64,000 nucleotides of DNA, from positions 3,596,001 through 3,660,000 of the forward strand of contig NZ_VFQE01000001.1 of NCBI RefSeq assembly GCF_006717095.1. The letters are read 5' to 3'. This DNA comes from Blastococcus colisei (GTDB lineage: Bacteria; Actinomycetota; Actinomycetes; Mycobacteriales; Geodermatophilaceae). The notes beneath the pieces are model-generated. The model was given only the letters and a program-made list of their open reading frames with translations, was not told where the DNA came from and did no database searches. The number at the start of each line of letters is the position of its first letter. Position 1 is the stretch's first letter. Positions 1 through 64,000 of the stretch are shown in pieces. The position numbers and the translations under genes are program-made.

Positions 1-24
1 GCGGATGGCCATGAGCGTTCCCAT
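1..24 (-). CDS. Start of a downstream coupled gene, cut by the window edge
   Basis: On the minus strand the stop of the PEP-utilising enzyme overlaps an ATG in the arrangement TGATG. Eight codons (MGTLMAIR) are visible before the window ends. The overlap suggests translational coupling and a shared transcript. Proteins with only a PEP mobile domain often have a partner subunit nearby, so this could be that partner, but eight residues cannot identify it. Confidence 0.35.
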
Positions 25-1832
25 CAGCTCAGCACGGTGACGACGCCGCGGTCGCCGTCGACCCGGACGCGGTCGCCGGTCCTGATCCGGGCGGTGGCCA
101 TGCCGGTGCCGACGACCGCCGGCATGCCGTACTCGCGGGCCACGATCGCCGCGTGCGACATCGTGCCGCCGATGTCGGAGACGGCCGCGGCGATCTTGCC
201 GAAGACCGGGCCCCAGCTGGGGGCGGTCACCGGGCAGACGAGCACCTCGCCCTCGCGGATCTGACCGATGTCGTTGACGTTCAGCAGCACGCGAGCGACG
301 CCTTCGACCACGCCGGGTGAGGCCGCGTAGCCGCGCACGGTCGACTCGTCGTCGTCGTCACCGCCGAGCCAGGTCTCGATCGTCTCCTGGGTGATGCCCC
401 AGAGCATCTTCACGGCGGGGTCGTTCAGCGCCTCGGGGACGGCGCCCAGCGCGGGCGGCGGCGACCAGCCCGACAGCGCCTCGACGATCCGCTTGCGCTC
501 GGCGACGATCGGCTGCCAGTGGCGGGCGCCGAGTTCGGTGCCGCCCGAGGCCCAGGCCAACTGGACGTCGGCGAGCGCGTCCTCGACCTCCACGTGCCGC
601 AGGTGGAAGACGTCGTCGGCGGTCAGCAGCACGCCCCGCTCGGCCAGCAGCGCCCCGAAGGCCCGGATCTTCTGGAAGAAGCGGGTGGTGAACCAGTGCT
701 CGCAGTAGAACTTGTGCGACTCGATGTAGGGGAACACCTGGCGGCACAGGCCCAGCATCTGGTCGAAGGCGGCCTTCTCCTCCTCGGCGTCCAGCAGGGC
801 CCGGTACTGCCCGGCGATCCGGTCGCGCTCCTCGGCCAGGCGCTCGGTCGGGCGGGTGAGGTCCTCGCCGGCCGCGATCTGCTCGACGTAGCGCGGCAGG
901 GCGGCGAAGGGCACGGTCAGGTCGTCGGCCCAGGACAGGTGGTGGTGGTAGAAGCCGTCACCGACCGAGACGTTGAACCACGGGTCCTTCGCCGCCTCCA
1001 GCGCGGCCAGCCAGCGGGCGCCGGCGTCCCCGCGCTCGCCGAGCGCCGCCAGCACCTTCGCCGGCTCCGCGCCCTCCACGAACAGATCCCCGAGATCGAG
1101 CTCCACGGCGAGCGCGGCGAGCTTCTTCAGCTCGTCGTCCGGCCGGTACATGGTGACGTCCATGCCGGCGACCATGCGGGCCACCATCTGGTCGCCCATC
1201 TCCGGGAAGGCCTGCTTGCAGAACTCGAAGAAGACGACGTAGGCGCCGTACCCGAGCATCAGCAGCTCGGTGTGGTGGTGCCACATCTTCGAGTACAGGT
1301 CGATGCAGCGGTGGAAGTTCTCGCGGAGGTAGTGGTTGGAGGCGATCCCGCGGCCACCCGTGACCACCTCGAGGGGGTCGAGCTCACCGAGTTCGGGCAC
1401 CTCGACGGCCTCGATGTCGGCGATCAGCGCCTCGATGCGCTGCTGCCACTCGCCGTAGATCCGGTCCCAGTTGCCGTAGTAGTGGCCGGCCCGCTCCTGG
1501 AAGGCCGCGAACCGCCTGCCCTGCTCCGCCTCGTCGAGCACCGGGTTGGCGGTGATGTAGACCCGCCCGTTGACGATGCGGTACTCGATCCCCATGGTCG
1601 TCGGGAAGGAGAACAGCCGGGCGGTGTTGGCGCCGATGGCGGTGTACGGGATCTCCGAGGTGAGGCCGTCGAAGGCCGGGATCACCTCCGGGAAGTGCAT
1701 GGAGTTGTAGAACCAGAAGCGCTGGTCGTCCTCGGGCTGGAACCGGGTGAAGTACGGGTACATCGCCTCCCAGCCCTCGGCGCCGGGGACGGCCTCGATC
1801 TGGGACGGCAGGGGGAACGATCGCTCGGGCAT
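24..1832 (-). CDS. PEP-utilising enzyme, mobile-domain protein
   Basis: A 602-residue protein whose last ~90 residues are a PEP-utiliser swivelling domain. The motif GGTMSHAAIVAREYG places the phospho-accepting histidine at about residue 560. The ~500 residues before it are rich in His and aromatic residues and resemble the middle region of PEP-utilising family proteins. I see no ATP-grasp domain, so it would need a separate partner to be charged. In this family the domain carries phosphate between an ATP or PEP site and the substrate; the substrate here is unknown. The start is the ATG after an AGGAG site. It lies 23 bp downstream of acetoacetyl-CoA synthetase and is probably cotranscribed with it. 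Confidence 0.8.
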   Translation of the reverse strand: MPERSFPLPSQIEAVPGAEGWEAMYPYFTRFQPEDDQRFWFYNSMHFPEVIPAFDGLTSEIPYTAIGANTARLFSFPTTMGIEYRIVNGRVYITANPVLDEAEQGRRFAAFQERAGHYYGNWDRIYGEWQQRIEALIADIEAVEVPELGELDPLEVVTGGRGIASNHYLRENFHRCIDLYSKMWHHHTELLMLGYGAYVVFFEFCKQAFPEMGDQMVARMVAGMDVTMYRPDDELKKLAALAVELDLGDLFVEGAEPAKVLAALGERGDAGARWLAALEAAKDPWFNVSVGDGFYHHHLSWADDLTVPFAALPRYVEQIAAGEDLTRPTERLAEERDRIAGQYRALLDAEEEKAAFDQMLGLCRQVFPYIESHKFYCEHWFTTRFFQKIRAFGALLAERGVLLTADDVFHLRHVEVEDALADVQLAWASGGTELGARHWQPIVAERKRIVEALSGWSPPPALGAVPEALNDPAVKMLWGITQETIETWLGGDDDDESTVRGYAASPGVVEGVARVLLNVNDIGQIREGEVLVCPVTAPSWGPVFGKIAAAVSDIGGTMSHAAIVAREYGMPAVVGTGMATARIRTGDRVRVDGDRGVVTVLS

Positions 1833-1855
1833 GGTGGGCTCCTGTCGGGGCGGGG

Positions 1856-3868
1856 TCAGCGCAGCGAGTAGTCGCGCTGGGTGCGGGCGTACTCGACGAA
1901 GTCGTCCAGGGCGGTGGGATCGGCCATGGCGTCGGGGTCGGCGACGACGGCGGGGTCGGCGCCCAGGAGCAGCCGGCGGACCGGGATCTCCAGCTTCTTG
2001 CCGCTGCGGGTCAGCGGGATGGCGCGGACGGCGACGATCGCGTCGGGCACGTGCCGGGGCGTGTACTCCTCGCGCAGCCTCCGCCGCAGGCGTCCCGCCA
2101 GCTCGTCGTCCAGCTCCGCGCCGGGGTTCAGCGAGACGAACAGCGGCATGAAGAAGCCGCCGTCGGGCAGGTCGAGGTTGACGATCAGCGCACCGAGGAC
2201 GGCGGGGTCGTCCTCGACCACGCGGTAGATCTCCGCGGTGCCGATCCGCACGCCCTGCCGGTTGAGCACCGCGTCGGACCGGCCGCGCACGAAGCAGCCA
2301 CCGCGCTCGTTGACCTCGAAGAAGTCCCCGTGCCGCCACACACCCGGAAAGGTCTCGAAGTAGCTGGCGCGATAGCGGGCGCCCTCGTCGTCACCCCAGA
2401 AGAACAGCGGCATCGACGGCATCGGCGCGGTGATCACCAGTTCGCCCACCTGGCCGACGACGGGGTGCCCGGCGTCGTCCCACGCCTGCGCCGCCACCCC
2501 CAGCGAGCGGGCCTGGATCTCCCCGGCCCGCACGGGAAGCGTCGGCACGCCGCCGACGAAGCCGGTGCAGCAGTCGGTGCCGCCGCTGCCCGTCGCGATC
2601 CAGAGGTCGGGCCCGACCGCGTCGTAGAACCACGCGGTGATCGCCGGCGACACCGGGGAGCCGGCCGGCATGACGATCTCCAGCGCGGAGAGGTCGAACC
2701 GCTCTCTCGGCACGACGCCGGCCTTCTGCATCAGCTCGACGAACGTGGGGCTCGCGCCGAAGAGGCGGGCCCGGCTGTCCTGCGCGGTGCGCCAGAGTAC
2801 GTCGACGTCGGGGTGGGACGGATTGCCGTCGTAGAGCACGGGGACGATGCCCTGCAGCAGCATGCTGACGCAGAAGTTCCACATCATCCAGCCGGTGGTG
2901 GTGAAGAAGAAGGCGCGGTCACCCGGGCGCAGGTCGAGGTGGAACGCCTGCAGCTTCAGCTGCTCGAGCAGGATCCCGCCGTGCCCGTGCACGATCGCCT
3001 TGGGCAGGCCGGTGGTGCCGGAGGAGAACAGCACCCACAGCGGATGGTCGAAGGGCACCTGCTCGCAGGCGAAGTCGGCGGCCGGCACGGTCGGGCCGGC
3101 CAGCACGTCGTCCCACGGCGTGCCGGGCGCCTCCAGCCCGAGCACCGGCACCCGCACGACCTCGCGCAGGTTCGGCAACCCGGCCACGAGCTCGGCCACC
3201 TCGCCCCGGCGGTCGAAGTTCCTGCCGCCGTAGCGGTAGCCGTCGGCGGCGAAGAGGACCGTCGGCTCCAGCTGGCCCAGCCGGTCGAGCGCGCCCCGCG
3301 AGCCGAAGTCCGGTGAGCAGCTGGCCCAGACGGCGCCGACGCTCGCCGCCGCCACCATCGCGACGACGGCCTCGGGCACGTTCGGCAGGTAGGCGACGAC
3401 CCGGTCCCCCGGCCGGACGCCCCGGTCGCGCAGATGCGTGGCGACGGCGCGGACCTGGCGGGTGAAGTCCTCCCACGGCAGCTCCCGCAGCGGGGTGGTC
3501 TCACCGACCGCCAGCAGCGCCGGCTGCCCGGCTCGCTCCTGGGCCAGCACGTGCTCGGCGAAGTTCAGCCGGGCGCCGGGGAACCACCGGGCGCCGGGCA
3601 TCTCCCGGCTCTCCAGGACGGCGGTGTGCGGTGCCGACGAGCCGACGTCGAAGAAATCCCAGACCGCCTGCCAGAACTCCTCGAGCTCGCTGGTCGACCA
3701 CGTCCAGAGGTCGGCGTAGTCACCGAACGTCCGGCCGGTGCGCGTCTCCGCGAAGCGGGTGAACTCGGCCAACCGCGTCTGCTCCGCCCGCTCCGGCGGT
3801 GGCGACCAGAGCAGGTCGCCCTCCCGTACCGCCGGGGAGGTGGCGGTGTCCGCCGCCGACGAAGCCAT
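1856..3868 (-). CDS. Acetoacetyl-CoA synthetase (acetoacetate-CoA ligase)
   Basis: A 670-residue ANL-superfamily ligase, close to the usual ~650 residues for acetoacetate-CoA ligase. The N-terminal acetyl-CoA-synthetase cap (LWTWSTSELEEFWQAVWDFF) is followed by the AMP-binding signature VLFSSGTTGLPKAIVHG near residue 275. The C-terminal domain contains the acylation lysine in the motif TRSGKKLEIPV. It activates acetoacetate with ATP and CoA in the cytoplasm, feeding ketone bodies or acetone-derived acetoacetate to thiolase. I chose the ATG at 3868 (MASSAADT) over upstream in-frame codons because homology begins there. It is divergent from an IclR gene that probably controls it. Confidence 0.9.
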   Translation of the reverse strand: MASSAADTATSPAVREGDLLWSPPPERAEQTRLAEFTRFAETRTGRTFGDYADLWTWSTSELEEFWQAVWDFFDVGSSAPHTAVLESREMPGARWFPGARLNFAEHVLAQERAGQPALLAVGETTPLRELPWEDFTRQVRAVATHLRDRGVRPGDRVVAYLPNVPEAVVAMVAAASVGAVWASCSPDFGSRGALDRLGQLEPTVLFAADGYRYGGRNFDRRGEVAELVAGLPNLREVVRVPVLGLEAPGTPWDDVLAGPTVPAADFACEQVPFDHPLWVLFSSGTTGLPKAIVHGHGGILLEQLKLQAFHLDLRPGDRAFFFTTTGWMMWNFCVSMLLQGIVPVLYDGNPSHPDVDVLWRTAQDSRARLFGASPTFVELMQKAGVVPRERFDLSALEIVMPAGSPVSPAITAWFYDAVGPDLWIATGSGGTDCCTGFVGGVPTLPVRAGEIQARSLGVAAQAWDDAGHPVVGQVGELVITAPMPSMPLFFWGDDEGARYRASYFETFPGVWRHGDFFEVNERGGCFVRGRSDAVLNRQGVRIGTAEIYRVVEDDPAVLGALIVNLDLPDGGFFMPLFVSLNPGAELDDELAGRLRRRLREEYTPRHVPDAIVAVRAIPLTRSGKKLEIPVRRLLLGADPAVVADPDAMADPTALDDFVEYARTQRDYSLR

Positions 3869-3920
3869 GGGCAGACAGTGGCGCAGCGGCAGTGTGATGA
3901 GCAACACTCATGCGCACGTA

Positions 3921-3935
3921 TTTCACGCCGTGAAA
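3921..3935. promoter_or_regulatory. Inverted repeat, candidate IclR operator
   Basis: TTTCAC-GCC-GTGAAA, with two perfect 6-bp arms, lies in the 90-bp gap between the divergent acetoacetyl-CoA synthetase and iclR-type genes, 24 bp before the regulator's start. A second, weaker repeat (ATGAG-N5-CTCAT) lies at 3897-3911. IclR regulators usually bind palindromes of this size. Assignment to this regulator is inference from position. Confidence 0.5.
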
Positions 3936-3958
3936 AGCAGCAGCTGAATCGGGGTTCC

Positions 3959-4780
3959 GTGCGCGAGTACCGGGTCAAGACGATCGACTCCCTCGCCCGC
4001 GGGCTCCAGGTCCTCCAGGTCCTGCAGGAGGTGCGGGCGGCGAGCCTGCACGACCTCCATCTGGCCACCGGCATCCCCAAGCCGACCCTGACGCGGATCC
4101 TCTTCACCGCCTACCGGCACGGCCTGGTCTGGCAGCGGATGGTCGACGGCGCCTTCCTCCCGAGCCACACGCTGCAGCGGCGGATGGAGACCGACGACGG
4201 CGAGTGGCTGGTCGAGATCGCCTCGCCGGTGCTCGGCGAGCTCTCCCAGCGGCTGCAGTGGCCGTCGGTCATCTCGGTGCCGCGGCTGGACTACATGGAG
4301 ACGCTGGAGACCAACAGCTCGCGCACCTACTTCGACGCCCTCCCGCCTCGGCCGCACGGATTCCGGGTGAACATGCTCGGGTCGGCGTCCGGCCGGGCCT
4401 ACCTGGCCTTCTGCCCCCAGCAGGAACTGGAGGCGGTGCTGGCCCGGCTGCGCCTGAAGAAGGACCCCGCGTACCGGCTGGCACAGGACGACGCCGCCGT
4501 CCGCCGGATGGTCGAGACCACGCGGCGGCGGGGCTACAGCGTCCGGGCGCCCGACTTCGGCGGGGACCACGACCGGCCGCGGTCGGAGGTCGACGACGGC
4601 CGGGAGTCGATCGCGATGCCCGTCCGGGTCGACGGTCGGGTCGTCGGGTGCATCAACCTCACCTGGCGCCGGCAAGCCCTGTCGTTGCCGACGGCGGTGC
4701 AGCGCCACCTCGAGGACCTGCGCACCGCCGTCCGGACGGTCGAGGAGCGGGCCCGGGAGGCAGGCCTCGGACACGGCTAA
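3959..4780 (+). CDS. IclR family transcriptional regulator
   Basis: A 273-residue protein with an N-terminal winged helix-turn-helix (TIDSLARGLQVLQVLQEV, then LHDLHLATGIPKPTLTRIL) and a C-terminal IclR effector domain with the family's usual ARLRLKKDP and SIAMPVRVDGRVVGCINLTW segments. The GTG at 3959 gives the correct HTH spacing. It is divergent from acetoacetyl-CoA synthetase with a palindrome between them, so it probably responds to a ketone-body or aromatic breakdown intermediate. Effector and sign of regulation cannot be read from sequence. Confidence 0.88.
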   Translation: MREYRVKTIDSLARGLQVLQVLQEVRAASLHDLHLATGIPKPTLTRILFTAYRHGLVWQRMVDGAFLPSHTLQRRMETDDGEWLVEIASPVLGELSQRLQWPSVISVPRLDYMETLETNSSRTYFDALPPRPHGFRVNMLGSASGRAYLAFCPQQELEAVLARLRLKKDPAYRLAQDDAAVRRMVETTRRRGYSVRAPDFGGDHDRPRSEVDDGRESIAMPVRVDGRVVGCINLTWRRQALSLPTAVQRHLEDLRTAVRTVEERAREAGLGHG

Positions 4781-4789
4781 CCTCCGGCG

Positions 4790-5206
4790 GTGGGGTACTT
4801 CGGAAAGCTCGCCTACAGCGACGGCCGGTGGAGCGCAGGCGGTCCGACCGCGGTGCCCTTCCTGCTGGTCGACGTGCACGACAGCGACATCGCGACCGTC
4901 GACTACCGCGCGGCCGACGCCTCGGGCGGACGCTTCTACCTGGGCTACGAGCCGCGGATCTACTTCGAGGAGCCCGACGCCGGCGACCCGGTGGACACGG
5001 CGGCCGAGGCGGCGGGGTTCGCCCGCTGGGCCCGGGAGGCGGCCGGTACGGACGTCGCCCCGGACGACGTGCAGCGGCTCATGGCCGCACCGGACGGCTC
5101 CCCACCCGCCGACGACGTCGTGGAGGAGACGGTCGAGCGGCTCCTGGCCCTGGTGGGGCTCCCGGCACCGGACTGGCCTACCGACGACGACGCGCCCGCC
5201 GGCTAG
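4790..5206 (+). CDS. Hypothetical protein, 138 residues
   Basis: A GTG start 9 bp after the IclR stop and strong GC3 bias support a real gene. The protein is acidic and soluble. Its N-terminal ~75 residues (YFGKLAYSDGRW, FLLVDVHDSDIATVDYRA, FYLGYEPRIYFEE) look like a small beta-rich domain, and the rest is a helical acidic tail ending in DDDAPAG. No signal peptide or membrane segment is seen. I do not recognise the family. It may be cotranscribed with the IclR gene. Confidence 0.6.
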   Translation: MGYFGKLAYSDGRWSAGGPTAVPFLLVDVHDSDIATVDYRAADASGGRFYLGYEPRIYFEEPDAGDPVDTAAEAAGFARWAREAAGTDVAPDDVQRLMAAPDGSPPADDVVEETVERLLALVGLPAPDWPTDDDAPAG

Positions 5207-5223
5207 GAGGTAGGAAGGGACCC

Positions 5224-6237
5224 GTGCGCGCCATCTCCTACACGCAGCCCGGTGGTCCCGACGTCCTCCAGCTATCCGAGCACCCGATCCCCGAACCCGG
5301 CCCCGGCGAGGTCCGCGTCCGCGTCGCCTTCTCCGGGGTCAACCCGACCGACTGGAAGTCGCGCAGCAAGACCCCGCCCGGCCCGGAGGGGCAGATCCCG
5401 AACCAGGACGGCTCCGGCACCGTCGACGCCGTCGGCCAGGGCGTCGACCCGGTGCTGGTCGGTGAGCGGGTGTGGATCTGGGAGGCGGCCTGGCAACGGC
5501 CGTACGGCACGGCGGCCGAGTTCACCGTCGTCCCCGTTCGGCAGACCGTGCTCCTCGGACCGGACGGGACCTTCGAGCTGGGCGCGGCGCTCGGCATCCC
5601 GTTCCTCACCGCGCACCGCTGCCTGACCGTCGCGGAGTCGCTGCCCGATCGCATCGGCCCCGGCACGCTGACCGGCCGCACGGTGCTCGTGCAGGGCGGG
5701 GCCGGCGCGGTCGGCAACGCCGCCATCCAGCTGGCCCGCTGGGCCGACGCCACGGTCGTCGCGACGGTGAGCAGCCCGGAGAAGGCACAGCTGGCCGCCG
5801 CGGCCGGCGCCGACCACGTCGTGGACTACCGCCGGCAGGACGTCGTCACCGAGGTCCGCAAGATCGCGCCGAAGGGCATCGACACGATCGTCGAGGTCTC
5901 GGCCGCCGTGAACGCAGGCGTCGACGCACAGGTCATCGGCATGCACGGGGCCGTCGCCATGTACGCCGACGACGGCGGGGCCGAGGTGACCGTGCCGGTG
6001 CGGCTGCAGATGGGCCCGAACGCCCGCTGGCAGTTCGTCCTCGTCTACACCGAGCCGGCCCGGGCCAAGGAGATCGGCGTCGAGGACGTGAACGCCGCCG
6101 TCCTCGACGGCGCGATCCGCGTCGGCCGGGAGGCCGGGCTGCCGCTGCACGTCTTCCCGCTGGAGCACACCGCGCAGGCGCACCAGGCGGTGCAGGACGG
6201 CGCCGTCGGGAAGGTGCTGATCGACGTCACGGCGTGA
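5224..6237 (+). CDS. NADPH:quinone reductase-like zinc-independent MDR oxidoreductase
   Basis: A 337-residue medium-chain dehydrogenase/reductase. The GroES-like N-terminus (GEVRVRVAFSGVNPTDWKSR) lacks the cysteines of a structural zinc site. The Rossmann fold has VLVQGGAGAVGNAAIQLA around residue 160. The family transfers hydride from NADPH to quinones or enone substrates. A GTG start follows an AGGAGGTAGGA ribosome site by a few bases. It lies alone between the preceding hypothetical gene and a cupin gene, so substrate is not indicated by context. Confidence 0.85.
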   Translation: MRAISYTQPGGPDVLQLSEHPIPEPGPGEVRVRVAFSGVNPTDWKSRSKTPPGPEGQIPNQDGSGTVDAVGQGVDPVLVGERVWIWEAAWQRPYGTAAEFTVVPVRQTVLLGPDGTFELGAALGIPFLTAHRCLTVAESLPDRIGPGTLTGRTVLVQGGAGAVGNAAIQLARWADATVVATVSSPEKAQLAAAAGADHVVDYRRQDVVTEVRKIAPKGIDTIVEVSAAVNAGVDAQVIGMHGAVAMYADDGGAEVTVPVRLQMGPNARWQFVLVYTEPARAKEIGVEDVNAAVLDGAIRVGREAGLPLHVFPLEHTAQAHQAVQDGAVGKVLIDVTA

Positions 6238-6259
6238 CGGGCGCCCCTAGGCTCCGCCC

Positions 6260-6607
6260 ATGAGCACCGTGGACGTGCGCCAGCTCTCCGCCGAACTGAT
6301 CGACCGCGCCGCCCGGGGGTCGGCGCACCGCGCGGCCAGCACCCTGCCGCACCCGGTGGACGGGCTGCGGCAGACGCTGATCGCGCTGCTGGCCGGCGCC
6401 GAGCTCGGCGAGCACGAGAGCCCCGGCCCGGCCAGCCTGCTGGTGCTCCGCGGCCGGGTGCGGCTGCTCGCCGGGGACGAGACCGTCGAGGTGGCCGCGC
6501 ACGAGTTCAGCCCGATCCCCGACCGGCGGCACAGCCTGCACGCCGACGAGGACAGCGTGGTCCTGCTCAGCGTCGCCATCCCCGACCGCGCTCCGCTGAC
6601 CGACTGA
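6260..6607 (+). CDS. Small cupin-domain protein
   Basis: A 115-residue protein that is almost entirely one cupin barrel: GAELGEHESPGPASLLVLRGRVRLL is the first motif region and HEFSPIPDRRHSLHADEDSVVLL the second. Metal-ligand His and Glu residues are partly retained (H50-like in GEHESPG, H in RRHSLHA). Such single-domain cupins often bind a small metabolite or metal; function here is unknown. The gene starts 22 bp after the reductase and converges on the DeoR-type gene. Confidence 0.75.
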   Translation: MSTVDVRQLSAELIDRAARGSAHRAASTLPHPVDGLRQTLIALLAGAELGEHESPGPASLLVLRGRVRLLAGDETVEVAAHEFSPIPDRRHSLHADEDSVVLLSVAIPDRAPLTD

Positions 6608-6649
6608 GCGAGGCGCAGTGCGCCCGAGCCGGCATCGCCGCCGGGCGCC

Positions 6650-7429
6650 TCACCCCACCGCGACCACGCTGACGCCGCTGCGCGCGAAATCGGCGACGGT
6701 CTCGGCGTCGACACCCGCATCGGTGAGGACGGTCCACGAGGTACCGATGGTCGTCCAGGCGGGGGCGTTGGCCGGGACGAACTTGGACGAGTCGGCGAGC
6801 AGGACCACCTGGCCGGACCGCCCCGCGACCAGTTCCTTGACGTAGGTCTCCTCGACGGTGGGTTCTCCCAGGCCCTTGCCCGCGTCGAGGGTGTCGGCGC
6901 CGAGGAATGCGACGTCGAACGCGAGGCGCGCCAGCGCGACCTCCGAGAGCGCCCCGGCGACGCCGTGGCTCAGCGACTGCACCTGCCCGCCGATGATGAT
7001 CACCCGCACGTCGGGGGCCCGGGCGAGCAGGAGGGCCGTCTCGAGGCCGCGGGTCACCACGGTCAGCGGTCCCCGATCGGCGAGGACCCGCGCGAGTGCC
7101 AGGCACGTCGTCCCGGCGTCGAGGAAGACGCTGCCCTCGGCCGGCACCAATTCTGCCGCGGCCATGGCGATCGCCGCCTTCGCCTCGGCGTGCAACCGGG
7201 CACTCTCGCCGAACGATCGCTCGTGGAAGACGTCGCGCACCAGCGCACCGCCGTAGGTGCGGGCGATGCGCCCCTCCCGCTGCAGCCGGGTCAGGTCACG
7301 ACGCACCGTGGACGGGGAGACGCCGGCCCGCTCGGCCAGCGTCTCCACCGCGTCGATGCCGCTGCGCAGCAGCGTCACCAGCGCCTCGTGCCGCTCCTCC
7401 GTCGCCCGCCGCCTCCGCGCCCCGCTCAT
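6650..7429 (-). CDS. DeoR/GlpR family transcriptional regulator of the acid-sugar operon
   Basis: A 259-residue protein with an N-terminal DeoR helix-turn-helix (LRSGIDAVETLAERAGVSPSTVRRDLTRLQREG) and a C-terminal sugar-phosphate sensor domain (SVFLDAGTTCLALARVLADRGPLTVVTRGLETALLLA). It is the last gene of a minus-strand run gntP-kinase-pdxA2-deoR, with only 13 bp between the pdxA2 stop and its start. DeoR proteins usually repress and are released by a phosphorylated intermediate; a threonate or erythronate phosphate is the natural guess here. The repeated GCGCAA elements ahead of gntP are its best operator candidates. Confidence 0.88.
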   Translation of the reverse strand: MSGARRRRATEERHEALVTLLRSGIDAVETLAERAGVSPSTVRRDLTRLQREGRIARTYGGALVRDVFHERSFGESARLHAEAKAAIAMAAAELVPAEGSVFLDAGTTCLALARVLADRGPLTVVTRGLETALLLARAPDVRVIIIGGQVQSLSHGVAGALSEVALARLAFDVAFLGADTLDAGKGLGEPTVEETYVKELVAGRSGQVVLLADSSKFVPANAPAWTTIGTSWTVLTDAGVDAETVADFARSGVSVVAVG

Positions 7430-7442
7430 GGACGCCGTGTTC

Positions 7443-8480
7443 TCAGGATCCGTAGGTGCGTCGGATGTTGTCGACGAAGGGCGCGTAGTCGACGGCGGCG
7501 AGGTAGGCCGACAGCATCGTCCCGTGCCCGGCCTTGCCGGTGCCGGCGATGTCGAACGCCGTGCCGTGGTCGACCGAGGTCCGCAGGATCGGCAGGCCGA
7601 CCGTGACGGAGATCGTGCCGTCGAAGTCGAACGTCTTCGCCGGGATGTGCCCCTGGTCGTGGTACTGGGAGAGCACGCCGTCGAACCGGCCGACCAGGCC
7701 CTGGTGGAAGACGGAATCGGCGGGGATCGGTCCGCTCACGTCCAGGCCCTCGGCCCGCGCCGCCTCGCAGGCGGGCGCGATGTGCACGATCTCCTCGTCC
7801 CCGAAGTTGCCGTTCTCACCCCCGTGCGGGTTCAGCGCGGCGACGGCCAACCGGGGCTGGTCCACGCCGAAGACCTGCAGCGCGGTGTGCGCCTTGCGGA
7901 TCGAGTCCTGGATCCGCTCCTTGGTCAGCTGGTCGATCGCCTTGCGCAGCGAGACGTGCCGCGTCGCGAAGAAGATCCGCAGGTGGTGACCGGCCGCCGC
8001 GGAGTTGCGGACGACGAACATCGTGTCCTGCTGGGTGACCCCCGTCAGCTCGCCCAGCATCTCGGTGTGGCCCAGGTGCTCGGAGCCGGCGGCCCAGATG
8101 GCCTCCTTGTTGATCGGTCCGGTGACGATCCCGGCCACCTTGCGCTCCATGGCGGCACGGGTCGCGGTCTCGATCGCGGCGACCGCGGCCCGGCCGGCGC
8201 GCTCGTCGACCTTGCCCCACTCGGGCACGTCGTCGCCGAGCACCCCGGTGTCGACGATGTCGATGACCCCGTCGGCCGGTTCGGTGTCGAAGCCGTCGAC
8301 GGTGCGCACCTCGACGTCCAGGCCCATCGCCTCGACCCCGCGCCGCAGCGCCGCGGCATCACCGACGGCGACGCCGTGGTGGTCGGTCGCCCCGGCCTGC
8401 TCGGCCAGCGTGCGCGCCGTGATCTCGGGCCCGATCCCCACCGGGTCGCCGAGGGTCAGTGCGAGTACGTGTCGGGTCAT
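7443..8480 (-). CDS. pdxA2: PdxA2-type 4-phospho-D-threonate dehydrogenase
   Basis: A 345-residue PdxA-fold dehydrogenase with the N-terminal LALTLGDPVGIGPEI signature, metal-binding histidines in the SEHLGHTEML and QYHDQGHIPAK segments, and a C-terminal TVGLPILRTSVDHGTAFDIAG motif. PdxA itself makes pyridoxine precursors. The paralogue PdxA2, next to a DUF1537 kinase, oxidatively decarboxylates D-threonate 4-phosphate or D-erythronate 4-phosphate to dihydroxyacetone phosphate. The neighbours here (kinase, GntP, DeoR) support the catabolic role. The ATG at 8480 has a GGGAG site upstream. Confidence 0.85.
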   Translation of the reverse strand: MTRHVLALTLGDPVGIGPEITARTLAEQAGATDHHGVAVGDAAALRRGVEAMGLDVEVRTVDGFDTEPADGVIDIVDTGVLGDDVPEWGKVDERAGRAAVAAIETATRAAMERKVAGIVTGPINKEAIWAAGSEHLGHTEMLGELTGVTQQDTMFVVRNSAAAGHHLRIFFATRHVSLRKAIDQLTKERIQDSIRKAHTALQVFGVDQPRLAVAALNPHGGENGNFGDEEIVHIAPACEAARAEGLDVSGPIPADSVFHQGLVGRFDGVLSQYHDQGHIPAKTFDFDGTISVTVGLPILRTSVDHGTAFDIAGTGKAGHGTMLSAYLAAVDYAPFVDNIRRTYGS

Positions 8481-8511
8481 GTGCGTCTCCCTTGATTCTG
8501 GTGAGCGTCGG

Positions 8512-9837
8512 TCAGGGGGATTGCCGCGTCTGGGCCGAGGCGACGTGGCGGCGCTCGAGCTCGACGGTCTGGCGGAGGTGGTCGAGGCAGGCGACGGTCG
8601 TGCCCACGTCACCGACGAGGCCTCCCTTGGTGGCGATGTGCAGCCCGTCCCACGGCCCGCCGACGAGGGTGCCTGCGACGGCCAGGGGGACGACTTCCCC
8701 GGAGATCTCCAGCCCGTGCGAGCCGAGTTCACTCAGGACGGCCGCCGTGACGTCACCTCCGGTGGTGAACAACCCTTCCACGACATGGTTCTCCATCGCG
8801 CGGCGCACCGCGGCCGCCAGTTCACGGGGGATCCGATCGGCGTCCTCCGCCGATGTCGGCCGCACGTCGGAGTCCTCGATCACCGTCGCGAAGACGACGA
8901 TGTCGTCGGCGCCGGCGGCGGCCAGGGCTCCGTCGAGCACGGCCGTGGCTGCCTCGAGGTCGGGCACCGCGCTGTGGGGAAGGGGCGGCACCCGGTGCAC
9001 CGTGGCACCTCGCTCGGCGGCCAGTTGCTGGAGCTGCTTGCGGGTGAGCTCCGTCGCCGAGCCCGAGACGACCAGCAGCGGCGCGCCACGCGTCGTGCGG
9101 TTCAGCCCGAGCGCCCGGGCCATGGCCACCGATCCCGGTCCCGGGTCGCTGGTCACCCAGACGAGGTCCAGACCCTCCGACGCCGTCACGGCGGCGGCGG
9201 TGATCCGGTCCAGGTGCTCCTCCGTGGTGGCGTCCGCGACGAGCAGGGCGACGCCCGCCTCGAGCGCCGCCCTGATCTCGGCCACCAGCGCCTCCGGGCG
9301 GCCGGTCACCGTGGCCATGGGCAGCAGATGGGTGGTCAGCCCGGTCTGCTGACGGAGGATCTCGACGACCTCCGAGGTGTGCATCGGCGTGCGGGCGTCC
9401 CGGGCGACCTCCGTCTCCTCCAGCCGGCGCCCGTCCAGCAACTGGGTGCCGCCGATGGTGTGCCGTCCTGCCGCCGGGTGCGCGGGGGCGCACAGTCCCA
9501 CGACCCGGGCGCCCGCGAGGGTGTGGACCTCGTCGACCAGGGCTTCCGTCGTCGCCCCGACGTTGCCGCGCAGCGTGGTGTCGATCCGGTTGCAGACCAG
9601 CCGGGCCGGCCAGCCGGCCCGGACGACGGAGCGGACCCGGGCAGCAGCGACGTCCGGCGGGAGGTGCCGGCTGTCCGTCGTCGCCACCACCACGTCGAAG
9701 CGGGAGACCATCCCGGTGATCACCTCGGCCCCGGAGGCGGCGCTCGCCGTCGCCGCCCGGAGACCGGCGGCGGCGAACCCCGCGGCGGTGGCGTTCGCCC
9801 CGGTCAGGTCGTCGGCGACGACGAGCACCTCAGCCAT
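8512..9837 (-). CDS. Four-carbon acid sugar kinase (DUF1537 family)
   Basis: A 441-residue protein with the DUF1537 N-terminal signature VLVVADDLTGANATAAGFA and the C-terminal nucleotide-binding GLFTTGGDVTAAVLSELG and TKGGLVGDVGT regions. The family phosphorylates D-threonate, L-threonate or D-erythronate at O4 with ATP. It sits between the GntP permease and PdxA2, an arrangement typical of D-threonate or D-erythronate use in which DtnK/DenK feeds PdxA2. No epimerase or aldolase is nearby, which argues against the L-threonate and D-erythronate OtnI/OtnC route. Exact substrate is inferred. Confidence 0.85.
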   Translation of the reverse strand: MAEVLVVADDLTGANATAAGFAAAGLRAATASAASGAEVITGMVSRFDVVVATTDSRHLPPDVAAARVRSVVRAGWPARLVCNRIDTTLRGNVGATTEALVDEVHTLAGARVVGLCAPAHPAAGRHTIGGTQLLDGRRLEETEVARDARTPMHTSEVVEILRQQTGLTTHLLPMATVTGRPEALVAEIRAALEAGVALLVADATTEEHLDRITAAAVTASEGLDLVWVTSDPGPGSVAMARALGLNRTTRGAPLLVVSGSATELTRKQLQQLAAERGATVHRVPPLPHSAVPDLEAATAVLDGALAAAGADDIVVFATVIEDSDVRPTSAEDADRIPRELAAAVRRAMENHVVEGLFTTGGDVTAAVLSELGSHGLEISGEVVPLAVAGTLVGGPWDGLHIATKGGLVGDVGTTVACLDHLRQTVELERRHVASAQTRQSP

Positions 9838-9865
9838 GATCCCGGCCCAGCGATCCGGCGCCGGA

Positions 9866-11341
9866 TCAGAGGAAGAGGCTGGCGATCAGCAGCAGCGGCA
9901 GCGAGGCCGCCCAGACCGCCGTCGTGATGCCCGACCAGCCCTTGAGCGCGGCGGTGCCCTCCAGCCCGGTGAAGCGGGTGACGACCCAGAAGTAGGAGTC
10001 GTTGAAGTAGCTGAAGACCATCGACCCCGCGGTGCAGGCCAGGGCCGCCAGCAGCGCCGACAGCCCGAGGGTGTCCACCAGCGGAGCCGTGACCGACGCG
10101 GCGGTGATCATGGCCACCGTGCCCGAGCCCTGCGCGATGCGGACCAGCGAGGCGATCAGGAAGGGCACCAGGACGCTGGGCAGCGACACGGCGGCGATCG
10201 CCTCGGCCAGCGCGTCGCCGACACCGGTGTCGCGCAGCACCTGGCCGAGGGCACCACCGGCACCGGTGATCAGGATGATCAGTCCGGCGGAGGCCGCGGC
10301 GTCGGCGAGCCAGCCGTGCACCCGGTTGCGCGGCGTCCAGCGGGGCAGCAGCAGGTAGACCGCCAGGACGATGCCGATGATCAGCGCGACGACCGGGTTG
10401 CCGATGAACGACATGACGCCGGCGAAGGCGGAGGGCGTGTACTCGTCGGTCGGCGAGAGAACGCCCTGGGCGTTCCGGTCGATCGCCGTCGTCACCGTGT
10501 TGAGGACGATCAGCAGCAGCGGCACGAGCAGCGGCACGGCGGCCAACCCGAAGCCGACCTTGTGCGGCTCGGCCCCGGCGGGTGCCTCGCCCAGCTCGGA
10601 GGCGGGCTCCTCCCGCAGCGGCTCACCGAGGTCGTCGGTCCCCGCGCCGACGCTGCCGGTTCCGCCGACGCCCGTGCTGGCCGGCACGCCGTGGTAGACG
10701 GCCTCCCGGACCTGCGGGGTGATCTCGCTCTCCAGCTTCGGGCCGATCCAGACCGCATAGCCGATGACGACCGGGAGGAGCAACAGGGTGAAGACCAGAC
10801 CGGCGAGGATGAGCGCGCCGAGATCGGCACCCAGGATGCCGGCGACCCCCAGCGGGCCGGGGGTGGGCGGGACCAGGTGGTGGGTCAGGGTCATGCCACA
10901 GCCGAGGGCCAGGGCGAGCGTCACGTAGCGGCCGCGGATCCGGCGCGCGATCGACCGCGCGAGCGGGTTCATGATCACGTAGCCGGAGTCGCAGAACACC
11001 GGGATGGAGACGACCGCACCGGTTCCCGCCATCGCCCAGTGCTCGCGGCCCTTGCCGAGGAGCTTGACGAACTTCTGGGCCAGCGCGTCGGCCGCACCGG
11101 AGACCTCGAGGATCTTGCCGATGGCCACGCCCAGCCCGATGACGATGCCGATCGAGGCGAGCGTGTTCCCGAAGCCCGTCGTGATCGAGGAGATGATCTC
11201 GCCGGCCGGGGCGCCGGCGACGAAGCCGGTGACCAGGGCCGCGATCAGGAGCGCCACGAACGCGTCGAGGCGGGTGCTCAGCACGAGCACGACGATCGTC
11301 GCGATGCCGAGCACGAGTGCGAGGAGCAGCTGTACGTCCAC
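9866..11341 (-). CDS. GntP-family gluconate/acid-sugar permease
   Basis: A 491-residue polytopic membrane protein with 12 or more hydrophobic segments and GntP-family signatures: IGIVIGLGVAIGKILEVSGAADALA, IPVFCDSGYVIMNPLA, and LVPPTPGPLGVAGILGADLG. It contains one long hydrophilic loop near the middle (STGVGGTGSVGAGTDDLGEP). GTG at 11341 follows a GGGAGG site and gives the normal length. As the first gene of the operon it should import the acid sugar that the kinase and PdxA2 consume. It is probably proton-coupled, as known for GntP. Confidence 0.9.
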   Translation of the reverse strand: MDVQLLLALVLGIATIVVLVLSTRLDAFVALLIAALVTGFVAGAPAGEIISSITTGFGNTLASIGIVIGLGVAIGKILEVSGAADALAQKFVKLLGKGREHWAMAGTGAVVSIPVFCDSGYVIMNPLARSIARRIRGRYVTLALALGCGMTLTHHLVPPTPGPLGVAGILGADLGALILAGLVFTLLLLPVVIGYAVWIGPKLESEITPQVREAVYHGVPASTGVGGTGSVGAGTDDLGEPLREEPASELGEAPAGAEPHKVGFGLAAVPLLVPLLLIVLNTVTTAIDRNAQGVLSPTDEYTPSAFAGVMSFIGNPVVALIIGIVLAVYLLLPRWTPRNRVHGWLADAAASAGLIILITGAGGALGQVLRDTGVGDALAEAIAAVSLPSVLVPFLIASLVRIAQGSGTVAMITAASVTAPLVDTLGLSALLAALACTAGSMVFSYFNDSYFWVVTRFTGLEGTAALKGWSGITTAVWAASLPLLLIASLFL

Positions 11342-11406
11342 CCGGAACCTCCCTGCCACTCCCCCACCGCTGGGGGAGAACCAAGGGAATCGTGAGGTAG
11401 GCAACT

Positions 11407-11452
11407 GCGCAAAGCAAGCGCAACCGAGCGGTAACTTGCGCAAAACGCGCAA
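11407..11452. promoter_or_regulatory. Four GCGCAA repeats upstream of the gntP operon
   Basis: The hexamer GCGCAA (TTGCGC on the gntP strand) occurs at 11407, 11418, 11438 and 11447. Start-to-start spacing is 11, 20 and 9 bp, so all copies face roughly the same side of the helix. The third copy extends to the palindrome TTGCGCAA at 11436-11443. The array lies 65-110 bp upstream of the gntP start in the 330-bp gap 11342-11671 and is the best operator candidate for the DeoR regulator. The rest of that gap (11453-11671) shows no gene or clear element. Confidence 0.55.
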
Positions 11453-11671
11453 CTAGGCCGCCGACGGCTCGCCCCTCGACCGGAGCCGGGTCCCGCGGGC
11501 GGACGGCGGCACGCTCAGGGTGCGCCTCCGTCGCGCCGCCCGCCCGTCGGTGCACCGTGCGGACGTAGGCGGTGCTCCCCAGGCCTCTGGCCGCTTCAGC
11601 GAACGTTCAGCCGCACCGTGGCGCGGCTTCACGTCAGGCGAGGCGGTCAGACCGCAGGGAGGGTGCGGCTC

Positions 11672-12825
<1,154 letters not shown>

Positions 12826-12826
<1 letters not shown>

Positions 12827-14838
12827 CAGTTCTCCTGCTCCTCGGGAGCGGCGGCGGCCGGGGTCACCAGCGCCACCCGCTCGTCCAGCGCGACCGTCTG
12901 GCCGGCTGTCACACCGAGCTCGGTGACCGTCCCCGCGACGGGGGCGGTCAGCACGTGCTCCATCTTCATCGCCTCGACGACCAGCAGCGGGGTCCCCGCC
13001 GCCACCTCGTCACCGACCGCGGCCTGCACCACGGTCACGGTCCCCGGCATGGGCGCGGTCACCACGCCGTCGGCGCCGGCGCCCTCGGCGTGCGCCGTCA
13101 GCCGCTCCTGCTCGCGCAGCGCCGTCACCCGCCCCTCGGCGGCCAGCCACACCGTGCCGCCCTCGTGGACGACGGTGTAGGAGGTGGTGCGGTCGCCGAC
13201 GGTCACGGTCAGCCGGTCGCCGGCCCGCGAGGCCCGGGCCGGCACCCGTTCGCCGTCCCCGAGGCGCACCTCGGCGGCGGCCGCCCGGCCCCGGACGGCC
13301 ACCTCCACCGGCTCCCCGCCGGCCGCCTGCAGCCGGCGGACCGTCCAGGCCGGCTCACCCAGCCGCCAGCCGTCCGGCACGTCCCAGCGGTCGACCACCG
13401 GCCCGGCCGGCTCGGTCTCCAGCAGCAGGGCCAGCGCCGCGGCCGCGTACACGGGAAACGGCACCTCGCCCACCGCGGTCAGGGCGTCCCCGCGGCGCTC
13501 GATCAACCCCGTGTCCAGCTTCCCGGCGACGACGTCGGGGTCGGTGAGCAGCGCCCGCAGGAACGCGGCGTTCGTCGTCACCCCGAGGACGGCGCTGTGC
13601 CCGAGCGCGCCGACCAGCCGGGCGCGCGCGGTCTCCCGGGTCGGCGCCCAGGCGACGACCTTGGCCAGCATCGGGTCGTAGTCGGAGCCGACGACGGTGC
13701 CGACGGCCAGCGAGCTGTCGAACCGGATGCCGGGGCCCGACGGCTCGACCAGGCCCAGCACCGTGCCCGCCTGCGGGAGGAAACCGCGCGAGGGGTCCTC
13801 GGCGTAGAGCCGGGCCTCGATCGCGTGCCCGTCCAGCGTCACGTCGCTCTGGTCGATCGGCAGCCGCTCCCCCGCCGCGACTCGGATCTGCTGCTCGACG
13901 AGGTCCAGGCCGGTGATGCACTCGGTCACCGGGTGCTCCACCTGCAGGCGGGTGTTCATCTCCAGGAAGAAGAAGTCGCGGGGCCGGTCGGCGTCGACGA
14001 TGAACTCGACCGTGCCGGCACCGGTGTAGCCGACCGCCCTGGCGGCCTCCACGGCCGCCCGGCCCATGGAGGCGCGCATCGACGTGTCCAGGAGCGGGGA
14101 CGGCGCCTCCTCGATCACCTTCTGGTGCCGGCGCTGCAGGCTGCACTCGCGCTCGCCGAGGTGGATGACGGTGCCGTGCGCGTCGCCGAGGACCTGCACC
14201 TCGATGTGCCGGGAGTTCCCGACGTACCGCTCGACCAGCAGGGTGTCGTCGCCGAATGAACTGGCCGCCTCGCGCCGGGCTCCCGCGATGGCCTCGGGCA
14301 GCTCCTCCGTCGAGCGCACCACCCGCATGCCCTTGCCTCCGCCACCGGCGCTGGGCTTGAGCAGCACCGGGAAGCCGACGGCGACGGCGGCGTCGGTGAC
14401 CTGGTCGTCGGTCATGCCGGGCTCGGTCCGGCCCGGGACGACGGGGACGCCGGCGGCCATCACGGTCTGCTTGGCGCGGATCTTGTCGCCCATGGCCTCG
14501 ATCGCCGCCACCGGTGGGCCGATGAAGACGATGCCGGCCTTCTCGCACGCCCGGGCGAACTCGACGTTCTCCGAGAGGAACCCGTAGCCGGGGTGGATCG
14601 CCTGGGCGCCGGTGCCGACGGCCGCCTCGAGCACCCGCTCGATCGACAGGTAGCTCTGGGCGGCGGGCGCGGGGCCGATCGGGACGGCGACGTCGGCCAA
14701 CCGGGTGTGCAGGGCGCCGGCGTCCGCGTCGCTGTAGACGGCGACGGAGCGGATGCCCATCTCGCGGAGCGTGCGGATCACCCGGACGGCGATCTCACCC
14801 CGGTTCGCCACGAGCACGGTGCCGAACATCCCGCTCAC
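12826..14838 (-). CDS. Biotin carboxylase/carrier subunit of an acyl-CoA carboxylase (MccA-like)
   Basis: A ~670-residue protein with an N-terminal biotin carboxylase (VLVANRGEIAVRVIRTLREMG, GGGGKGMRVV, FLEMNTRLQVEHPVTE) and a C-terminal biotinyl domain with the attachment lysine in VVEAMKMEHVL. A region of ~150 residues between them matches the linker of methylcrotonyl- or propionyl-type alpha subunits. It carboxylates biotin with ATP and bicarbonate. I chose the GTG at 14838 because GGGGGA lies just upstream; an in-frame ATG at 14829 is the alternative. It pairs with the beta subunit encoded just upstream. Confidence 0.9.
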
Positions 14839-14855
14839 CGCCGTCCCCCGACCCG

Positions 14856-14928
14856 GCCCGCGCGGCATTTATGGCCATAACTGCCGCTCTTCCCCGAGCC
14901 CGCGCGGCGTTTATGGCCATAACTGCCG
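14856..14928. repeat. Tandem pair of 31-bp palindrome-bearing repeats
   Basis: Two 31-bp copies at 14856-14886 and 14898-14928 differ at one base and are spaced 42 bp apart. Each contains a near-perfect 24-bp palindrome with core TTATGGCCATAA flanked by CGGCA and TGCCG. They fill most of the 93-bp gap between the beta and alpha carboxylase genes. The form resembles a repetitive extragenic palindrome pair, or a transcript-processing hairpin. No other copies occur in this window. Confidence 0.75.
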
Positions 14929-14931
14929 GTC

Positions 14932-16545
14932 TCACATGCGGAAGACGCCATAGCCGACCTCCTCGAGTGGCGCGTTGGCACAGGCGGAGAGGGCCAGGCC
15001 GAGGACGGTGCGGGTGTGCGCGGGGTCGATGACGCCGTCGTCCCAGAGGCGGGCCGTGGCGTAGTAGGGGTGACCCTGAGCCTCGTACTGCTCGCGGATG
15101 GGCGCCTTGAACGCCTCTTCCTCCTCCGCCGGCCACTCCTCGCCACGGGCCTCCAGGCCGTCGCGGCGGACCTGCGCCAGCACCGACGCCGCCTGCTCAC
15201 CGCCCATCACCGAGATGCGGGCGTTGGGCCAGGTGAAGAGGAAGCGGGGCGAGTAGGCCCGGCCGCACATCGAGTAGTTGCCGGCCCCGAACGAGCCACC
15301 GATGACCACGGTCAGCTTCGGTACCCGGGCGCAGGCGACCGCAGTGACCATCTTGGCGCCGTGCTTGGCGATGCCACCGGCCTCGTAGTCGCGGCCGACC
15401 ATGAACCCGGAGATGTTCTGCAGGAACAGCAGCGGGATCTTGCGGCGGTCGCAGAGCTCGATGAAGTGCGCGCCCTTGAGCGCCGACTCGGCGAACAGCA
15501 CGCCGTTGTTGGCGACGATCCCCACCGGGTGGCCGTGCAACCGGGCGAAGCCGGTGACCAGGGTCGGGCCGTACAGCGGCTTGAACTCGGCGAAACGGCT
15601 CCCGTCGACCAGCCGGGCGATCACCTCGCGGACGTCGTAGGGCGTGCGCGGATCCGGCGGCACGACGTCGTACATCGACTCCGGCGCGTGCACCGGCTCC
15701 TCGACCGGCTCGACGCCCCAGGGCCGGGGCTCGCGCGGACCCAGCGTCCCGATGATCTGCCGGACGAGCTGCAGGGCATGCGCGTCGTCGTCGGCCAGGT
15801 GGTCGGTGACCCCGCTGACCCGGCTGTGCAGGTCTCCCCCGCCGAGGTCCTCGGCGGTGACCACCTCACCGGTCGCGGCCTTCACCAGGGGCGGCCCACC
15901 CAGGAAGATCGTGCCCTGCTCCCGGACGATCACGGCCTCGTCGCTCATCGCCGGCACGTACGCGCCACCGGCGGTGCACGAGCCGAGGACGGCGGCGATC
16001 TGCGGGATGCCCGCCTTCGACATCGTCGCCTGGTTGAAGAAGATGCGGCCGAAGTGCTCGCGGTCGGGGAAGACCTCGTCCTGCATCGGCAGGAACGCCC
16101 CGCCGGAGTCGACCAGGTAGACGCAGGGCAGCCGGTTGTGCAGCGCCACCTCCTGGGCGCGCAGGTGCTTCTTCACCGTCATGGGGTAGTAGGTGCCGCC
16201 CTTGACGGTGGCGTCGTTGGCGACGACCACGCACTCGCGGCCGGCGATCCGGCCGATGCCGGTGATGATCCCGGCGGCCGGCGCGTCGCCGTCGTAGAGG
16301 CCGTGCGCGGCCAGCGGGGAGAGCTCGAGGAACGGGCTGCCCGGGTCGAGCAGTGTGTCCACCCGCTCCCGGGGCAGCAGCTTGCCGCGGTCGACGTGCC
16401 GCTGCCGGGCCCGTTCACCCCCGCCGAGCGCCACCCTGCTCAGCTGGGTGGCGAGATCGGCCGCGAGTTCGGCGTGCGCGGCGGCGTTGCGGGCGACGCT
16501 CGCCGCGTCCGCCGCGACGACTGGGGAGAGCACGGGCGCGTCCAC
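14932..16545 (-). CDS. mccB: Acyl-CoA carboxylase beta subunit, methylcrotonyl-CoA carboxylase type
   Basis: A 537-residue carboxyltransferase. The motifs [62 protein letters not shown] and [17 protein letters not shown] closely match methylcrotonyl-CoA carboxylase beta chains, more than propionyl-CoA ones. It moves the carboxyl group from biotin to 3-methylcrotonyl-CoA in leucine catabolism. The start is a GTG 92 bp from the divergent TetR gene. With the alpha subunit and acyl-CoA dehydrogenase it forms one operon, interrupted only by the palindromic repeats. Confidence 0.9.
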
Positions 16546-16553
16546 GCCAGTGA

Positions 16554-16616
16554 GGTTAACCGCCGTTCACTCCGACGGTCCACCTCACACCCCGGAGCGG
16601 TTAACGCCGGTTCACT
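16554..16616. promoter_or_regulatory. Two matching operator candidates, GGTTAAC-N4-GTTCACT
   Basis: Copies at 16554-16571 and 16599-16616 share GGTTAAC and GTTCACT with different 4-bp centres (CGCC and GCCG). Each copy is itself a near-dyad (GTTAAC against GTGAAC). They flank the promoter region between the divergent mccB and TetR genes, 45 bp apart. Two conserved arms around variable centres are typical of TetR operators. That this regulator binds them is inference. Confidence 0.6.
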
Positions 16617-16636
16617 GCGGCGCTAGCATCGGGCTC

Positions 16637-17242
16637 GTGACCTCGACGCGCCCGGCACGAGACGCGGCGTTGCACGCCGACGTCGACCGCCCCTCGCGTC
16701 GTGAGCAGATCCTGCAGGCCGCGGCGCAGCTGTTCGCGGAGCGGGGCTCACGGGCCGTGGGGGTGGACGACGTCGGCGCGGCCGTCGGCGTCACCGGGCC
16801 GGCGATCTACCGGCACTTCGCCAGCAAGGACGCGATGCTCGCCGAGATGCTGCTGCGCATCAGCGAGCGGCTGCTGGCCGGCGGCAGCGAGGTCGTGGCG
16901 CGGGCCGGCGACGACGTCCACGGCCAGCTCCGCGCGCTGATCGCCTTCCAGGTCGACTTCGCCCTGGACAACCCGGCGCTGATCACGGTGCAGGACCGCG
17001 ACTTGGGCACGCTCGCCGACGCCGACGCCGCCCAGGTGCGCCGGCTGCAGCGCCGTTACGTCGAGGTGTGGGTGGCCGTGCTGGCACGGCTGCATCCCGC
17101 CGCCGATGCGGCCGCCTGCCGCGCCCGGGCGCACGCCGTCTTCGGGCTGATCAACTCCACTCCGCACAGCGCCGGCCGGCTGAGCCGTCCGGCGATGGCG
17201 GCGCTGCTGAGCGACATGGCCTGGGCCGCCGCCACCGCCTGA
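16637..17242 (+). CDS. TetR family regulator of the carboxylase operon
   Basis: A 201-residue protein with an N-terminal TetR helix-turn-helix (REQILQAAAQLFAERGSRAVGVDDVGAAVGVTGPAIYRHFASKDAML, residues ~20-68) and an all-helical ligand domain (DVHGQLRALIAFQVDFALDNPALITVQDRDL). It starts at GTG. It is divergent from mccB with paired operator candidates between them, so it most likely represses the branched-chain operon and is released by an acyl-CoA intermediate. Confidence 0.88.
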   Translation: MTSTRPARDAALHADVDRPSRREQILQAAAQLFAERGSRAVGVDDVGAAVGVTGPAIYRHFASKDAMLAEMLLRISERLLAGGSEVVARAGDDVHGQLRALIAFQVDFALDNPALITVQDRDLGTLADADAAQVRRLQRRYVEVWVAVLARLHPAADAAACRARAHAVFGLINSTPHSAGRLSRPAMAALLSDMAWAAATA

Positions 17243-17252
17243 GGCCCCGGAA

Positions 17253-17290
17253 AGGACCCCCGCAAGGTCCCCGGCCGGGGACGGGGTCCT
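17253..17290. terminator. Bidirectional hairpin terminator between convergent genes
   Basis: A nested inverted repeat: an outer 8-bp stem (AGGACCCC at 17253, GGGGTCCT at 17283) and an inner perfect palindrome GTCCCCGG-CCGGGGAC at 17267-17282. It sits in the 51-bp gap between the converging TetR gene and the 575-residue protein gene. There is no long T tract, as is usual for high-GC actinomycete terminators. Confidence 0.65.
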
Positions 17291-17293
17291 CTC

Positions 17294-19021
17294 TCACTCG
17301 GCCGGGAACGGCGGGACCGGGAGTGCCAGTCCGGCGTCGGCGATCGCGTCGATGGCCGGGGAGCCGCCCGGGGCGTCCTCGTCGACCCAGTCGCTCTCCA
17401 CGATCGTCACCGCCGATCCCGATACCGCGCTGGCGTACTCGGCCCCGGAGAGCTCCGCGGGGCTGCCCGGGTACCGGACCCCCTCGCGCAACAGGTCGCT
17501 GACGTTGCCGCTCCCGTTGCGGTCGGTCAGCGTCTGGAGCTCCCGCGCCACCCCCGTGTCGGGCATCCGCACGCGGACGACCGAGACCACCACCGGGGCC
17601 CCCTCGACCTCCGCGGAGTACAGGGCGCGGGACAGCCCGGTGCAGTCGGTGGCGGCGAGGAAGGCCGCGGTGTCGCCGTAGGCGTGACCGGCGCAGGTGT
17701 CGTCGACCTGCACCGCCTCGACGGTGAACGACGTTCCGCCCACCAGCTGGGTGTCACCGACCTCCGGCCCGGCCTCCTGTGTCTGCGCCGTGGACGGCGC
17801 GGCGTCGGTACCCGATCCGCCGCCGTCCCCGTCCCGCAGGAGCAGCCAGCCACCCACGCCGAGGAGGGCGAGGACCAGCACGCCGACCAGGGTCACGAGG
17901 GCGACCCTGCCGCGCGGCCCGCTCCGTTCCTCGGGTTCTTCGGGTTGCTGGGTCTGGTTCCAGTAGAGCGGAGGCATCGCCGGGGGCGCCGCCGGAGGGG
18001 GCTGCTGGAACACCGAGGTGGCGGGGGGCGCAGCGGTCCGCGGGGGGACGACGGTTCCCCTCGGCGCCTGATCCGGCTGGGCGCCGGCGAACAGCCCGCC
18101 GATGCCGTCACCGTCGTCGGGCGCCGGGGCGGGATCGTCGATGGCGACCGTGTCGCGCGGCGGCGTCGATGTGGCTGCCTCCTGCGCGACGGCGGCGTGC
18201 GCGGCCGCCGCGGAGGCTGCGACGGCCTGGGCGATCGCGTCCGGGCTCGGCTGGTCGCGGACCGGCGGCTCGGAACCCTCGGGCGCCTGGGCGGCGGGCC
18301 CGGCGGTAGGCCCCGCGGCGGCCGGGGAGGCCGCCATCGCCGCCGGGGTCAGGAGTTCCGGGCGGCGCAGGACGTACGGCGAGTACGGGAAGCCCTCACC
18401 GTTGAGCTCCTCGACGGACGGCCCGCGCCCGGAGAGCTCGAGCGCCTCCAGAGCGGCCCGCACGTCGGCCGTCGTCCAGAGCCGGGGGTTGTCGACGCCG
18501 GCGTACCTGCTGGACCGCGCGATCCCGAGCAGCAGCGACCGCGGCTCGAGCCGGGCGACCAGGTCGCCCTCGCCGAGGTCGCCGTCACTGGGGATCAGCC
18601 CGGTGACGTCGCCGACCAGCACCGTCAGCCGCGCGATCCGGCCGGGCTCCAGCCCGGCCCGCCGCAGTTTCATGGCGACGTCCATGCCCGCCCGCATCAG
18701 CCCGTCCAGCGGGGTGGATCCGCCGCCGGAGAGCTGCAGGGCCTGCCCCGGCCCGGACTCGGGGGCGATCGTCCACGCCCCCTCGGGAACGGCCTTCACG
18801 ACGCCGGACTGCCGCAGCACCTCGGCGATGCGGATGACGGCGATGCCCTCGGGCACGAACAGGACCGCGTCGGAGATGCGGCGCCCCAGGGGGCCGTCGA
18901 TCATCGGGATGCTGGCGACGACGGCGGCACGGACGGACCCCCCGGTGTCCCAGCGGGTCAGCTCACCGAAGAGCGCTCTCTCCCCCGCGGTCTGCAGCGG
19001 CGCCGGGGTCAGGGCCAGCAC
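17294..19021 (-). CDS. Uncharacterised single-pass membrane protein with long disordered linker
   Basis: A 575-residue protein in three parts. Residues ~1-230 are a folded alpha/beta region (LFGELTRWDTGGSVRAAVVASIP, AVLFVPEGIAVIRIAEVLR, IARLTVLVGDVTGLIPS). Residues ~230-380 are Ala/Pro/Gln-rich and probably disordered. One membrane helix (VALVTLVGVLVLALLGVGGWLLL) precedes an exported C-terminal domain of ~145 residues with three cysteines (DDTCAGHAY, ATDCTG). This topology resembles actinobacterial sensor or anti-sigma-like proteins, but I recognise no family. GTG at 19021 follows a GGAGGA site. Function unknown. Confidence 0.65.
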   Translation of the reverse strand: MLALTPAPLQTAGERALFGELTRWDTGGSVRAAVVASIPMIDGPLGRRISDAVLFVPEGIAVIRIAEVLRQSGVVKAVPEGAWTIAPESGPGQALQLSGGGSTPLDGLMRAGMDVAMKLRRAGLEPGRIARLTVLVGDVTGLIPSDGDLGEGDLVARLEPRSLLLGIARSSRYAGVDNPRLWTTADVRAALEALELSGRGPSVEELNGEGFPYSPYVLRRPELLTPAAMAASPAAAGPTAGPAAQAPEGSEPPVRDQPSPDAIAQAVAASAAAAHAAVAQEAATSTPPRDTVAIDDPAPAPDDGDGIGGLFAGAQPDQAPRGTVVPPRTAAPPATSVFQQPPPAAPPAMPPLYWNQTQQPEEPEERSGPRGRVALVTLVGVLVLALLGVGGWLLLRDGDGGGSGTDAAPSTAQTQEAGPEVGDTQLVGGTSFTVEAVQVDDTCAGHAYGDTAAFLAATDCTGLSRALYSAEVEGAPVVVSVVRVRMPDTGVARELQTLTDRNGSGNVSDLLREGVRYPGSPAELSGAEYASAVSGSAVTIVESDWVDEDAPGGSPAIDAIADAGLALPVPPFPAE

Positions 19022-19199
19022 GTCGGGTGTCCTCCGGGGCGGTCGGTGGGGCTCTGTGGGCGCAGCGGACGCCGTGGGATCGAGAGCAGGGCGCCCCCCG
19101 GCGCGCACTGCCCGTGGGCGATCGGCCCGGCGCCGGCAGCTACCCCCGACGCTACGTCATCGGGAGGAACGCAGCGTGCGCCCGCGCCGAGGGCAGGCC

Positions 19200-20390
19200 T
19201 CAGACGCGGACGGGCTCCTCGGCGGCGACGGCCTCCTCGGCCGTCGTCCACCCGACCAGCCATCGACTGCGATCCAGCGCGTCCACGCCGGCCCACAGCA
19301 GCGCGAAGCCGACCGCGACGGGCAGCACCGACCACCAGTTCCACGGCGGGAGCAGCCCCACCGCGTCTTGACCGACGGCGACGGCGTACACGGCCCCGAC
19401 GACGACCGGAGCGGCGAGCCAGCCGGGCACGCGGCGGGTGACGGCGACGTCGACCAGCACCGCCCCGACGAGGAGCACGAAGGGCAGCACCGAGGGCGGG
19501 AAGTCCATGCCGACCAGGAGCAGCCACATGACCGCCCGGTAGGCGAGGTAGGTCGCGGCGATGACGGTCGCCGTCCAGCGCAGGCCGATGATCTTGCGGG
19601 CCAGCACGAGGGACAGCAGCCCGGCGCAGATCAGCCAGGCCGGGTGCACCCAGGAGGGCACGGGCAGCATGAACATCGCCGGGGTCTGCCCCTGGGAGGC
19701 GGCGAAGTCCAGCAGCTGCGGCTCGGCCGTCGTCCGCCCGGCGTCGTAGGCCTCCAGGGACAGAACGCCGTACTCCTGGTGCTGGTTCGGGAAGAGCACG
19801 TTCTCGACGAAGAACAGCCACAGGCCCAGGGCGACGAGGTCTCGGACCCGACCGGGTGCGGCGTAGAGCCACCACCCGCGGATGGCGCCGGCCAGCATGA
19901 TGGCCGTGCCGATGTAGAGCAGCGCGTGGCTCGGGCTCCAGCTGGTGATGTCCAGGCCGTTGATGCGGTGGTTGAGGATGTCGATCGGGACGGCGATCAG
20001 GAACGCGCCGATGCCCCACTGCATGAGCCGCAGGGCGCGCCGGTCGACGCCGTAGCCGCTGTAGCTGTGGAAGACGACCAGGGCCACGACGACGACGGTG
20101 CCCGCGGAGTTCAGCAGGTGCGGGGGCGCCAGGTCGTCGCGCAGCCAGCGGAAGTGCCAGGAGACGTCCCACGACGAGCCGAGCATCTTGAGCAGGAACG
20201 CACCCAGCCAGGCGGTGTAGATCCAGCGCAGCTCGGACTGGGTCGTGGCCCGGCCCGGCTGCCCGGGGGTCATGTAGGCCAGCCAGAGCCAGCGGAGCGT
20301 GGCGATCGGGTGGGCGATCCCGGCGCGCAGCGTTCCCGGCGCCGGCGGGACCGCCGGACGGACGGGGGCGGGTGCAGCAGGAGGGGGCAC
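19200..20390 (-). CDS. Uncharacterised polytopic membrane protein
   Basis: A 396-residue protein with a short Pro/Ala N-terminus and about nine to ten hydrophobic helices (TVVVVALVVFHSYSGYG, ALLYIGTAIMLAGAIRGWWL, LVALGLWLFFVENVLFP, VLPFVLLVGAVLVDVAVTRRV). Conserved-looking loop motifs include SSWDVSWHFRWLRDD and LNHRINGLDITSWSPSHALLY, rich in His and Trp. I do not recognise the family. GTG at 20390 has AGGA 6 bases upstream. It is divergent from oligoribonuclease and separated from the 575-residue gene by 178 bp with no visible element. Confidence 0.65.
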   Translation of the reverse strand: MPPPAAPAPVRPAVPPAPGTLRAGIAHPIATLRWLWLAYMTPGQPGRATTQSELRWIYTAWLGAFLLKMLGSSWDVSWHFRWLRDDLAPPHLLNSAGTVVVVALVVFHSYSGYGVDRRALRLMQWGIGAFLIAVPIDILNHRINGLDITSWSPSHALLYIGTAIMLAGAIRGWWLYAAPGRVRDLVALGLWLFFVENVLFPNQHQEYGVLSLEAYDAGRTTAEPQLLDFAASQGQTPAMFMLPVPSWVHPAWLICAGLLSLVLARKIIGLRWTATVIAATYLAYRAVMWLLLVGMDFPPSVLPFVLLVGAVLVDVAVTRRVPGWLAAPVVVGAVYAVAVGQDAVGLLPPWNWWSVLPVAVGFALLWAGVDALDRSRWLVGWTTAEEAVAAEEPVRV

Positions 20391-20536
20391 GGAACTTCCT
20401 CGGCTCGGTGGACTGGCCCCGACCCTAACGGCGCGGGACGACGATTCCGAGGCTCCGATTGGCGCGGTCGCAACACGTGCGCTATTGCCCGGACGGACGG
20501 GGCGGGCGATGCGCACGGTGCGTACTGTCGGGCGAC

Positions 20537-21238
20537 GTGGCAGACAGCGCAGGGCACCTGGTCTGGATCGACTGCGAGATGACCGGGCTCGACATCGTCA
20601 AGGACAAGCTGATCGAGGTCGCCGTCGTCGTGACCGACTCCGAGCTCAACGTACTCGACCCGGGTCTGGACCTGATCATCACTGCGGACGACGCCGACCT
20701 CGACGGCATGGACGAGGTCGTCGTCGAGATGCACCGGAAGTCCGGCCTCACCGACGCCGTCCGCGCCTCGACGCTGACCGTGGCCGAGGCCGAGCAGCAG
20801 CTGCTCGCCTACATCAAGCGCTGGGTGCCGGAGCGCCGGACCGCCCCGCTGTGCGGCAACTCGATCGGCACCGACCGGGGATTCCTGGCCCGCGACATGC
20901 CCGAGCTCGACGACCACCTGCACTACCGGATGGTCGACGTCTCCTCGATCAAGGAACTCGCCCGCCGATGGTTCCCGCGGGTGTACTTCGCCCAGCCTCC
21001 GAAGGGCCTCGCTCACCGGGCACTGGCCGACATCATCGAGTCGATCCGCGAGCTGGCCTACTACCGCCGGACGCTGTTCGTGCCCGCTCCCGGACCGAGC
21101 AGCGACCAGGCCAAGGGCGCTGCCGACGACGTCGTGGGCTCGTTCGCCGCAGTCCTGGCGGCCGGCGACGCGACCCCTCGGGTCGGTGTCGACGACAGCC
21201 TGGACGACGAGGCACCCCCGGCCGCGTCGGGGAGCTGA
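20537..21238 (+). CDS. orn: Oligoribonuclease
   Basis: A 233-residue DEDDh 3'-5' exonuclease that finishes RNA decay by degrading short oligoribonucleotides. ExoI motif [11 protein letters not shown] carries the first Asp and Glu, [16 protein letters not shown] the second Asp, and [10 protein letters not shown] the catalytic His and last Asp. The C-terminal ~45 residues are an acidic extension beyond the usual ~180 residues, common in actinobacteria. It begins at GTG (MADSAGHL) and ends 61 bp before tRNA-His. Confidence 0.92.
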
Positions 21239-21299
21239 CCGGCTCCGGTATCGTTGCTCCGGTTCCCCTCCTGGCGCGTGCGCCCGCCGGGGAGCGACG

Positions 21300-21375
21300 G
21301 TGGGTGTAGCTCAGTTGGTAGAGCACCAGGTTGTGATCCTGGGTGTCGCGGGTTCGAGCCCCGTCACTCACCCCA
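21300..21375 (+). tRNA. tRNA-His (anticodon GTG)
   Basis: A complete cloverleaf: acceptor GTGGGTG pairing with CACTCAC, D arm, anticodon stem CCAGG/CCTGG around TTGTGAT (anticodon GTG), T arm with TTCGAGC, and an encoded CCA end. Base 21299 is G and faces the discriminator C, giving the extra G-1 pair that is diagnostic for histidine tRNA. Its last 25 bases are repeated 7.6 kb downstream, so it is the likely integration site of the following island. Confidence 0.96.
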
Positions 21376-21376
21376 C
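21351..21376 (+). repeat. Left attachment site (attL) within tRNA-His
   Basis: The 26 bp beginning GGTTCGAGCC and ending CACCCCAC cover the T-loop, acceptor 3' strand, CCA and one further base. The same 26 bp recur at 28981-29006. Just upstream the copies share GTCGC with a one-base offset, so similarity fades at the tRNA variable loop side. Confidence 0.75.
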
Positions 21377-21382
21377 GTGGAG

Positions 21383-21412
21383 AGGCCCTGGTCAGTTCGC
21401 TGACCAGGGCCT
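21383..21412 (+). terminator. tRNA-His terminator hairpin
   Basis: A perfect 13-bp stem (AGGCCCTGGTCAG / CTGACCAGGGCCT) with a TTCG tetraloop, starting 7 bp after the attL repeat. A related hairpin with the same loop follows attR at 29011-29044, so the two flanks share ancestry beyond the tRNA. Confidence 0.8.
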
Positions 21413-22128
21413 TCATCCGTTCCGGCGCTGCCAACGGCGGCCATCGGATCCCGCCGCCCCCTCATCTGGGCGGCAGATCGGTAGGCGGTGACGGGGCGAC
21501 TGCGCAGCGCAGGCAAGCCCCGATGTCTGTGTCGCCTCCAGGCCGAGCGCCGCAGGACCTCCGTCGACTCCTGAACCCTTTCGACCGCCCAGGTGTCGTG
21601 GGGACCGCCCATGACGGGAGCGCCCTCGCGGCGACGGACCCGACCTCCTACGTCGCCGTCGACCTGCACGCCGTGAGAAGCCGGCCGCCGCGTCAGGTGG
21701 CAGACCCGATCGGTTTCGGAGCCTCGGCGGCGGCCTCCTGGCCTGAGCCTCGGCTTCTCGCCAGCCCACAGCCGTAGGGCAGTCGCCGCGCGGCCTCGCT
21801 GGGCGCACTGGCGAGGTAGGTGGCGCACTCCCCGGTGCCTTCGATGTAGGCCGCGGTCCGCTCGCCCCATTCGGACGCATCCGGCCGAGCCCGCAACCTG
21901 CGAGCGGTGTCGGCATGAACAGCAGCGACATCCGCCCACCGCGACCACCTCGCGGCAACCCCGTCCACCTCCGGGTCGCGGTCCTCACCTCGGTGGCCAC
22001 GCCGACGTGGTGCCCCCAGCCCCCGACACGCTGACGATCGATGGAGAAGCGCGGCCTCCAGCACCGCGTCTACGTCATGTCTCCTTGCCGTCGCGGCCGC
22101 CTGGCCGCCCTGGGTCGATCATGGACGC
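21413..22128. other. Island left end, no intact gene; possible decayed coding sequence
   Basis: This 716-bp stretch precedes kdpD. On the minus strand, 21693-22064 can be read as ~123 codons with a protein-like middle (VAARWSRWADVAAVHADTARRL, then GERTAAYIEGTGECATYLAS), but it has no convincing start, a mixed third-base pattern and poor ends. It may be the remnant of an element gene. I cannot match it to integrases or any other family. No promoter stands out. Confidence 0.35.
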
Positions 22129-24675
22129 ATGCCTCGCGGGATCCTGCGCATCTACCTCGGCGCCGCGCCTGGTGTCGGGAAGACCTACGCCATGCTCGGT
22201 GAGGCGCACCGTCGACTGTCCCGGGGTGCCGACGTCGTGGTCGGACTGGCCGAAACCCACGGCCGCGCCCACACCGCCGAGCAGCTAGCCGGGCTGGAGG
22301 TCCTCTCCCGCAGCGAGGTCACCGACGGCTCAACGTCCGTGGCGGAGCTCGATGTCGACGGGGTGCTCGCGCGCCGCCCGGAAGTGGTCGTCATCGACGA
22401 GCTCGCCCACACCAACGCTCCCGGTTGCTGCCACGCCAAGCGCTGGCAGGACGTCGAGCAGGTGCTGGACGCGGGCATCAGCGTGCTCACCACGGTGAAC
22501 GTGCAGCAGGTGGAAAGCCTCATCGACGTGGCTGAACAGATCACGGGCGTTCCACAGCTGGAAACGGTGCCCGACGCGGTCGTACGCCGAGCCGACCAGA
22601 TCGAACTGGTCGACATGTCCCCCGAGGCGCTGCGCCGCCGCTTAGCCCACGGCAACGTCTACCCGGCCGAGATGATCGACGCCGCAATGGGCAACTACTT
22701 CCGGATCGGCAACCTCACCGCCCTGCGGGAGCTGGCGCTGCTGTGGCTGGCCGACCGCGTCGATGAAGGCCTGCGGCGGTACAAGACCGAGCACGCCATC
22801 GACCACGTGTGGGAGGCACGCGAGCGGGTCGTGGTCGCCCTGACCGGCGGACCGGAGGACGAGACTCTCATTCGGCGCGCCGCCAGGATCGCCGCTCGTT
22901 CCGCGCGGGGCAGCGAGATCGACCTCCTGGCGGTGCACGTCCTCACCGGCGGAGAGCGGGATGAGACGGCGACTTCCGGTCTGCAAGGGCAGAGGCAGCT
23001 GGTGGAGGATCTCGGGGGCAGCTACCACCAGGTAGTCGGGAACGACGTCCCGAAGGCGCTGTTGGAGTTCGCGAGCAGCGCAGAGGCCACCCAGCTGGTC
23101 ATCGGCACCAGCCGCCGCTCTCGCTGGGCCCGGGCGCTCCGCTCAGGGATCGGCGCGGAGGTTGTGGCGCAGTCCGGCGAGATCGACGTCCACCTCGTCA
23201 CCCACCCTGCGGCCGGCGGGCACGGGTTCCGGTTGCCGCCCCTGACGGGCGCGCTCGATTCCCGTCGCCGATGGTGGGGACTGGCCCTGACCGTGGTGGG
23301 CGTCCCGGTGTTGACCAAAGGCGGCCTGGCCGCCTCCGCCGCCCTCTCGCTGGCCAGCGTCATGCTCGTGTTCCTGCTGCTGGTGATCGCCGTCGCGTTG
23401 ATCGGCGGTCTGTGGCCTGGGCTGCCCGCCGCGGTCGTGAGCGCGACGGCCGTGAACTGGTTCTTCACGCCACCCACCGGTCGGCTGCACGTCGACCGAT
23501 TCGAGAACCTGCTGGCCCTCGGCGTCTACCTGATTACCGCGATCGCGGTCGCCACCGTCGTGGACCGGTCGGCTCGCCGCGCCGCTGACGCCGCTCGGTC
23601 GCGCGCCGAGACGGCGATGCTCGCATCCCTGTCCCGGTCCGTGCTGGCCGGCGACCAGGGCCTGCCCCGACTGCTGGAGCAGATCCGGGAGGCGTTCGGC
23701 CTGGTGTCGGTGACGATGGTGGAGTGCACACACGGCGAGGAGCGCACGGTCGGCTCCTGCGGTGAGCCGGCCGCGCAGGTCACCGACGAGGTCGCCGTCA
23801 CCGATGCCCTTGCCCTGCGGCTGTGGGGGCGGCCCCTGTCCACGAGCGACCGCCGGGTGCTCGTCTCCTTCGCCGAACAGGCCGCGGTAGCGCTCCAGCA
23901 GGGCCGGTTGGCCGCGCAGGCCGCCGAGGCCGCACGGCTCGCCGCCGCCAACAGCATGCGAACCGCGCTGCTCGCCGCGGTGAGCCACGACCTGCGCACC
24001 CCCCTGGCGGGGATCAAGGCGGCGTCCTCGGCGCTGCGCTCGACGGAGCTGCGCCTCTCCGTGGCCGACCGGACGGAACTGGTGGAGACGGTGGACACGT
24101 CCGCCGACCGGCTGTCCGCACTGGTGGACAACCTGCTGGACATGAGCCGGTTGCAGGCCGGCGCAGTCACCCCGGCGCTGAACCCCTCGGACCTGCCCGA
24201 TGTCGTCGCCCGGGCGCTGTCCTGGCTGGACGCCGACGATCAGCACCGTGTGCGGCTCAACTGGCCGAACGAACTGCCTGCGGTCGTTGCCGACCCCGGC
24301 CTCCTCGAACGCGTGGTCGCCAACCTGCTCAGCAACGCCGCCCGGCATGCCCCGAACGTGCCGATCCTCCTGTCCGCCGGCGCCGTCGGCGGAACGATGG
24401 AGCTGCGGGTGGCCGACCGTGGCCCGGGGATCCCTACCGCTGACCGCGAGCGGGTGTTCGTCGCCTTCCAACGACTGGGCGACTCCCCGTCCGGCCAGGG
24501 GGTCGGGCTGGGGCTGGCTGTCGCCCGAGGCCTGACCGAGGCGATGGGCGGCACACTCACCGCCGAGGACACCCCCGGCGGCGGGCTCACGATGGTGGTG
24601 TCCCTGGCAGTGGCCACCACCGCTCCCCCGACCACCGTGCCGGCGCCGGCGCCGGTCCCGGCCACAGCCCCATGA
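22129..24675 (+). CDS. kdpD: KdpD-type potassium sensor histidine kinase
   Basis: An 848-residue membrane kinase with full KdpD layout. The N-terminal KdpD domain has Walker A GAAPGVGKT at residues 11-19 and VVVIDELAHTN; a USP-like domain follows (~240-350). Four membrane helices (DUF4118) span ~385-480. A GAF-like linker leads to HisKA with the phospho-accepting His620 in AAVSHDLRTPL, then an ATPase domain (NLLSNAARHA, DRGPGIP, GVGLGLAVARG). It senses potassium or osmotic state and phosphorylates KdpE. The expected targets kdpFABC are absent; KtrAB genes follow instead. The tail is Ala/Pro/Thr-rich. Confidence 0.92.
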   Translation: MPRGILRIYLGAAPGVGKTYAMLGEAHRRLSRGADVVVGLAETHGRAHTAEQLAGLEVLSRSEVTDGSTSVAELDVDGVLARRPEVVVIDELAHTNAPGCCHAKRWQDVEQVLDAGISVLTTVNVQQVESLIDVAEQITGVPQLETVPDAVVRRADQIELVDMSPEALRRRLAHGNVYPAEMIDAAMGNYFRIGNLTALRELALLWLADRVDEGLRRYKTEHAIDHVWEARERVVVALTGGPEDETLIRRAARIAARSARGSEIDLLAVHVLTGGERDETATSGLQGQRQLVEDLGGSYHQVVGNDVPKALLEFASSAEATQLVIGTSRRSRWARALRSGIGAEVVAQSGEIDVHLVTHPAAGGHGFRLPPLTGALDSRRRWWGLALTVVGVPVLTKGGLAASAALSLASVMLVFLLLVIAVALIGGLWPGLPAAVVSATAVNWFFTPPTGRLHVDRFENLLALGVYLITAIAVATVVDRSARRAADAARSRAETAMLASLSRSVLAGDQGLPRLLEQIREAFGLVSVTMVECTHGEERTVGSCGEPAAQVTDEVAVTDALALRLWGRPLSTSDRRVLVSFAEQAAVALQQGRLAAQAAEAARLAAANSMRTALLAAVSHDLRTPLAGIKAASSALRSTELRLSVADRTELVETVDTSADRLSALVDNLLDMSRLQAGAVTPALNPSDLPDVVARALSWLDADDQHRVRLNWPNELPAVVADPGLLERVVANLLSNAARHAPNVPILLSAGAVGGTMELRVADRGPGIPTADRERVFVAFQRLGDSPSGQGVGLGLAVARGLTEAMGGTLTAEDTPGGGLTMVVSLAVATTAPPTTVPAPAPVPATAP

Positions 24676-25343
24676 GCCGAGTCCTGGTGGTCGACGACGA
24701 TCCGCAGCTGTTGCGGGCGCTGCGGATAACCCTGCGCGCGGCTGGCCACGACGTCGACACCGCGCCCGACGGGCGGACAGCACTGCAGCGCGCCGCCGCG
24801 GCCCCCGATGTCATCGTGCTGGACCTGGGCCTGCCCGATCTCGACGGCACAGAGGTGCTCGCCGGCCTCCGTCCCTCGTACTCCGGCCCGGTACTCGTGC
24901 TCTCCGCTCGCACGGACAGCCAGGACAAGGTGCGCGCGTTGGACGCCGGTGCCGACGACTACGTGACCAAGCCCTTCGACATGAGCGAGCTGCTCGCCCG
25001 ACTCCGCGCCGCACTGCGCCGCGGACCCGGCGAACCCGTCGACCGCGTCGTCACCACCGAGCACTTCACCGTCGACCTGACCGACCGCCAGGTCACGGTC
25101 GACGGCGCCCCGGTGCGCCTGACCCCGACCGAATGGGGACTGCTGGAGACGCTCGTCCGCCAGCCCGGCAGATTGGTCGGCCAGCGTCAGCTGCTGCAGT
25201 CGGTGTGGGGTCCCGCCTACGCCAAGGAGACCAACTACCTGCGCGTCTACATGGCGCAGCTCCGGCGCAAGCTGGAGCCCGACCCCGCCCACCCGCGCTA
25301 CCTGCAGACCGAACCCGGGATGGGCTACCGGTTCACTCCCTGA
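24672..25343 (+). CDS. kdpE: KdpE-type response regulator
   Basis: A 223-residue OmpR-class regulator overlapping kdpD by ATGA. The receiver has the acidic pair D8-D10, phospho-acceptor Asp51 (VIVLDLGLPD) and the conserved TKPFDMSELLAR lysine. The C-terminal winged helix ends in KETNYLRVYMAQLRRKLEPDP and GMGYRF, the standard KdpE ending. It should bind promoters when phosphorylated by the adjacent kinase. The nearest downstream target is the ktrB promoter region at 25344-25803. Confidence 0.92.
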   Translation: MSRVLVVDDDPQLLRALRITLRAAGHDVDTAPDGRTALQRAAAAPDVIVLDLGLPDLDGTEVLAGLRPSYSGPVLVLSARTDSQDKVRALDAGADDYVTKPFDMSELLARLRAALRRGPGEPVDRVVTTEHFTVDLTDRQVTVDGAPVRLTPTEWGLLETLVRQPGRLVGQRQLLQSVWGPAYAKETNYLRVYMAQLRRKLEPDPAHPRYLQTEPGMGYRFTP

Positions 25344-25803
25344 CGCGGCATGGGATGACCGGCGGCCCGCGGACTCCTCGGGGTTCCGGGCCACTGAGCC
25401 GACCATCTCTCTGAGCGCCCGGTCGGTCATGCCCGGGAAACCTGACGGCTGGCCATAGAGCAAGTGTTGGGCGCTAAGAAACCGTCAAGATCCGGCCTGG
25501 CGCCAGCGCCGACGTCCTCTGCGGCGCATCGTGGGCAGGCCGTCCGCTTCTGACGCCTCGCGCTCCCTGCGGGGACACGTGCGGACGTCCAGGCGGTCTG
25601 ACATTCGACCGGCGGAGTGGTCGGCCATCGAGGTGAGAAGGGACGGTTGCCGTGGGCTCGCTCGGAGCGGTCGCCGACGCGGGCCCTCTTTCGTGCGGCG
25701 AGGGGGGTCGGGAGCCGACGCCTGCAGTGCCCGCCATCCATGCGCCCGGCCCAGGTACCGGAGGCCAAGCACACTCGACTCGCTGGCCGGAGGACGAGCT
25801 CGG
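25344..25803. other. 460-bp gap between kdpE and ktrB
   Basis: The open frame running into ktrB from upstream here is Arg-rich and not protein-like, so I regard the gap as non-coding. It probably holds the ktrB promoter and any KdpE site. Small GC-rich inverted repeats occur (GGGTCGGGAGCCGACGCCT near 25707), but I see no convincing KdpE box and no cyclic di-AMP riboswitch consensus, although that element often precedes potassium genes. Confidence 0.4.
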
Positions 25804-27174
25804 GTGACGAGCACCGTCCGCGACACAGCCAGCCGCTCGAGTGCGACCAAGGGCTTTCGGCATCCTGGTCGGGTCATCGCAGCCGCCTTCGCCACGGCGA
25901 TCGTCGTCGGCACCGCGCTGCTGTCCTTGCCGATCGCCACTGCCGGGGAGGGCCGCGCCTCCCTTCTGCAAGCTCTGTTCCACGCGACCTCGGCCGTCTG
26001 CGTGACGGGGCTGGTGACCGTCGACACCGGCACGTACTGGTCCGGGTTCGGCCAGGCGGTCATCCTGCTGCTGATCCAGGCCGGCGGCCTGGGCATCATG
26101 ACGCTGGCCACCCTGGTCGCGTTGTTGCTGTCCCGGCGCCTGGGCCTACGGGCACGCCTGATCGCGCAGACCGAGACGAAGGCGATTTCGGCCGCAGACG
26201 TCCGCCGTGTGGTCCGCGCCGTCGTCGTCTTCAGCCTGGCCAGCGAGGCCGTGATCGCGACCGTGCTGACGATCCGGTTCGCCACCGGCTACGACCAGCC
26301 GCCGTCGTCGGCGCTCTACAGCGGCGTGTTCCACGCGATCTCGGCGTTCAACAACGCCGGGTTCGGCCTGCACCCCGACAGCCTGATGCGCTACGTCGCC
26401 GACCCGTGGATCAGCCTCACCGTCGCCGCCGCGGTCATCGTCGGCGGTTTGGGCTTCCCGGTGGTGTTCGAACTGGCCCGAGAGTGGCGGGCACCGAAGA
26501 CCTGGTCGGTGCTCACCCGGATCACCGTCATCGTCACCGCCGCGCTGCTGGCCGCCGGCACGATCGGCTACCTCATCGCCGAGGCCGACAACCCCGACAC
26601 CCTCGGTCCGCTGGGGCCGGGTACCACGGTGATGGCCGCGTTCGTCGCAGCGGCCATGCCGCGCACCGCCGGGTTCAACAACCTCGACATCGCCGCCCTG
26701 GACCCCGAGACGTTGTTCCTCACCGACGTGCTCATGTTCATCGGCGGCGGGTCCGCCGGCACCGCCGGCGGGATCAAGGTCACCACCTTCGGCCTGCTGG
26801 CCTACGTCCTGTGGGCCGAGATGCGCGGCGACCCCGACGTCGAGGTCGGCCGCCGCCGGGTCCCGGGCGCCAACCAGCGCCAGGCGCTGGCGATCGCGCT
26901 GCTCGCCATCGGGGTCATCGCCGTCTCCACCTTCGTGCTGGAGGCGCTGACCGACTTCAGCTTCGACCAGGTGCTGTTCGAGGTCATCTCCGCCTTCTCG
27001 ACCGTGGGCCTGTCCACCGGCATCACCGCCGACGTCCCGGCGGCCGGGCAGGTGCTGCTCGTGCTGCTCATGTACATCGGCCGGATCGGGCCGCTCACCC
27101 TGGCGTCGGGGCTGGCGCTACGCGAGCGCGCCCGCCGCCATCAGCTCCCCGAGGAGAGGACCATCGTTGGCTAG
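25804..27174 (+). CDS. KtrB/TrkH-type potassium channel subunit
   Basis: A 456-residue polytopic protein of the Trk/Ktr/HKT superfamily with four M1-P-M2 repeats. The four pore regions are recognisable, each with its filter glycine: TSAVCVTGLVTVDTG, SAFNNAGFGLHP, AAMPRTAGFNNLD and SAFSTVGLSTG. The gating-loop-like GGGSAGTAGGIKVTTF is present. It conducts potassium (with sodium or proton coupling in the family) across the inner membrane together with the RCK subunit encoded next. GTG at 25804 gives a normal cytoplasmic N-terminus and length. Only 8 bp separate it by overlap from ktrA. Confidence 0.92.
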   Translation: MTSTVRDTASRSSATKGFRHPGRVIAAAFATAIVVGTALLSLPIATAGEGRASLLQALFHATSAVCVTGLVTVDTGTYWSGFGQAVILLLIQAGGLGIMTLATLVALLLSRRLGLRARLIAQTETKAISAADVRRVVRAVVVFSLASEAVIATVLTIRFATGYDQPPSSALYSGVFHAISAFNNAGFGLHPDSLMRYVADPWISLTVAAAVIVGGLGFPVVFELAREWRAPKTWSVLTRITVIVTAALLAAGTIGYLIAEADNPDTLGPLGPGTTVMAAFVAAAMPRTAGFNNLDIAALDPETLFLTDVLMFIGGGSAGTAGGIKVTTFGLLAYVLWAEMRGDPDVEVGRRRVPGANQRQALAIALLAIGVIAVSTFVLEALTDFSFDQVLFEVISAFSTVGLSTGITADVPAAGQVLLVLLMYIGRIGPLTLASGLALRERARRHQLPEERTIVG

Positions 27175-27829
27175 CCACAAGGATCCCGTCGCCGTCATCG
27201 GCCTGGGCCGGTTCGGCACCGCACTCGCCCTGGAACTGGCCCGCGGCGGCACCGAGGTGCTCGCCGTGGACAACCGGCCCGACATCGTGCAGCGCCTGTC
27301 CGGCCAGCTGGGCCAGGTCGTCATCGCCGACTCCACCGACCTCGACGCGCTGACCGAGATCGGCATCGCCGACTTCAGCCGCGTCGTGGTCGCGATCGGC
27401 AACGACCTGGAGGCCAGCATCCTCACCACCGCCCTGCTGTCCGAGCTGGAGATCCGCGACATCTGGGCCAAGGCCATCAACCGGCAGCAGGCCACCATTC
27501 TCAGCCGCATCGGCGCCCACCACGTCGTTTTCCCCGAGCAGGACATGGGCGAACGGATCGCCCACCTGGTGGCCGGCCGGCTGCTGGACTGGGTGGAGCT
27601 GGACCCGCAGTGGGTGTTCGCCAAGACCAAGCCGCCGAAGGAGATCGTCGGCGTCCCGCTCGGCGACACCGGACTGCGCAAGAAGCACCACGTCACCGTG
27701 GTGTCGGTCAAGCCGGAGAACACGACCACCTACACCCACGCCGACTACGACACCGTGCTGACCTACGGCGCCGAGATCGTCATCGCCGGCCGCCCCGACG
27801 ATGTCGAGCGCTTCGTGGACGTGCAGTGA
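27167..27829 (+). CDS. KtrA/TrkA-type RCK gating subunit
   Basis: A 220-residue cytoplasmic protein. The RCK_N Rossmann fold starts with VAVIGLGRFGTALALELARGG and the acidic residue of VLAVDNRPD that binds the nucleotide ribose; RCK_C covers the last ~85 residues. The family octamer binds ATP, ADP or NAD(H), often cyclic di-AMP at RCK_C, and gates KtrB. It starts at TTG, overlapping the ktrB stop by 8 bp, with GAGGAGAGGA just upstream, so translation is coupled. Confidence 0.92.
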   Translation: MASHKDPVAVIGLGRFGTALALELARGGTEVLAVDNRPDIVQRLSGQLGQVVIADSTDLDALTEIGIADFSRVVVAIGNDLEASILTTALLSELEIRDIWAKAINRQQATILSRIGAHHVVFPEQDMGERIAHLVAGRLLDWVELDPQWVFAKTKPPKEIVGVPLGDTGLRKKHHVTVVSVKPENTTTYTHADYDTVLTYGAEIVIAGRPDDVERFVDVQ

Positions 27830-27853
27830 ACCGCGGCCCGCGGAGCAGTCGCC

Positions 27854-28045
27854 ATGGGTGAGAGCCTGCGCGCCGCCCTCCCGATGGTGATGTTGATCGG
27901 CGGCATTGCGCTGATCGTCTACGCCGCCTACCTGCACTACGCCGCCCTGCCCGAGGAACACACCACGAGGCATGTCGCCACCAGGGCAGCCATCGCAGTT
28001 GTCGGGCTCGCTCTCATCTTGCTGGGAGCCGGGTCCTTCCACTGA
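27854..28045 (+). CDS. Small two-helix membrane protein
   Basis: A 63-residue protein with two hydrophobic segments (MVMLIGGIALIVYAAYLHYAAL and AAIAVVGLALILLGAGSF) joined by a short charged loop (PEEHTTRHVATR). It begins 24 bp after the ktrA stop and is oriented with it. Size and position suggest an accessory or stabilising subunit of the Ktr complex, similar in role to KdpF, but this is inference; I recognise no family. Confidence 0.6.
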   Translation: MGESLRAALPMVMLIGGIALIVYAAYLHYAALPEEHTTRHVATRAAIAVVGLALILLGAGSFH

Positions 28046-28087
28046 GCCCGCTGCCGTCGCCAGGGCAGTCGTGCCGCTCATCCCGCC

Positions 28088-28600
28088 ATGTGGAGTCGCA
28101 TGAACCTCGAAAGGGTCGTCTTCGGATTCTTCGTGCTGCTCGCCGCGACGTTGAACTTCGGCTTCTTCGTCGGTGACATCTCCGACCCCGCTATCCACAA
28201 TGAATACGAACTGTTCGCGGCCGTGTTGATCAACCTGATCGCCACAGTGCTCAAGTTCGGTGACCGAACTCATCTCGGTGCAGTGCACCTGGCGACCAGC
28301 CTTGTGGCGGACCTTCAGTTGATCGCGGCCACCTGCGTATGGCTGTACGCCTCACAGATCTCGTCCGAGGGACTCACCGGCGGCGCCACGGCCAGCGTCG
28401 TGTCGCTCTCCGGAGGGGCACTGCTCGCCAATCTCATCTCCGTGGGGCTGCTGGTGACCGAAACCGTGTCCTTTCGCGCCTCCCGGCCGGGGCACAGTCG
28501 GGAGCAGAGCGGCATGACTGATGGTCCGGCACCGGGCGAGGAGAGTGGAAGTCGCGACTCCTGTGGCCGTGATGCGGATGGCCCCGGTCAGGAAACCTGA
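28088..28600 (+). CDS. DUF6394-like membrane protein linked to Ktr genes
   Basis: A 170-residue protein with about four hydrophobic helices (VVFGFFVLLAATLNFGFFVGDIS, FAAVLINLIATVLKFG, VADLQLIAATCVWLYASQI, GGALLANLISVGLLVTETVSF) and a disordered charged tail of ~40 residues. The opening MNLERVVFGFFVLLAATLNFGFFVGDI resembles a family I know as DUF6394, found beside Trk/Ktr genes in proteobacteria; I recall this and could not check it. The start is either 28088 or the ATG at 28100. It is the last intact gene of the island. Confidence 0.65.
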   Translation: MWSRMNLERVVFGFFVLLAATLNFGFFVGDISDPAIHNEYELFAAVLINLIATVLKFGDRTHLGAVHLATSLVADLQLIAATCVWLYASQISSEGLTGGATASVVSLSGGALLANLISVGLLVTETVSFRASRPGHSREQSGMTDGPAPGEESGSRDSCGRDADGPGQET

Positions 28601-28784
28601 CCGGGCCTCGTCGGCCTGTGGCTCGAGCCGCTCGACGTCGCCGCCGCAGCCGGCCTCGTCAGCTACTTCCTCGGCGCGGTCGGCGGCCACCTGCGCGTCC
28701 GCGACACCAAGAACCTCGCGATGCCGCTGCCGCCGCTCCTGCTCGCCATCGCCGTGCTCGCCCCTACGCCTTCTGACCCTCTGA
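28601..28784 (+). pseudogene. C-terminal remnant of a DoxX-like membrane protein
   Basis: Directly after the previous stop, the frame beginning at 28604 encodes VGLWLEPLDVAAAAGLVSYFLGAVGGHLRVRD, then PLPPLLLAIAVLA. This matches the last two helices of DoxX-like proteins. There is no start codon and the N-terminal half is missing. A one-base shift near 28760 restores a natural ending (LRLLTL, stop at 28784), so a frameshift is also likely. It marks decayed DNA at the island's right end. The stretch 28785-28980 shows no gene. Confidence 0.55.
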
Positions 28785-28980
28785 TGAGAACGGCGTCGTC
28801 CCCCACGGCTACCAAGCAGCTCGGGCTCATCTCGGTGCGGGCGGGCTTGGGGGGCAGATTGGGGGGGCAACTGCCAGCCACAGGAGGGCTCGTGAAGGCT
28901 CAGGGACGCAGAAGGACGCTCATCAACCGGCTAACCTGGGCATTCGCCGGGCCACCAGGCCCGGGACCAGCCTTCGTCGC

Positions 28981-29006
28981 GGTTCGAGCCCCGTCACTCA
29001 CCCCAC
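28981..29006 (+). repeat. Right attachment site (attR), tRNA-His 3' fragment
   Basis: An exact 26-bp copy of 21351-21376. No acceptor 5' strand, D arm or anticodon arm precedes it, so it is not a tRNA gene. It probably represents the original chromosomal 3' end of tRNA-His displaced by integration. Confidence 0.75.
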
Positions 29007-29010
29007 CCAG

Positions 29011-29044
29011 AAGGGCTCTGGTCACTTCGCTGATCAGAGCCCTT
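29011..29044 (+). terminator. Hairpin after attR, relative of the tRNA-His terminator
   Basis: AAGGGCTCTGGTCA pairs with TGATCAGAGCCCTT (13 of 14, one G-T) around the loop CTTCGC. Loop and central stem (CTCTGGTCA, TTCGCTGA) match the hairpin after attL. No gene lies between this and the TetR stop at 29156. Confidence 0.7.
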
Positions 29045-29155
29045 CTCGTTATCAGGCCAGCACTGAGGGGCGATCGGCCCGCACTGCGAGCTGCCCGCGG
29101 GCCGTTGAGCGCGATGTCGGTGCCGGCGTCGCACCGCTCGAACTCCGCGTGCAGG

Positions 29156-29764
29156 TCACCGGCACGCATCAGACGCGTAGGACCTGAGCTGGCTCCGTGC
29201 GATGGCGAGCGCATTGCGCATGGGGCGTACGTCGCGCTTCGTCGAGGAGAGCAGGTATCCGCCCTGCAGTACGGCGATCGTCGTCTCAGCGAGGGTGTCG
29301 GGGTCGGCGTCGTCGCGTAGCAGCCCGCTGGACTGCATGGCCTGCAGTCCGTCGCTCAGGACGGACTCCCAGTGGGCGAAGGCGTCGGCGGCCTGGGTGC
29401 GGAGCAGGTCACCGTGGTCCAGCAGCTGGCTGGTGATCGAGCCGAGTGGGCAGCCGCGGTAGTCGCGCTGGTTCTGCTGCATGTCGACCATGGCTCCGAA
29501 CCAGGCGGAGATGCCCTCCCAGGTGTCGAGCGGGAACCGGCTCTGCTCCCGCAGGACCTGCTGGAGCTGGTGGCGGAGCACCTCGGCGACGAGCTGCTCC
29601 TTGCTGGAGAAGTAGTGATAGAACTGGCTCTTGCCCGTCCCGGAGGCGGCCAGGATGTCCTCGATGCTGGTGGAGCTGACGCCCCGCTCGTACATCAGCG
29701 CGGCCGCCGACTCGACGATCCGGCCCTTGGTGTCTTTTCCGCGGCGGGTGGTCGGTTCCGGCAT
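29156..29764 (-). CDS. TetR family regulator divergent from the alcohol dehydrogenase
   Basis: A 202-residue protein with an N-terminal helix-turn-helix (GRIVESAAALMYERGVSSTSIEDILAASGTGKSQFYHYFSSKEQLV) and a helical ligand domain of the TetR_C YcdC/AcrR-like type (RGCPLGSITSQL). I start at the ATG of MPEPTTRRGKD because homology begins there. The divergent neighbour is a zinc alcohol dehydrogenase, with a perfect inverted repeat between them, so it likely represses that gene in response to an aldehyde or similar electrophile. Confidence 0.85.
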   Translation of the reverse strand: MPEPTTRRGKDTKGRIVESAAALMYERGVSSTSIEDILAASGTGKSQFYHYFSSKEQLVAEVLRHQLQQVLREQSRFPLDTWEGISAWFGAMVDMQQNQRDYRGCPLGSITSQLLDHGDLLRTQAADAFAHWESVLSDGLQAMQSSGLLRDDADPDTLAETTIAVLQGGYLLSSTKRDVRPMRNALAIARSQLRSYASDACR

Positions 29765-29968
29765 CGGCTGCGGCCTCGGTCGGCAGGTGGCGGCGGGGTG
29801 TTCGGTCAGCGCGGGTCCTACCCGATGTGGGCGTTCCACATGTGAGACGTCACCCACGCGCAACCCGGAGCCGTGAGGGGCGGGCCGGATAGAGGGCCGG
29901 CCGCGGTGAGCGGGGTGCCACGGAACCCCGGGAACGGCGTGATCGCCGGGCGTCTGGGCGGATTCGGA

Positions 29969-29986
29969 CTGTACCGAGGGGTACAG
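29969..29986. promoter_or_regulatory. Perfect inverted repeat CTGTACC-N4-GGTACAG, candidate TetR operator
   Basis: Two perfect 7-bp arms flank GAGG in the 316-bp gap 29765-30080 between the TetR gene and the alcohol dehydrogenase, 94 bp before the latter's start. GTACC-type dyads are common TetR operators. The remainder of the gap shows only short GC-rich stretches and no gene. Confidence 0.6.
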
Positions 29987-30080
29987 GCGCTGCGGTCGGG
30001 TAGAGCCCCAGCGGCGGCCAGTTCATGTCGCCGGCGGACGCACCGGGTCCCGTTCCGCACCGATCGGTCGAGGAGGCCAG

Positions 30081-31265
30081 ATGAGGGCACTGACATGGCA
30101 GGGCACGCAGAAGGTGTCGGTGGAGACGGTTCCGGACCCGCGGATCCAGGAGCCGACGGACGCGATCGTGCGGATGACCTCGACGGCGATCTGCGGGTCG
30201 GACCTGCACCTCTACGACGTGCTGGGGATGTACCTCGAGCCCGGCGACATCATCGGTCACGAGCCCATGGGCATCGTGGAGGAGGTCGGGCCGGAGGTCA
30301 GCCACATCCAGCCCGGAGACCGGGTGGTCGTGCCGTTCAACATCTCGTGCGGGCACTGCTGGATGTGCACCCGCGGCTTCTTCGCGCAGTGCGAGACCAC
30401 CCAGGTCACCGAGCAGGGCAAGGGCGCGCGGCTGTTCGGCTACACCGCCCTGTACGGGTCGATGCCCGGCGCGCAGGCCGAGTTCCTGCGGGTGCCGCAG
30501 GCCCAGTTCGGGCCGATCAAGGTTCCCCACGAGCACCCCGACGAACGGTTCCTGTTCCTCTCCGACGTGCTCACCACGTCCTGGCAAGCGGTGAAGTACG
30601 CCGACATCGAGGCCGGCAGCACCTGCGCGGTCATCGGGCTGGGACCGATCGGGCAGATGTGCGCCCGCGTCGCCAAGTACCTCGGCGCGGAGCAGGTCAT
30701 CGCCGTCGACAGCGTCCCCGAGCGGCTGGAACTCGCCCGACGCCACGGCATCGAGGTCATCGACCAGAGCACGGTCGACGACGTCCCCGGCGCGATCATG
30801 GAGATGACTCACGGGCGGGGTGTCGACGGCGTCGTGGACGCGGTCGGGATGGAAGCCCACGGCTCCCCCGTCCAGGCAGCCCTGCTCGGGGCCGCCGGCA
30901 AGCTGCCCGGCCCACTGGCCCGCAAGGCGGCCGAGACGATCGGTGTGGACCGGATGGCTGCCATGCGCACCGCGTTCGGGTCGGTCCGCCGGGCCGGGAC
31001 GATCTCGCTGATCGGGGTGTACGGCGGGCAGGCCGACCCGCTCCCGATGATGGACCTGTTCGACAAGGGCGTGACCATCCGCATGGGACAGGCGCACGTC
31101 AAGCGCTGGGTCGAGGAGATCATGCCCGCGCTCACCGGTGACGGCGACCCGCTGGGCACCGAAGACCTCACCACCCACGCGCTGCCGCTGGAGCAGGCGC
31201 CGCACGGCTACGAGATCTTCCAGAAGAAGCAGGACGGCTGCATCAAGGTCGTCCTCAAGCCCTGA
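30081..31265 (+). CDS. Zinc-dependent alcohol/formaldehyde dehydrogenase
   Basis: A 394-residue medium-chain dehydrogenase. The catalytic zinc ligands are in STAICGSDLHLY and IIGHEPMGIVEEVG. The structural zinc site is CGHCWMCTRGFFAQC with four cysteines. The NAD-binding fold has VIGLGPIGQMCARVAKYLGA. The inserted segment (LGAAGKLPGPLARKAAETIGVDR) and length match the glutathione-independent formaldehyde dehydrogenase-like subgroup. It oxidises an alcohol or aldehyde adduct with NAD. An ATG follows GAGGAGGCCAG. It is probably cotranscribed with the two genes after it. Confidence 0.88.
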   Translation: MRALTWQGTQKVSVETVPDPRIQEPTDAIVRMTSTAICGSDLHLYDVLGMYLEPGDIIGHEPMGIVEEVGPEVSHIQPGDRVVVPFNISCGHCWMCTRGFFAQCETTQVTEQGKGARLFGYTALYGSMPGAQAEFLRVPQAQFGPIKVPHEHPDERFLFLSDVLTTSWQAVKYADIEAGSTCAVIGLGPIGQMCARVAKYLGAEQVIAVDSVPERLELARRHGIEVIDQSTVDDVPGAIMEMTHGRGVDGVVDAVGMEAHGSPVQAALLGAAGKLPGPLARKAAETIGVDRMAAMRTAFGSVRRAGTISLIGVYGGQADPLPMMDLFDKGVTIRMGQAHVKRWVEEIMPALTGDGDPLGTEDLTTHALPLEQAPHGYEIFQKKQDGCIKVVLKP

Positions 31266-31336
31266 GAACCCCTGCCGGCCACCACCCCTGGCGCCGGCCG
31301 AGCACGCCCAGCCGCAACCACCTCGGAGGAACAGAC

Positions 31337-31810
31337 ATGCAGCAGACCAACGAACCGTCGACCGGGGCCGTGCTGGCCCGAGGGGTGCTCGCCGGACTGG
31401 CCGGAACCGTGGTGATGACCGCTTTCCAGAAGCTCGTCGAGATGCCCCTCACCCAGCGCCAGGAGAGCTACGCCCCGGCGGACTTCGCCGAGAAGGTCCT
31501 GCCCGTGCACCCGACGACCCCCGAGGGGCGCCGGCGGCTGAACTACACCACCCACTTCGCCCTCGGCGGCATGTGGGGCACCGCGTACGGCGTCGCGGCC
31601 GCCAACGGGCTGCGCGGGCAGAAGGCGGTCAACACCGTGTTCGCGGTCGTCTACACCGGCGACGTCCTGCTCAACACCGCGCTCGGGCTCTACCAGCCGA
31701 GCAAGTGGACGGCCCAGGACTGGGCGGTCGACATCGTGGACAAGTACGTGCAGGCCCAGGCCACCGGCGCCGTCTTCGATCACGTGCTGGACCCGGCCCG
31801 CCCGTCCTGA
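31337..31810 (+). CDS. Hypothetical membrane protein (DUF1440/YagU-like)
   Basis: A 157-residue protein with three likely membrane helices (AVLARGVLAGLAGTVVMTAF, FALGGMWGTAYGVAAANG, AVNTVFAVVYTGDVLLNTALGLY). The arrangement and the GTVVMTAFQKLVE start resemble YagU-type DUF1440 proteins, with moderate certainty. A clean GGAGGAACAGAC site precedes the ATG. It lies 71 bp after the alcohol dehydrogenase on the same strand. Confidence 0.6.
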   Translation: MQQTNEPSTGAVLARGVLAGLAGTVVMTAFQKLVEMPLTQRQESYAPADFAEKVLPVHPTTPEGRRRLNYTTHFALGGMWGTAYGVAAANGLRGQKAVNTVFAVVYTGDVLLNTALGLYQPSKWTAQDWAVDIVDKYVQAQATGAVFDHVLDPARPS

Positions 31811-31863
31811 CCGTGCCACCGGAGCCGCCGCATCCCATGCCGTGCGAGCAGAGGAGGCCAGGC

Positions 31864-32294
31864 GTGGACGCGACCAGCCAGCGGGTCGTGGTGATCACCG
31901 GGGCGTCGTCGGGCATCGCTCGGGAGACCGCCCGGCAGTTCGCCACCCAGGGCGCAGCGGTCGTGCCGGCCGCCCGCGGCGAGCCGGCGCTGCACGCCAC
32001 CGCCGAGGAGGTCACCCAGGCCGGCGGCACGGCGCTGGTCGCGCCCACCGACGTCGCGGGTGTGCCGCAGGTGCAGCACCTCGCGCAGCGCGCCCGGCAG
32101 CGTTTCGGCCGGATCGACGTCTGGGTGAACAACGCCGCGGCCTCCGGCTACGGGGAGCTCAACACGCTGCCCGTCGAGGCGATCGACCGAATTCTGGACG
32201 TCGACCTGCGCGGTCAGGTGTACGGGGTCAAGGCGGTCCTCCCGATCATGCGCGAGCAGGGGCACGGGACGATCATCGGCGTCAGCTCCGGGGG
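31864..32294 (+). pseudogene. Truncated short-chain dehydrogenase, cut at the cobN stop
   Basis: A GTG start after GAGGAGGCCAG opens a classical SDR: VVVITGASSGIARETARQFA (cofactor glycines), NNAAASGYGEL, and GTIIGVSS (catalytic Ser strand). Immediately after VSSG the sequence becomes the reverse complement of the cobN 3' end; the cobN stop is at 32295-32297. The reading frame stays open to 32559 but the added residues are antisense cobN. The YxxxK motif and the whole C-terminal half are missing, so the enzyme cannot be active. It marks a rearrangement breakpoint at about 32288-32294. Confidence 0.8.
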
Positions 32295-35200
32295 TCACCG
32301 GGCCGCCGGGATCGGCGACTCGCCTCCCTCGAGGTCGCCCTCGGTGTCCAGGTACGCCTGCTGGAGCTCGGCCAGCAGCGCCGGATCGGGCTCCGCCCAC
32401 ATCTTCCGGTCCACCGCCTCCAGCAGCCGCTCGGCGATGCCGTGGAGCGCCCACGGGTTCGACCTCTCCATGAACTCGCGGTTCTCCGCGTCGAGCACGT
32501 ACGTCTGCGCGAGCTTCTCGTACATCCAGTCGGCGACGACGCCGGTGGTGGCGTCGTAGCCGAACAGGTAGTCGACGGTCGCGGCGAGCTCGAAGGCGCC
32601 TTTGTAGCCGTGCCTGCGCATCGCCGCCAGCCACTTCGGGTTGACCACCCGGGCGCGGAACACCCGAGCGGTTTCCTCGCTCAGCGAGCGGGTCCGCACG
32701 GACTCGGGCCGGGTCGAGTCGCCGATGTAGGCCGCCGGGGCACGACCGGTCAAGGCGCGGACACTCGCGACCATCCCGCCGTGGTACTGGAAGTAGTCAT
32801 CGGAGTCGGCGATGTCGTGCTCGCGGGTGTCGACGTTCTTGGCCGCCACCGCGATCCGCTTGTAGGCGGCCTCCATGTCGGGCCTGGCCTGCACCCCGTC
32901 CAGGTCACGGCCGTAGGCGTAGCCGCCCCAGACCGCGTAGACCTCGGCGAGGTCGGCGTCCCCGCGCCAGTTGCGGCTGTCGATCAGCGGCAGCAACCCG
33001 GCCCCGTAGGCGCCCGGCTTCGATCCGAACACACGGGTCGTGGCCCGTCGCCGGTCGCCGTGGGTCGCCTCGTCGGCGTCCACGTGCGCCTTCACGTAGT
33101 TCTGCTCGCGCGGCTCGTCCAGCGCGGCCACCACCGTCACTGCGTCGTCCAGCATCGTGACCACGTGCGGGAAGGCATCCCGGAAGAACCCGCTGATGCG
33201 CACGGTGACGTCGATCCGCGGTCGGCCGAGCTCGGCGAGGGGGATCGGTTCCAGGCCGGTGACCCGTCGGGAGGCGTCGTCCCACAGCGGGCGGACGCCG
33301 AGCAGGGCGAGCACCTCGGCGATGTCGTCGCCCGAGGTCCGCATCGCCGAGGTACCCCACACCGAGAGGCCGACCGAGCGCGGGTACTCCCCGGTGTCGG
33401 CCCGATAGCGGTCGACCAAGGACTCGGCCATCGCCTGCCCGGTCCCCCAGGCCAGCCGCGAGGGCACCGCACGAGGGTCGACGGAGTAGAAGTTGCGGCC
33501 CGTGGGCAGCACGTTGACCAGCCCGCGGAGCGGCGAACCCGACGGCCCGGCCGGCACGTAGCCGCCCTCGAGCGCGTGCAGCGTGGCGTCGAGCTCGTCG
33601 GTGGTGCGCGCCAGCCGGGGCACGATCTCGTCGACGGCGAAGCGCAGGACGGCGACGACGGCGTCGTCGTCCCGGCCGAGCACCTCCGCCACCACCTCGG
33701 CGACGGCGACGGCGGTCCAACCGCGCTCCTCCATGGCTGCGACGAGGGCCTCCGCCTGCGCCTCCACGGCGTCGGTTGCGGTCAACCCGGCCGTGCCGTC
33801 CTCGGTCAGCCCGAGCGCTTCGCGCAGCCCGGGGAGCGCGACCGAGCCGCCCCAGATCTGCCGGGCGCGCAGCATGGCGAGCACCAGGTCGACCCGGTCC
33901 TGTCCGCTGGGCGGTGTTCCCAGCACGTGCAGGCCGTCGCGGATCTGCGAGTCCTTGATCTCGCAGAGCCAGCCGTCGACGTGCAGGATCATCTCGTCGA
34001 AGTGGTCGTCCTCCGGCCGGTCCTTCAGGCCCAGGTCGTGGTCGAGCTTGGCGGCCTGCAGCAGGGTCCAGATCTGCGCGCGGACGGCGGGCAGCTTGGC
34101 CGGGTCCATCGCGGCGACGTTGGCGTGCTCGTCGAGCAGCTGCTCCAGCCGGGCGATGTCGCCGTAGGAGTCGGCTCGCGCCATCGGCGGCACCATGTGG
34201 TCGACCAGGGTTGCGTGCGCGCGGCGCTTGGCCTGGCTCCCCTCCCCCGGGTCGTTGACCAGGAAGGGGTAGACCAGCGGCAGGTCGCCGAGCGCGGCGT
34301 CGGGCCCGCACGAGGCCGACATGCCGACCGTCTTGCCGGGCAGCCACTCCAGGTTGCCGTGCTTGCCCACGTGGACCAGCGCGTGCGCCCCGAAGACCGC
34401 TCGCAGCCACCAGTAGGCCGCCAGGTAGTGATGGGACGGTGGCAGGTCGGGGTCGTGGTAGATCGCGATCGGGTTCTCCCCGAAGCCGCGGGGCGGCTGG
34501 ACCATCACGACGACGTTGCCAGCCCGCAGCGCCGCGAAGACGATGGCACCGTCGGCCTCGTCGACGAACAGCGAGCCCGGTGCCGGTCCCCAGTGCTCCT
34601 CCATCGCCTGCCGCAGGTCGGCCGGGAGAGTGTCGAAGAAGGCGCGGTACTCGGCGGCGGGGATGCGGACCGGATTGCCGCTCAGCTGCTCCTCGGTGAG
34701 CCAGTCGGCGTCCTGCCCGCCCGCGGCGATCAGCGCGTGCACCAGGGTGTCGCCGTCGAGGTCTGCGACGCCGGGCAACGCGTCCGGCCCGTCGAACGGG
34801 CCGATGTCGTACCCCTGCCCCGCCATCGCGGCCAGCAGCCGGACGACCGACGCCGGAGTGTCCAGGCCGACGGCGTTCCCGATCCGCGCGTGCTTGGTCG
34901 GATAGGCGCTGAGCATCACCACGACGCGGCGCTCCTCCGGCGGCGTGTGCCGCAGCCGGGCATGGGCGACGGCGGTGCCGGCGACGCGGGCCGCGCGTTC
35001 GGGGTCGGCGACGTAGGAGGTCAGCCCGTCGGCGTCGGTCTCCTTGAAGGAGAACGGCACGCTGATCAGCCGGCCGTCGAACTCCGGGATGGCGACCTGG
35101 TTGCCGACGTCGAGAGGCGAGAGCCCGTCGTCGTCGGCGGCCCACTCCTCCCGCGACCGTGTGAGGCACAGGCCCTGGATCACCGGGATGTCGAGCGCCG

Positions 35201-35921
35201 CGAGCTCGCCGACGTCCCAGGCGCCGTCGTCACCACCGGCCTGCGCCGTCGCCGGCCGTGAGCCGCCGGCAGCGAGGACCGTGACGACCATCGCGTCTGC
35301 GCCTCGAAGGGTCTCCAGCAGTCCTGGGTCGACCGACCGCAGGGACGAGGTGAACACCGGCAGCGCGCGGCCACCGGCGTCCTCGATCGCCCGGCAGAGG
35401 GACTCGACGAAGTCGGTGTTGCCGGCCAGGTGGTGGGCCCGGTAGTAGAGGACGGCGACCGTCGGGCCGCTCGTCGTCCTGACCGCGCGGTCGAGCCGTC
35501 CCCAGTCGGGTGCGACCGCCGGCGGGTCGAACCCCTCACCGGTCAGCAGCACGGTGTCGGACAGGAACCGGCGCAGCTGGACCAGGTTCTCCGGCCCGCC
35601 CTGTGCGAGGTAGCCGTGCGCCTCGGTGGCCACCCCCATCGGCACCGTCGAGAGCTCCATCAGCTCGGCGTCGGGGACCTGCTCCCCGCCGAGGATCACG
35701 ACCGGCGCCGGACCGGCCAGCAGCGGGGCGAGCATCTCCTCGTACTGCCGCCGCACGCCCAGGATGCGGACGACCACCAGCGCGCTGCCCTCGACCAGCG
35801 CGGCGATGCCGGCGTCCCCCAGGCGGGCCGGGTTGCCCAGGCGCCATCCCGCACCGCTGGCGCGGGCGGAGAGCAGGTCGGTGTCGCTGGTGGACAGCAA
35901 GGTGAAGCCGGGGACGCTCAC
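32295..35921 (-). CDS. cobN: Cobaltochelatase large subunit CobN
   Basis: A 1208-residue CobN/ChlH-family protein, normal for the family (~1200-1275). It shows VAILYYRAHHLAGNTDFVESLC in the N-terminal third, HVGKHGNLEWLPGKTVGMS in the middle and RIDVTVRISGFFRDAFPHVVTMLDDA toward the C-terminus. It inserts cobalt into hydrogenobyrinic acid a,c-diamide with ATP, using the ChlI/ChlD-type partner at 43850-45913 because CobST is absent here. It starts at GTG and is preceded by a cobalamin riboswitch. Its stop codon abuts a truncated SDR, with no terminator in between. Confidence 0.95.
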   Translation of the reverse strand: MSVPGFTLLSTSDTDLLSARASGAGWRLGNPARLGDAGIAALVEGSALVVVRILGVRRQYEEMLAPLLAGPAPVVILGGEQVPDAELMELSTVPMGVATEAHGYLAQGGPENLVQLRRFLSDTVLLTGEGFDPPAVAPDWGRLDRAVRTTSGPTVAVLYYRAHHLAGNTDFVESLCRAIEDAGGRALPVFTSSLRSVDPGLLETLRGADAMVVTVLAAGGSRPATAQAGGDDGAWDVGELAALDIPVIQGLCLTRSREEWAADDDGLSPLDVGNQVAIPEFDGRLISVPFSFKETDADGLTSYVADPERAARVAGTAVAHARLRHTPPEERRVVVMLSAYPTKHARIGNAVGLDTPASVVRLLAAMAGQGYDIGPFDGPDALPGVADLDGDTLVHALIAAGGQDADWLTEEQLSGNPVRIPAAEYRAFFDTLPADLRQAMEEHWGPAPGSLFVDEADGAIVFAALRAGNVVVMVQPPRGFGENPIAIYHDPDLPPSHHYLAAYWWLRAVFGAHALVHVGKHGNLEWLPGKTVGMSASCGPDAALGDLPLVYPFLVNDPGEGSQAKRRAHATLVDHMVPPMARADSYGDIARLEQLLDEHANVAAMDPAKLPAVRAQIWTLLQAAKLDHDLGLKDRPEDDHFDEMILHVDGWLCEIKDSQIRDGLHVLGTPPSGQDRVDLVLAMLRARQIWGGSVALPGLREALGLTEDGTAGLTATDAVEAQAEALVAAMEERGWTAVAVAEVVAEVLGRDDDAVVAVLRFAVDEIVPRLARTTDELDATLHALEGGYVPAGPSGSPLRGLVNVLPTGRNFYSVDPRAVPSRLAWGTGQAMAESLVDRYRADTGEYPRSVGLSVWGTSAMRTSGDDIAEVLALLGVRPLWDDASRRVTGLEPIPLAELGRPRIDVTVRISGFFRDAFPHVVTMLDDAVTVVAALDEPREQNYVKAHVDADEATHGDRRRATTRVFGSKPGAYGAGLLPLIDSRNWRGDADLAEVYAVWGGYAYGRDLDGVQARPDMEAAYKRIAVAAKNVDTREHDIADSDDYFQYHGGMVASVRALTGRAPAAYIGDSTRPESVRTRSLSEETARVFRARVVNPKWLAAMRRHGYKGAFELAATVDYLFGYDATTGVVADWMYEKLAQTYVLDAENREFMERSNPWALHGIAERLLEAVDRKMWAEPDPALLAELQQAYLDTEGDLEGGESPIPAAR

Positions 35922-35959
35922 AGCGCTACCTCACTCGGGGTCCGCGCCCCGGGTCGTCG

Positions 35960-36066
35960 GGCACGGCAGCCGGAGTGTCTGGCTCCCCCGGTCTCCCGGG
36001 CTCACAGTGGCGGGACCGCGCCGGATTCTCACCGGCTTCCTCGCTGACTGACGTGATGACGCCGAC
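35960..36066 (-). promoter_or_regulatory. Cobalamin riboswitch upstream of cobN
   Basis: Read on the minus strand the leader contains the conserved core GAGGAAGCCGGTGAGAATCC, then GCGGTCCCGCCACTGTGA (B12 box), then GGGAGCCAGACACTC. These occur in the correct order and spacing for an AdoCbl riboswitch. It ends ~38 bp before the cobN GTG and should lower cobN expression when cobalamin is plentiful. Outer boundaries are approximate. The divergent cobG has no such element. Confidence 0.92.
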
Positions 36067-36141
36067 CGTACCCGGCGACTGCGATCACCGGAGCCCGGGC
36101 CCGAGCTGCCCTCGGCGCGAGGCAGTAACCTCGCCGGCGCG

Positions 36142-37311
36142 ATGACATCCGGACCGGCCGAGGATCGCCCTCCCCGCGCTCGCCCCGACGCCTGCCCCGG
36201 TGCCCTGCAGGTGCACCGGGCGGCCGACGGCGGCCTGGCCCGGATTCGCGTCCCGGGCGGGGTTCTGACCGCGGTGCAGCTCCGGGTGCTCGGCGCTGCT
36301 GCCCGGGATCTCGGCGACGGCGCCCTGGAACTCACCAGCCGCGGCAATCTGCAGCTGCGCGGGCTGCCCCCGGGCGCGGAGCGCGAGCTGGGTGGCCGCC
36401 TCGCCGCCGCGGGTCTGCTCCCCAGCGAGACGCACGAGCGGGTGCGCAACGTGCTGGCCAGCGTGCTGAGCGGCCGCACCGGCGGGCTGCTCGACGTCCG
36501 CCCCTGGGTTTCCGACTTCGATGCCCGGCTGTGCGCCGATCCAGAACTCGCCGAGCTGCCCGGCCGGTACCTCGCCGCCTTCGACGACGGCCGCGGGGAC
36601 GTCGCCGGGCTCGGCGCCGACGTCGGCCTGCTGGGCCTGGACGACAGCACCGTGGCCCTGCTCCTGGCCGGCGTCGACAGCGGGGTGCGCACGACACCGG
36701 ACGGCGCCGTCGGTCTCGCGCTCGCCGCGACCCGTGCCTTCCACCGCGAGCGCGCTGTCCAGGGCGCCACCGCGTGGCGCCTGGTGGAACTGGCCGAGGG
36801 GCCGGTGCGGGTCGCCGCCACCCTCGGTGACTCGACGAGCGCTCGGGTGGCGGTCGCGCCGGCGCCTCCGACCGGCCCGGCCGGTGCCGTTCCCCAGGAC
36901 GACGGGCGCACCGCGCTCGTCGCCGTCGTCCCGCTCGGCCGGCTCACCGCACACCAGGCGGAACTGCTCGCCGACACGGCCGTCACGGAACTACAGGTGA
37001 CGCCGTGGCGCAGCGTCGTCGTGCCGGACCTGACCGGTGCCGCAGCGGCCGCCAGCTTGTCGGCCGCCGGTCTCGTCCTCGACCCCGCCAGCCCGTGGCT
37101 CGCGGTGACCGCGTGCGCCGGGCGACCCGGATGCGCGAAGTCGCTGGCCGACGTCCGCGGTGACGCGGCGCGGGCCGTCGCGACCGGCACGCTGCCTCTA
37201 CGGGACGTGCGCCAGCACTGGTCGGGGTGCGAGCGGCGCTGCGGGCGCCCGCAGAGGGACGTCGTGGACGTCGTCGCGACGGGTGACGGGTACCGGATCG
37301 CCGCGACGTAG
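36142..37311 (+). CDS. cobG: Precorrin-3B synthase CobG
   Basis: A 389-residue nitrite/sulfite-reductase-like protein with two half-domain repeats (LELTSRGNLQLRGLP is the first ferredoxin-like half). The C-terminal iron-sulfur site comprises CAGRPGCAKS and HWSGCERRCGRP. CobG is the oxygen-dependent enzyme that oxidises precorrin-3A before ring contraction, so its presence indicates the aerobic route. It is divergent from cobN and leads cobH and cobIJ. Confidence 0.9.
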   Translation: MTSGPAEDRPPRARPDACPGALQVHRAADGGLARIRVPGGVLTAVQLRVLGAAARDLGDGALELTSRGNLQLRGLPPGAERELGGRLAAAGLLPSETHERVRNVLASVLSGRTGGLLDVRPWVSDFDARLCADPELAELPGRYLAAFDDGRGDVAGLGADVGLLGLDDSTVALLLAGVDSGVRTTPDGAVGLALAATRAFHRERAVQGATAWRLVELAEGPVRVAATLGDSTSARVAVAPAPPTGPAGAVPQDDGRTALVAVVPLGRLTAHQAELLADTAVTELQVTPWRSVVVPDLTGAAAAASLSAAGLVLDPASPWLAVTACAGRPGCAKSLADVRGDAARAVATGTLPLRDVRQHWSGCERRCGRPQRDVVDVVATGDGYRIAAT

Positions 37312-37368
37312 CCTCGCCCCGCACGGCGCTCCTCCGCGCCGCCACCGAGTCGACGGAGACGCGCGCAC

Positions 37369-37992
37369 GTGATCCACGAGTACGAGAAGGACGGCGCCGA
37401 GATCTACCGGCAGTCGTTCGCCACCATCCGCGCCGAGGCGGACCTCGCCGGGCTGCCCGACGACGTCACCCGGGTCGCCGTCCGGATGATCCATGCCTGC
37501 GGGCAGGTCGACCTGGTACGGGACCTGGCCTTCTCCCCCGACGTGGTGCACCGCGGGCGCCAGGCCCTGGACGCCGGTGCCCCGGTGCTGTGCGACGCCG
37601 AGATGGTCGCCTCGGGGGTCACCCGCCGCCGGCTGCCCCGGGACAACGACGTCGTCTGCACGCTGAACGACCCACGAACACCCGGACTCGCTGCCGAGCT
37701 GGGCACCACCCGGACCGCTGCGGCCCTGGAGCTGTGGCGCGACCGGCTCGACGGCGCCGTCGTCGCCATCGGCAACGCCCCCACCGCGCTGTTCCACCTC
37801 CTGGAGATGGTCGCGGCGGGCGCGCCCCGACCGGCCGCCGTCCTGGGCATCCCGGTCGGCTTCATCGGCGCCGCCGAATCCAAGGACGCCCTCGCCGCCT
37901 CGGACCTCGAGTTCCTCGTCGTCCGCGGGCGTCGGGGCGGCAGCGCCATCACGGCGGCGGCGGTCAACGCGATCGCGAGCGACGCCGAATGA
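37369..37992 (+). CDS. cobH: Precorrin-8X methylmutase CobH
   Basis: A 207-residue protein matching CobH/CbiC over its full length. The catalytic histidine is His42 in VRMIHACGQ. Further conserved segments are [15 protein letters not shown] and [16 protein letters not shown]. It moves the C11 methyl to C12 to form hydrogenobyrinic acid. It starts at GTG 57 bp after cobG, and its stop overlaps the cobIJ start as ATGA. Confidence 0.95.
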
Positions 37993-39488
37993 GCACCGGC
38001 CGGCTGTACGGCGTGGGGCTGGGCCCCGGCGACCCTGAGCTGCTCACGATCAGAGCCGCCCGGTTGATCGGCGCAGCCGACGTAGTGGCGTTCCACGCCG
38101 CGCAGCACGGACGGTCGGTCGCGCGCGGCGTGGCAGCGCCCTACCTCCGCGAGGGCCAGATCGAGGAGCTCCTCGTCTACCCGGTGACCACCGAGACCAC
38201 CGACCACCCCGGGGGCTATCAGGGCGCCATCGACGAGTTCTACGAGTCCGCGGCCGCACGGCTGGCCGCCCACCTGGACGCCGGACGGGACGTCGTCGTC
38301 CTGGCCGAGGGCGACCCGTTCTTCTACGGCTCGTACATGCACATGCACAAGCGACTCGCGCACCGCTACCCCACCGAGGTCGTGCCCGGCGTGACCAGCG
38401 TGAGCGGCGCCGCGGCGGCGGTCGGCCGGCCCCTGGTCGAGCGAGACGAGGTGCTCACCGTGCTCCCCGGCACCCTGGGTGCCGATGCGCTGGCCGAGCG
38501 GCTGGCCGCCACGGACTCCGCAGCGGTGCTGAAGCTCGGCCGGACCTTCCCCGAGGTCCGCGAGGCCTTCGACCGCGCCGGGTTGCTCGACCGCGCCCTC
38601 TACGTCGAGCGGGCCACGACCGGCCGGCAGCGCACGATGCCGCTCGCCGACGTCGATCCGGCGAGCGTGCCGTACTTCTCCCTCGCGCTGCTGCCCAGTC
38701 CGCTGACCTCCGGCGCTCCGCCTCTCTACCGACCGGGGGCGGGTGACGGCCACGGCGGCGAGGTGGTCGTCGTCGGGCTCGGCCCCGGCTCGCGCAACTG
38801 GACCACGCCGGAGGCGGCCGACGCCCTCGCCGCCGCCGACGTGCTCGTCGGATACGGCCCCTACCTGGACCGGGTGCCCCCGAACCCCCGGCAGGAGCGC
38901 CACCCCAGCGACAACCGGGTCGAGGCCGAGCGCGCCGCCCACGCCCTGCGGCTGGCGCATTCCGGACGGCGCGTCGCGGTCGTCTCCAGCGGCGACCCGG
39001 GCGTCTTCGCGATGGCCGCCGCGGTGCTGGAGGTCGCCGGCCGGCCCGAGTTCGCCGGCGTCCGCGTTCGCGTCGTGCCCGGCCTGACCGCCGCCCAGGC
39101 CGTGGCCGCCCGGGTCGGGGCCCCACTCGGCCACGACTTCTGCGTGCTGTCGCTGTCCGACGTCCTCAAGCCGTGGGACGTCGTCGTGGACCGGCTCCGC
39201 CACGCCTCGGCAGCCGACCTGGTCATCGCGATCTACAACCCCCGCTCGAAGCACCGCCCGCACCAGCTGGGCGAGGCGCAGAAGGTGCTGCTCGAGAACC
39301 GCTCTGCGGACACGGTCGTCGTCGTCGGCCGGGACGTCGGGGGCCCGGAGGAACAGCTGACCGTGACGACACTGGGCGACCTCGACCCCGCGACCGTCGA
39401 CATGCGCTGCCTCGTGCTGGTCGGCTCGTCGCAGACCCGGGTCGGACCGGCCGGCGCGGTGTGGACGCCGCGCACCTACCCTGCCTGA
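37989..39488 (+). CDS. cobIJ: CobIJ fusion: precorrin-2 C20- and precorrin-3B C17-methyltransferase
   Basis: A 499-residue fusion of two SAM-dependent tetrapyrrole methylases. Residues ~1-240 are CobI ([38 protein letters not shown]). Residues ~255-499 are CobJ ([52 protein letters not shown]). The same fusion is known in other actinobacteria, such as Mycobacterium CobIJ. CobJ carries out ring contraction after CobG. The 3' end overlaps the convergent cobK by 13 bp. Confidence 0.95.
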
Positions 39489-40213
39489 GACCCCACCCAG
39501 GCGAGCGCCTCGTCGACGGTCCCGACCACGGCCAGCCCGGCCGGCAGCGGAGGGCGGCGGACCAGCACGACCGGAAGGCCGAGCTGGCGGGCGGCGGTGA
39601 GCTTCGCGGCCGTCATGGCTCCGCCGCTGTCCTTGGTGACGACGACGTCCACCTCGTGCTGCCGCATCAGCGCCAGCTCGTCCTCCACGGTGAAGGGCCC
39701 GCGCGCCAGCACCACCGTCGTCCGCGGGGGCAGCGGCGGGGCCGGTGGGTCCACCGACCGGACGAGACACGGGCCGTTCAGTCCCGCGAACGCGCCCACG
39801 CCGTGCCGGCCCGTGGTGAGGAAGACCGAGCCGAACCCACCGACGGCCGCCGCGGCGGCTTCGAGCGAGTCGACCCACCGCCAGTCGTCGCCGTGTTGCG
39901 CCACCCAGCCCGGTCGCTGCAGTCGTAGCAGCGGGACGCCGGTGAGGCGTGCGGCCTCCGCCGCGGAGTCCGTCATCGTGGCCGCGAACGGGTGCGTAGC
40001 GTCGACGACCGCGGCCATCGGTGCAGCTCGCAGCCAGCCGACGAGGCCCGCGACGCCACCGAAGCCGCCGATGCGGACATCACCCTCCGGGATCATCGGA
40101 TCTGCCACCCGCCCGGCCAGCGAGCTCACGACGTCGACGCCCGCGGTGACCAGCGCGGCGGCCAGCCGCCGGGCCTCACCGGTGCCCCCGAGCACCAGCA
40201 CCCGCCCGGTCAT
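39476..40213 (-). CDS. cobK: Precorrin-6A reductase CobK
   Basis: A 245-residue NADPH-dependent reductase. The N-terminus VLVLGGTGEARRLAAALV, the AVVDATHPFAATMTDSAAEA segment and the C-terminal VVTKDSGGAMTAAKLTAARQL are standard CobK/CbiJ motifs. It reduces precorrin-6A to 6B. It is convergent with cobIJ (13-bp overlap) and divergent from cbiD across an imperfect hairpin. No ribosome site is obvious; the ATG at 40213 gives the right start. Confidence 0.92.
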   Translation of the reverse strand: MTGRVLVLGGTGEARRLAAALVTAGVDVVSSLAGRVADPMIPEGDVRIGGFGGVAGLVGWLRAAPMAAVVDATHPFAATMTDSAAEAARLTGVPLLRLQRPGWVAQHGDDWRWVDSLEAAAAAVGGFGSVFLTTGRHGVGAFAGLNGPCLVRSVDPPAPPLPPRTTVVLARGPFTVEDELALMRQHEVDVVVTKDSGGAMTAAKLTAARQLGLPVVLVRRPPLPAGLAVVGTVDEALAWVGSQAG

Positions 40214-40227
40214 CGGGCACCGGCCCC

Positions 40228-40289
40228 GCCGATGTGCGCATGGCGGCGGGTATGGATCGCCCGGATACCGCCGTCGTGCGCATATCGGC
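40228..40289. repeat. Imperfect hairpin between cobK and cbiD
   Basis: GCCGATGTGCGCATGGCGGC (40228 on) pairs imperfectly with the sequence ending at 40289: about 22 of 26 positions, one gap, mismatches mostly G-T compatible. It lies in the 116-bp divergent gap and so overlaps both promoters. Its GATGTGCGCAT start resembles the hairpin at 59344-59392, suggesting a repeat family. Confidence 0.5.
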
Positions 40290-40329
40290 GCTCTGCAGGC
40301 GGTCGAGGGCCGGCGTGCAAACTGGCTGG

Positions 40330-41421
40330 GTGACGACCGCGGGCAGGGAGGGCAGCACCGGCCTGCGCTACGGCTGGACGACGGGCGCCTGCGCGACCGC
40401 CGCCACCACCGCGGCGTACACCGCGCTGCTCACCGGCGACTTCCCCGACCCGGTCACCGTCGACCTGCCGAACGGCAAGCACCCGTCGTTCGCCCTGGCG
40501 ACCGAGCTCATCGAGGACGGCGCCGCGAGCGCGGGCATCGTCAAGGACGCCGGCGACGACCCCGACGTCACGCACGGTGCACTGGTCTCGGCCCGTGTCA
40601 CCCACGGCGCGGCGGGCACCGGCGTCACGTTCCGGGCCGGCGCCGGGGTCGGCACCGTGACCAAGCCAGGTCTGCCGCTGCCGGTCGGCGAGCCCGCGAT
40701 CAACCCGATGCCGCGGCAGTTCATCCGGGAGCACGTCGAGGCCGTCGCCGCCCGGCACGGCGGAACCGGCGACCTCGTCGTCGAGATCTCGGTGCAGAAC
40801 GGCGAGGAGCTGGCCCGCCGGACCTGGAATCCGCGGCTGGGCATCCTCGGCGGGCTGTCGATCCTCGGCACGACGGGCGTCGTCGTCCCGTACTCGTGCT
40901 CGTCCTGGATCGACTCGATCCGCCGCGGTATCGACGTCGCGCGCGCCGCCGGACACCGGCACGTGGCCGGGTGCACGGGCAGCACCAGCGAGCGGGTGGT
41001 GAGCGAGCTGCACGGCCTGCCCGAGGACGCGCTGCTCGACATGGGCGACTTCGCCGGTGCGGTCCTGAAGTACCTGCGCCGGCACCCGGTGCCCCGGCTG
41101 ACGATCGCTGGTGGCATCGGCAAGCTGGCCAAGCTCGCCGACGGCCACCTCGACCTGCACTCCGCCCGCTCGCAGGTGTCGCCGGACGCGCTCGCCACGA
41201 TGGTGCGCGACGCCGGCGGCTCCCTGGAACTGGTCGAGGGCGTGCGGGGTGCCAACACCGCGCTCGACGCGCTGCAGCAGTGTCAGGCCGTCGGGCTGCC
41301 GCTGGGCGATCTGGTCGCGACCGGTGCCCGGGATACCGCGCTCGGCGTGCTCCGCGGCGCGCCGGTCGAGGTCGACGTCGTGGTGATCGACCGCTCCGGG
41401 ACCGTCGTCGGCCGGGCCTAA
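40330..41421 (+). CDS. cbiD: Cobalt-precorrin-5B C1-methyltransferase CbiD
   Basis: A 363-residue protein with full-length CbiD signatures: GLRYGWTTGACATAATTAAY near the start, GVGTVTKPGLPLPVGEPAINP, and IAGGIGKLAKLADGHLDLHS. CbiD methylates C1 in the anaerobic pathway, where aerobic organisms use CobF. Here it sits among aerobic-type genes (cobG, cobN) and no cobF is present, so it probably supplies C1 methylation. GTG at 40330 fits the homology. Its stop overlaps the convergent cobM stop by 4 bp. Confidence 0.93.
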   Translation: MTTAGREGSTGLRYGWTTGACATAATTAAYTALLTGDFPDPVTVDLPNGKHPSFALATELIEDGAASAGIVKDAGDDPDVTHGALVSARVTHGAAGTGVTFRAGAGVGTVTKPGLPLPVGEPAINPMPRQFIREHVEAVAARHGGTGDLVVEISVQNGEELARRTWNPRLGILGGLSILGTTGVVVPYSCSSWIDSIRRGIDVARAAGHRHVAGCTGSTSERVVSELHGLPEDALLDMGDFAGAVLKYLRRHPVPRLTIAGGIGKLAKLADGHLDLHSARSQVSPDALATMVRDAGGSLELVEGVRGANTALDALQQCQAVGLPLGDLVATGARDTALGVLRGAPVEVDVVVIDRSGTVVGRA

Positions 41422-42158
41422 CGGCATCTCGTCGTCGAGTACAGGTGGCTGTCGGGGAACGACCCCGCCGCCAGAACCGAGCCGACGATGACGACCGCCG
41501 TGCGCCTCACCCCGGCGGCCTCCACCTGCTCGGCGATGTCGGCCAGCGTGCCGCGCAGGACCAGCTCGTCGTCCCGGCTGGCACGGGCGACCACGGCCAC
41601 CGGACAGTTCGCTCCGTAGTTCGGCACCAGCTCGGGCACGAGCTCGGCGATCCGTTGCACAGCCAGGTGCAGGACCAGGGTGGCGCGCGACGCTCCGAGC
41701 GTGGCCAGGTCCTCCCCCGGCGGCATCGGGGTGGATCGGGCCGACGTGCGGGTCAGGATCACCGTCTGCCCCACCCCGGGGACGGTCAGCTCCCGCTTGA
41801 GCGAGGCGGCGGCCGCGGCGAACGCGGGGACGCCCGGGACGACGTCGTAGGGCACGTCGAGGGCGTCCAGCCGGCGCATCTGCTCGGCCATCGCGCTGTA
41901 GATGGACGGGTCGCCGGAGTGCAGCCGGGCGACGTCGAGCCCCGCCTGGTGGGCCGCCACGAGTTCCGCGGTGATCTGGTCGAGGTCGAGGTCGGCGGTG
42001 TCGACCAGCCTCGCACCCTCCGGCGCCGTCTCCAGCAGCTCGCGGGGCACCAGGGCGCCGGCGTAGAGGCAGACCGGCGCGCCGGCGATGATGCGGGCAG
42101 CCCGGACGGTGACGAGATCGGGGGCTCCCGGGCCTGCTCCGATGAAGTGCACGGTCAT
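41418..42158 (-). CDS. cobM: Precorrin-4 C11-methyltransferase CobM
   Basis: A 246-residue SAM-dependent tetrapyrrole methylase: VHFIGAGPGAPDLVTVRAARII at the start, VARLHSGDPSIYSAMAEQMRRLD in the middle and PYDVVPGVPAFAAAAASL. These fit CobM/CbiF. It adds the C11 methyl to precorrin-4. Its ATG lies 4 bp beyond the cobL stop, so the two are cotranscribed and probably coupled. Confidence 0.93.
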   Translation of the reverse strand: MTVHFIGAGPGAPDLVTVRAARIIAGAPVCLYAGALVPRELLETAPEGARLVDTADLDLDQITAELVAAHQAGLDVARLHSGDPSIYSAMAEQMRRLDALDVPYDVVPGVPAFAAAAASLKRELTVPGVGQTVILTRTSARSTPMPPGEDLATLGASRATLVLHLAVQRIAELVPELVPNYGANCPVAVVARASRDDELVLRGTLADIAEQVEAAGVRRTAVVIVGSVLAAGSFPDSHLYSTTRCR

Positions 42159-42162
42159 GGCC

Positions 42163-43392
42163 TCACCGAACCACGGACCAGATCGTGACAGGCATCGACG
42201 GCTTCCAGCCGGTGAAGCTCCCCACGGGTCCCGCCCGCTGGACACCGAGACGCACCAGATCGCCACCGATCCGGGAGTACCAGCCGGCGAGGACCGCCTC
42301 GCTCTCGACGGTGACGGCGTTGACCACGAGGCGGCCACCTGCCGGCAGCGCCGCCCAGCAGGTCTCGAGCAGCGACGGCGTCGTGGCCCCACCTCCCACG
42401 AAGACCGCATCCGGCGCGGGCAGGCCCCTCAGCGCACCGGGGGCCCGCCCCTCGACGACCTGCAGGCCCGGCACTCCGAGACGGGTGGCGTTCTGCCCGA
42501 TGCGACGCACGCGATCAGACTGCGACTCGACCGCGATCGCCCGGCACGACGGATGGATCCGCATCCACTCGATGCCGATCGAGCCGGCGCCCGCGCCGAC
42601 GTCCCACAGCAGCTGTCCAGGCAGGGGCACGAGCTGGGCCAGGGTGACGGCACGGACCTCGCGCTTGGTCAGCTGGCCGTCGTCCTCGAACGTGGCGTCG
42701 GGCAGCCCGGGCACGGTCGGGAGCGGCACGGTGCCCGGATCCGCCACGGCCTCCACGGCGGTCACCACCAGCGGATCGATCACTCCGTGCGGCCAGTCCG
42801 CGGCCGATCCGATGACCGCACGCTCCGCCGGCCCTCCCAGTTGGGCGAGTGCGATGACGCGGCTGGAGCCGTAGCCGTGGCGGGTCAGGAACCCGGCGAC
42901 CTCGGCCGGGGTGGCGCCGTCGGAGCCCAGCACGAGCAGCCGCCTCCCGGGAGTCACGTGCGGCGTGAGCAGGTCCAGCGACCGTCCGACGACGGAGACG
43001 ACGGTGGTCTCCTCGACCGCCCAGCCCAGCCGCGCGCAGGCCAGCGAGACGGATGAGGGATGCGGGAGGACGTCGACCGAGCCCGGTCCGTGGAGCCGCA
43101 CGAGAGAGGCACCGACCCCGGACAGCATCGGGTCACCGCTGGCCAGCACCACGACCCGGCGACCGGGATGCGCGTCGGTCAACGTCGCCAGCGCGTGACC
43201 CATCGGCGATGGCCAGGGAACCCGCTCGGCGCCGACGTCGTCGGGAATCAGGCCCAGTTGGCGGGCACTGCCGCGCAGCACGTCGGACCGCGCGATCACG
43301 CGCCGCGCGGCGGGGGACAGGCCGTCCCAGCCGTCGGCGCCGACGCCCACGACGGTTACGGGCGCCCGCTCGTCCCGCTCGTCTGCACGCAC
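42163..43392 (-). CDS. cobL: Precorrin-6Y C5,15-methyltransferase (decarboxylating) CobL
   Basis: A 409-residue fusion of a CbiE-type methylase (VTVVGVGADGWDGLSPAARRVI, VVVLASGDPMLSGVGASLVR) and a CbiT-type methyltransferase/decarboxylase (LTKREVRAVTLAQL, LLWDVGAGAGSIGIEWMR, DAVFVGGGATTPSLLE). It methylates C5 and C15 and removes the C12 acetate carboxyl. GTG at 43392 (MRADERDE) is the best start. It leads the two-gene cobL-cobM transcript. Confidence 0.93.
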   Translation of the reverse strand: MRADERDERAPVTVVGVGADGWDGLSPAARRVIARSDVLRGSARQLGLIPDDVGAERVPWPSPMGHALATLTDAHPGRRVVVLASGDPMLSGVGASLVRLHGPGSVDVLPHPSSVSLACARLGWAVEETTVVSVVGRSLDLLTPHVTPGRRLLVLGSDGATPAEVAGFLTRHGYGSSRVIALAQLGGPAERAVIGSAADWPHGVIDPLVVTAVEAVADPGTVPLPTVPGLPDATFEDDGQLTKREVRAVTLAQLVPLPGQLLWDVGAGAGSIGIEWMRIHPSCRAIAVESQSDRVRRIGQNATRLGVPGLQVVEGRAPGALRGLPAPDAVFVGGGATTPSLLETCWAALPAGGRLVVNAVTVESEAVLAGWYSRIGGDLVRLGVQRAGPVGSFTGWKPSMPVTIWSVVR

Positions 43393-43446
43393 GTCGGGCG
43401 ATCCTAGGCACCCGGCCTGGCAGACCGGTTGACACGATGACCGGCG

Positions 43447-43581
43447 ATGGACGCCCCGATCGGGGCCGGCCTTCTCCTCGGCGCCGCCGCCATGCTGCTG
43501 GCCGATCGGCGACGCGGCCACCCCGTGGCCGGTTCGGCACCCTTGCCGCTGCCTGCACTGCTGCCACCGGGGCCGGGGTGA
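43447..43581 (+). CDS. Possible small membrane protein, 44 residues
   Basis: ATG-initiated frame MDAPIGAGLLLGAAAMLLADRRRG with one hydrophobic segment followed by a basic turn and a Pro-rich tail. It lies in the 204-bp gap between cobL and the second riboswitch, pointing toward the riboswitch. There is no strong ribosome site. It could be a real small protein or a chance frame. Confidence 0.3.
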   Translation: MDAPIGAGLLLGAAAMLLADRRRGHPVAGSAPLPLPALLPPGPG

Positions 43582-43596
43582 CGACGGCCGGGCCGG

Positions 43597-43796
43597 CGTG
43601 GTGTCATAGCCGGGCCACACGCGACGGCAGTGGAGGAAGCCCGGTGAGATTCCGGCGCGGTCCCGCCACTGTGACCGGGGAGTCCGTCCCCATGTTCGGC
43701 CACTGCTCGGCACGGGTCCTGCCCGGTGCGGAGCGGGAAGGTCGGGGACGGGCGTAGATCCGGGAGCCAGGAAACTCCAGCCGTCGTCCCTGCCAC
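43597..43796 (+). promoter_or_regulatory. Cobalamin riboswitch upstream of the chelatase-transport operon
   Basis: The leader contains GAGGAAGCCCGGTGAGATTCC, GCGGTCCCGCCACTGTGACC (B12 box), a long variable arm with inverted repeats (GTCCGTCCCC / GGGGACGGGC), and CGGGAGCCAGGAAACTC near the end. Core order matches an AdoCbl riboswitch. It should control the run from the chelatase through cobO, cobB, cbiMNQO, cobE-cobC and cobA. Boundaries are approximate. Confidence 0.93.
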
Positions 43797-43849
43797 CTCC
43801 GGGCGTGGACACCCGGGGAGAGGACGCGTGCCATGCGCGGATACCCCGC

Positions 43850-45913
43850 GTGACCTACCCCTTCGGCGCCGTCGTCGGCATGGACGACATGCGGCTGGCC
43901 CTCTTGCTCAACGCGGTCTCCCCCGCCGTCGGCGGCGTGCTGGTGCGCGGCGAGAAGGGCACGGCGAAGTCGACCACGGTGCGCGCTCTGGCCGCGGTCC
44001 TGCCGGCGGTTGCGGTCGTCCCCGGTTGCCGGTTCGCCTGCGACCCGGCTGCGCCGGACCTGGACTGCCCGGACGGACCGCACGATGCCGACGCGGCGGG
44101 ACGGACGCGCCCGGCCCGGCTGGTGGAGCTTCCGGTCGGCGCCTCCGAGGACCGGGTCGTCGGGGCCCTCGACCTCGAGCGGGCGCTCACAGAGGGCGTC
44201 AAGGCCTTCGAGCCCGGCCTGCTCGCCGCCGCCCACCGCGGCGTCCTCTACGTGGACGAGGTCAACCTCCTCCACGACCACCTGGTCGACCTGCTCCTGG
44301 ACGCGGCCGCGCTGGGCCGGGCCTACGTCGAGCGCGAGGGCGTCTCGGTGCGGCACGCGGCCCGCTTCCTGCTCGTCGGGACGATGAACCCCGAGGAGGG
44401 CGAGCTCCGCCCCCAGCTGCTGGACCGGTTCGGGCTCACCGTCGAGGTGATCGCACCGCGGGACCCGGCGCAGCGAGCCGAGGTCGTGCGTCGGCGGTTC
44501 GCCTACGACGCCGACCCCTCCGGCTTCGCGGACACGTGGGCGACGCAGGAGGCGGAGTTGGCCGCACGCATCGCCGACGCCCGCGACCGCCTCCCGCACG
44601 TCGCCCTCTCCGACGACGCGCTGCGCCAGGTGACGGCGGTCTGCGCCGCATTCGACGTGGACGGCCTGCGCGCCGACATCGTCACCGCCCGCGCGGCCAT
44701 CGCGCACGCCGCCTGGAGCGGTCGGGATGCGGTCACCGAGGAGGACGTCCGGGTCGCCGCTCGGCTGGCACTGCCCCACCGTCGACGCAGGAACCCGTTC
44801 GACGCGCCGGGTCTGGACGACGACACGCTGGAGCAGGCCCTGTCCGATGCCCGCCCGGACGGCGACGATCCCGACGACAGTGGCCCCGACGACAGCGGCC
44901 CGGATGGCGACGGTCCCGACGGTGGTGCCGACGGCGGTGCCCCGCGCTCGCCCTCCGGTCCGTCCGGGGACACCGGGACGACGGAGCCTCCGGGCGCCGA
45001 CAGCGGTACCGAGGCGCACCCTCCCTCGTCCGCACCCCGCGGTGAGGGAGCCGGCTCCACGGAGGCCGGCGCCGCGCCCGAGCGCGCCGCGGTCACGCCG
45101 TCCGACCCGTTCCGCGCCCGGCGGCTGGAGGTCCCGGGCATCGGTTCCGGCGCGGCCGGCCGCCGCTCGCGCGCCCGTTCCGAGCGTGGCCGGGTCGTGG
45201 GCTCGACCCACCCCTCTGGCACGGTCACGAAGCTGCACCTGACCGACACCGTGCTCGCCGCCGCCCCGCACCAGCGGGCCCGCGGTCGCACCGGCCCGGG
45301 GCTGCAGGTTCGCCGGGAGGACCTCCGCCAGGCCACGCTCGAGGGACGGGAAGGCAACCTCGTCCTCTTCGTCGTCGACGCCAGCGGCTCGATGGGCGCC
45401 CGGGCGCGGATGGGCGCGGTGAAGGGCGCCGTCCTCTCCCTGCTGCTCGACGCCTACCAGCGGCGGGACAAGGTCGGACTGGTCACCTTCCGGGGAGCGG
45501 GCGCCGACCTGGCGCTGCCACCCACCTGGTCCGTGGACGCCGCTGCCGCCCGGCTCACCGGCCTGACCACCGGTGGCCGTACCCCGCTGGCGGCCGGACT
45601 CCTGCGAGCCCATGAGGTGCTGCGGGTGGAGCGCGTCCGGGACCCGCAGCGCCGGCCGCTGCTCGTCGTCGTCACCGACGGCCGCGCCACCGGCCCTCGG
45701 GGCGGCGCCTCACTGGCCGACGCCCACGCCGCCGCGGGACTGCTGGCCGCGGCCGGGGTCGCGAGTGTCGTGGTCGACTGCGAGACCGGCCCCGTCCGGC
45801 TCGGCCTCGCCGCCACGCTGGGCGCCGTCCTCGGTGGCCCGACGCTCTCCATGGCGGAGCTGGCCGCCGAGACCCTCGCAGCGACGGTCCGCAGCACACG
45901 AAAGGCGGCCTGA
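43850..45913 (+). CDS. ChlI/ChlD-type cobaltochelatase ATPase and VWA subunit
   Basis: A 687-residue fusion of a magnesium-chelatase-like AAA+ domain (VLVRGEKGTAKSTTVRALA, Walker A near residue 38; GVLYVDEVNLLHDHLVDLLLD, Walker B) with a C-terminal von Willebrand domain (VVDASGSMGARARMG, MIDAS near residue 510). A ~100-residue Asp/Pro/Gly-rich linker joins them. It powers cobalt insertion by CobN. I prefer GTG 43850 (MTYPFGAVVGMDD); an in-frame GTG at 43805 would add 15 residues but lies at the riboswitch edge. Confidence 0.9.
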   Translation: MTYPFGAVVGMDDMRLALLLNAVSPAVGGVLVRGEKGTAKSTTVRALAAVLPAVAVVPGCRFACDPAAPDLDCPDGPHDADAAGRTRPARLVELPVGASEDRVVGALDLERALTEGVKAFEPGLLAAAHRGVLYVDEVNLLHDHLVDLLLDAAALGRAYVEREGVSVRHAARFLLVGTMNPEEGELRPQLLDRFGLTVEVIAPRDPAQRAEVVRRRFAYDADPSGFADTWATQEAELAARIADARDRLPHVALSDDALRQVTAVCAAFDVDGLRADIVTARAAIAHAAWSGRDAVTEEDVRVAARLALPHRRRRNPFDAPGLDDDTLEQALSDARPDGDDPDDSGPDDSGPDGDGPDGGADGGAPRSPSGPSGDTGTTEPPGADSGTEAHPPSSAPRGEGAGSTEAGAAPERAAVTPSDPFRARRLEVPGIGSGAAGRRSRARSERGRVVGSTHPSGTVTKLHLTDTVLAAAPHQRARGRTGPGLQVRREDLRQATLEGREGNLVLFVVDASGSMGARARMGAVKGAVLSLLLDAYQRRDKVGLVTFRGAGADLALPPTWSVDAAAARLTGLTTGGRTPLAAGLLRAHEVLRVERVRDPQRRPLLVVVTDGRATGPRGGASLADAHAAAGLLAAAGVASVVVDCETGPVRLGLAATLGAVLGGPTLSMAELAAETLAATVRSTRKAA

Positions 45914-45914
45914 C

Positions 45915-46529
45915 GTGCCGAAGGGACAGGTCGAGTCCGTTCCCGCCGACGGACTGACCACGCGACAGCGACGGAACCGTCCCCTGCTGGTCGTCCACAC
46001 CGGTGAGATGAAGGGAAAATCCACCGCCGCGTTCGGCATGGCGATGCGCGCCTGGAACCAGGGCTGGCCGGTCGCGGTCTACCAGTTCGTCAAGAGCGCC
46101 AAGTGGAAGGTCGGCGAGGAGAGCGCGCTGACCGCACTGGGCCGGGTGCACGAGCAGACCGGCGAGGGGGGACCGGTCGTCTGGCACAAGATGGGCAGCG
46201 GCTGGAGCTGGTCGCGCCGCCAGGGCACCGAAACCGACCACGCCGCCGACGCCGCCGAGGGCTGGGCGCAGATCAAGCGCGACCTGGCTGCGGAGGCGCA
46301 CCGCTTCTACGTCCTCGACGAGTTCACCTACCCCATGACGTGGGGCTGGGTGGACGTGGACGACGTGGTGGCGACGCTGCGCGACCGTCCCGGCACCCAG
46401 CACGTGGTGATCACCGGCCGGAGCGCGGATCCCGCATTGGTCGAGGCCGCAGACCTGGTGGTCGAGATGACCAAGGTCAAGCACCCGATGGACGCCGGTC
46501 AGAAGGGCCAGCGGGGGATCGAGTGGTGA
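45915..46529 (+). CDS. cobO: Cob(I)yrinic acid a,c-diamide adenosyltransferase CobO
   Basis: A 204-residue CobA/CobO/BtuR-type P-loop protein: VVHTGEMKGKSTAAFGMAMRA near residues 27-47, then FYVLDEFTYPMTWGW, HVVITGRSADPALVEAADLVVEM and the C-terminal KGIEW-like QRGIEW. It transfers adenosyl from ATP to the Co(I) corrinoid. It begins at GTG 1 bp after the chelatase stop and its stop overlaps cobB as GTGA. Confidence 0.95.
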   Translation: MPKGQVESVPADGLTTRQRRNRPLLVVHTGEMKGKSTAAFGMAMRAWNQGWPVAVYQFVKSAKWKVGEESALTALGRVHEQTGEGGPVVWHKMGSGWSWSRRQGTETDHAADAAEGWAQIKRDLAAEAHRFYVLDEFTYPMTWGWVDVDDVVATLRDRPGTQHVVITGRSADPALVEAADLVVEMTKVKHPMDAGQKGQRGIEW

Positions 46530-47941
46530 CCGGGGTCAGGCGGGTTCCACGGATCGTGCTCGCCGCACCGTCCAGCAACGCGGGGAAGACATCGATCGCC
46601 ACCGGACTGGTCGCGGCGCTCACGGCACGTGGGCTCGCCGTCTCCCCCCACAAGGTCGGTCCGGACTACATCGACCCCGGCTACGCGGGCCTGGCCGCCG
46701 GGCGACCGGGCCGCAACCTCGATCCGTGGCTCGTCGGGGAGGAGCGGATCGTCCCGCTGTTCCTCCGAGGCGCGCTGCATCCCCGCCCGGCCGACGTGGC
46801 CGTGATCGAGGGCGTCATGGGCCTGTTCGACGGGGCAGCGCACCCCTCGGTCAAGCCCGGCTTCGCCTCCACCGCGCACGTCGCGGCGCTGCTCCAGGCC
46901 CCCGTCGTCCTCGTCGTCGACGCCGCCTCCCAGGCTCGCTCGGTTGCCGCCCTGGTGCACGGTTTCGCCACTTTCGACCCGGCGGTGCGCCTCGGCGGGG
47001 TGGTTCTCAACCGGGTCGGCAGCGACCGGCACGAGGAGATCCTCCGGGAGGCGCTCGGCGCCTCGGGAGTGCCCGTCCTGGGCGCGATCCACCGGCTCGA
47101 CCAGCTGCGCACCCCGTCCCGGCACCTGGGCCTGGTCCCGGCCGCGGAGCGCTCGACAGAGGCGCTCGCGACCGTCGACCGGCTCCGGCACGTCGTCGCA
47201 GACGGGGTCGACCTGGAGGCCGTCCTGGCCCTGGCACGCACCGCTCCTCCGCTCGACGCCACGCCGTGGGACCCGGCCGCGGAGGTGCGCACCGTCCCGG
47301 GCCGGCCACGGATCGCCGTCGCCGGCGGGCCGGCCTTCACCTTCAGCTACGCCGAGAACGCCGAGCTCTTGGCCGCCGCAGGTGCTGACGTGGTGACCGT
47401 CGACCCGCTGCGCGACGAAGCCCTTCCCGCCGGGACGGCGGGCCTGGTCGTCGGCGGCGGTTTTCCCGAGGTCCACGCCGCCGAGCTGTCGGCCAACGAG
47501 ACCCTGCGCGCCGACGTCGCCGCGCTCGCCGCCCGCGGGGCGCCGATCGCCGCGGAGTGCGCGGGGCTGCTGTACCTGGCCCGCGAGCTCGACGGCGTCC
47601 CGATGTGCGGGGTCCTGGACGTCCGGACGGCGATGTCCCCGCGGCTCACCCTTGGCTACCGCGCGGCCGTGGCGCCGGCCGACTCGGTGCTCGCCCCGGC
47701 GGGCACGCGGGTGCGCGGCCACGAATTCCATCGCACCCACGCTCAGCCGGCCGCGAGCGCGACGCCCGCCTGGCAGTGGCCGGAAGGTGGCCAGGGCCCC
47801 GCCCGGCCCGAGGGTTTCGTGGCCGGTGGGGTGCACGCCTCTTACCTGCACCTGCACTGGGCCGGCTCCCCGAGGATGGCCTCCCGGTTCGTCGCCGCGG
47901 CCGTGCGGCTCACGGAGGGGCTGCAGCATGCACATCGCTGA
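46526..47941 (+). CDS. cobB: Cobyrinate/hydrogenobyrinate a,c-diamide synthase CobB
   Basis: A 471-residue amidotransferase. The N-terminal P-loop is [22 protein letters not shown], followed by [12 protein letters not shown] and [11 protein letters not shown]. The C-terminal glutaminase domain has the nucleophile cysteine in [12 protein letters not shown] near residue 346 and a histidine in [11 protein letters not shown]. It amidates the a and c side chains using glutamine and ATP. GTG at 46526 overlaps cobO; its 3' end overlaps cbiM by 14 bp. Confidence 0.94.
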
Positions 47942-48620
47942 GGGATTCCTGCCTGCGTCCCACGCCGTCGGCTGGACCGTGGCCGCCGCGCCGTTCGTGG
48001 TCCACGGCGCCCGGGCTGTGGTCAAGGAGGTGCGTGAGAACCCGGAGTCCACACTGCTGCTGGGCGCGGCCGGTGCGTTCGTCTTCGTGCTCAGCGCCAT
48101 CAAGCTCCCGTCCGTCACCGGCAGCTCCAGCCACCCGACCGGCACCGGGGTGGGCGCGATCCTGTTCCGGCCGCCGGTGATGGCGTTGCTCGGCACCGTC
48201 GTCCTGCTCTTCCAGGCGCTGCTGCTGGCGCACGGCGGGCTCACCACGCTGGGGGCGAACGCGTTCGCCTTCGCCGTCGTCGGGCCCTGGGCCGGGTACG
48301 GCGCCTACCGGCTCATCCGGGCATTCGGCGGCGGGCTCCTGCCGGGCGTGTTCGCCGGCATGGTGCTGGCCGACCTGACCACCTACGTCACCACGTCGCT
48401 GCAGCTGGCGCTGGCCTTCCCCGACGCGAGCAGCGGCCTGGCGGGTGCCGCGGCGAAGTTCCTGGGCATCTTCGCCGTCACCCAGATCCCGCTCGCCATC
48501 GGCGAGGGGCTGCTCGGCGTCCTGCTGTTCCGGGTCCTGACGGTCAACGCCCGGCCGGAGCTGGAAAGGCTCGGCCTGCTGCAGCCCGCGCCGACGACGA
48601 CCGCCGGTGATGCCGCATGA
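47928..48620 (+). CDS. cbiM: Cobalt ECF transporter substrate-binding membrane subunit CbiM
   Basis: A 230-residue polytopic protein beginning with MHIAEGFL, where the N-terminal Met-His amine and His2 bind the metal in CbiM. Later segments [33 protein letters not shown] and [20 protein letters not shown] are family signatures. It captures Co(II) for import. The ATG at 47928 is required to expose the MHI start, confirming it despite the 14-bp overlap with cobB. Confidence 0.95.
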
Positions 48621-48925
48621 GCCGCCGCCCCCTCGTCAACGCCCTTCTCGTCGTCGCGGTCGTGGCGCTGTTCGCGGTCCCGCTGCTCCTCGACGGTGGC
48701 ACGTCCGAGTACGGAGGCACCGACGCCGCCGTCACCGCGGACCTCGAGGCCGACGGCCACACGCCCTGGTTCGAGTCCGTCTTCAGCCCCGCCGGCGAGG
48801 TGGAGTCGGGGCTGTTCGCCCTCCAGGCGGCGATCGGCGGCGGCGTGCTCGGCTACGTCCTCGGCCGGTTGCGCGGCCGGCGGCTCGCGCAGGAGAAGCC
48901 AGGGCCGGGGAGCCCGGCGCCGTGA
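48617..48925 (+). CDS. cbiN: Cobalt transporter accessory subunit CbiN
   Basis: A 102-residue protein with two membrane helices ([20 protein letters not shown] and [20 protein letters not shown]) and an extracytoplasmic loop ([34 protein letters not shown]), the CbiN layout. It helps load cobalt onto CbiM. It overlaps cbiM (ATGA) and cbiQ (GTGA). Confidence 0.93.
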
Positions 48926-49659
48926 CGGGACTGGCGGTCGACGACGCCGCCTGGACCAGCGCCTGGCGACACCGCTCCCCTGGCGACAAGCTGCTGCTCT
49001 GCGGCGGTCTGGTCGTATGTGCCCTCCTCCTGCCGGCCTGGCCCGGCAGCGTGCTCGTCGGACTCGTCGCGGTCGGGCTGGCGCTCGGCCCGGCCCGGGT
49101 CCCGGCCCGCACCTTCGGCCGGGCGGTCCGCCTGCCGCTGGCCTTCGTCACCGTCGGCGCGCTGACCGCGGTCGTGGCGGTGGACGGCGACGGGATCGGC
49201 TGGGCGCCCGACGCCGCGGCCCGGGCCGGATCGCTGGCCGGGCACGCGCTCGCCGGCAGCGCCGCCGTGCTCCTGCTCGCGACGACCACGCCGATGTCGG
49301 ACCTGCTGCCCGCGCTGCGCCGGATGCGGGTGCCCGAGGCGGTCGTCGAGGTGGCGTCGGTCGTCTACCGGCTGCTGTTCGTGCTGCTGGACAGCCTTCG
49401 CACGATCCGCGAGGCGCAGACCGCGCGCATGGGTTATTCGTCGCTGCGCCGCTCGTACCGCTCCTCCGGCGTGCTCGCCGCCGCGGTGCTCACCCGCTCC
49501 TGGGACCGCGCCCGCCGCATGCAGGCGGGGCTGGCCGGCCGGGGTCTCGAGACCGGCCTGCGGGTGCTGCCCGAGGCGCTGCCCTCCTCGCGCGCCTTCC
49601 TCGTCACCACCGGCGCCGGCCTGGCCGGTATTGTCGCGGCCTCGCTGGCGATCGCATGA
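48922..49659 (+). CDS. cbiQ: Cobalt ECF transporter transmembrane subunit CbiQ
   Basis: A 245-residue T-component with about five to six helices. The coupling motif near the C-terminus, [19 protein letters not shown] then [17 protein letters not shown], contains the Arg-Gly boxes that dock onto the ATPase. It transmits ATP hydrolysis to CbiM. GTG start overlaps cbiN and the stop overlaps cbiO as ATGA. Confidence 0.94.
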
Positions 49660-50501
49660 GTCACCGGTCGCTGGCCGCCCAGGGGCTGGTTGTCGGCTAC
49701 GAGCGCGGCGCGCGGGTCCTCGACGGTGCGTCGCTCACGGTGCCTGCCGGGCGCAGGTTGGCCGTGCTCGGCGCCAATGGTTCCGGCAAGACCACGCTCC
49801 TGCGTTGTCTCTCCGGCGCGCTGCGCCCCACAGCCGGCGCCGTCACCGTGGACGGCACACAGTTGGAGCACTCCCGCCGAGGGCTGCGCGCGCACCGCCA
49901 GACCGTGCAGCTCGTGCTGCAGGACCCGGACGATCAGCTGTTCAGCGCCTCGGTCGCACAGGACGTCTCGTTCGGCCCCCTGAACCTGGGGCTCGACGAG
50001 GCGGAGGTCCGCGCCCGCGTGGCCGAAGCCCTGGACCTGCTTGCCGTCGATCACCTGGGCGACCGGCCCACCCACCAGCTGTCCTACGGGGAGCGCAAAC
50101 GGGTGGCGATCGCAGGCGCCGTGGCGATGCGCCCCTGCGTGCTCCTCCTGGACGAGCCGACCGCCGGCCTCGACCCGTCCGCTGTCACGGAGACGCTCGC
50201 GGCGTTGGCGCGGCTGCAGGATCACGACTCCACCGTGGTCATGAGCACCCACGACGTCGACCTCGCGCTGCGGTGGGCCGACGAGGTCGCCGTAGTGGTG
50301 GACCGGACCGTCGTGCAAGGACGACCGGACGACGTGCTGGACGACCGTCCGCTGTTGGGGCGCGCCCGGCTCGACCGGCCGTGGGCGCTGGCCGTCGGTG
50401 CCCGGCTTCGTGCGCTCGGGCTGCTGCCCGTCGACGCGATACCCCGGGACGCCGCCGGCCTGCTGGCCGCCCTCCCGGAGTCCCCGGCCGTGCGCAGGTG
50501 A
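49656..50501 (+). CDS. cbiO: Cobalt ECF transporter ATP-binding subunit CbiO
   Basis: A 281-residue ABC ATPase: Walker [17 protein letters not shown]-loop [25 protein letters not shown], signature [16 protein letters not shown], Walker [14 protein letters not shown] and the switch His in [13 protein letters not shown]. The QDPDDQLF segment is typical of ECF ATPases. One ATPase gene implies a homodimer. Its stop overlaps the cobE start as GTGA. Confidence 0.95.
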
Positions 50502-51994
50502 TCACCGTCGGGGTGGGCACGTCGACCGGGGTGAGCGCGGATGAGGTGCTCGCCGCCGTGGACGCGGTGCTGCCCGACGGAGTGACCCGGGTCCGGCTGG
50601 CGACCCTCGACGTGCGGGCAGGTGAACCGGGACTGCAGGACGCGGCAGCCCGGCGGGGATGGGAGCTGGTCGGCCATCCGGCCACCGCCCTGGCCGACGT
50701 CCGGGTGCCCACGCCGTCCGACCGGGTGGCCACAGCCGTGGGTAGTCCGTCCGTGGCGGAGGCCGCGGCTCTTCTGCACGGCGACACGCTCGCCGTGCGA
50801 AAAACGGTGCACGGCCGGGTGACTGTCGCGGTGGCCGTGAGCGGACAGCTGCGTGAGCGTCGCAGGGAGGCGGTCGCCGACAGGGAGGGAGCATCGCAGC
50901 GAGGATCGAGCGAGGAGCGGAGCGCACCGCAGGAGCGATCCGTGGACGCCGTGACGGACCTGCGCCACCACGGCGATGCCGAACTGGCTCCTGGCCTCAT
51001 CGATCTCGCCGTCAACGTGCGGGCCGATGCCCCTCCGGACTGGCTGCGCACCGTCCTGCATGCGGCCATCGACGCCTCGGCGGCCTATCCCGATCCAGCG
51101 CCGGCACGCGTCGCGGTCGCCGCCGCCCACGGTCGCCCCCCTGACGAGGTGCTGCTCACCGCCGGCGCCGCCGAGACGTTCGTCCTCGTCGCCCGGGCCG
51201 TGCAGCCGCGCCTCGCCGCCGTCGTCCATCCCTCGTTCACCGAGCCGGAGGCCGCACTGCGGGCCGCCGGGCACCCGGTCACCCGCGTCGTCCTCGGGTC
51301 CAGGGATGGCTGGCGGCTCGATCCGTCCGCTGTGCCCGAGGACGCCGACCTCGTCGTTCTCGGCAACCCGACGAACCCCACGTCCGTGCTCCACCGGGCG
51401 GCCGACGTCGCCGCCCTGGCCCGGCCTGGTCGGGTGCTCGTGGTGGACGAGGCCTTCGCCGACACGGTTCCCGGCGAACCGGAGTCCCTCGCGACCCGGC
51501 GGGACCTCCCCGGGCTGGTGGTCGTCCGCAGCCTGACCAAGACCTGGGGACTGGCCGGCCTGCGGGTCGGCTACGCGCTCGGCCCGGCACATCTGATGGC
51601 GCTGTTCGCGGCGCAGCAACCGCACTGGCCGGTCTCGACACCCGCCCTCGCGGCGCTCGTCGCGTGCACGACGCCGACCGCTCGCGCCGAGGCCCACGAC
51701 GCTGCCCGGCAGCTCGACCGCTGGCGGAAGGTCCTGCTGGAGACCCTGCCCTCCTCCGTGATGGTGGAGGGACACCCGCGGTCGTCGTTCGTCCTTCTCC
51801 GCGCCCCCGATGGGCTGCGGGTGCGGGAGGAGCTCCGGCGACGGGGCTGGGCGGTGCGCCGCGGGGACACCTTCCCCGGCCTGACGAGTGACCACCTGCG
51901 CGTGGCCGTCCGTGAGCCCGCCGTCTCGCGAGCCTTCGCCGCCGCCCTCACCGAGATCCTGCATCCCGTCCCGACATGCGAGGAGACCATGTGA
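50498..51994 (+). CDS. cobC: CobE/CbiG-C domain fused to CobC aminotransferase-like domain
   Basis: One frame of 498 residues. Residues 1-~115 match CobE/CbiG C-terminal domains ([44 protein letters not shown]). Residues 149-498 are a PLP-dependent fold-type I enzyme of the CobC/CobD decarboxylase group ([26 protein letters not shown] lysine in [21 protein letters not shown]). An Arg/Glu/Ser-rich linker joins them. GTG at 50942 could start CobC separately, so fusion versus two products is open. CobC supplies the aminopropanol phosphate side chain. Confidence 0.85.
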
Positions 51995-53271
51995 CAACCG
52001 CTCCTCAGGCACGGAGCTCCACGGCCGTCCTCCCGGTGGGGCTCCGGCTGCTCGGGAGGCGCGTGGTCGTCGTCGGCGGCGGACCGACCGCGCACCGGGA
52101 GACAGCCGGGCTCCTGGCAGTGGGTGCCGACGTGGCCGTCGTGAGTCCCGCACTCACCCCTGCGCTGGACGCGCTGGCGATCTCCGGGGGCGTGTCGTGG
52201 ATCCGCCGGACCTTCACCGAGGGAGATCTCGACGGCGCCTGGTACGCCGTAGCGGCCACCGGCGACGCAGGCGTCGACGCGAAGGTCGCAGCGGAGGCCG
52301 ACTCCAGGCACATCTTCTGCACGCGCACCGAATCCCACGAACTGTCCAGCGCCGTCGTCCAGGCCACCGCCGGACGCGACCGGCACTGCGAGGAGCAGGG
52401 TGCCGCAGAGGGCCTCACCGGCTGCGTCGTGCTCGTCGGTGGTGGTCCGGGCGACCCCGGATTGATCACCGTGCGCGGACAGCAGGCTCTGTCGCAGGCC
52501 GACGTGGTCGTCGTCGACCACCTGGCCCCGTGGCCACTGCTGGGCGTTCTGCGGCCGGGAGCCGAGGTCGTGGACGCCTCCAAGCTGCCACGCGGGCGCT
52601 CGATGGCCCAGGAGGAGATCAACGCTCTGCTGGTCTCCCGCGCGCGTGCCGGCAAGTACGTTGTCCGGCTCAAGGGCGGCGACCCGTTCGTGTTCGGCCG
52701 CGGGATGGAAGAGCTCCTCGCGTGCGCCGCCGCGGAAATCCCGGTCGAGGTGGTCCCCGGTGTCACCAGCGCGGTAGGGGTACCGGCGGTCGCCGGGATA
52801 CCCGTGACCCACCGCGGGCTGACGCACGAATTCGTCGTCATCTCCGGGCACCTTCCGCCGGGGCATCCGCAGTCCCTGGTCGACTGGTCCTCGATCGGCC
52901 GCCTGCGGGGCACCGTCGTCGTCCTCATGGGGGTCGAGAACGCCGCCGCCATCGCGGCCACGCTGATCGACCACGGCCGGCCGACCGCGACGCCCGTCGC
53001 GGTCGTGACCGACGGGACGACGGCGAGCCAGCGCACGGTGCGGACGACCCTCGAGCACCTCGGGACGACGATCCGCGACGAGCACATCCGCCCACCTGCC
53101 GTCTGGGTGGTCGGCGAGGTCGTCCAGCTGGCCGCCGAGACCGTCGCGCGGACGTCGGCCGGTGCGCCTCGAGCCGATGAAGGGCGGTCTGGTGCGTCCA
53201 CCAGACGCGGTGCGGGGGGCGATCGTGACGTCGAGGGACGGTCGGTGACCGTGATCGTGCCGCAGGTGTAG
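51991..53271 (+). CDS. cobA: CysG-like uroporphyrinogen-III C-methyltransferase
   Basis: A 426-residue fusion. Residues ~10-145 are a Met8/CysG-N dehydrogenase-like domain (LLGRRVVVVGGGPTAHRETAGLL). Residues ~150-395 are the SAM-dependent methylase (VVLVGGGPGDPGLITVRGQQAL, VVRLKGGDPFVFGRGMEELL, PVTHRGLTHEFVVISGH). It makes precorrin-2, the entry to cobalamin and siroheme. The C-terminal ~35 residues (Gly/Arg/Ser-rich) are an odd extension. GTG 51991 follows AGGAGACCAT and overlaps the cobC stop. Confidence 0.93.
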   Translation: MTTAPQARSSTAVLPVGLRLLGRRVVVVGGGPTAHRETAGLLAVGADVAVVSPALTPALDALAISGGVSWIRRTFTEGDLDGAWYAVAATGDAGVDAKVAAEADSRHIFCTRTESHELSSAVVQATAGRDRHCEEQGAAEGLTGCVVLVGGGPGDPGLITVRGQQALSQADVVVVDHLAPWPLLGVLRPGAEVVDASKLPRGRSMAQEEINALLVSRARAGKYVVRLKGGDPFVFGRGMEELLACAAAEIPVEVVPGVTSAVGVPAVAGIPVTHRGLTHEFVVISGHLPPGHPQSLVDWSSIGRLRGTVVVLMGVENAAAIAATLIDHGRPTATPVAVVTDGTTASQRTVRTTLEHLGTTIRDEHIRPPAVWVVGEVVQLAAETVARTSAGAPRADEGRSGASTRRGAGGDRDVEGRSVTVIVPQV

Positions 53272-53445
53272 GTGAGGCAGCCGCCCTCGGCCGGTGACTC
53301 GGCGACCTCGCTCACCGAGGCTGTTCCTCGCGCAGCGAACCCACCCCGCACTGGCCTCGACCGCCGCAGCAGGCGATGCCGGAGGCGATCACCTAGAGTG
53401 TCGGAGCGTCCGCTCGTCGGACGCCCCGAGTCCGGAGCGGAGGGC

Positions 53446-53955
53446 ATGAGCCAGACGTTGTGGGCGCGCCGGCCACCACCGCAGCGGGCCACCACCTCGG
53501 CCGCGGATCGCTGGGAAGGCGCGCCGGCCACCGCGGCGGACCTGACCGCCCTGCGCGTGCGCTTGCACGCCGCGCTGCTCGACGGTGCGCGTCCGCCCGG
53601 CGCCACGGACGACGACGTCGAGCGGCTGCTGCTGGCCTTCGAGGAGCTGACGTCCAACGGGCTGCGGCACGGGCAGGCGCCGGTGCGGGTCACCGTCGTG
53701 GACACCGGCACCGGCTGGCTGATCGACGTCACCGACGCCGCCGTCGACCGGCCGCCCGTCCCGGCCGTCGGCCGGGATGCTGCCGAGGGAGGGCTCGGCC
53801 TCTACCTGGTCGCCCGGTTGTGCGCGGCCCACGGCTGGACGGCCGAGAACGACCGCAAGCATGTGTGGGCGCGCATCGACTACACCGCCACGGGCGAGGA
53901 CGACGCCTCTCCGCCACCCTCGACGCTGCCCCGCCCCCGGAGACCGCGCGGTTGA
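53446..53955 (+). CDS. RsbW-like anti-sigma/HATPase_c_2 protein
   Basis: A 169-residue protein with a single histidine-kinase-type ATPase fold: LLLAFEELTSNGLRHGQAPVRVTVVD (N box) and AAEGGLGLYLVARLCAAHGW (G box). There is no phosphoacceptor domain. Actinobacterial proteins of this sort act as serine kinases on anti-sigma antagonists or in SpoIIE-type switches. The ATG follows GGAGCGGAGGGC. The 174-bp gap upstream (53272-53445) separates it from the cobalamin operon and shows no clear terminator. Partner proteins are not adjacent. Confidence 0.75.
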   Translation: MSQTLWARRPPPQRATTSAADRWEGAPATAADLTALRVRLHAALLDGARPPGATDDDVERLLLAFEELTSNGLRHGQAPVRVTVVDTGTGWLIDVTDAAVDRPPVPAVGRDAAEGGLGLYLVARLCAAHGWTAENDRKHVWARIDYTATGEDDASPPPSTLPRPRRPRG

Positions 53956-54049
53956 CCGGCGGGGCCACCGCGGGTATCCCGCGCCTCCGCCCGCACAGCA
54001 GCCATCCCCCGTCAGGACCCGAAGTGGACGGGCGTGCAGATCTCGCGGG

Positions 54050-54166
54050 TCAGACCCCGTGGACGATGCTCTGCAGGTCGGCGGCCATCCGGGTCGCCTC
54101 GCGCGAGGCCCCGACGATCGCGTCCTGCGCCTGGGCCGTGGACGCACTCTGCTCCTCCACGGCGAG
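54050..54166 (-). pseudogene. C-terminal scrap resembling a methyl-accepting chemotaxis protein
   Basis: In one minus-strand frame the last ~38 codons before a stop at 54050 read AVEEQSASTAQAQDAIVGAS then REATRMAADLQSIVHGV. The VEEQSA-TAQ opening is like the end of a chemoreceptor signalling region; the identification is moderate. There is no start. It follows directly on the truncated GMC gene in another frame. The region 53956-54049 shows nothing. Confidence 0.4.
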
Positions 54167-54330
54167 CGGCGCAGGTCCCAGGAGGTCCTCGGCAGGTCAT
54201 CGTCGGCGAACCGCCGTCCGGCCTCCAGCACCGTGACCTGGTAGCCCTTCTCGGTCAGCCGCAGGGCGGCGGTGCTGCCACCGAAGCCGCTGCCGACGAC
54301 CACGACAACGGTGTGCTCGGCCTCAGGCAC
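54166..54330 (-). pseudogene. Truncated GMC/cholesterol-oxidase-like FAD oxidoreductase
   Basis: GTG-initiated frame MPEAEHTVVVVVGSGFGGST then ALRLTEKGYQVTVLEAGRRF and ADDDLPRTSWDLRR. These are the FAD-binding start and next segment of cholesterol-oxidase-type GMC proteins. Homology ends near residue 50-55, whereas the family needs ~500 residues. Its start overlaps the monooxygenase stop by 8 bp, so it was once a coupled operon member. The junction with unrelated sequence is near 54160-54170. Confidence 0.7.
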
Positions 54331-55798
54331 GGGCCCCTCCGGTCATCGCCGGGGGTGCCGGCTCGAACTGCTCGAGCCGGAGCCGCCGCAGCCGGCGACG
54401 GAAGGTGAGCGTGGAGGCCGGCCAGTTCTGCGTGTTGCGGCCGCTCTCGGTCAGGTACCAGCTGCGGCAGCCGCCGGCGAAGACTGTGTGCCCCGCCCGC
54501 TCCTGCACCCAGGAGTCGAACGTCTCGGCGACGTCGCGCCGGATCTCCAGCCACCGGGCCCGGCCGTCGGCCAGCGCGCGGACGCCCTGCACGACCCAGC
54601 CGATCTGCGCCTCGAGCATCACGAGGATCGAGTTGTGCCCGAGGTTCGTGTTCGGGCCGTAGAGGACGAAGAGGTTGGGGAACCCGGGGACGACGGTGCC
54701 GAGGTAGGCGCTGGCGCCGTCCTTCCACTGCTCGTGCAGGTCGCGGCCGTCGCGGCCGGTGATCTGCATCGGCGCGAGGAACTCGGTCGCGGCGAAACCG
54801 GTGCCGAGCACGATCGTGTCGACCTCCCGCTCGGTGCCGTCGGCGGTGACGATCGAGTGCGGCCGCACCTCGGCGATCCGGTCGGTGACGACGTCGACGT
54901 GCGGCAACTGCAGGGCGTCGTACCAGTCGTTGGACAGGAGGATGCGCTTGCAGCCCATCGGGTCGGTGGGCGTTAGCTTCTCCCGCAGCACCGGATCGGG
55001 CACCGACGCGTGCAGGTGCCTGCGGTACCGGGCCTTGTGCGCCGACAGCAGCCGCGGCTCGGTGTTGAAGCCCAGGGAGCGCAGCTCGTTGGAGAGGTAG
55101 TTGCCCTCGCGGGACAGCCGCAGCAGCCCGGGCACGCGTGCGTAGGCCTGCTTCGCCCGCCCGCGGTAGGCCCGGTCGGGCTTGGCCAGCACGTACGGCG
55201 CGGAGCGCTGGTAGACCGTCAGGCTCGCCGTCCGGGGCGCGATGGCGGGCACGAACTGGACGGCGCTGGCCCCGGTCCCGAGGACGGCGACCCGCTCGTC
55301 GGTGAGGTCGTGGTCGTGGTCCCACTGCGCCGAGTGGAACATGGTCCCCTCGAACCGGTCTCGCCCGACGATCGCCGGCGTGCTCGGGCGGCTCAGCTGC
55401 CCGGTCGCCGTGATGAGGACGTCGGCTTCGTGCTCGGCTCCGCCGGCAAGGGACAGCCGCCAGGTGCCGGTGGTCTCGTCGAAGGCGGCGGACAGCACCT
55501 CGGTGCCGAATCGGATGTGCCGGAGGACGTCGAAGTCGCGGGCGACGTCGCGCAGGTACTGGTGTATCTCCGCCTGCGGCGCGAACCGGCGCGACCAGTC
55601 CGCCTTCGGCGCGAACGACAGGGAGTAGAGGTGCGACGGCACGTCGCAGGCGGCGCCGGGATAGGTGTTCTCGCGCCAGACGCCGCCGACGTCGTCGCTC
55701 TTCTCGAACAGCACGACGTCGGAGACCCCGGCCTGCTCGAGGCGTACGGCGGCGGCGATCCCGCCGAAGCCGGAACCGATGATCGCGACCCTGGTCAC
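54323..55798 (-). CDS. Flavin-containing (Baeyer-Villiger-type) monooxygenase
   Basis: A 491-residue class B flavoprotein. The FAD fingerprint is VAIIGSGFGGIAAAVRLEQAG; the NADPH fingerprint is VAVLGTGASAVQFVPAIA. The Baeyer-Villiger/FMO segment FHSAQWDHDHDLTDERV and the ATG-type motif DTIVLGTGFAATEFLAP are present. It inserts oxygen into ketones or hydroxylates substrates using NADPH. GTG 55798 overlaps the 29-residue ORF as GTGA; an in-frame GTG nine bases further up is possible. Neighbouring thiolase and acyl-CoA dehydrogenase suggest a ketone or sterol-like substrate. Confidence 0.88.
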   Translation of the reverse strand: MTRVAIIGSGFGGIAAAVRLEQAGVSDVVLFEKSDDVGGVWRENTYPGAACDVPSHLYSLSFAPKADWSRRFAPQAEIHQYLRDVARDFDVLRHIRFGTEVLSAAFDETTGTWRLSLAGGAEHEADVLITATGQLSRPSTPAIVGRDRFEGTMFHSAQWDHDHDLTDERVAVLGTGASAVQFVPAIAPRTASLTVYQRSAPYVLAKPDRAYRGRAKQAYARVPGLLRLSREGNYLSNELRSLGFNTEPRLLSAHKARYRRHLHASVPDPVLREKLTPTDPMGCKRILLSNDWYDALQLPHVDVVTDRIAEVRPHSIVTADGTEREVDTIVLGTGFAATEFLAPMQITGRDGRDLHEQWKDGASAYLGTVVPGFPNLFVLYGPNTNLGHNSILVMLEAQIGWVVQGVRALADGRARWLEIRRDVAETFDSWVQERAGHTVFAGGCRSWYLTESGRNTQNWPASTLTFRRRLRRLRLEQFEPAPPAMTGGARA

Positions 55799-55884
55799 CG
55801 CGCGCACCCTGCGGTTGCCAGCTCGCGGTCCACGAGGGCTCGGCGCTGCTCGGCGGACACCAGGGCACCGGGCTGGTCGGTCAT
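55795..55884 (-). CDS. Coupled 29-residue small ORF
   Basis: The frame MTDQPGALVSAEQRRALVDR then ELATAGCAR fills exactly the gap between the thiolase and monooxygenase genes. Its ATG overlaps the thiolase stop (ATGA) and its stop overlaps the monooxygenase start (GTGA). Perfect coupling on both sides supports translation. It is hydrophilic and probably helical. No function is recognisable; it may serve mainly to couple translation. Confidence 0.5.
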   Translation of the reverse strand: MTDQPGALVSAEQRRALVDRELATAGCAR

Positions 55885-57443
55885 GCGACATCTCCGGGGA
55901 CGGTGACGACGGGCCGGCCGTCGCGCAGGGACAGCCGCACGGTGCGGCCCACGTGGGTGGTCGTGCCCTCCGGCAGGGCGGCGAGGGAGAACGCCGCGGC
56001 CGCCTCGGTGTCGCCCGGCGCGGTCGGGACGGCGACGCGCGCGCCGTCCGGCGTCCGGCCGACGACGAAGGCCTGCTCGGGGCCGCCGGACCGGCCGTGC
56101 TCGACCGTCAGCGTCTCGACCACGAGGTCGGTGCCGTCGGCGGCGAGCGGGGCGGCGTCGGCCAGGACCGGCGCGTCGGGGTGTGCGATCCGCTCCGGCT
56201 CCGGATCCCCGACGTAGCCCTCCGGATGAGGGCGGCCGGCCAGCACGATGGCGTGCTGGTAGCTGAGGTAGCCACCGTTGGCGTGCACCAGGCCGGTCGC
56301 GTCCGTCCCGCGCAGCCGCTGGGCCAGCGTGGCGATCGCGTGCAGCGAGTAGGTGTTCAGCGGACCGCCGAACGACGAGTGCCCGCCCGCGACGCTGAGG
56401 ACGGCGTGCCGGTCGAGCCCCAGGTGCAGGCCCGCCAGCTTGGGCACCACCGGGAAGCAGCTGTAGACGTCGATCGCGTCGAGGTCCGATGCCTTCGTCC
56501 CCGTCCGCTCGAGCGCCCGGTCCAGCGCCACGCCGAGCGCCTCGGACCGGCCGAAGCCGGTGCGCCGCAGCGGGTCGGGCAGGTCGTCGGCCCCGGCGCC
56601 GCCCCACACGTAGGTGAGCCGCTCCTCCGGGATACCGGCCGCGCGCGCGACTGCCAGCGAGGTGACGACGACGGCGACGGGCTGGTCGACGTGCGGCATG
56701 GCGTTCATCGCCAGCGGATAGGGCTCGCAGATCATCCGGTTCCCCACGCCGGCAGTACCCACCTGTGCGGGCGCCAGCTCCTCGCGGTTCCAGGCCACCG
56801 GGTGCGCCGCCGCGACCCGGCTGTAGTCGCTGTAGAGCCGCGCCGACCACGCCGCGCCCTCCTGCGGGGTCAGCCCGAGATCGGCCTGCAGCCGGTTCTC
56901 GTAGAGCGGGTACACCCGGGTCGGCAGGAACAAGCCGGCCGCGAGCTGCTCGGCGGTGCCCAGCTCGCCGGGATTGAGTTCCGGCGCGCCGCCCGGCTCC
57001 GCCGACCAGCCCAGCTCCGCGACCGGGTCGACCCCCGCCCTGCCGAGGACACCGACCGAGGCCTGCGCCTCGCCGCCGACGATCACCGCCACTTCGCTGT
57101 CCCCGGCGGCGATCGCCGCGGCCGCCCGCTCGAGCAGCCGGGCGGGGGGGTGTCCGCCCAGGGCGGTGTTCTCCGAGACGCGGGGCCGTGCACCGATCCG
57201 CCTCGCGACAGCTGCGGCGAGGTCGGCGTAGGACCAGCTGGCCACCCGGACGGCGAGGACCGCATCCGCCCGGCGCAGCAGACCGGGGACGCCTGCGTCG
57301 CGCTCGGCGGCCTCCAGCGCCTCGGTCATCAGCGCCAGCGGCTCGCGCGCGTCGGCGACGGCGCGTTCACGGTTGGCACGCAGCTGCCCCGACCCGGCCA
57401 GGACAGGGATGCGCGACTCGTCGGGCAACGGATCTCCGCGCAC
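55881..57443 (-). CDS. Thiolase-superfamily acetyltransferase (lipid-transfer type)
   Basis: A 520-residue protein of the thiolase-like group found in actinobacterial lipid catabolism. N-terminal IPVLAGSGQLRANRERAVADAREPLALM and AGDSEVAVIVGGEAQAS correspond to the thiolase N domain. The C domain has DVYSCFPVVPKLAGLHLGL, with a cysteine, and AGGHSSFGGPLNTYSLHAI, with the histidine. A ~100-residue OB-like tail follows. GTG 57443 lies 6 bp after the TetR stop, so it is cotranscribed with that regulator. Direction (cleavage or condensation) is not clear from sequence. Confidence 0.82.
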   Translation of the reverse strand: MRGDPLPDESRIPVLAGSGQLRANRERAVADAREPLALMTEALEAAERDAGVPGLLRRADAVLAVRVASWSYADLAAAVARRIGARPRVSENTALGGHPPARLLERAAAAIAAGDSEVAVIVGGEAQASVGVLGRAGVDPVAELGWSAEPGGAPELNPGELGTAEQLAAGLFLPTRVYPLYENRLQADLGLTPQEGAAWSARLYSDYSRVAAAHPVAWNREELAPAQVGTAGVGNRMICEPYPLAMNAMPHVDQPVAVVVTSLAVARAAGIPEERLTYVWGGAGADDLPDPLRRTGFGRSEALGVALDRALERTGTKASDLDAIDVYSCFPVVPKLAGLHLGLDRHAVLSVAGGHSSFGGPLNTYSLHAIATLAQRLRGTDATGLVHANGGYLSYQHAIVLAGRPHPEGYVGDPEPERIAHPDAPVLADAAPLAADGTDLVVETLTVEHGRSGGPEQAFVVGRTPDGARVAVPTAPGDTEAAAAFSLAALPEGTTTHVGRTVRLSLRDGRPVVTVPGDVA

Positions 57444-57448
57444 GGGGG

Positions 57449-58060
57449 TCAGAGCCGCGCGGCGGCGGCGTAGAGGGCGGTGAGCTGGTCGAGCAGGTCG
57501 TCCATCGGCACGCGGGCCGGCATCGAGGCGTAGGCGATGATCAGCTCGACCAGTCCGCCGGTCAGCACGGCGGCACGCACCTCCAGGCCGGGCGCGGTGC
57601 CCCCGTCGTCCCGGAGCGAGCGCATGAGGCGCGCGGCGAGACTGCTGAAGGACTCCAGCAGGTGTCGGCGGTGCGCGCGGAACTGCTCGGTGGCGAGGGA
57701 CTCCATGAGCGCGACGCGCACGGTCCGGGGATCGGCGGTGAAGTGGACGGCGAGGGCGCCGAGCACGGCGCGGGCCCGCGCCTGCGCGTCGGGCGCGGGT
57801 GCCGCGACGGCGGTGCGCACGGTGCCCTCTACCTGCTCGGCGATCCGGCCGGTGACGGCCAGGAAGAGGTCCTCGCGGCCGCCGAAGAGCTCGTAGAAGT
57901 ACCGCGGGCTGAGCGTCGCGGCCCTGCACACGTCGGAGACGGTGCTGGCCGCCCAGCCGCGGTCGGCGAAGACCTCGAGGCCGGCGGCGAGGAACTGCTC
58001 GCGACGACGGGCGGTGCGTTCCTCCGCGCTCATCCCGGCGTACACGCGCTGCACGCTCAT
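57449..58060 (-). CDS. TetR family regulator of the monooxygenase-thiolase cluster
   Basis: A 203-residue protein with a helix-turn-helix in RREQFLAAGLEVFADRGWAASTVSDVCRAATLSPRYFYELFGGREDLF and a helical effector domain. It heads a minus-strand operon (tetR, thiolase, small ORF, monooxygenase, decayed GMC) and is divergent from an acyl-CoA dehydrogenase, with a perfect 22-bp palindrome in the gap. It probably represses both sides. The ATG start fits the domain boundary. Confidence 0.85.
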   Translation of the reverse strand: MSVQRVYAGMSAEERTARRREQFLAAGLEVFADRGWAASTVSDVCRAATLSPRYFYELFGGREDLFLAVTGRIAEQVEGTVRTAVAAPAPDAQARARAVLGALAVHFTADPRTVRVALMESLATEQFRAHRRHLLESFSSLAARLMRSLRDDGGTAPGLEVRAAVLTGGLVELIIAYASMPARVPMDDLLDQLTALYAAAARL

Positions 58061-58131
58061 GGCCGCACCTTCCGTCGCCGGAAATCTTGAGCGATACCGT
58101 ACAAGATGAAACGCACCGATCACGATGTGGA

Positions 58132-58153
58132 GTCGACACATCGACGTGTCGAC
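58132..58153. promoter_or_regulatory. Perfect inverted repeat GTCGACAC-N6-GTGTCGAC, candidate operator
   Basis: Two perfect 8-bp arms around ATCGAC sit 22 bp before the acyl-CoA dehydrogenase GTG, in the gap between it and the divergent TetR gene. A weaker dyad (CTTG-N12-CAAG) lies at 58086-58105 in the same gap. The position would block transcription of the dehydrogenase. Binding by the adjacent TetR protein is inference. Confidence 0.6.
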
Positions 58154-58174
58154 ACCCGGCAGCGAGGGAGAGAC

Positions 58175-59314
58175 GTGACCGCCTGGGACACCGACGAGCG
58201 CCGGGCTCTGCGGGCGTCGGCCCGCCGCTTCACCGTGACCGAGATCGCCCCGCACCTGACCGAGTGGGAGGAGGCCGGCGCGCTCCCCCGCGAGCTGCAC
58301 GGAAAGGCAGCGGCCGCCGGGCTGCTCGGCGTCGGGTTCCCCGAGGAGGTCGGCGGCCAGGGCGGCAGCCCGATCGACACGTGGGTGATCGCCGAGGAGA
58401 TCATCGGCAACGGCGGGTCCAGCGGCGTGGTCGCGAGCCTGTTCACCCACGGCATCGGCCTGCCCCACCTCGTCGAGACCGGGAACCCGGAGCTGATCGA
58501 CAGGGTCGCCCGCCCGGTCCTGGCCGGCGAGAAGATCGTGTCGCTGGCGATCACCGAGCCCGACGGCGGCTCCGACGTCGCCGGGATCACCACCCGCGCG
58601 GTCCGCGACGGGAACGAGTACGTCGTCGACGGCGCGAAGCTCTACATCACCTCGGCCACCCGGGCCGACTTCTTCACCGTCGCCGTCCGCACCGGTGGCG
58701 ACGGCGCCGGCGGGGTGTCGCTGCTGCTGCTCGAACGCGGCATGCCCGGCCTGACCGTGTCGGCGCCGCTGGAGAAGATGGGCTGGCTGTGCTCGGACAC
58801 CGCTGAGATCGCCTTCTCCGAGGTCCGGGTGCCGGTGGGCAACCTGATCGGCAGGGAGAACGAGGGCTTCTACGCGATCATGGGCCAGTTCGCCGCCGAG
58901 CGGCTGAGCCTGGCCGTGCAGGCCTACGCGACCGCCCAGCGCTGCCTGGACCTCACGCTCTCGTGGGTCAAGGAGCGGAAGACCTTCGGCCGCCCGTTGT
59001 CCAGCCGCCAGGTGGTCCAGCACAAGGTCGCGGAGATGGCGCGGCAGACCGACGTGGCCCGCGTCTACACCCGCGCGGTGATCGACTCCTGGCTGGCCGG
59101 CGAGAACGTGTTCAGCCAGGTGGCGATGGCGAAGAACACCGCCGTCGCCGCCTGCGACGTCGTCGTCGACGCGGCCGTCCAGTTGCACGGCGGGCTGGGC
59201 TACATGCGCGAGTCGGAGGTCGAGCGGCACTACCGCGACAGCCGGATCCTCGGCATCGGCGGCGGGACGAACGAGATCATGACCGAGATCGTCGCCAAGC
59301 TGCTGCTCGCCTGA
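58175..59314 (+). CDS. Acyl-CoA dehydrogenase
   Basis: A 379-residue FAD enzyme: SLAITEPDGGSDVAGITTRA (substrate/FAD), SWVKERKTFGRPLSSRQVVQHKVAEM, and AAVQLHGGLGYMRESEVERHYRDSRIL. The segment GIGGGTNEIMTEIVAK lacks a Glu before GT, so the catalytic base must be elsewhere, as in long-chain and isovaleryl types. GTG follows GAGGGAGAGAC. It is divergent from the TetR-thiolase operon and probably acts in the same pathway. No strong terminator follows except the hairpin at 59344. Confidence 0.88.
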   Translation: MTAWDTDERRALRASARRFTVTEIAPHLTEWEEAGALPRELHGKAAAAGLLGVGFPEEVGGQGGSPIDTWVIAEEIIGNGGSSGVVASLFTHGIGLPHLVETGNPELIDRVARPVLAGEKIVSLAITEPDGGSDVAGITTRAVRDGNEYVVDGAKLYITSATRADFFTVAVRTGGDGAGGVSLLLLERGMPGLTVSAPLEKMGWLCSDTAEIAFSEVRVPVGNLIGRENEGFYAIMGQFAAERLSLAVQAYATAQRCLDLTLSWVKERKTFGRPLSSRQVVQHKVAEMARQTDVARVYTRAVIDSWLAGENVFSQVAMAKNTAVAACDVVVDAAVQLHGGLGYMRESEVERHYRDSRILGIGGGTNEIMTEIVAKLLLA

Positions 59315-59343
59315 TCCGGAGCGTCGCTCCCCTTCTCGACGAT

Positions 59344-59392
59344 ATGCGCATGAATGCGGTTATCGGTGCGGCAGAACCGCGTTCATGCGCAT
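59344..59392. repeat. Long hairpin with ATGCGCAT ends
   Basis: ATGCGCATGAATGCGGTT (59344-59361) is followed by a 13-base loop and AACCGCGTTCATGCGCAT (59375-59392): 17 of 18 positions pair. It lies between the converging acyl-CoA dehydrogenase and UPF0126 genes, so it may terminate both. The sequence is unlike the simple GC stems elsewhere and partly resembles the hairpin at 40228, hinting at a repeat family. Confidence 0.65.
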
Positions 59393-59406
59393 CAGCGCGT
59401 CGGCGG

Positions 59407-60042
59407 TCAGGGGTCCTCGGGCGGCCGGCTGCCCGGCGGGAACGGCGCGTTCACGTCGAAGTGGACGCCGACCATCCGGATGGCGAAGCACACGGCGGCG
59501 GCACCGATGGCGGCGACCGCCCCCCGGGCGCCGAGCACGTCGGCGACGACGACCACGGTTGCCCCGACGAGCGCCGGGACGGCGTAGAGCCCACTGCTGA
59601 GCACCGACGGCACCTGGCGGATGAGCACATCGCGGATCGTGCCGCCCCCGACGCCGGTGAGCACGCCGACGATGACCGCCTGCGCGGGGCCGAAGCCGAG
59701 GTCGACCGCCTTGAGGGCGCCGGTGACGGCGAACAGGCTCAGCCCGGCGGCGTCCAGGACGTTGATCGGCCCGTTGAGCCGTTCCAGGTGGCGACCGGAG
59801 AAGAACGCGATCAGCCCCCCGCCGGCGGCCACGGCCAGGTATCGCCAGTCGAGGAACGTGGCCGGGGGCAAGCTGTCCAGGAAGACGTCGCGGATGGTGC
59901 CGCCCCCCAGGGCGGTGATCATGCCCAGGGTGACCACCCCGACGATGTCGAGCCGGGTGGCGCGCAGCGCGGTCAGGGCGCCGTTGAGGGCGAAGGCGAA
60001 CGTGCCGACGAGGTCGAGCACGAGCAGCGCCGTGGTTGCCAT
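59407..60042 (-). CDS. UPF0126/TRIC family membrane protein
   Basis: A 211-residue protein with seven membrane helices in two repeats. Each repeat carries the family motif: GMITALGGGTIRDVFLDSLPPA and GVLTGVGGGTIRDVLIRQVPSVL. The bacterial YadS/TRIC family forms trimeric cation channels. ATG at 60042 starts the first helix (LLVLDLVGTFAFALNGALTAL). It stands alone between a hairpin and the fad operon's TetR gene; role here unknown. Confidence 0.88.
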   Translation of the reverse strand: MATTALLVLDLVGTFAFALNGALTALRATRLDIVGVVTLGMITALGGGTIRDVFLDSLPPATFLDWRYLAVAAGGGLIAFFSGRHLERLNGPINVLDAAGLSLFAVTGALKAVDLGFGPAQAVIVGVLTGVGGGTIRDVLIRQVPSVLSSGLYAVPALVGATVVVVADVLGARGAVAAIGAAAVCFAIRMVGVHFDVNAPFPPGSRPPEDP

Positions 60043-60115
60043 GGCCCGACCCGCTCCTCGCCCCTCTGACGCCGATGTGCGGACGTCACCTTCCCAGAAG
60101 GGCCGGACCCCGCGG

Positions 60116-60757
60116 TCAGGAGGAGGACGGCGGCGTGAAGGCCTCGACGATCGTGCCCCAGTGCTGCAGGTACGGGCCGGTGCGAGGCGCGTCGGGCTGC
60201 AGCGCAAAGGTCATCGCCTGGCCGCGCATCGAGGTGAGCAGCACCTGGTAGAGCGCCTCGGCCGACGGGTGCCCGGCCACCTCCCCGCCGAACACCTCGA
60301 CGGCCAGGCGGCGCAGCTGCGTGCCCAGCCGCCGCTCGTGGGGCAGCAGCGCCGCCCGCAGCTCGGGGTCGGTGCGCGCCGCCGTCCACAGCTCCATGGC
60401 GGCGACGAACAGCGGCCCGTGGAAGCGCTGCCAGACCAGCTCGATGCCCTGGCGCACCCGCGCGGCCGGCTCCTCGGGGAGGTCGACGGCGGCTTCCCGG
60501 ACGCTGCGGCTGAACTCCTCGTAGAGCTCGTCCATGGCTGCGAGCACCAGGTCGGACTTGGTGGCGAAGTGGTGGGTCAGCGCCCCGCGGGAGACGCCGG
60601 CGCGGCGCTGCACCTCCTGCGTCGTCGTCCCGGCGTGGCCGAGCTCGACCAGGCACTCCACCGCGGCCCGGACCAGGGCAGCCCGGGTGGCCGCCCGCCG
60701 CTCCGCCTGCGTGCGGCGGATCGGCGGGCGGGTCTCCGGGGTCGCGGACGAGGTCAG
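60116..60757 (-). CDS. TetR family regulator at the end of the fadAB operon
   Basis: A TetR protein with the helix-turn-helix ALVRAAVECLVELGHAGTTTQEVQRRAGVSRGALTHHFATKSDLV and a helical C-domain. No ATG, GTG or TTG precedes the HTH in frame after the fadB stop. The only near-start is CTG at 60757, which overlaps the fadB stop as CTGA and gives 213 residues. Coupled CTG initiation is my best reading; the start is uncertain. It probably autoregulates the fad operon. Confidence 0.75.
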   Translation of the reverse strand: MTSSATPETRPPIRRTQAERRAATRAALVRAAVECLVELGHAGTTTQEVQRRAGVSRGALTHHFATKSDLVLAAMDELYEEFSRSVREAAVDLPEEPAARVRQGIELVWQRFHGPLFVAAMELWTAARTDPELRAALLPHERRLGTQLRRLAVEVFGGEVAGHPSAEALYQVLLTSMRGQAMTFALQPDAPRTGPYLQHWGTIVEAFTPPSSS

Positions 60758-62904
60758 CTCGCCACCGCTGCGCGGAGGCTGCCGGCCGGCACCGCGCGCT
60801 CCAGCAGGATCGCCGGCGGGCGGAACCGCTCGCCGTAGGCGGCGGCCAGCTCGTCGGCCCGTGCCACGAACCCGGCGACGCCGCCCGCGTACTGGTCGAC
60901 GTACTGGAGCACTCCCCCGTAGAGCGGCGGGAAGCCGATGCCCATGATCGAGCCGATGTTGGCGTCCTCGACGGAGTTGAGCACCTTCTCCTCGACGCAG
61001 CGGGCCGTCTCGACGGCCATGGCGAACAGCAGCCGCTCCTGCGCATCTCGGAACGGCACGGCGTCGGTCGTCGGGAACAGCTCGGTCAGCCCCGGCCACA
61101 CCCGCTTCTCCGGCTCCCAGTCGAAGAACCCCTCGCCGGCGGACCTGCCGGTGCGGCTTTGCTCGACCAGCGCCCTCAACACGGCCACCCCCGGGTGGTC
61201 GTCGGTCGCCCCTGCCTTGGCGGCCTCGTCGCGGATCTTCAGCGGCAGGGTGAGCGTCACCTCGTCGAGCAGGGTGAGCGGCCCGGCCGGGAAGCCGGCC
61301 TGCAGCGCGGCCCGCTCGACGCTCATCGGCGCCAGGCCCTCGGCGAGCAGCGCCGCGCCCTCGAGCACCATCGTGCCGAAGACGCGGCTGGTGAAGAAGC
61401 CGCGGCTGTCCTGGACGACGATCGGCGTCTTGCCGATCTGCCGGACGACGTCGTAGGCGCGGGCGAGTGCGGCGTCCGACGTCCGCTCTCCCACGATCAG
61501 CTCGACCAGCGGCATCTTGTCCACCGGCGAGAAGAAGTGCATGCCCACGACGTCGTCCGGCCGCTGCACGCCCTCGGCGAGGCCGGTGATCGGCAGCGTG
61601 CTCGTGTTGGAGGCGAGCAGCGCGTCCGGCAGGGCATTGGCCTCCGCCTCGCTCAGCACCCGGTGCTTGAGCGCCTGGTCCTCGAAGACCGCCTCGACGA
61701 TGACGTCGCAGCCGGTCAGGTCGGCGGCGTCGCCGGTCGGCGTGATGCGGGCCAGGACGGCGTCCGCCTTCTCCTGCGACATGCGACCGCGGGACACCTG
61801 CTTGCCCACCGACGAGGCGACGTGCGCCCTGCCCTTCTCGGCGGCCTCGGTGCTCACGTCCTTGAGGACGACGTCGACGCCGACCTTGGCGAAGGCGTGC
61901 GCGATGCCTGCACCCATCATCCCGGCGCCCAGGACGCCGACCTTGCGCGCGGCGTACGGGTCCACGCCGTCGGGTCGGGAGGACCCGCCGTTGATGCGGT
62001 TCAGGTCGAACCACAGCGCCTGGATCATGTTGGTCGAGATCTGGCCGACGACGAGATCGACGAAGTACCGGCCCTCGACGGTGAACGCGGTGTCGACGTC
62101 GACCTGCAGGCTTTCCACCGCCGCCGACAGGATCGCGTACGGCGCCGGGTAGGGCGCGCCCTTGAGCTGCTTGGTGAGGTTGGCCGGGAACGCCGGCAGG
62201 GTCGACGCCAGCGACGGCGACGACGGCGTGCCGCCGGGCACCTTGTAGCCCGTGACGTCGTAGGGCTGCTGCGCGGTCTCGTTGTCCAGGACCCACGTGC
62301 GCGCCTTGGCGAGCAGCTCGTCGGGGTCGGCGGCCAGGTCGTGCACCAGCCCGAGCTCCATCGCCTTCGAAGGGCGGATCTGCTGGCCCTGGAGCAGCAG
62401 CTCGAGCAGCGCCGTCGTCAGGCCGAGCAGCCGCACCGAGCGCACGATCCCGCCGCCACCGGGCAGGAGCCCGAGGGTGACCTCGGGAAAGCCGAGCCTG
62501 ACCTTCGGGTCGTCGAGGACGATGCGGTGGTGGCAGGCCAGCGCGATCTCCAGGCCACCGCCGAGGGCAGCGCCGTTGATCGCCGCGGCGACCGGGATGC
62601 CGAGGGTCTCCAGCCGGCGCAGCTGGCGCTTCACCAGCGTGACCTGCGCCAGCACCTCGTCACTGCGCTCCGGCGTCGCCTGGATCAGGCTGCCGAGGTT
62701 GCCGCCGGCGAAAAAGGTCTTCTTGGCGCTGGTCAGGACGACGCCGCGGACGGACTCCTTCTCGCGCTCGAGCCGGTCGACGGTCTCGCCCATCGAGGTC
62801 ACGTACGCGTCGTTCATGGTGTTCGCCGACGACGAGGGGTCGTCGAGGGTGAGCGTGACGACGCCGTCGGCGTCCTGCTCCCAGCGGATGGTGCTGTCGC
62901 TCAT
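60754..62904 (-). CDS. fadB: FadB-type 3-hydroxyacyl-CoA dehydrogenase/enoyl-CoA hydratase
   Basis: A 716-residue bifunctional beta-oxidation protein. The N-terminal crotonase domain has AAINGAALGGGLEIALACHHR and GFPEVTLGLLPGGGGIVR. The dehydrogenase domain has VGVLGAGMMGAGIAHAFAKVG, SNTSTLPITGLAEG and GMHFFSPVDKMPLVELI. The C-terminal region (GSIMGIGFPPLYGGVLQYVD) completes it. It hydrates enoyl-CoA and oxidises hydroxyacyl-CoA with NAD. ATG follows a GAGGAG site, 11 bp after the thiolase stop. Confidence 0.93.
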   Translation of the reverse strand: MSDSTIRWEQDADGVVTLTLDDPSSSANTMNDAYVTSMGETVDRLEREKESVRGVVLTSAKKTFFAGGNLGSLIQATPERSDEVLAQVTLVKRQLRRLETLGIPVAAAINGAALGGGLEIALACHHRIVLDDPKVRLGFPEVTLGLLPGGGGIVRSVRLLGLTTALLELLLQGQQIRPSKAMELGLVHDLAADPDELLAKARTWVLDNETAQQPYDVTGYKVPGGTPSSPSLASTLPAFPANLTKQLKGAPYPAPYAILSAAVESLQVDVDTAFTVEGRYFVDLVVGQISTNMIQALWFDLNRINGGSSRPDGVDPYAARKVGVLGAGMMGAGIAHAFAKVGVDVVLKDVSTEAAEKGRAHVASSVGKQVSRGRMSQEKADAVLARITPTGDAADLTGCDVIVEAVFEDQALKHRVLSEAEANALPDALLASNTSTLPITGLAEGVQRPDDVVGMHFFSPVDKMPLVELIVGERTSDAALARAYDVVRQIGKTPIVVQDSRGFFTSRVFGTMVLEGAALLAEGLAPMSVERAALQAGFPAGPLTLLDEVTLTLPLKIRDEAAKAGATDDHPGVAVLRALVEQSRTGRSAGEGFFDWEPEKRVWPGLTELFPTTDAVPFRDAQERLLFAMAVETARCVEEKVLNSVEDANIGSIMGIGFPPLYGGVLQYVDQYAGGVAGFVARADELAAAYGERFRPPAILLERAVPAGSLRAAVAS

Positions 62905-62915
62905 CAGAAGACTCC

Positions 62916-64000
<1,085 letters not shown>

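Follow-up and report, generated by a model that had tools for sequence, protein, structure and literature searches.

A set of potassium genes in Blastococcus colisei lies between a tRNA-His gene and a second copy of that gene's 3′ end, which raises the question of whether these genes arrived as the cargo of a tRNA-targeted island, and, if so, how they moved and what controls them. We analyzed the surrounding 64 kb (the window, on contig 1 of the 5.16-Mb genome, coded G000) against a genus group of 16 genomes and further genomes of the family Geodermatophilaceae. Islands of this kind integrate at the 3′ end of a tRNA gene and rebuild it, leave a direct repeat at the far end, and carry a tRNA-proximal integrase gene, arm-type sites and sometimes an excisionase-like gene. 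Taken as a whole, the locus is very probably an integrated and now decayed tRNA-His island that was built by recombination and carries mobile potassium cargo, within which KdpE would control ktrBA.

Boundaries and flanks of the island

The integration target, tRNA-His(gtg), spans 21300..21375 on the forward strand, as do all features below unless stated otherwise, and is intact according to ARAGORN and Rfam (tRNA, 64.8 bits). The chromosomal left flank is orn (oligoribonuclease; ORF at 20459..21238), which is present in 16 of 16 genus genomes. The prediction that 7.6 kb are bounded by an exact repeat of 26 bp from the tRNA-His 3′ end was confirmed. The 26-mer consists of the last 25 bases of tRNA-His plus one more (attL core, 21351..21376), recurs exactly at 28981..29006 (attR core), and is the sole direct (same-strand) repeat of at least 20 bp in the window, with a chance expectation of about 2e-10. 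The att copies are alike over approximately 70 bp with small gaps, from 5–6 bp upstream of the core through a terminator-like hairpin located at 21379..21418 after attL (−31.9 kcal/mol; z −6.0 for 21376–21425) and at 29009..29046 after attR (−28.5 kcal/mol; z −6.9 for 29006–29055). Because a strong hairpin follows each copy of the 26-mer, each end of the island seems to have its own tRNA terminator. GC content was of no use as an island signal, as the 70.6% of the island falls inside the window's own range for 7.6-kb windows (69.9–75.2%).

The conserved gene of the right flank is cobN (32295..35921, reverse strand; PF02514), which is also found downstream of tRNA-His in L023, L025, L106, L108, L243 and L286. 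The DNA between attR and cobN (29079..32292, no strand assigned; TetR, alcohol dehydrogenase and others) was considered as the native flank of an empty site and rejected because it matches island DNA of another genus group: it is 93.8% identical over 3221 columns to the segment between tRNA-His and att in G019 (group g2), compared with 88.3% for the adjoining cobN stretch and 85.8% for the orn–tRNA stretch of the same two genomes. Judged by these identities, what follows attR is left over from a second island and runs straight into cobN. The outermost att lies approximately 110–310 bp from cobN in G019 and G031, which shows that stacked insertions occupy the interval from tRNA-His to cobN. A perfectly clean orn–tRNA-His–cobN junction was found in none of the family genomes compared; the shortest tRNA-His-to-cobN distances, 1.3 and 1.9 kb, span one large ORF.

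Cargo genes and a putative KdpE box

The prediction of intact genes for KdpDE, KtrB, KtrA and two small proteins between the repeats was upheld by Pfam. The sensor kinase gene kdpD (22129..24675) encodes KdpD, Usp, DUF4118, HisKA and HATPase_c domains and is followed by the response regulator gene kdpE (24672..25343; Pfam, with KdpE as the best NCBIfam match, below its cut-off). The domain architecture of both proteins is present, and both score below the NCBIfam equivalog cut-offs. The Usp domain of S. aureus KdpD binds c-di-AMP, according to the title of PMC4686210, and the available text of PMC10117811 describes KdpDE as conserved in Streptomyces and unanalyzed there. The gene for a TrkH-family K+ transporter, ktrB (25804..27174; PF02386, 4.5e-57), adjoins that for an RCK regulatory subunit, ktrA (27167..27829; TrkA_N 5.4e-28, TrkA_C), as expected for Ktr/Trk K+ uptake. 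The two small genes encode a 63-aa protein that is membrane-like by eye and has no Pfam or NCBIfam match (27854..28045), and a DUF6394 protein (28088..28600; PF19931, 3.4e-36). Homologues of the 63-aa protein follow ktrA in G005, G014 and G042 at 55–60%. DUF6394 was discarded as a marker of the potassium module because most of the 69 genomes (of 108) that have it lack the module.

The cargo had been described as a complete set for potassium sensing and uptake. KdpDE and KtrBA are both there, but KdpA had no match in the window's genome (it had matches in three of 16 genus genomes), which leaves KdpDE as an apparent orphan sensor pair. A second TrkH/KtrB-type protein was likewise absent from this genome at E 0.001; with no other such match and no KdpA, the acquired island may hold the genome's only K+ uptake of the TrkH/KtrB and Kdp kinds.

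The original prediction was set against the case in which all relatives carry the same genes in the same place, which they do not: KtrB was found in four of 16 genus genomes and, at E 1e-60, in 27 of 112 family genomes, at 29 places. Twenty of these places, at approximately 75% identity or more, were read as loci, and nine at 53–60% were left out. A scan, an alignment and a control, the last over the 20 loci, delineated a conserved putative promoter footprint between kdpE and ktrB at 25470..25536, composed of CGCTAAG-N4-CGTCAAG at 25472–25489 and GCGCATCGTGGGC at 25524–25536. The direct repeat is found 3′ of kdpE in the window, G042, G014, G039 and G005, and it resembles repeats between kdpD and kdpA of G058, G039 and G031. 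The resulting box, which was derived from the same loci it was scored on, reaches 11–13 of 14 across the five loci, with 12 as the best in the window. A score of at least 12 within 700 bp before ktrB was obtained in three of the 20 loci (window, G042 and G014), and these are the three loci found with kdpE directly before ktrB and the box between them. The best score among the other 17 loci was 11, in G089, which is without kdpDE. Elsewhere, 24 sites scored 12 or more in 0.6 Mb of partly overlapping loci that include kdp promoters.

We infer from a conserved box 3′ of kdpE, resembling the repeats before kdpA, that KdpE drives ktrBA here. KdpE would act on ktrBA and the two small genes, so that K+ or osmotic stress would induce K+ uptake. 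It is also possible that the orphan KdpDE does not regulate ktrBA and is the leftover of a lost kdpFABC operon, an explanation to which we give tentative weight. It would fit the position of kdpA next to kdpDE in G058, G039 and G031 and the distance of the box from ktrB in G005 and G039, which exceeds 700 bp, and a response regulator may have other targets. It does not account for the conservation 3′ of kdpE, where the blocks GGCG..AGGAA/GGCGCTAAGAA-NN-(C/T)GTCAAG and CGCATCGTG are kept in five loci amid diverged intergenic DNA; the first half of the GGCGCTAAGAA-NN-CGTCAAG block differs in G014 and one base of its second half in G039, and G058, the sixth row of the alignment, is without the box.

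Arm-type sites, integrase remnant and spread among tRNA genes

A left (P) arm-type site, TGGGCGGC, is located at 21467..21490, at +90 past the core, the position that it has in sibling islands, and right (P′) arm-type sites TGGGGGGC and GGGGGGGC are located at 28848..28868, at −134/−121 from the core. Sites like TGGGGGGC occur near +90/+103 past the left core and −129/−117 before the right core in most of 11 islands, window included, a pattern that was set after some of the islands had been seen and has a chance expectation of approximately 0.07 per 260 bp; L240 has none, and L242 and L239 have none on the left. A degenerate second copy of TGGGCGGC was seen by eye. The 172-base right end (28839–29010) was searched against 108 family genomes, with up to seven candidates scored per genome. 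Besides the tRNA gene itself, at least 16 of the 107 other genomes contain a second att-like site with an E value of 9e-10 or lower. In each of the 16 it shares contig and strand with tRNA-His and lies approximately 1.5 to 26 kb downstream of it, which bears out insertion at the tRNA-His 3′ end.

The N terminus of an integrase (142 aa, from L031) matched 10 of 108 genomes; seven matches were beside tRNA-His (six strong and one weak), and the three elsewhere were weak. Four integrase-side frames were tested. The integrase of G029 has a catalytic Phage_integrase domain (PF00589, 9e-19; PHROG integrase, 6e-51), the frames of G053 and G097 are without this domain, the frame apparently being lost in the C-terminal part, and that of G046 encodes a PAS/GAF/ANTAR protein. 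Matches between a frame-shifted integrase C terminus and many GC-rich regions were set aside as composition noise. A small HTH protein, recognized by a weak HTH_17 match below cut-off, was found in G046, G031, G058, G053, G009 and L031 and is absent from the window island.

In the window's genome, the 142-aa query had no match at E 0.001, and integrase-domain matches included none at the island among the 15 listed of 16. The gene by which such an island is defined is represented beside tRNA-His by a 5′ fragment only (22010..22110, found by nucleotide matches and alignments to sibling loci). This fragment of approximately 100 bp is immediately upstream of the kdpD start at 22129, and approximately 450–500 bases of unassigned sequence lie between it and the left arm. 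It matched the integrase start in six of eight sibling loci (E 6.5e-4 to 8.8e-8, in a small comparison; no match to L244 or L249) and gave protein-level E values of 0.003–0.006, reading MEKRGLQHRVY at 22041–22073 versus IEKRGHQHRVY in the siblings (11 residues). These matches mark 22010–22110 as a truncated gene for the tRNA-His-specific tyrosine integrase. The original prediction that the island has no mobility genes therefore held in part: no intact integrase or excisionase-like gene was found in it, and none of its six intact genes is a relaxase or conjugation gene by Pfam, but the remnant before kdpD points to decay.

Together, the att pair, arms, hairpins, sibling islands and integrase remnant uphold integration at the tRNA-His 3′ end, and on this anatomy the 26-bp repeat is the attachment-site pair of a tyrosine-recombinase element. 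The element would belong to a family of small tyrosine-recombinase elements aimed at the tRNA-His 3′ end in Geodermatophilaceae. Their prototype reads tRNA-His, an integrase gene directed away from the tRNA, cargo that often includes stress genes, arm-type repeats, and a copy of the tRNA 3′ end with its terminator; several of the elements appear also to have a gene for a small HTH, excisionase-like protein between the cargo and the arm-type repeats. From the anatomy and the siblings, recombination between the tRNA 3′ end of the element and the chromosomal tRNA-His would have left an intact tRNA on the left and a 3′ end with terminator on the right. The integrase gene has since shrunk to its 5′ fragment in this genome, and because no excisionase-like gene was found either, the island is probably fixed in place.

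The same cargo had been expected at other tRNA genes, and it was found there. In 12 of the 20 loci, the module has a tRNA gene or tRNA 3′ remnant no more than approximately 760 bp away. The module is at tRNA-His in the window, G014, G039 and G111 (a remnant in the last two, where the K genes are beside att remnants), at tRNA-Arg in six g9 genomes (the gene of G085 was called tRNA-Ala by ARAGORN), at tRNA-Met in G005 and at tRNA-Leu in G080. In G100, G101 and G089, a tRNA-Arg remnant directly follows ktrA. In the tRNA-Arg and tRNA-Met carriers G102, G103 and G005, the scan of extended DNA covered tRNA genes. The module of G002 is 12.4 kb from tRNA-His. In G058:C8, a 23.2-kb tRNA-His..att island encloses the module together with kdpA, kdpC and a gene for a KdpB-type P-type ATPase. 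Such adjacency is lacking in G031, G042, G058:C12, G036, G023 and G035; no tRNA gene was found over approximately 59 kb near the KtrB locus of G042 or in the stretches read near those of G031 and G058:C12. When the loci were collapsed, after the data were seen, into 13 placements, four of them, not counting the window, had a whole tRNA gene within 750 bp with its 3′ end facing the module (G014, g9, G005 and G080); the chance of this is approximately 3e-6 at 50 tRNA genes per genome, the figure we assume, and 4e-5 at 100.

The four genus rows do not form one clade in the tree of KtrB+KtrA (AU p 0.018), where the window copy is placed beside g9 with support of 82/78, with two long branches, whereas Orn groups the window with G002 and G014 (97/95). 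The window KtrB is 82–84% identical to g9 versus 78–81% to its own genus, and Orn is 81–84% identical to g9 versus 88–93% to its own genus. The conflict between KtrBA and the host clade is moderate, given the p value of 0.018 and the support of 82/78. The cargo is patchy in the family, at odds with host phylogeny and found at several tRNA genes. Since relatives carry these genes too, whether at tRNA-His or at a different tRNA gene, K handling in Geodermatophilaceae appears to move around as mobile cargo. A more ambitious synthesis, which we put forward tentatively, is that K homeostasis is mobile (a KdpDE–KtrBA–microprotein module placed repeatedly at the 3′ ends of His, Arg, Met and Leu tRNA genes), that KdpE has been rewired via the box to Ktr in islands without KdpFABC, and that the 63-aa protein is a new Ktr subunit.

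The potassium genes could instead have been swapped by homologous recombination, through flanking repeats and with no integrase, into an existing tRNA-His/att cluster. We consider this unlikely: the module does differ in orientation between genomes, in the window and G111 facing away from the tRNA and in G014, G002, G058 and G039 facing it, and several modules adjoin att remnants and are not enclosed by an att pair, but in the window and G058 the K genes are enclosed by tRNA-His and an att copy and have arm sites at either side, and in the window integrase 5′ remnants occupy the tRNA-proximal end. Still less probable is a locus present at tRNA-His in the family ancestor and lost by most lineages. 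Such a locus would fit the K genes near tRNA-His or its remnants in six genomes from three genus groups (G000, G014, G002, G058, G039 and G111), but against this stand the low frequency of KtrB in the family, the other carriers at tRNA-Arg, -Met, -Leu or no tRNA, and the closer relationship of KtrB to g9 than to its own genus, the reverse of Orn. That the repeat is an unrelated scar of tRNA-gene duplication beside a normal chromosomal operon is scarcely credible, since arms, hairpins and the integrase remnant recur in sibling islands, even though the right copy is merely a tRNA fragment and the listed integrase-domain matches avoid the island.

Comparison with known mobile elements

Stone- and desert-dwelling actinobacteria meet sudden drying and salt shocks, and K+ uptake is an early response. 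This early response is here the cargo of tRNA-targeted islands in several genera and at different tRNAs. A review of KdpD/KdpE names Kdp as the one K+ transport system known to be strongly controlled at transcription (PMC3610689); the present locus makes it possible to test whether KdpDE controls a Ktr system.

The potassium-carrying tRNA-His island of the window is real and decayed, and K genes on mobile DNA are already known elsewhere. The cargo, which had been thought unusual, thus has precedents in the available text of PMC7029136, PMC9898762 and PMC3610689. In staphylococci, SCCmec type II and ACME IV/V are described as carrying the kdp operon (PMC7029136, PMC3610689), and in E. coli K-12 the cryptic Rac prophage carries trkG (PMC9898762). 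As far as these sources describe them, the staphylococcal elements resemble the window island in having K+-uptake and KdpDE genes as cargo of a direct-repeat-bounded chromosomal island, but their cargo is the kdp operon, whereas the window has KdpDE and Ktr with no KdpA. SCC-type elements also insert in orfX, unlike the window island at tRNA-His, and they use serine recombinases. The trkG/Rac case is similar, by the same sources, in that a transporter of the TrkH/KtrB superfamily was gained on an integrated element, and differs in being a transporter gene on a prophage; to our knowledge, no KdpDE lies beside it.

Plasmid-borne TrkG/TrkA genes were found in 59 plasmid records from Streptomyces, Rhodococcus and Arthrobacter. 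These actinobacterial replicons also bear TrkH-family genes, several of them accompanied by a TrkA-family gene; unlike the window's genes, the plasmid genes are not in tRNA islands as far as seen, and they are distant from them (56% or less, except one 63% match in a chromosome-sized 11.9-Mb record).

No publication on K+ cargo of tRNA islands in Geodermatophilaceae was found in the titles and abstract openings of open-licence PMC text, and the available text of PMC8602919 (Modestobacter) held nothing useful on islands or K+ genes. The window island is like other tRNA-targeting tyrosine-recombinase islands in its tRNA 3′-end site, rebuilt tRNA, far direct repeat and arm-type sites, and unlike typical ones in its decayed integrase and in that no transfer genes were identified. 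Compared with typical tRNA islands, the Geodermatophilaceae elements are small (approximately 1.5–26 kb from the tRNA to the second att), are stacked at one tRNA-His, and carry stress and ion cargo.

Integrase spacing and cargo at tRNA-His loci

Approximately 450–500 bp separate the left arm-type site of the window island (21467–21490) from the 5' integrase gene remnant (approximately 22010–22110), and no feature was assigned in this interval (21525–22000). In the sibling loci, the tRNA-His loci of relatives with comparable islands, the integrase instead starts approximately 190–240 bp past the tRNA. Four of these loci, L236 (genome G029), L239 (G023), L243 (G031), and L244 (G097), carry other stress-type genes: ClpB-like, Hsp20, redoxin, disulfide oxidoreductase, P-type ATPases, and acetate kinase. 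The far end of the G097 island was sought but not found. Taken together, the sibling loci resemble small fitness islands that belong to one family.

Segments near other tRNA genes

The TetR-alcohol dehydrogenase segment between attR and cobN (29174–32292) is 87.5% identical to its counterpart at locus L287, on a contig of G104 from another genus group of the family (g9), where a tRNA-Ala lies 4.4 kb away; it appears to be another travelling segment. In three potassium-gene (kdpDE/ktrBA) loci (L178, L180, and L185), tRNA-Arg(CCT) 3' remnants immediately follow ktrA, and an intact tRNA-Arg lies 0.7–3 kb beyond them; this arrangement represents layered insertions at a second tRNA. Beside the G005 potassium module, two tRNA-Met genes (L190, reversed, 12247–12321 and 16940–17016) match exactly across 75 bases and are separated by 4.6 kb, perhaps reflecting an element with a whole tRNA copy aboard.

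Small proteins of the potassium modules

DUF6394 was present in 69 of 108 genomes in the family-wide search. Several genomes of the genus have a copy roughly 10–80 kb downstream of orn-tRNA-His, and a second copy lies within the potassium module in the window genome (G000), G005, G042, and G039. Directly 3' of ktrA in the window, a gene (27854–28045) encodes a 63-amino acid protein that had no family match in Pfam or NCBIfam. Its homologs in three other potassium modules (L187, L190, and L114) are 55%–60% conserved; it is probably a two-helix membrane protein and is a candidate Ktr accessory subunit.
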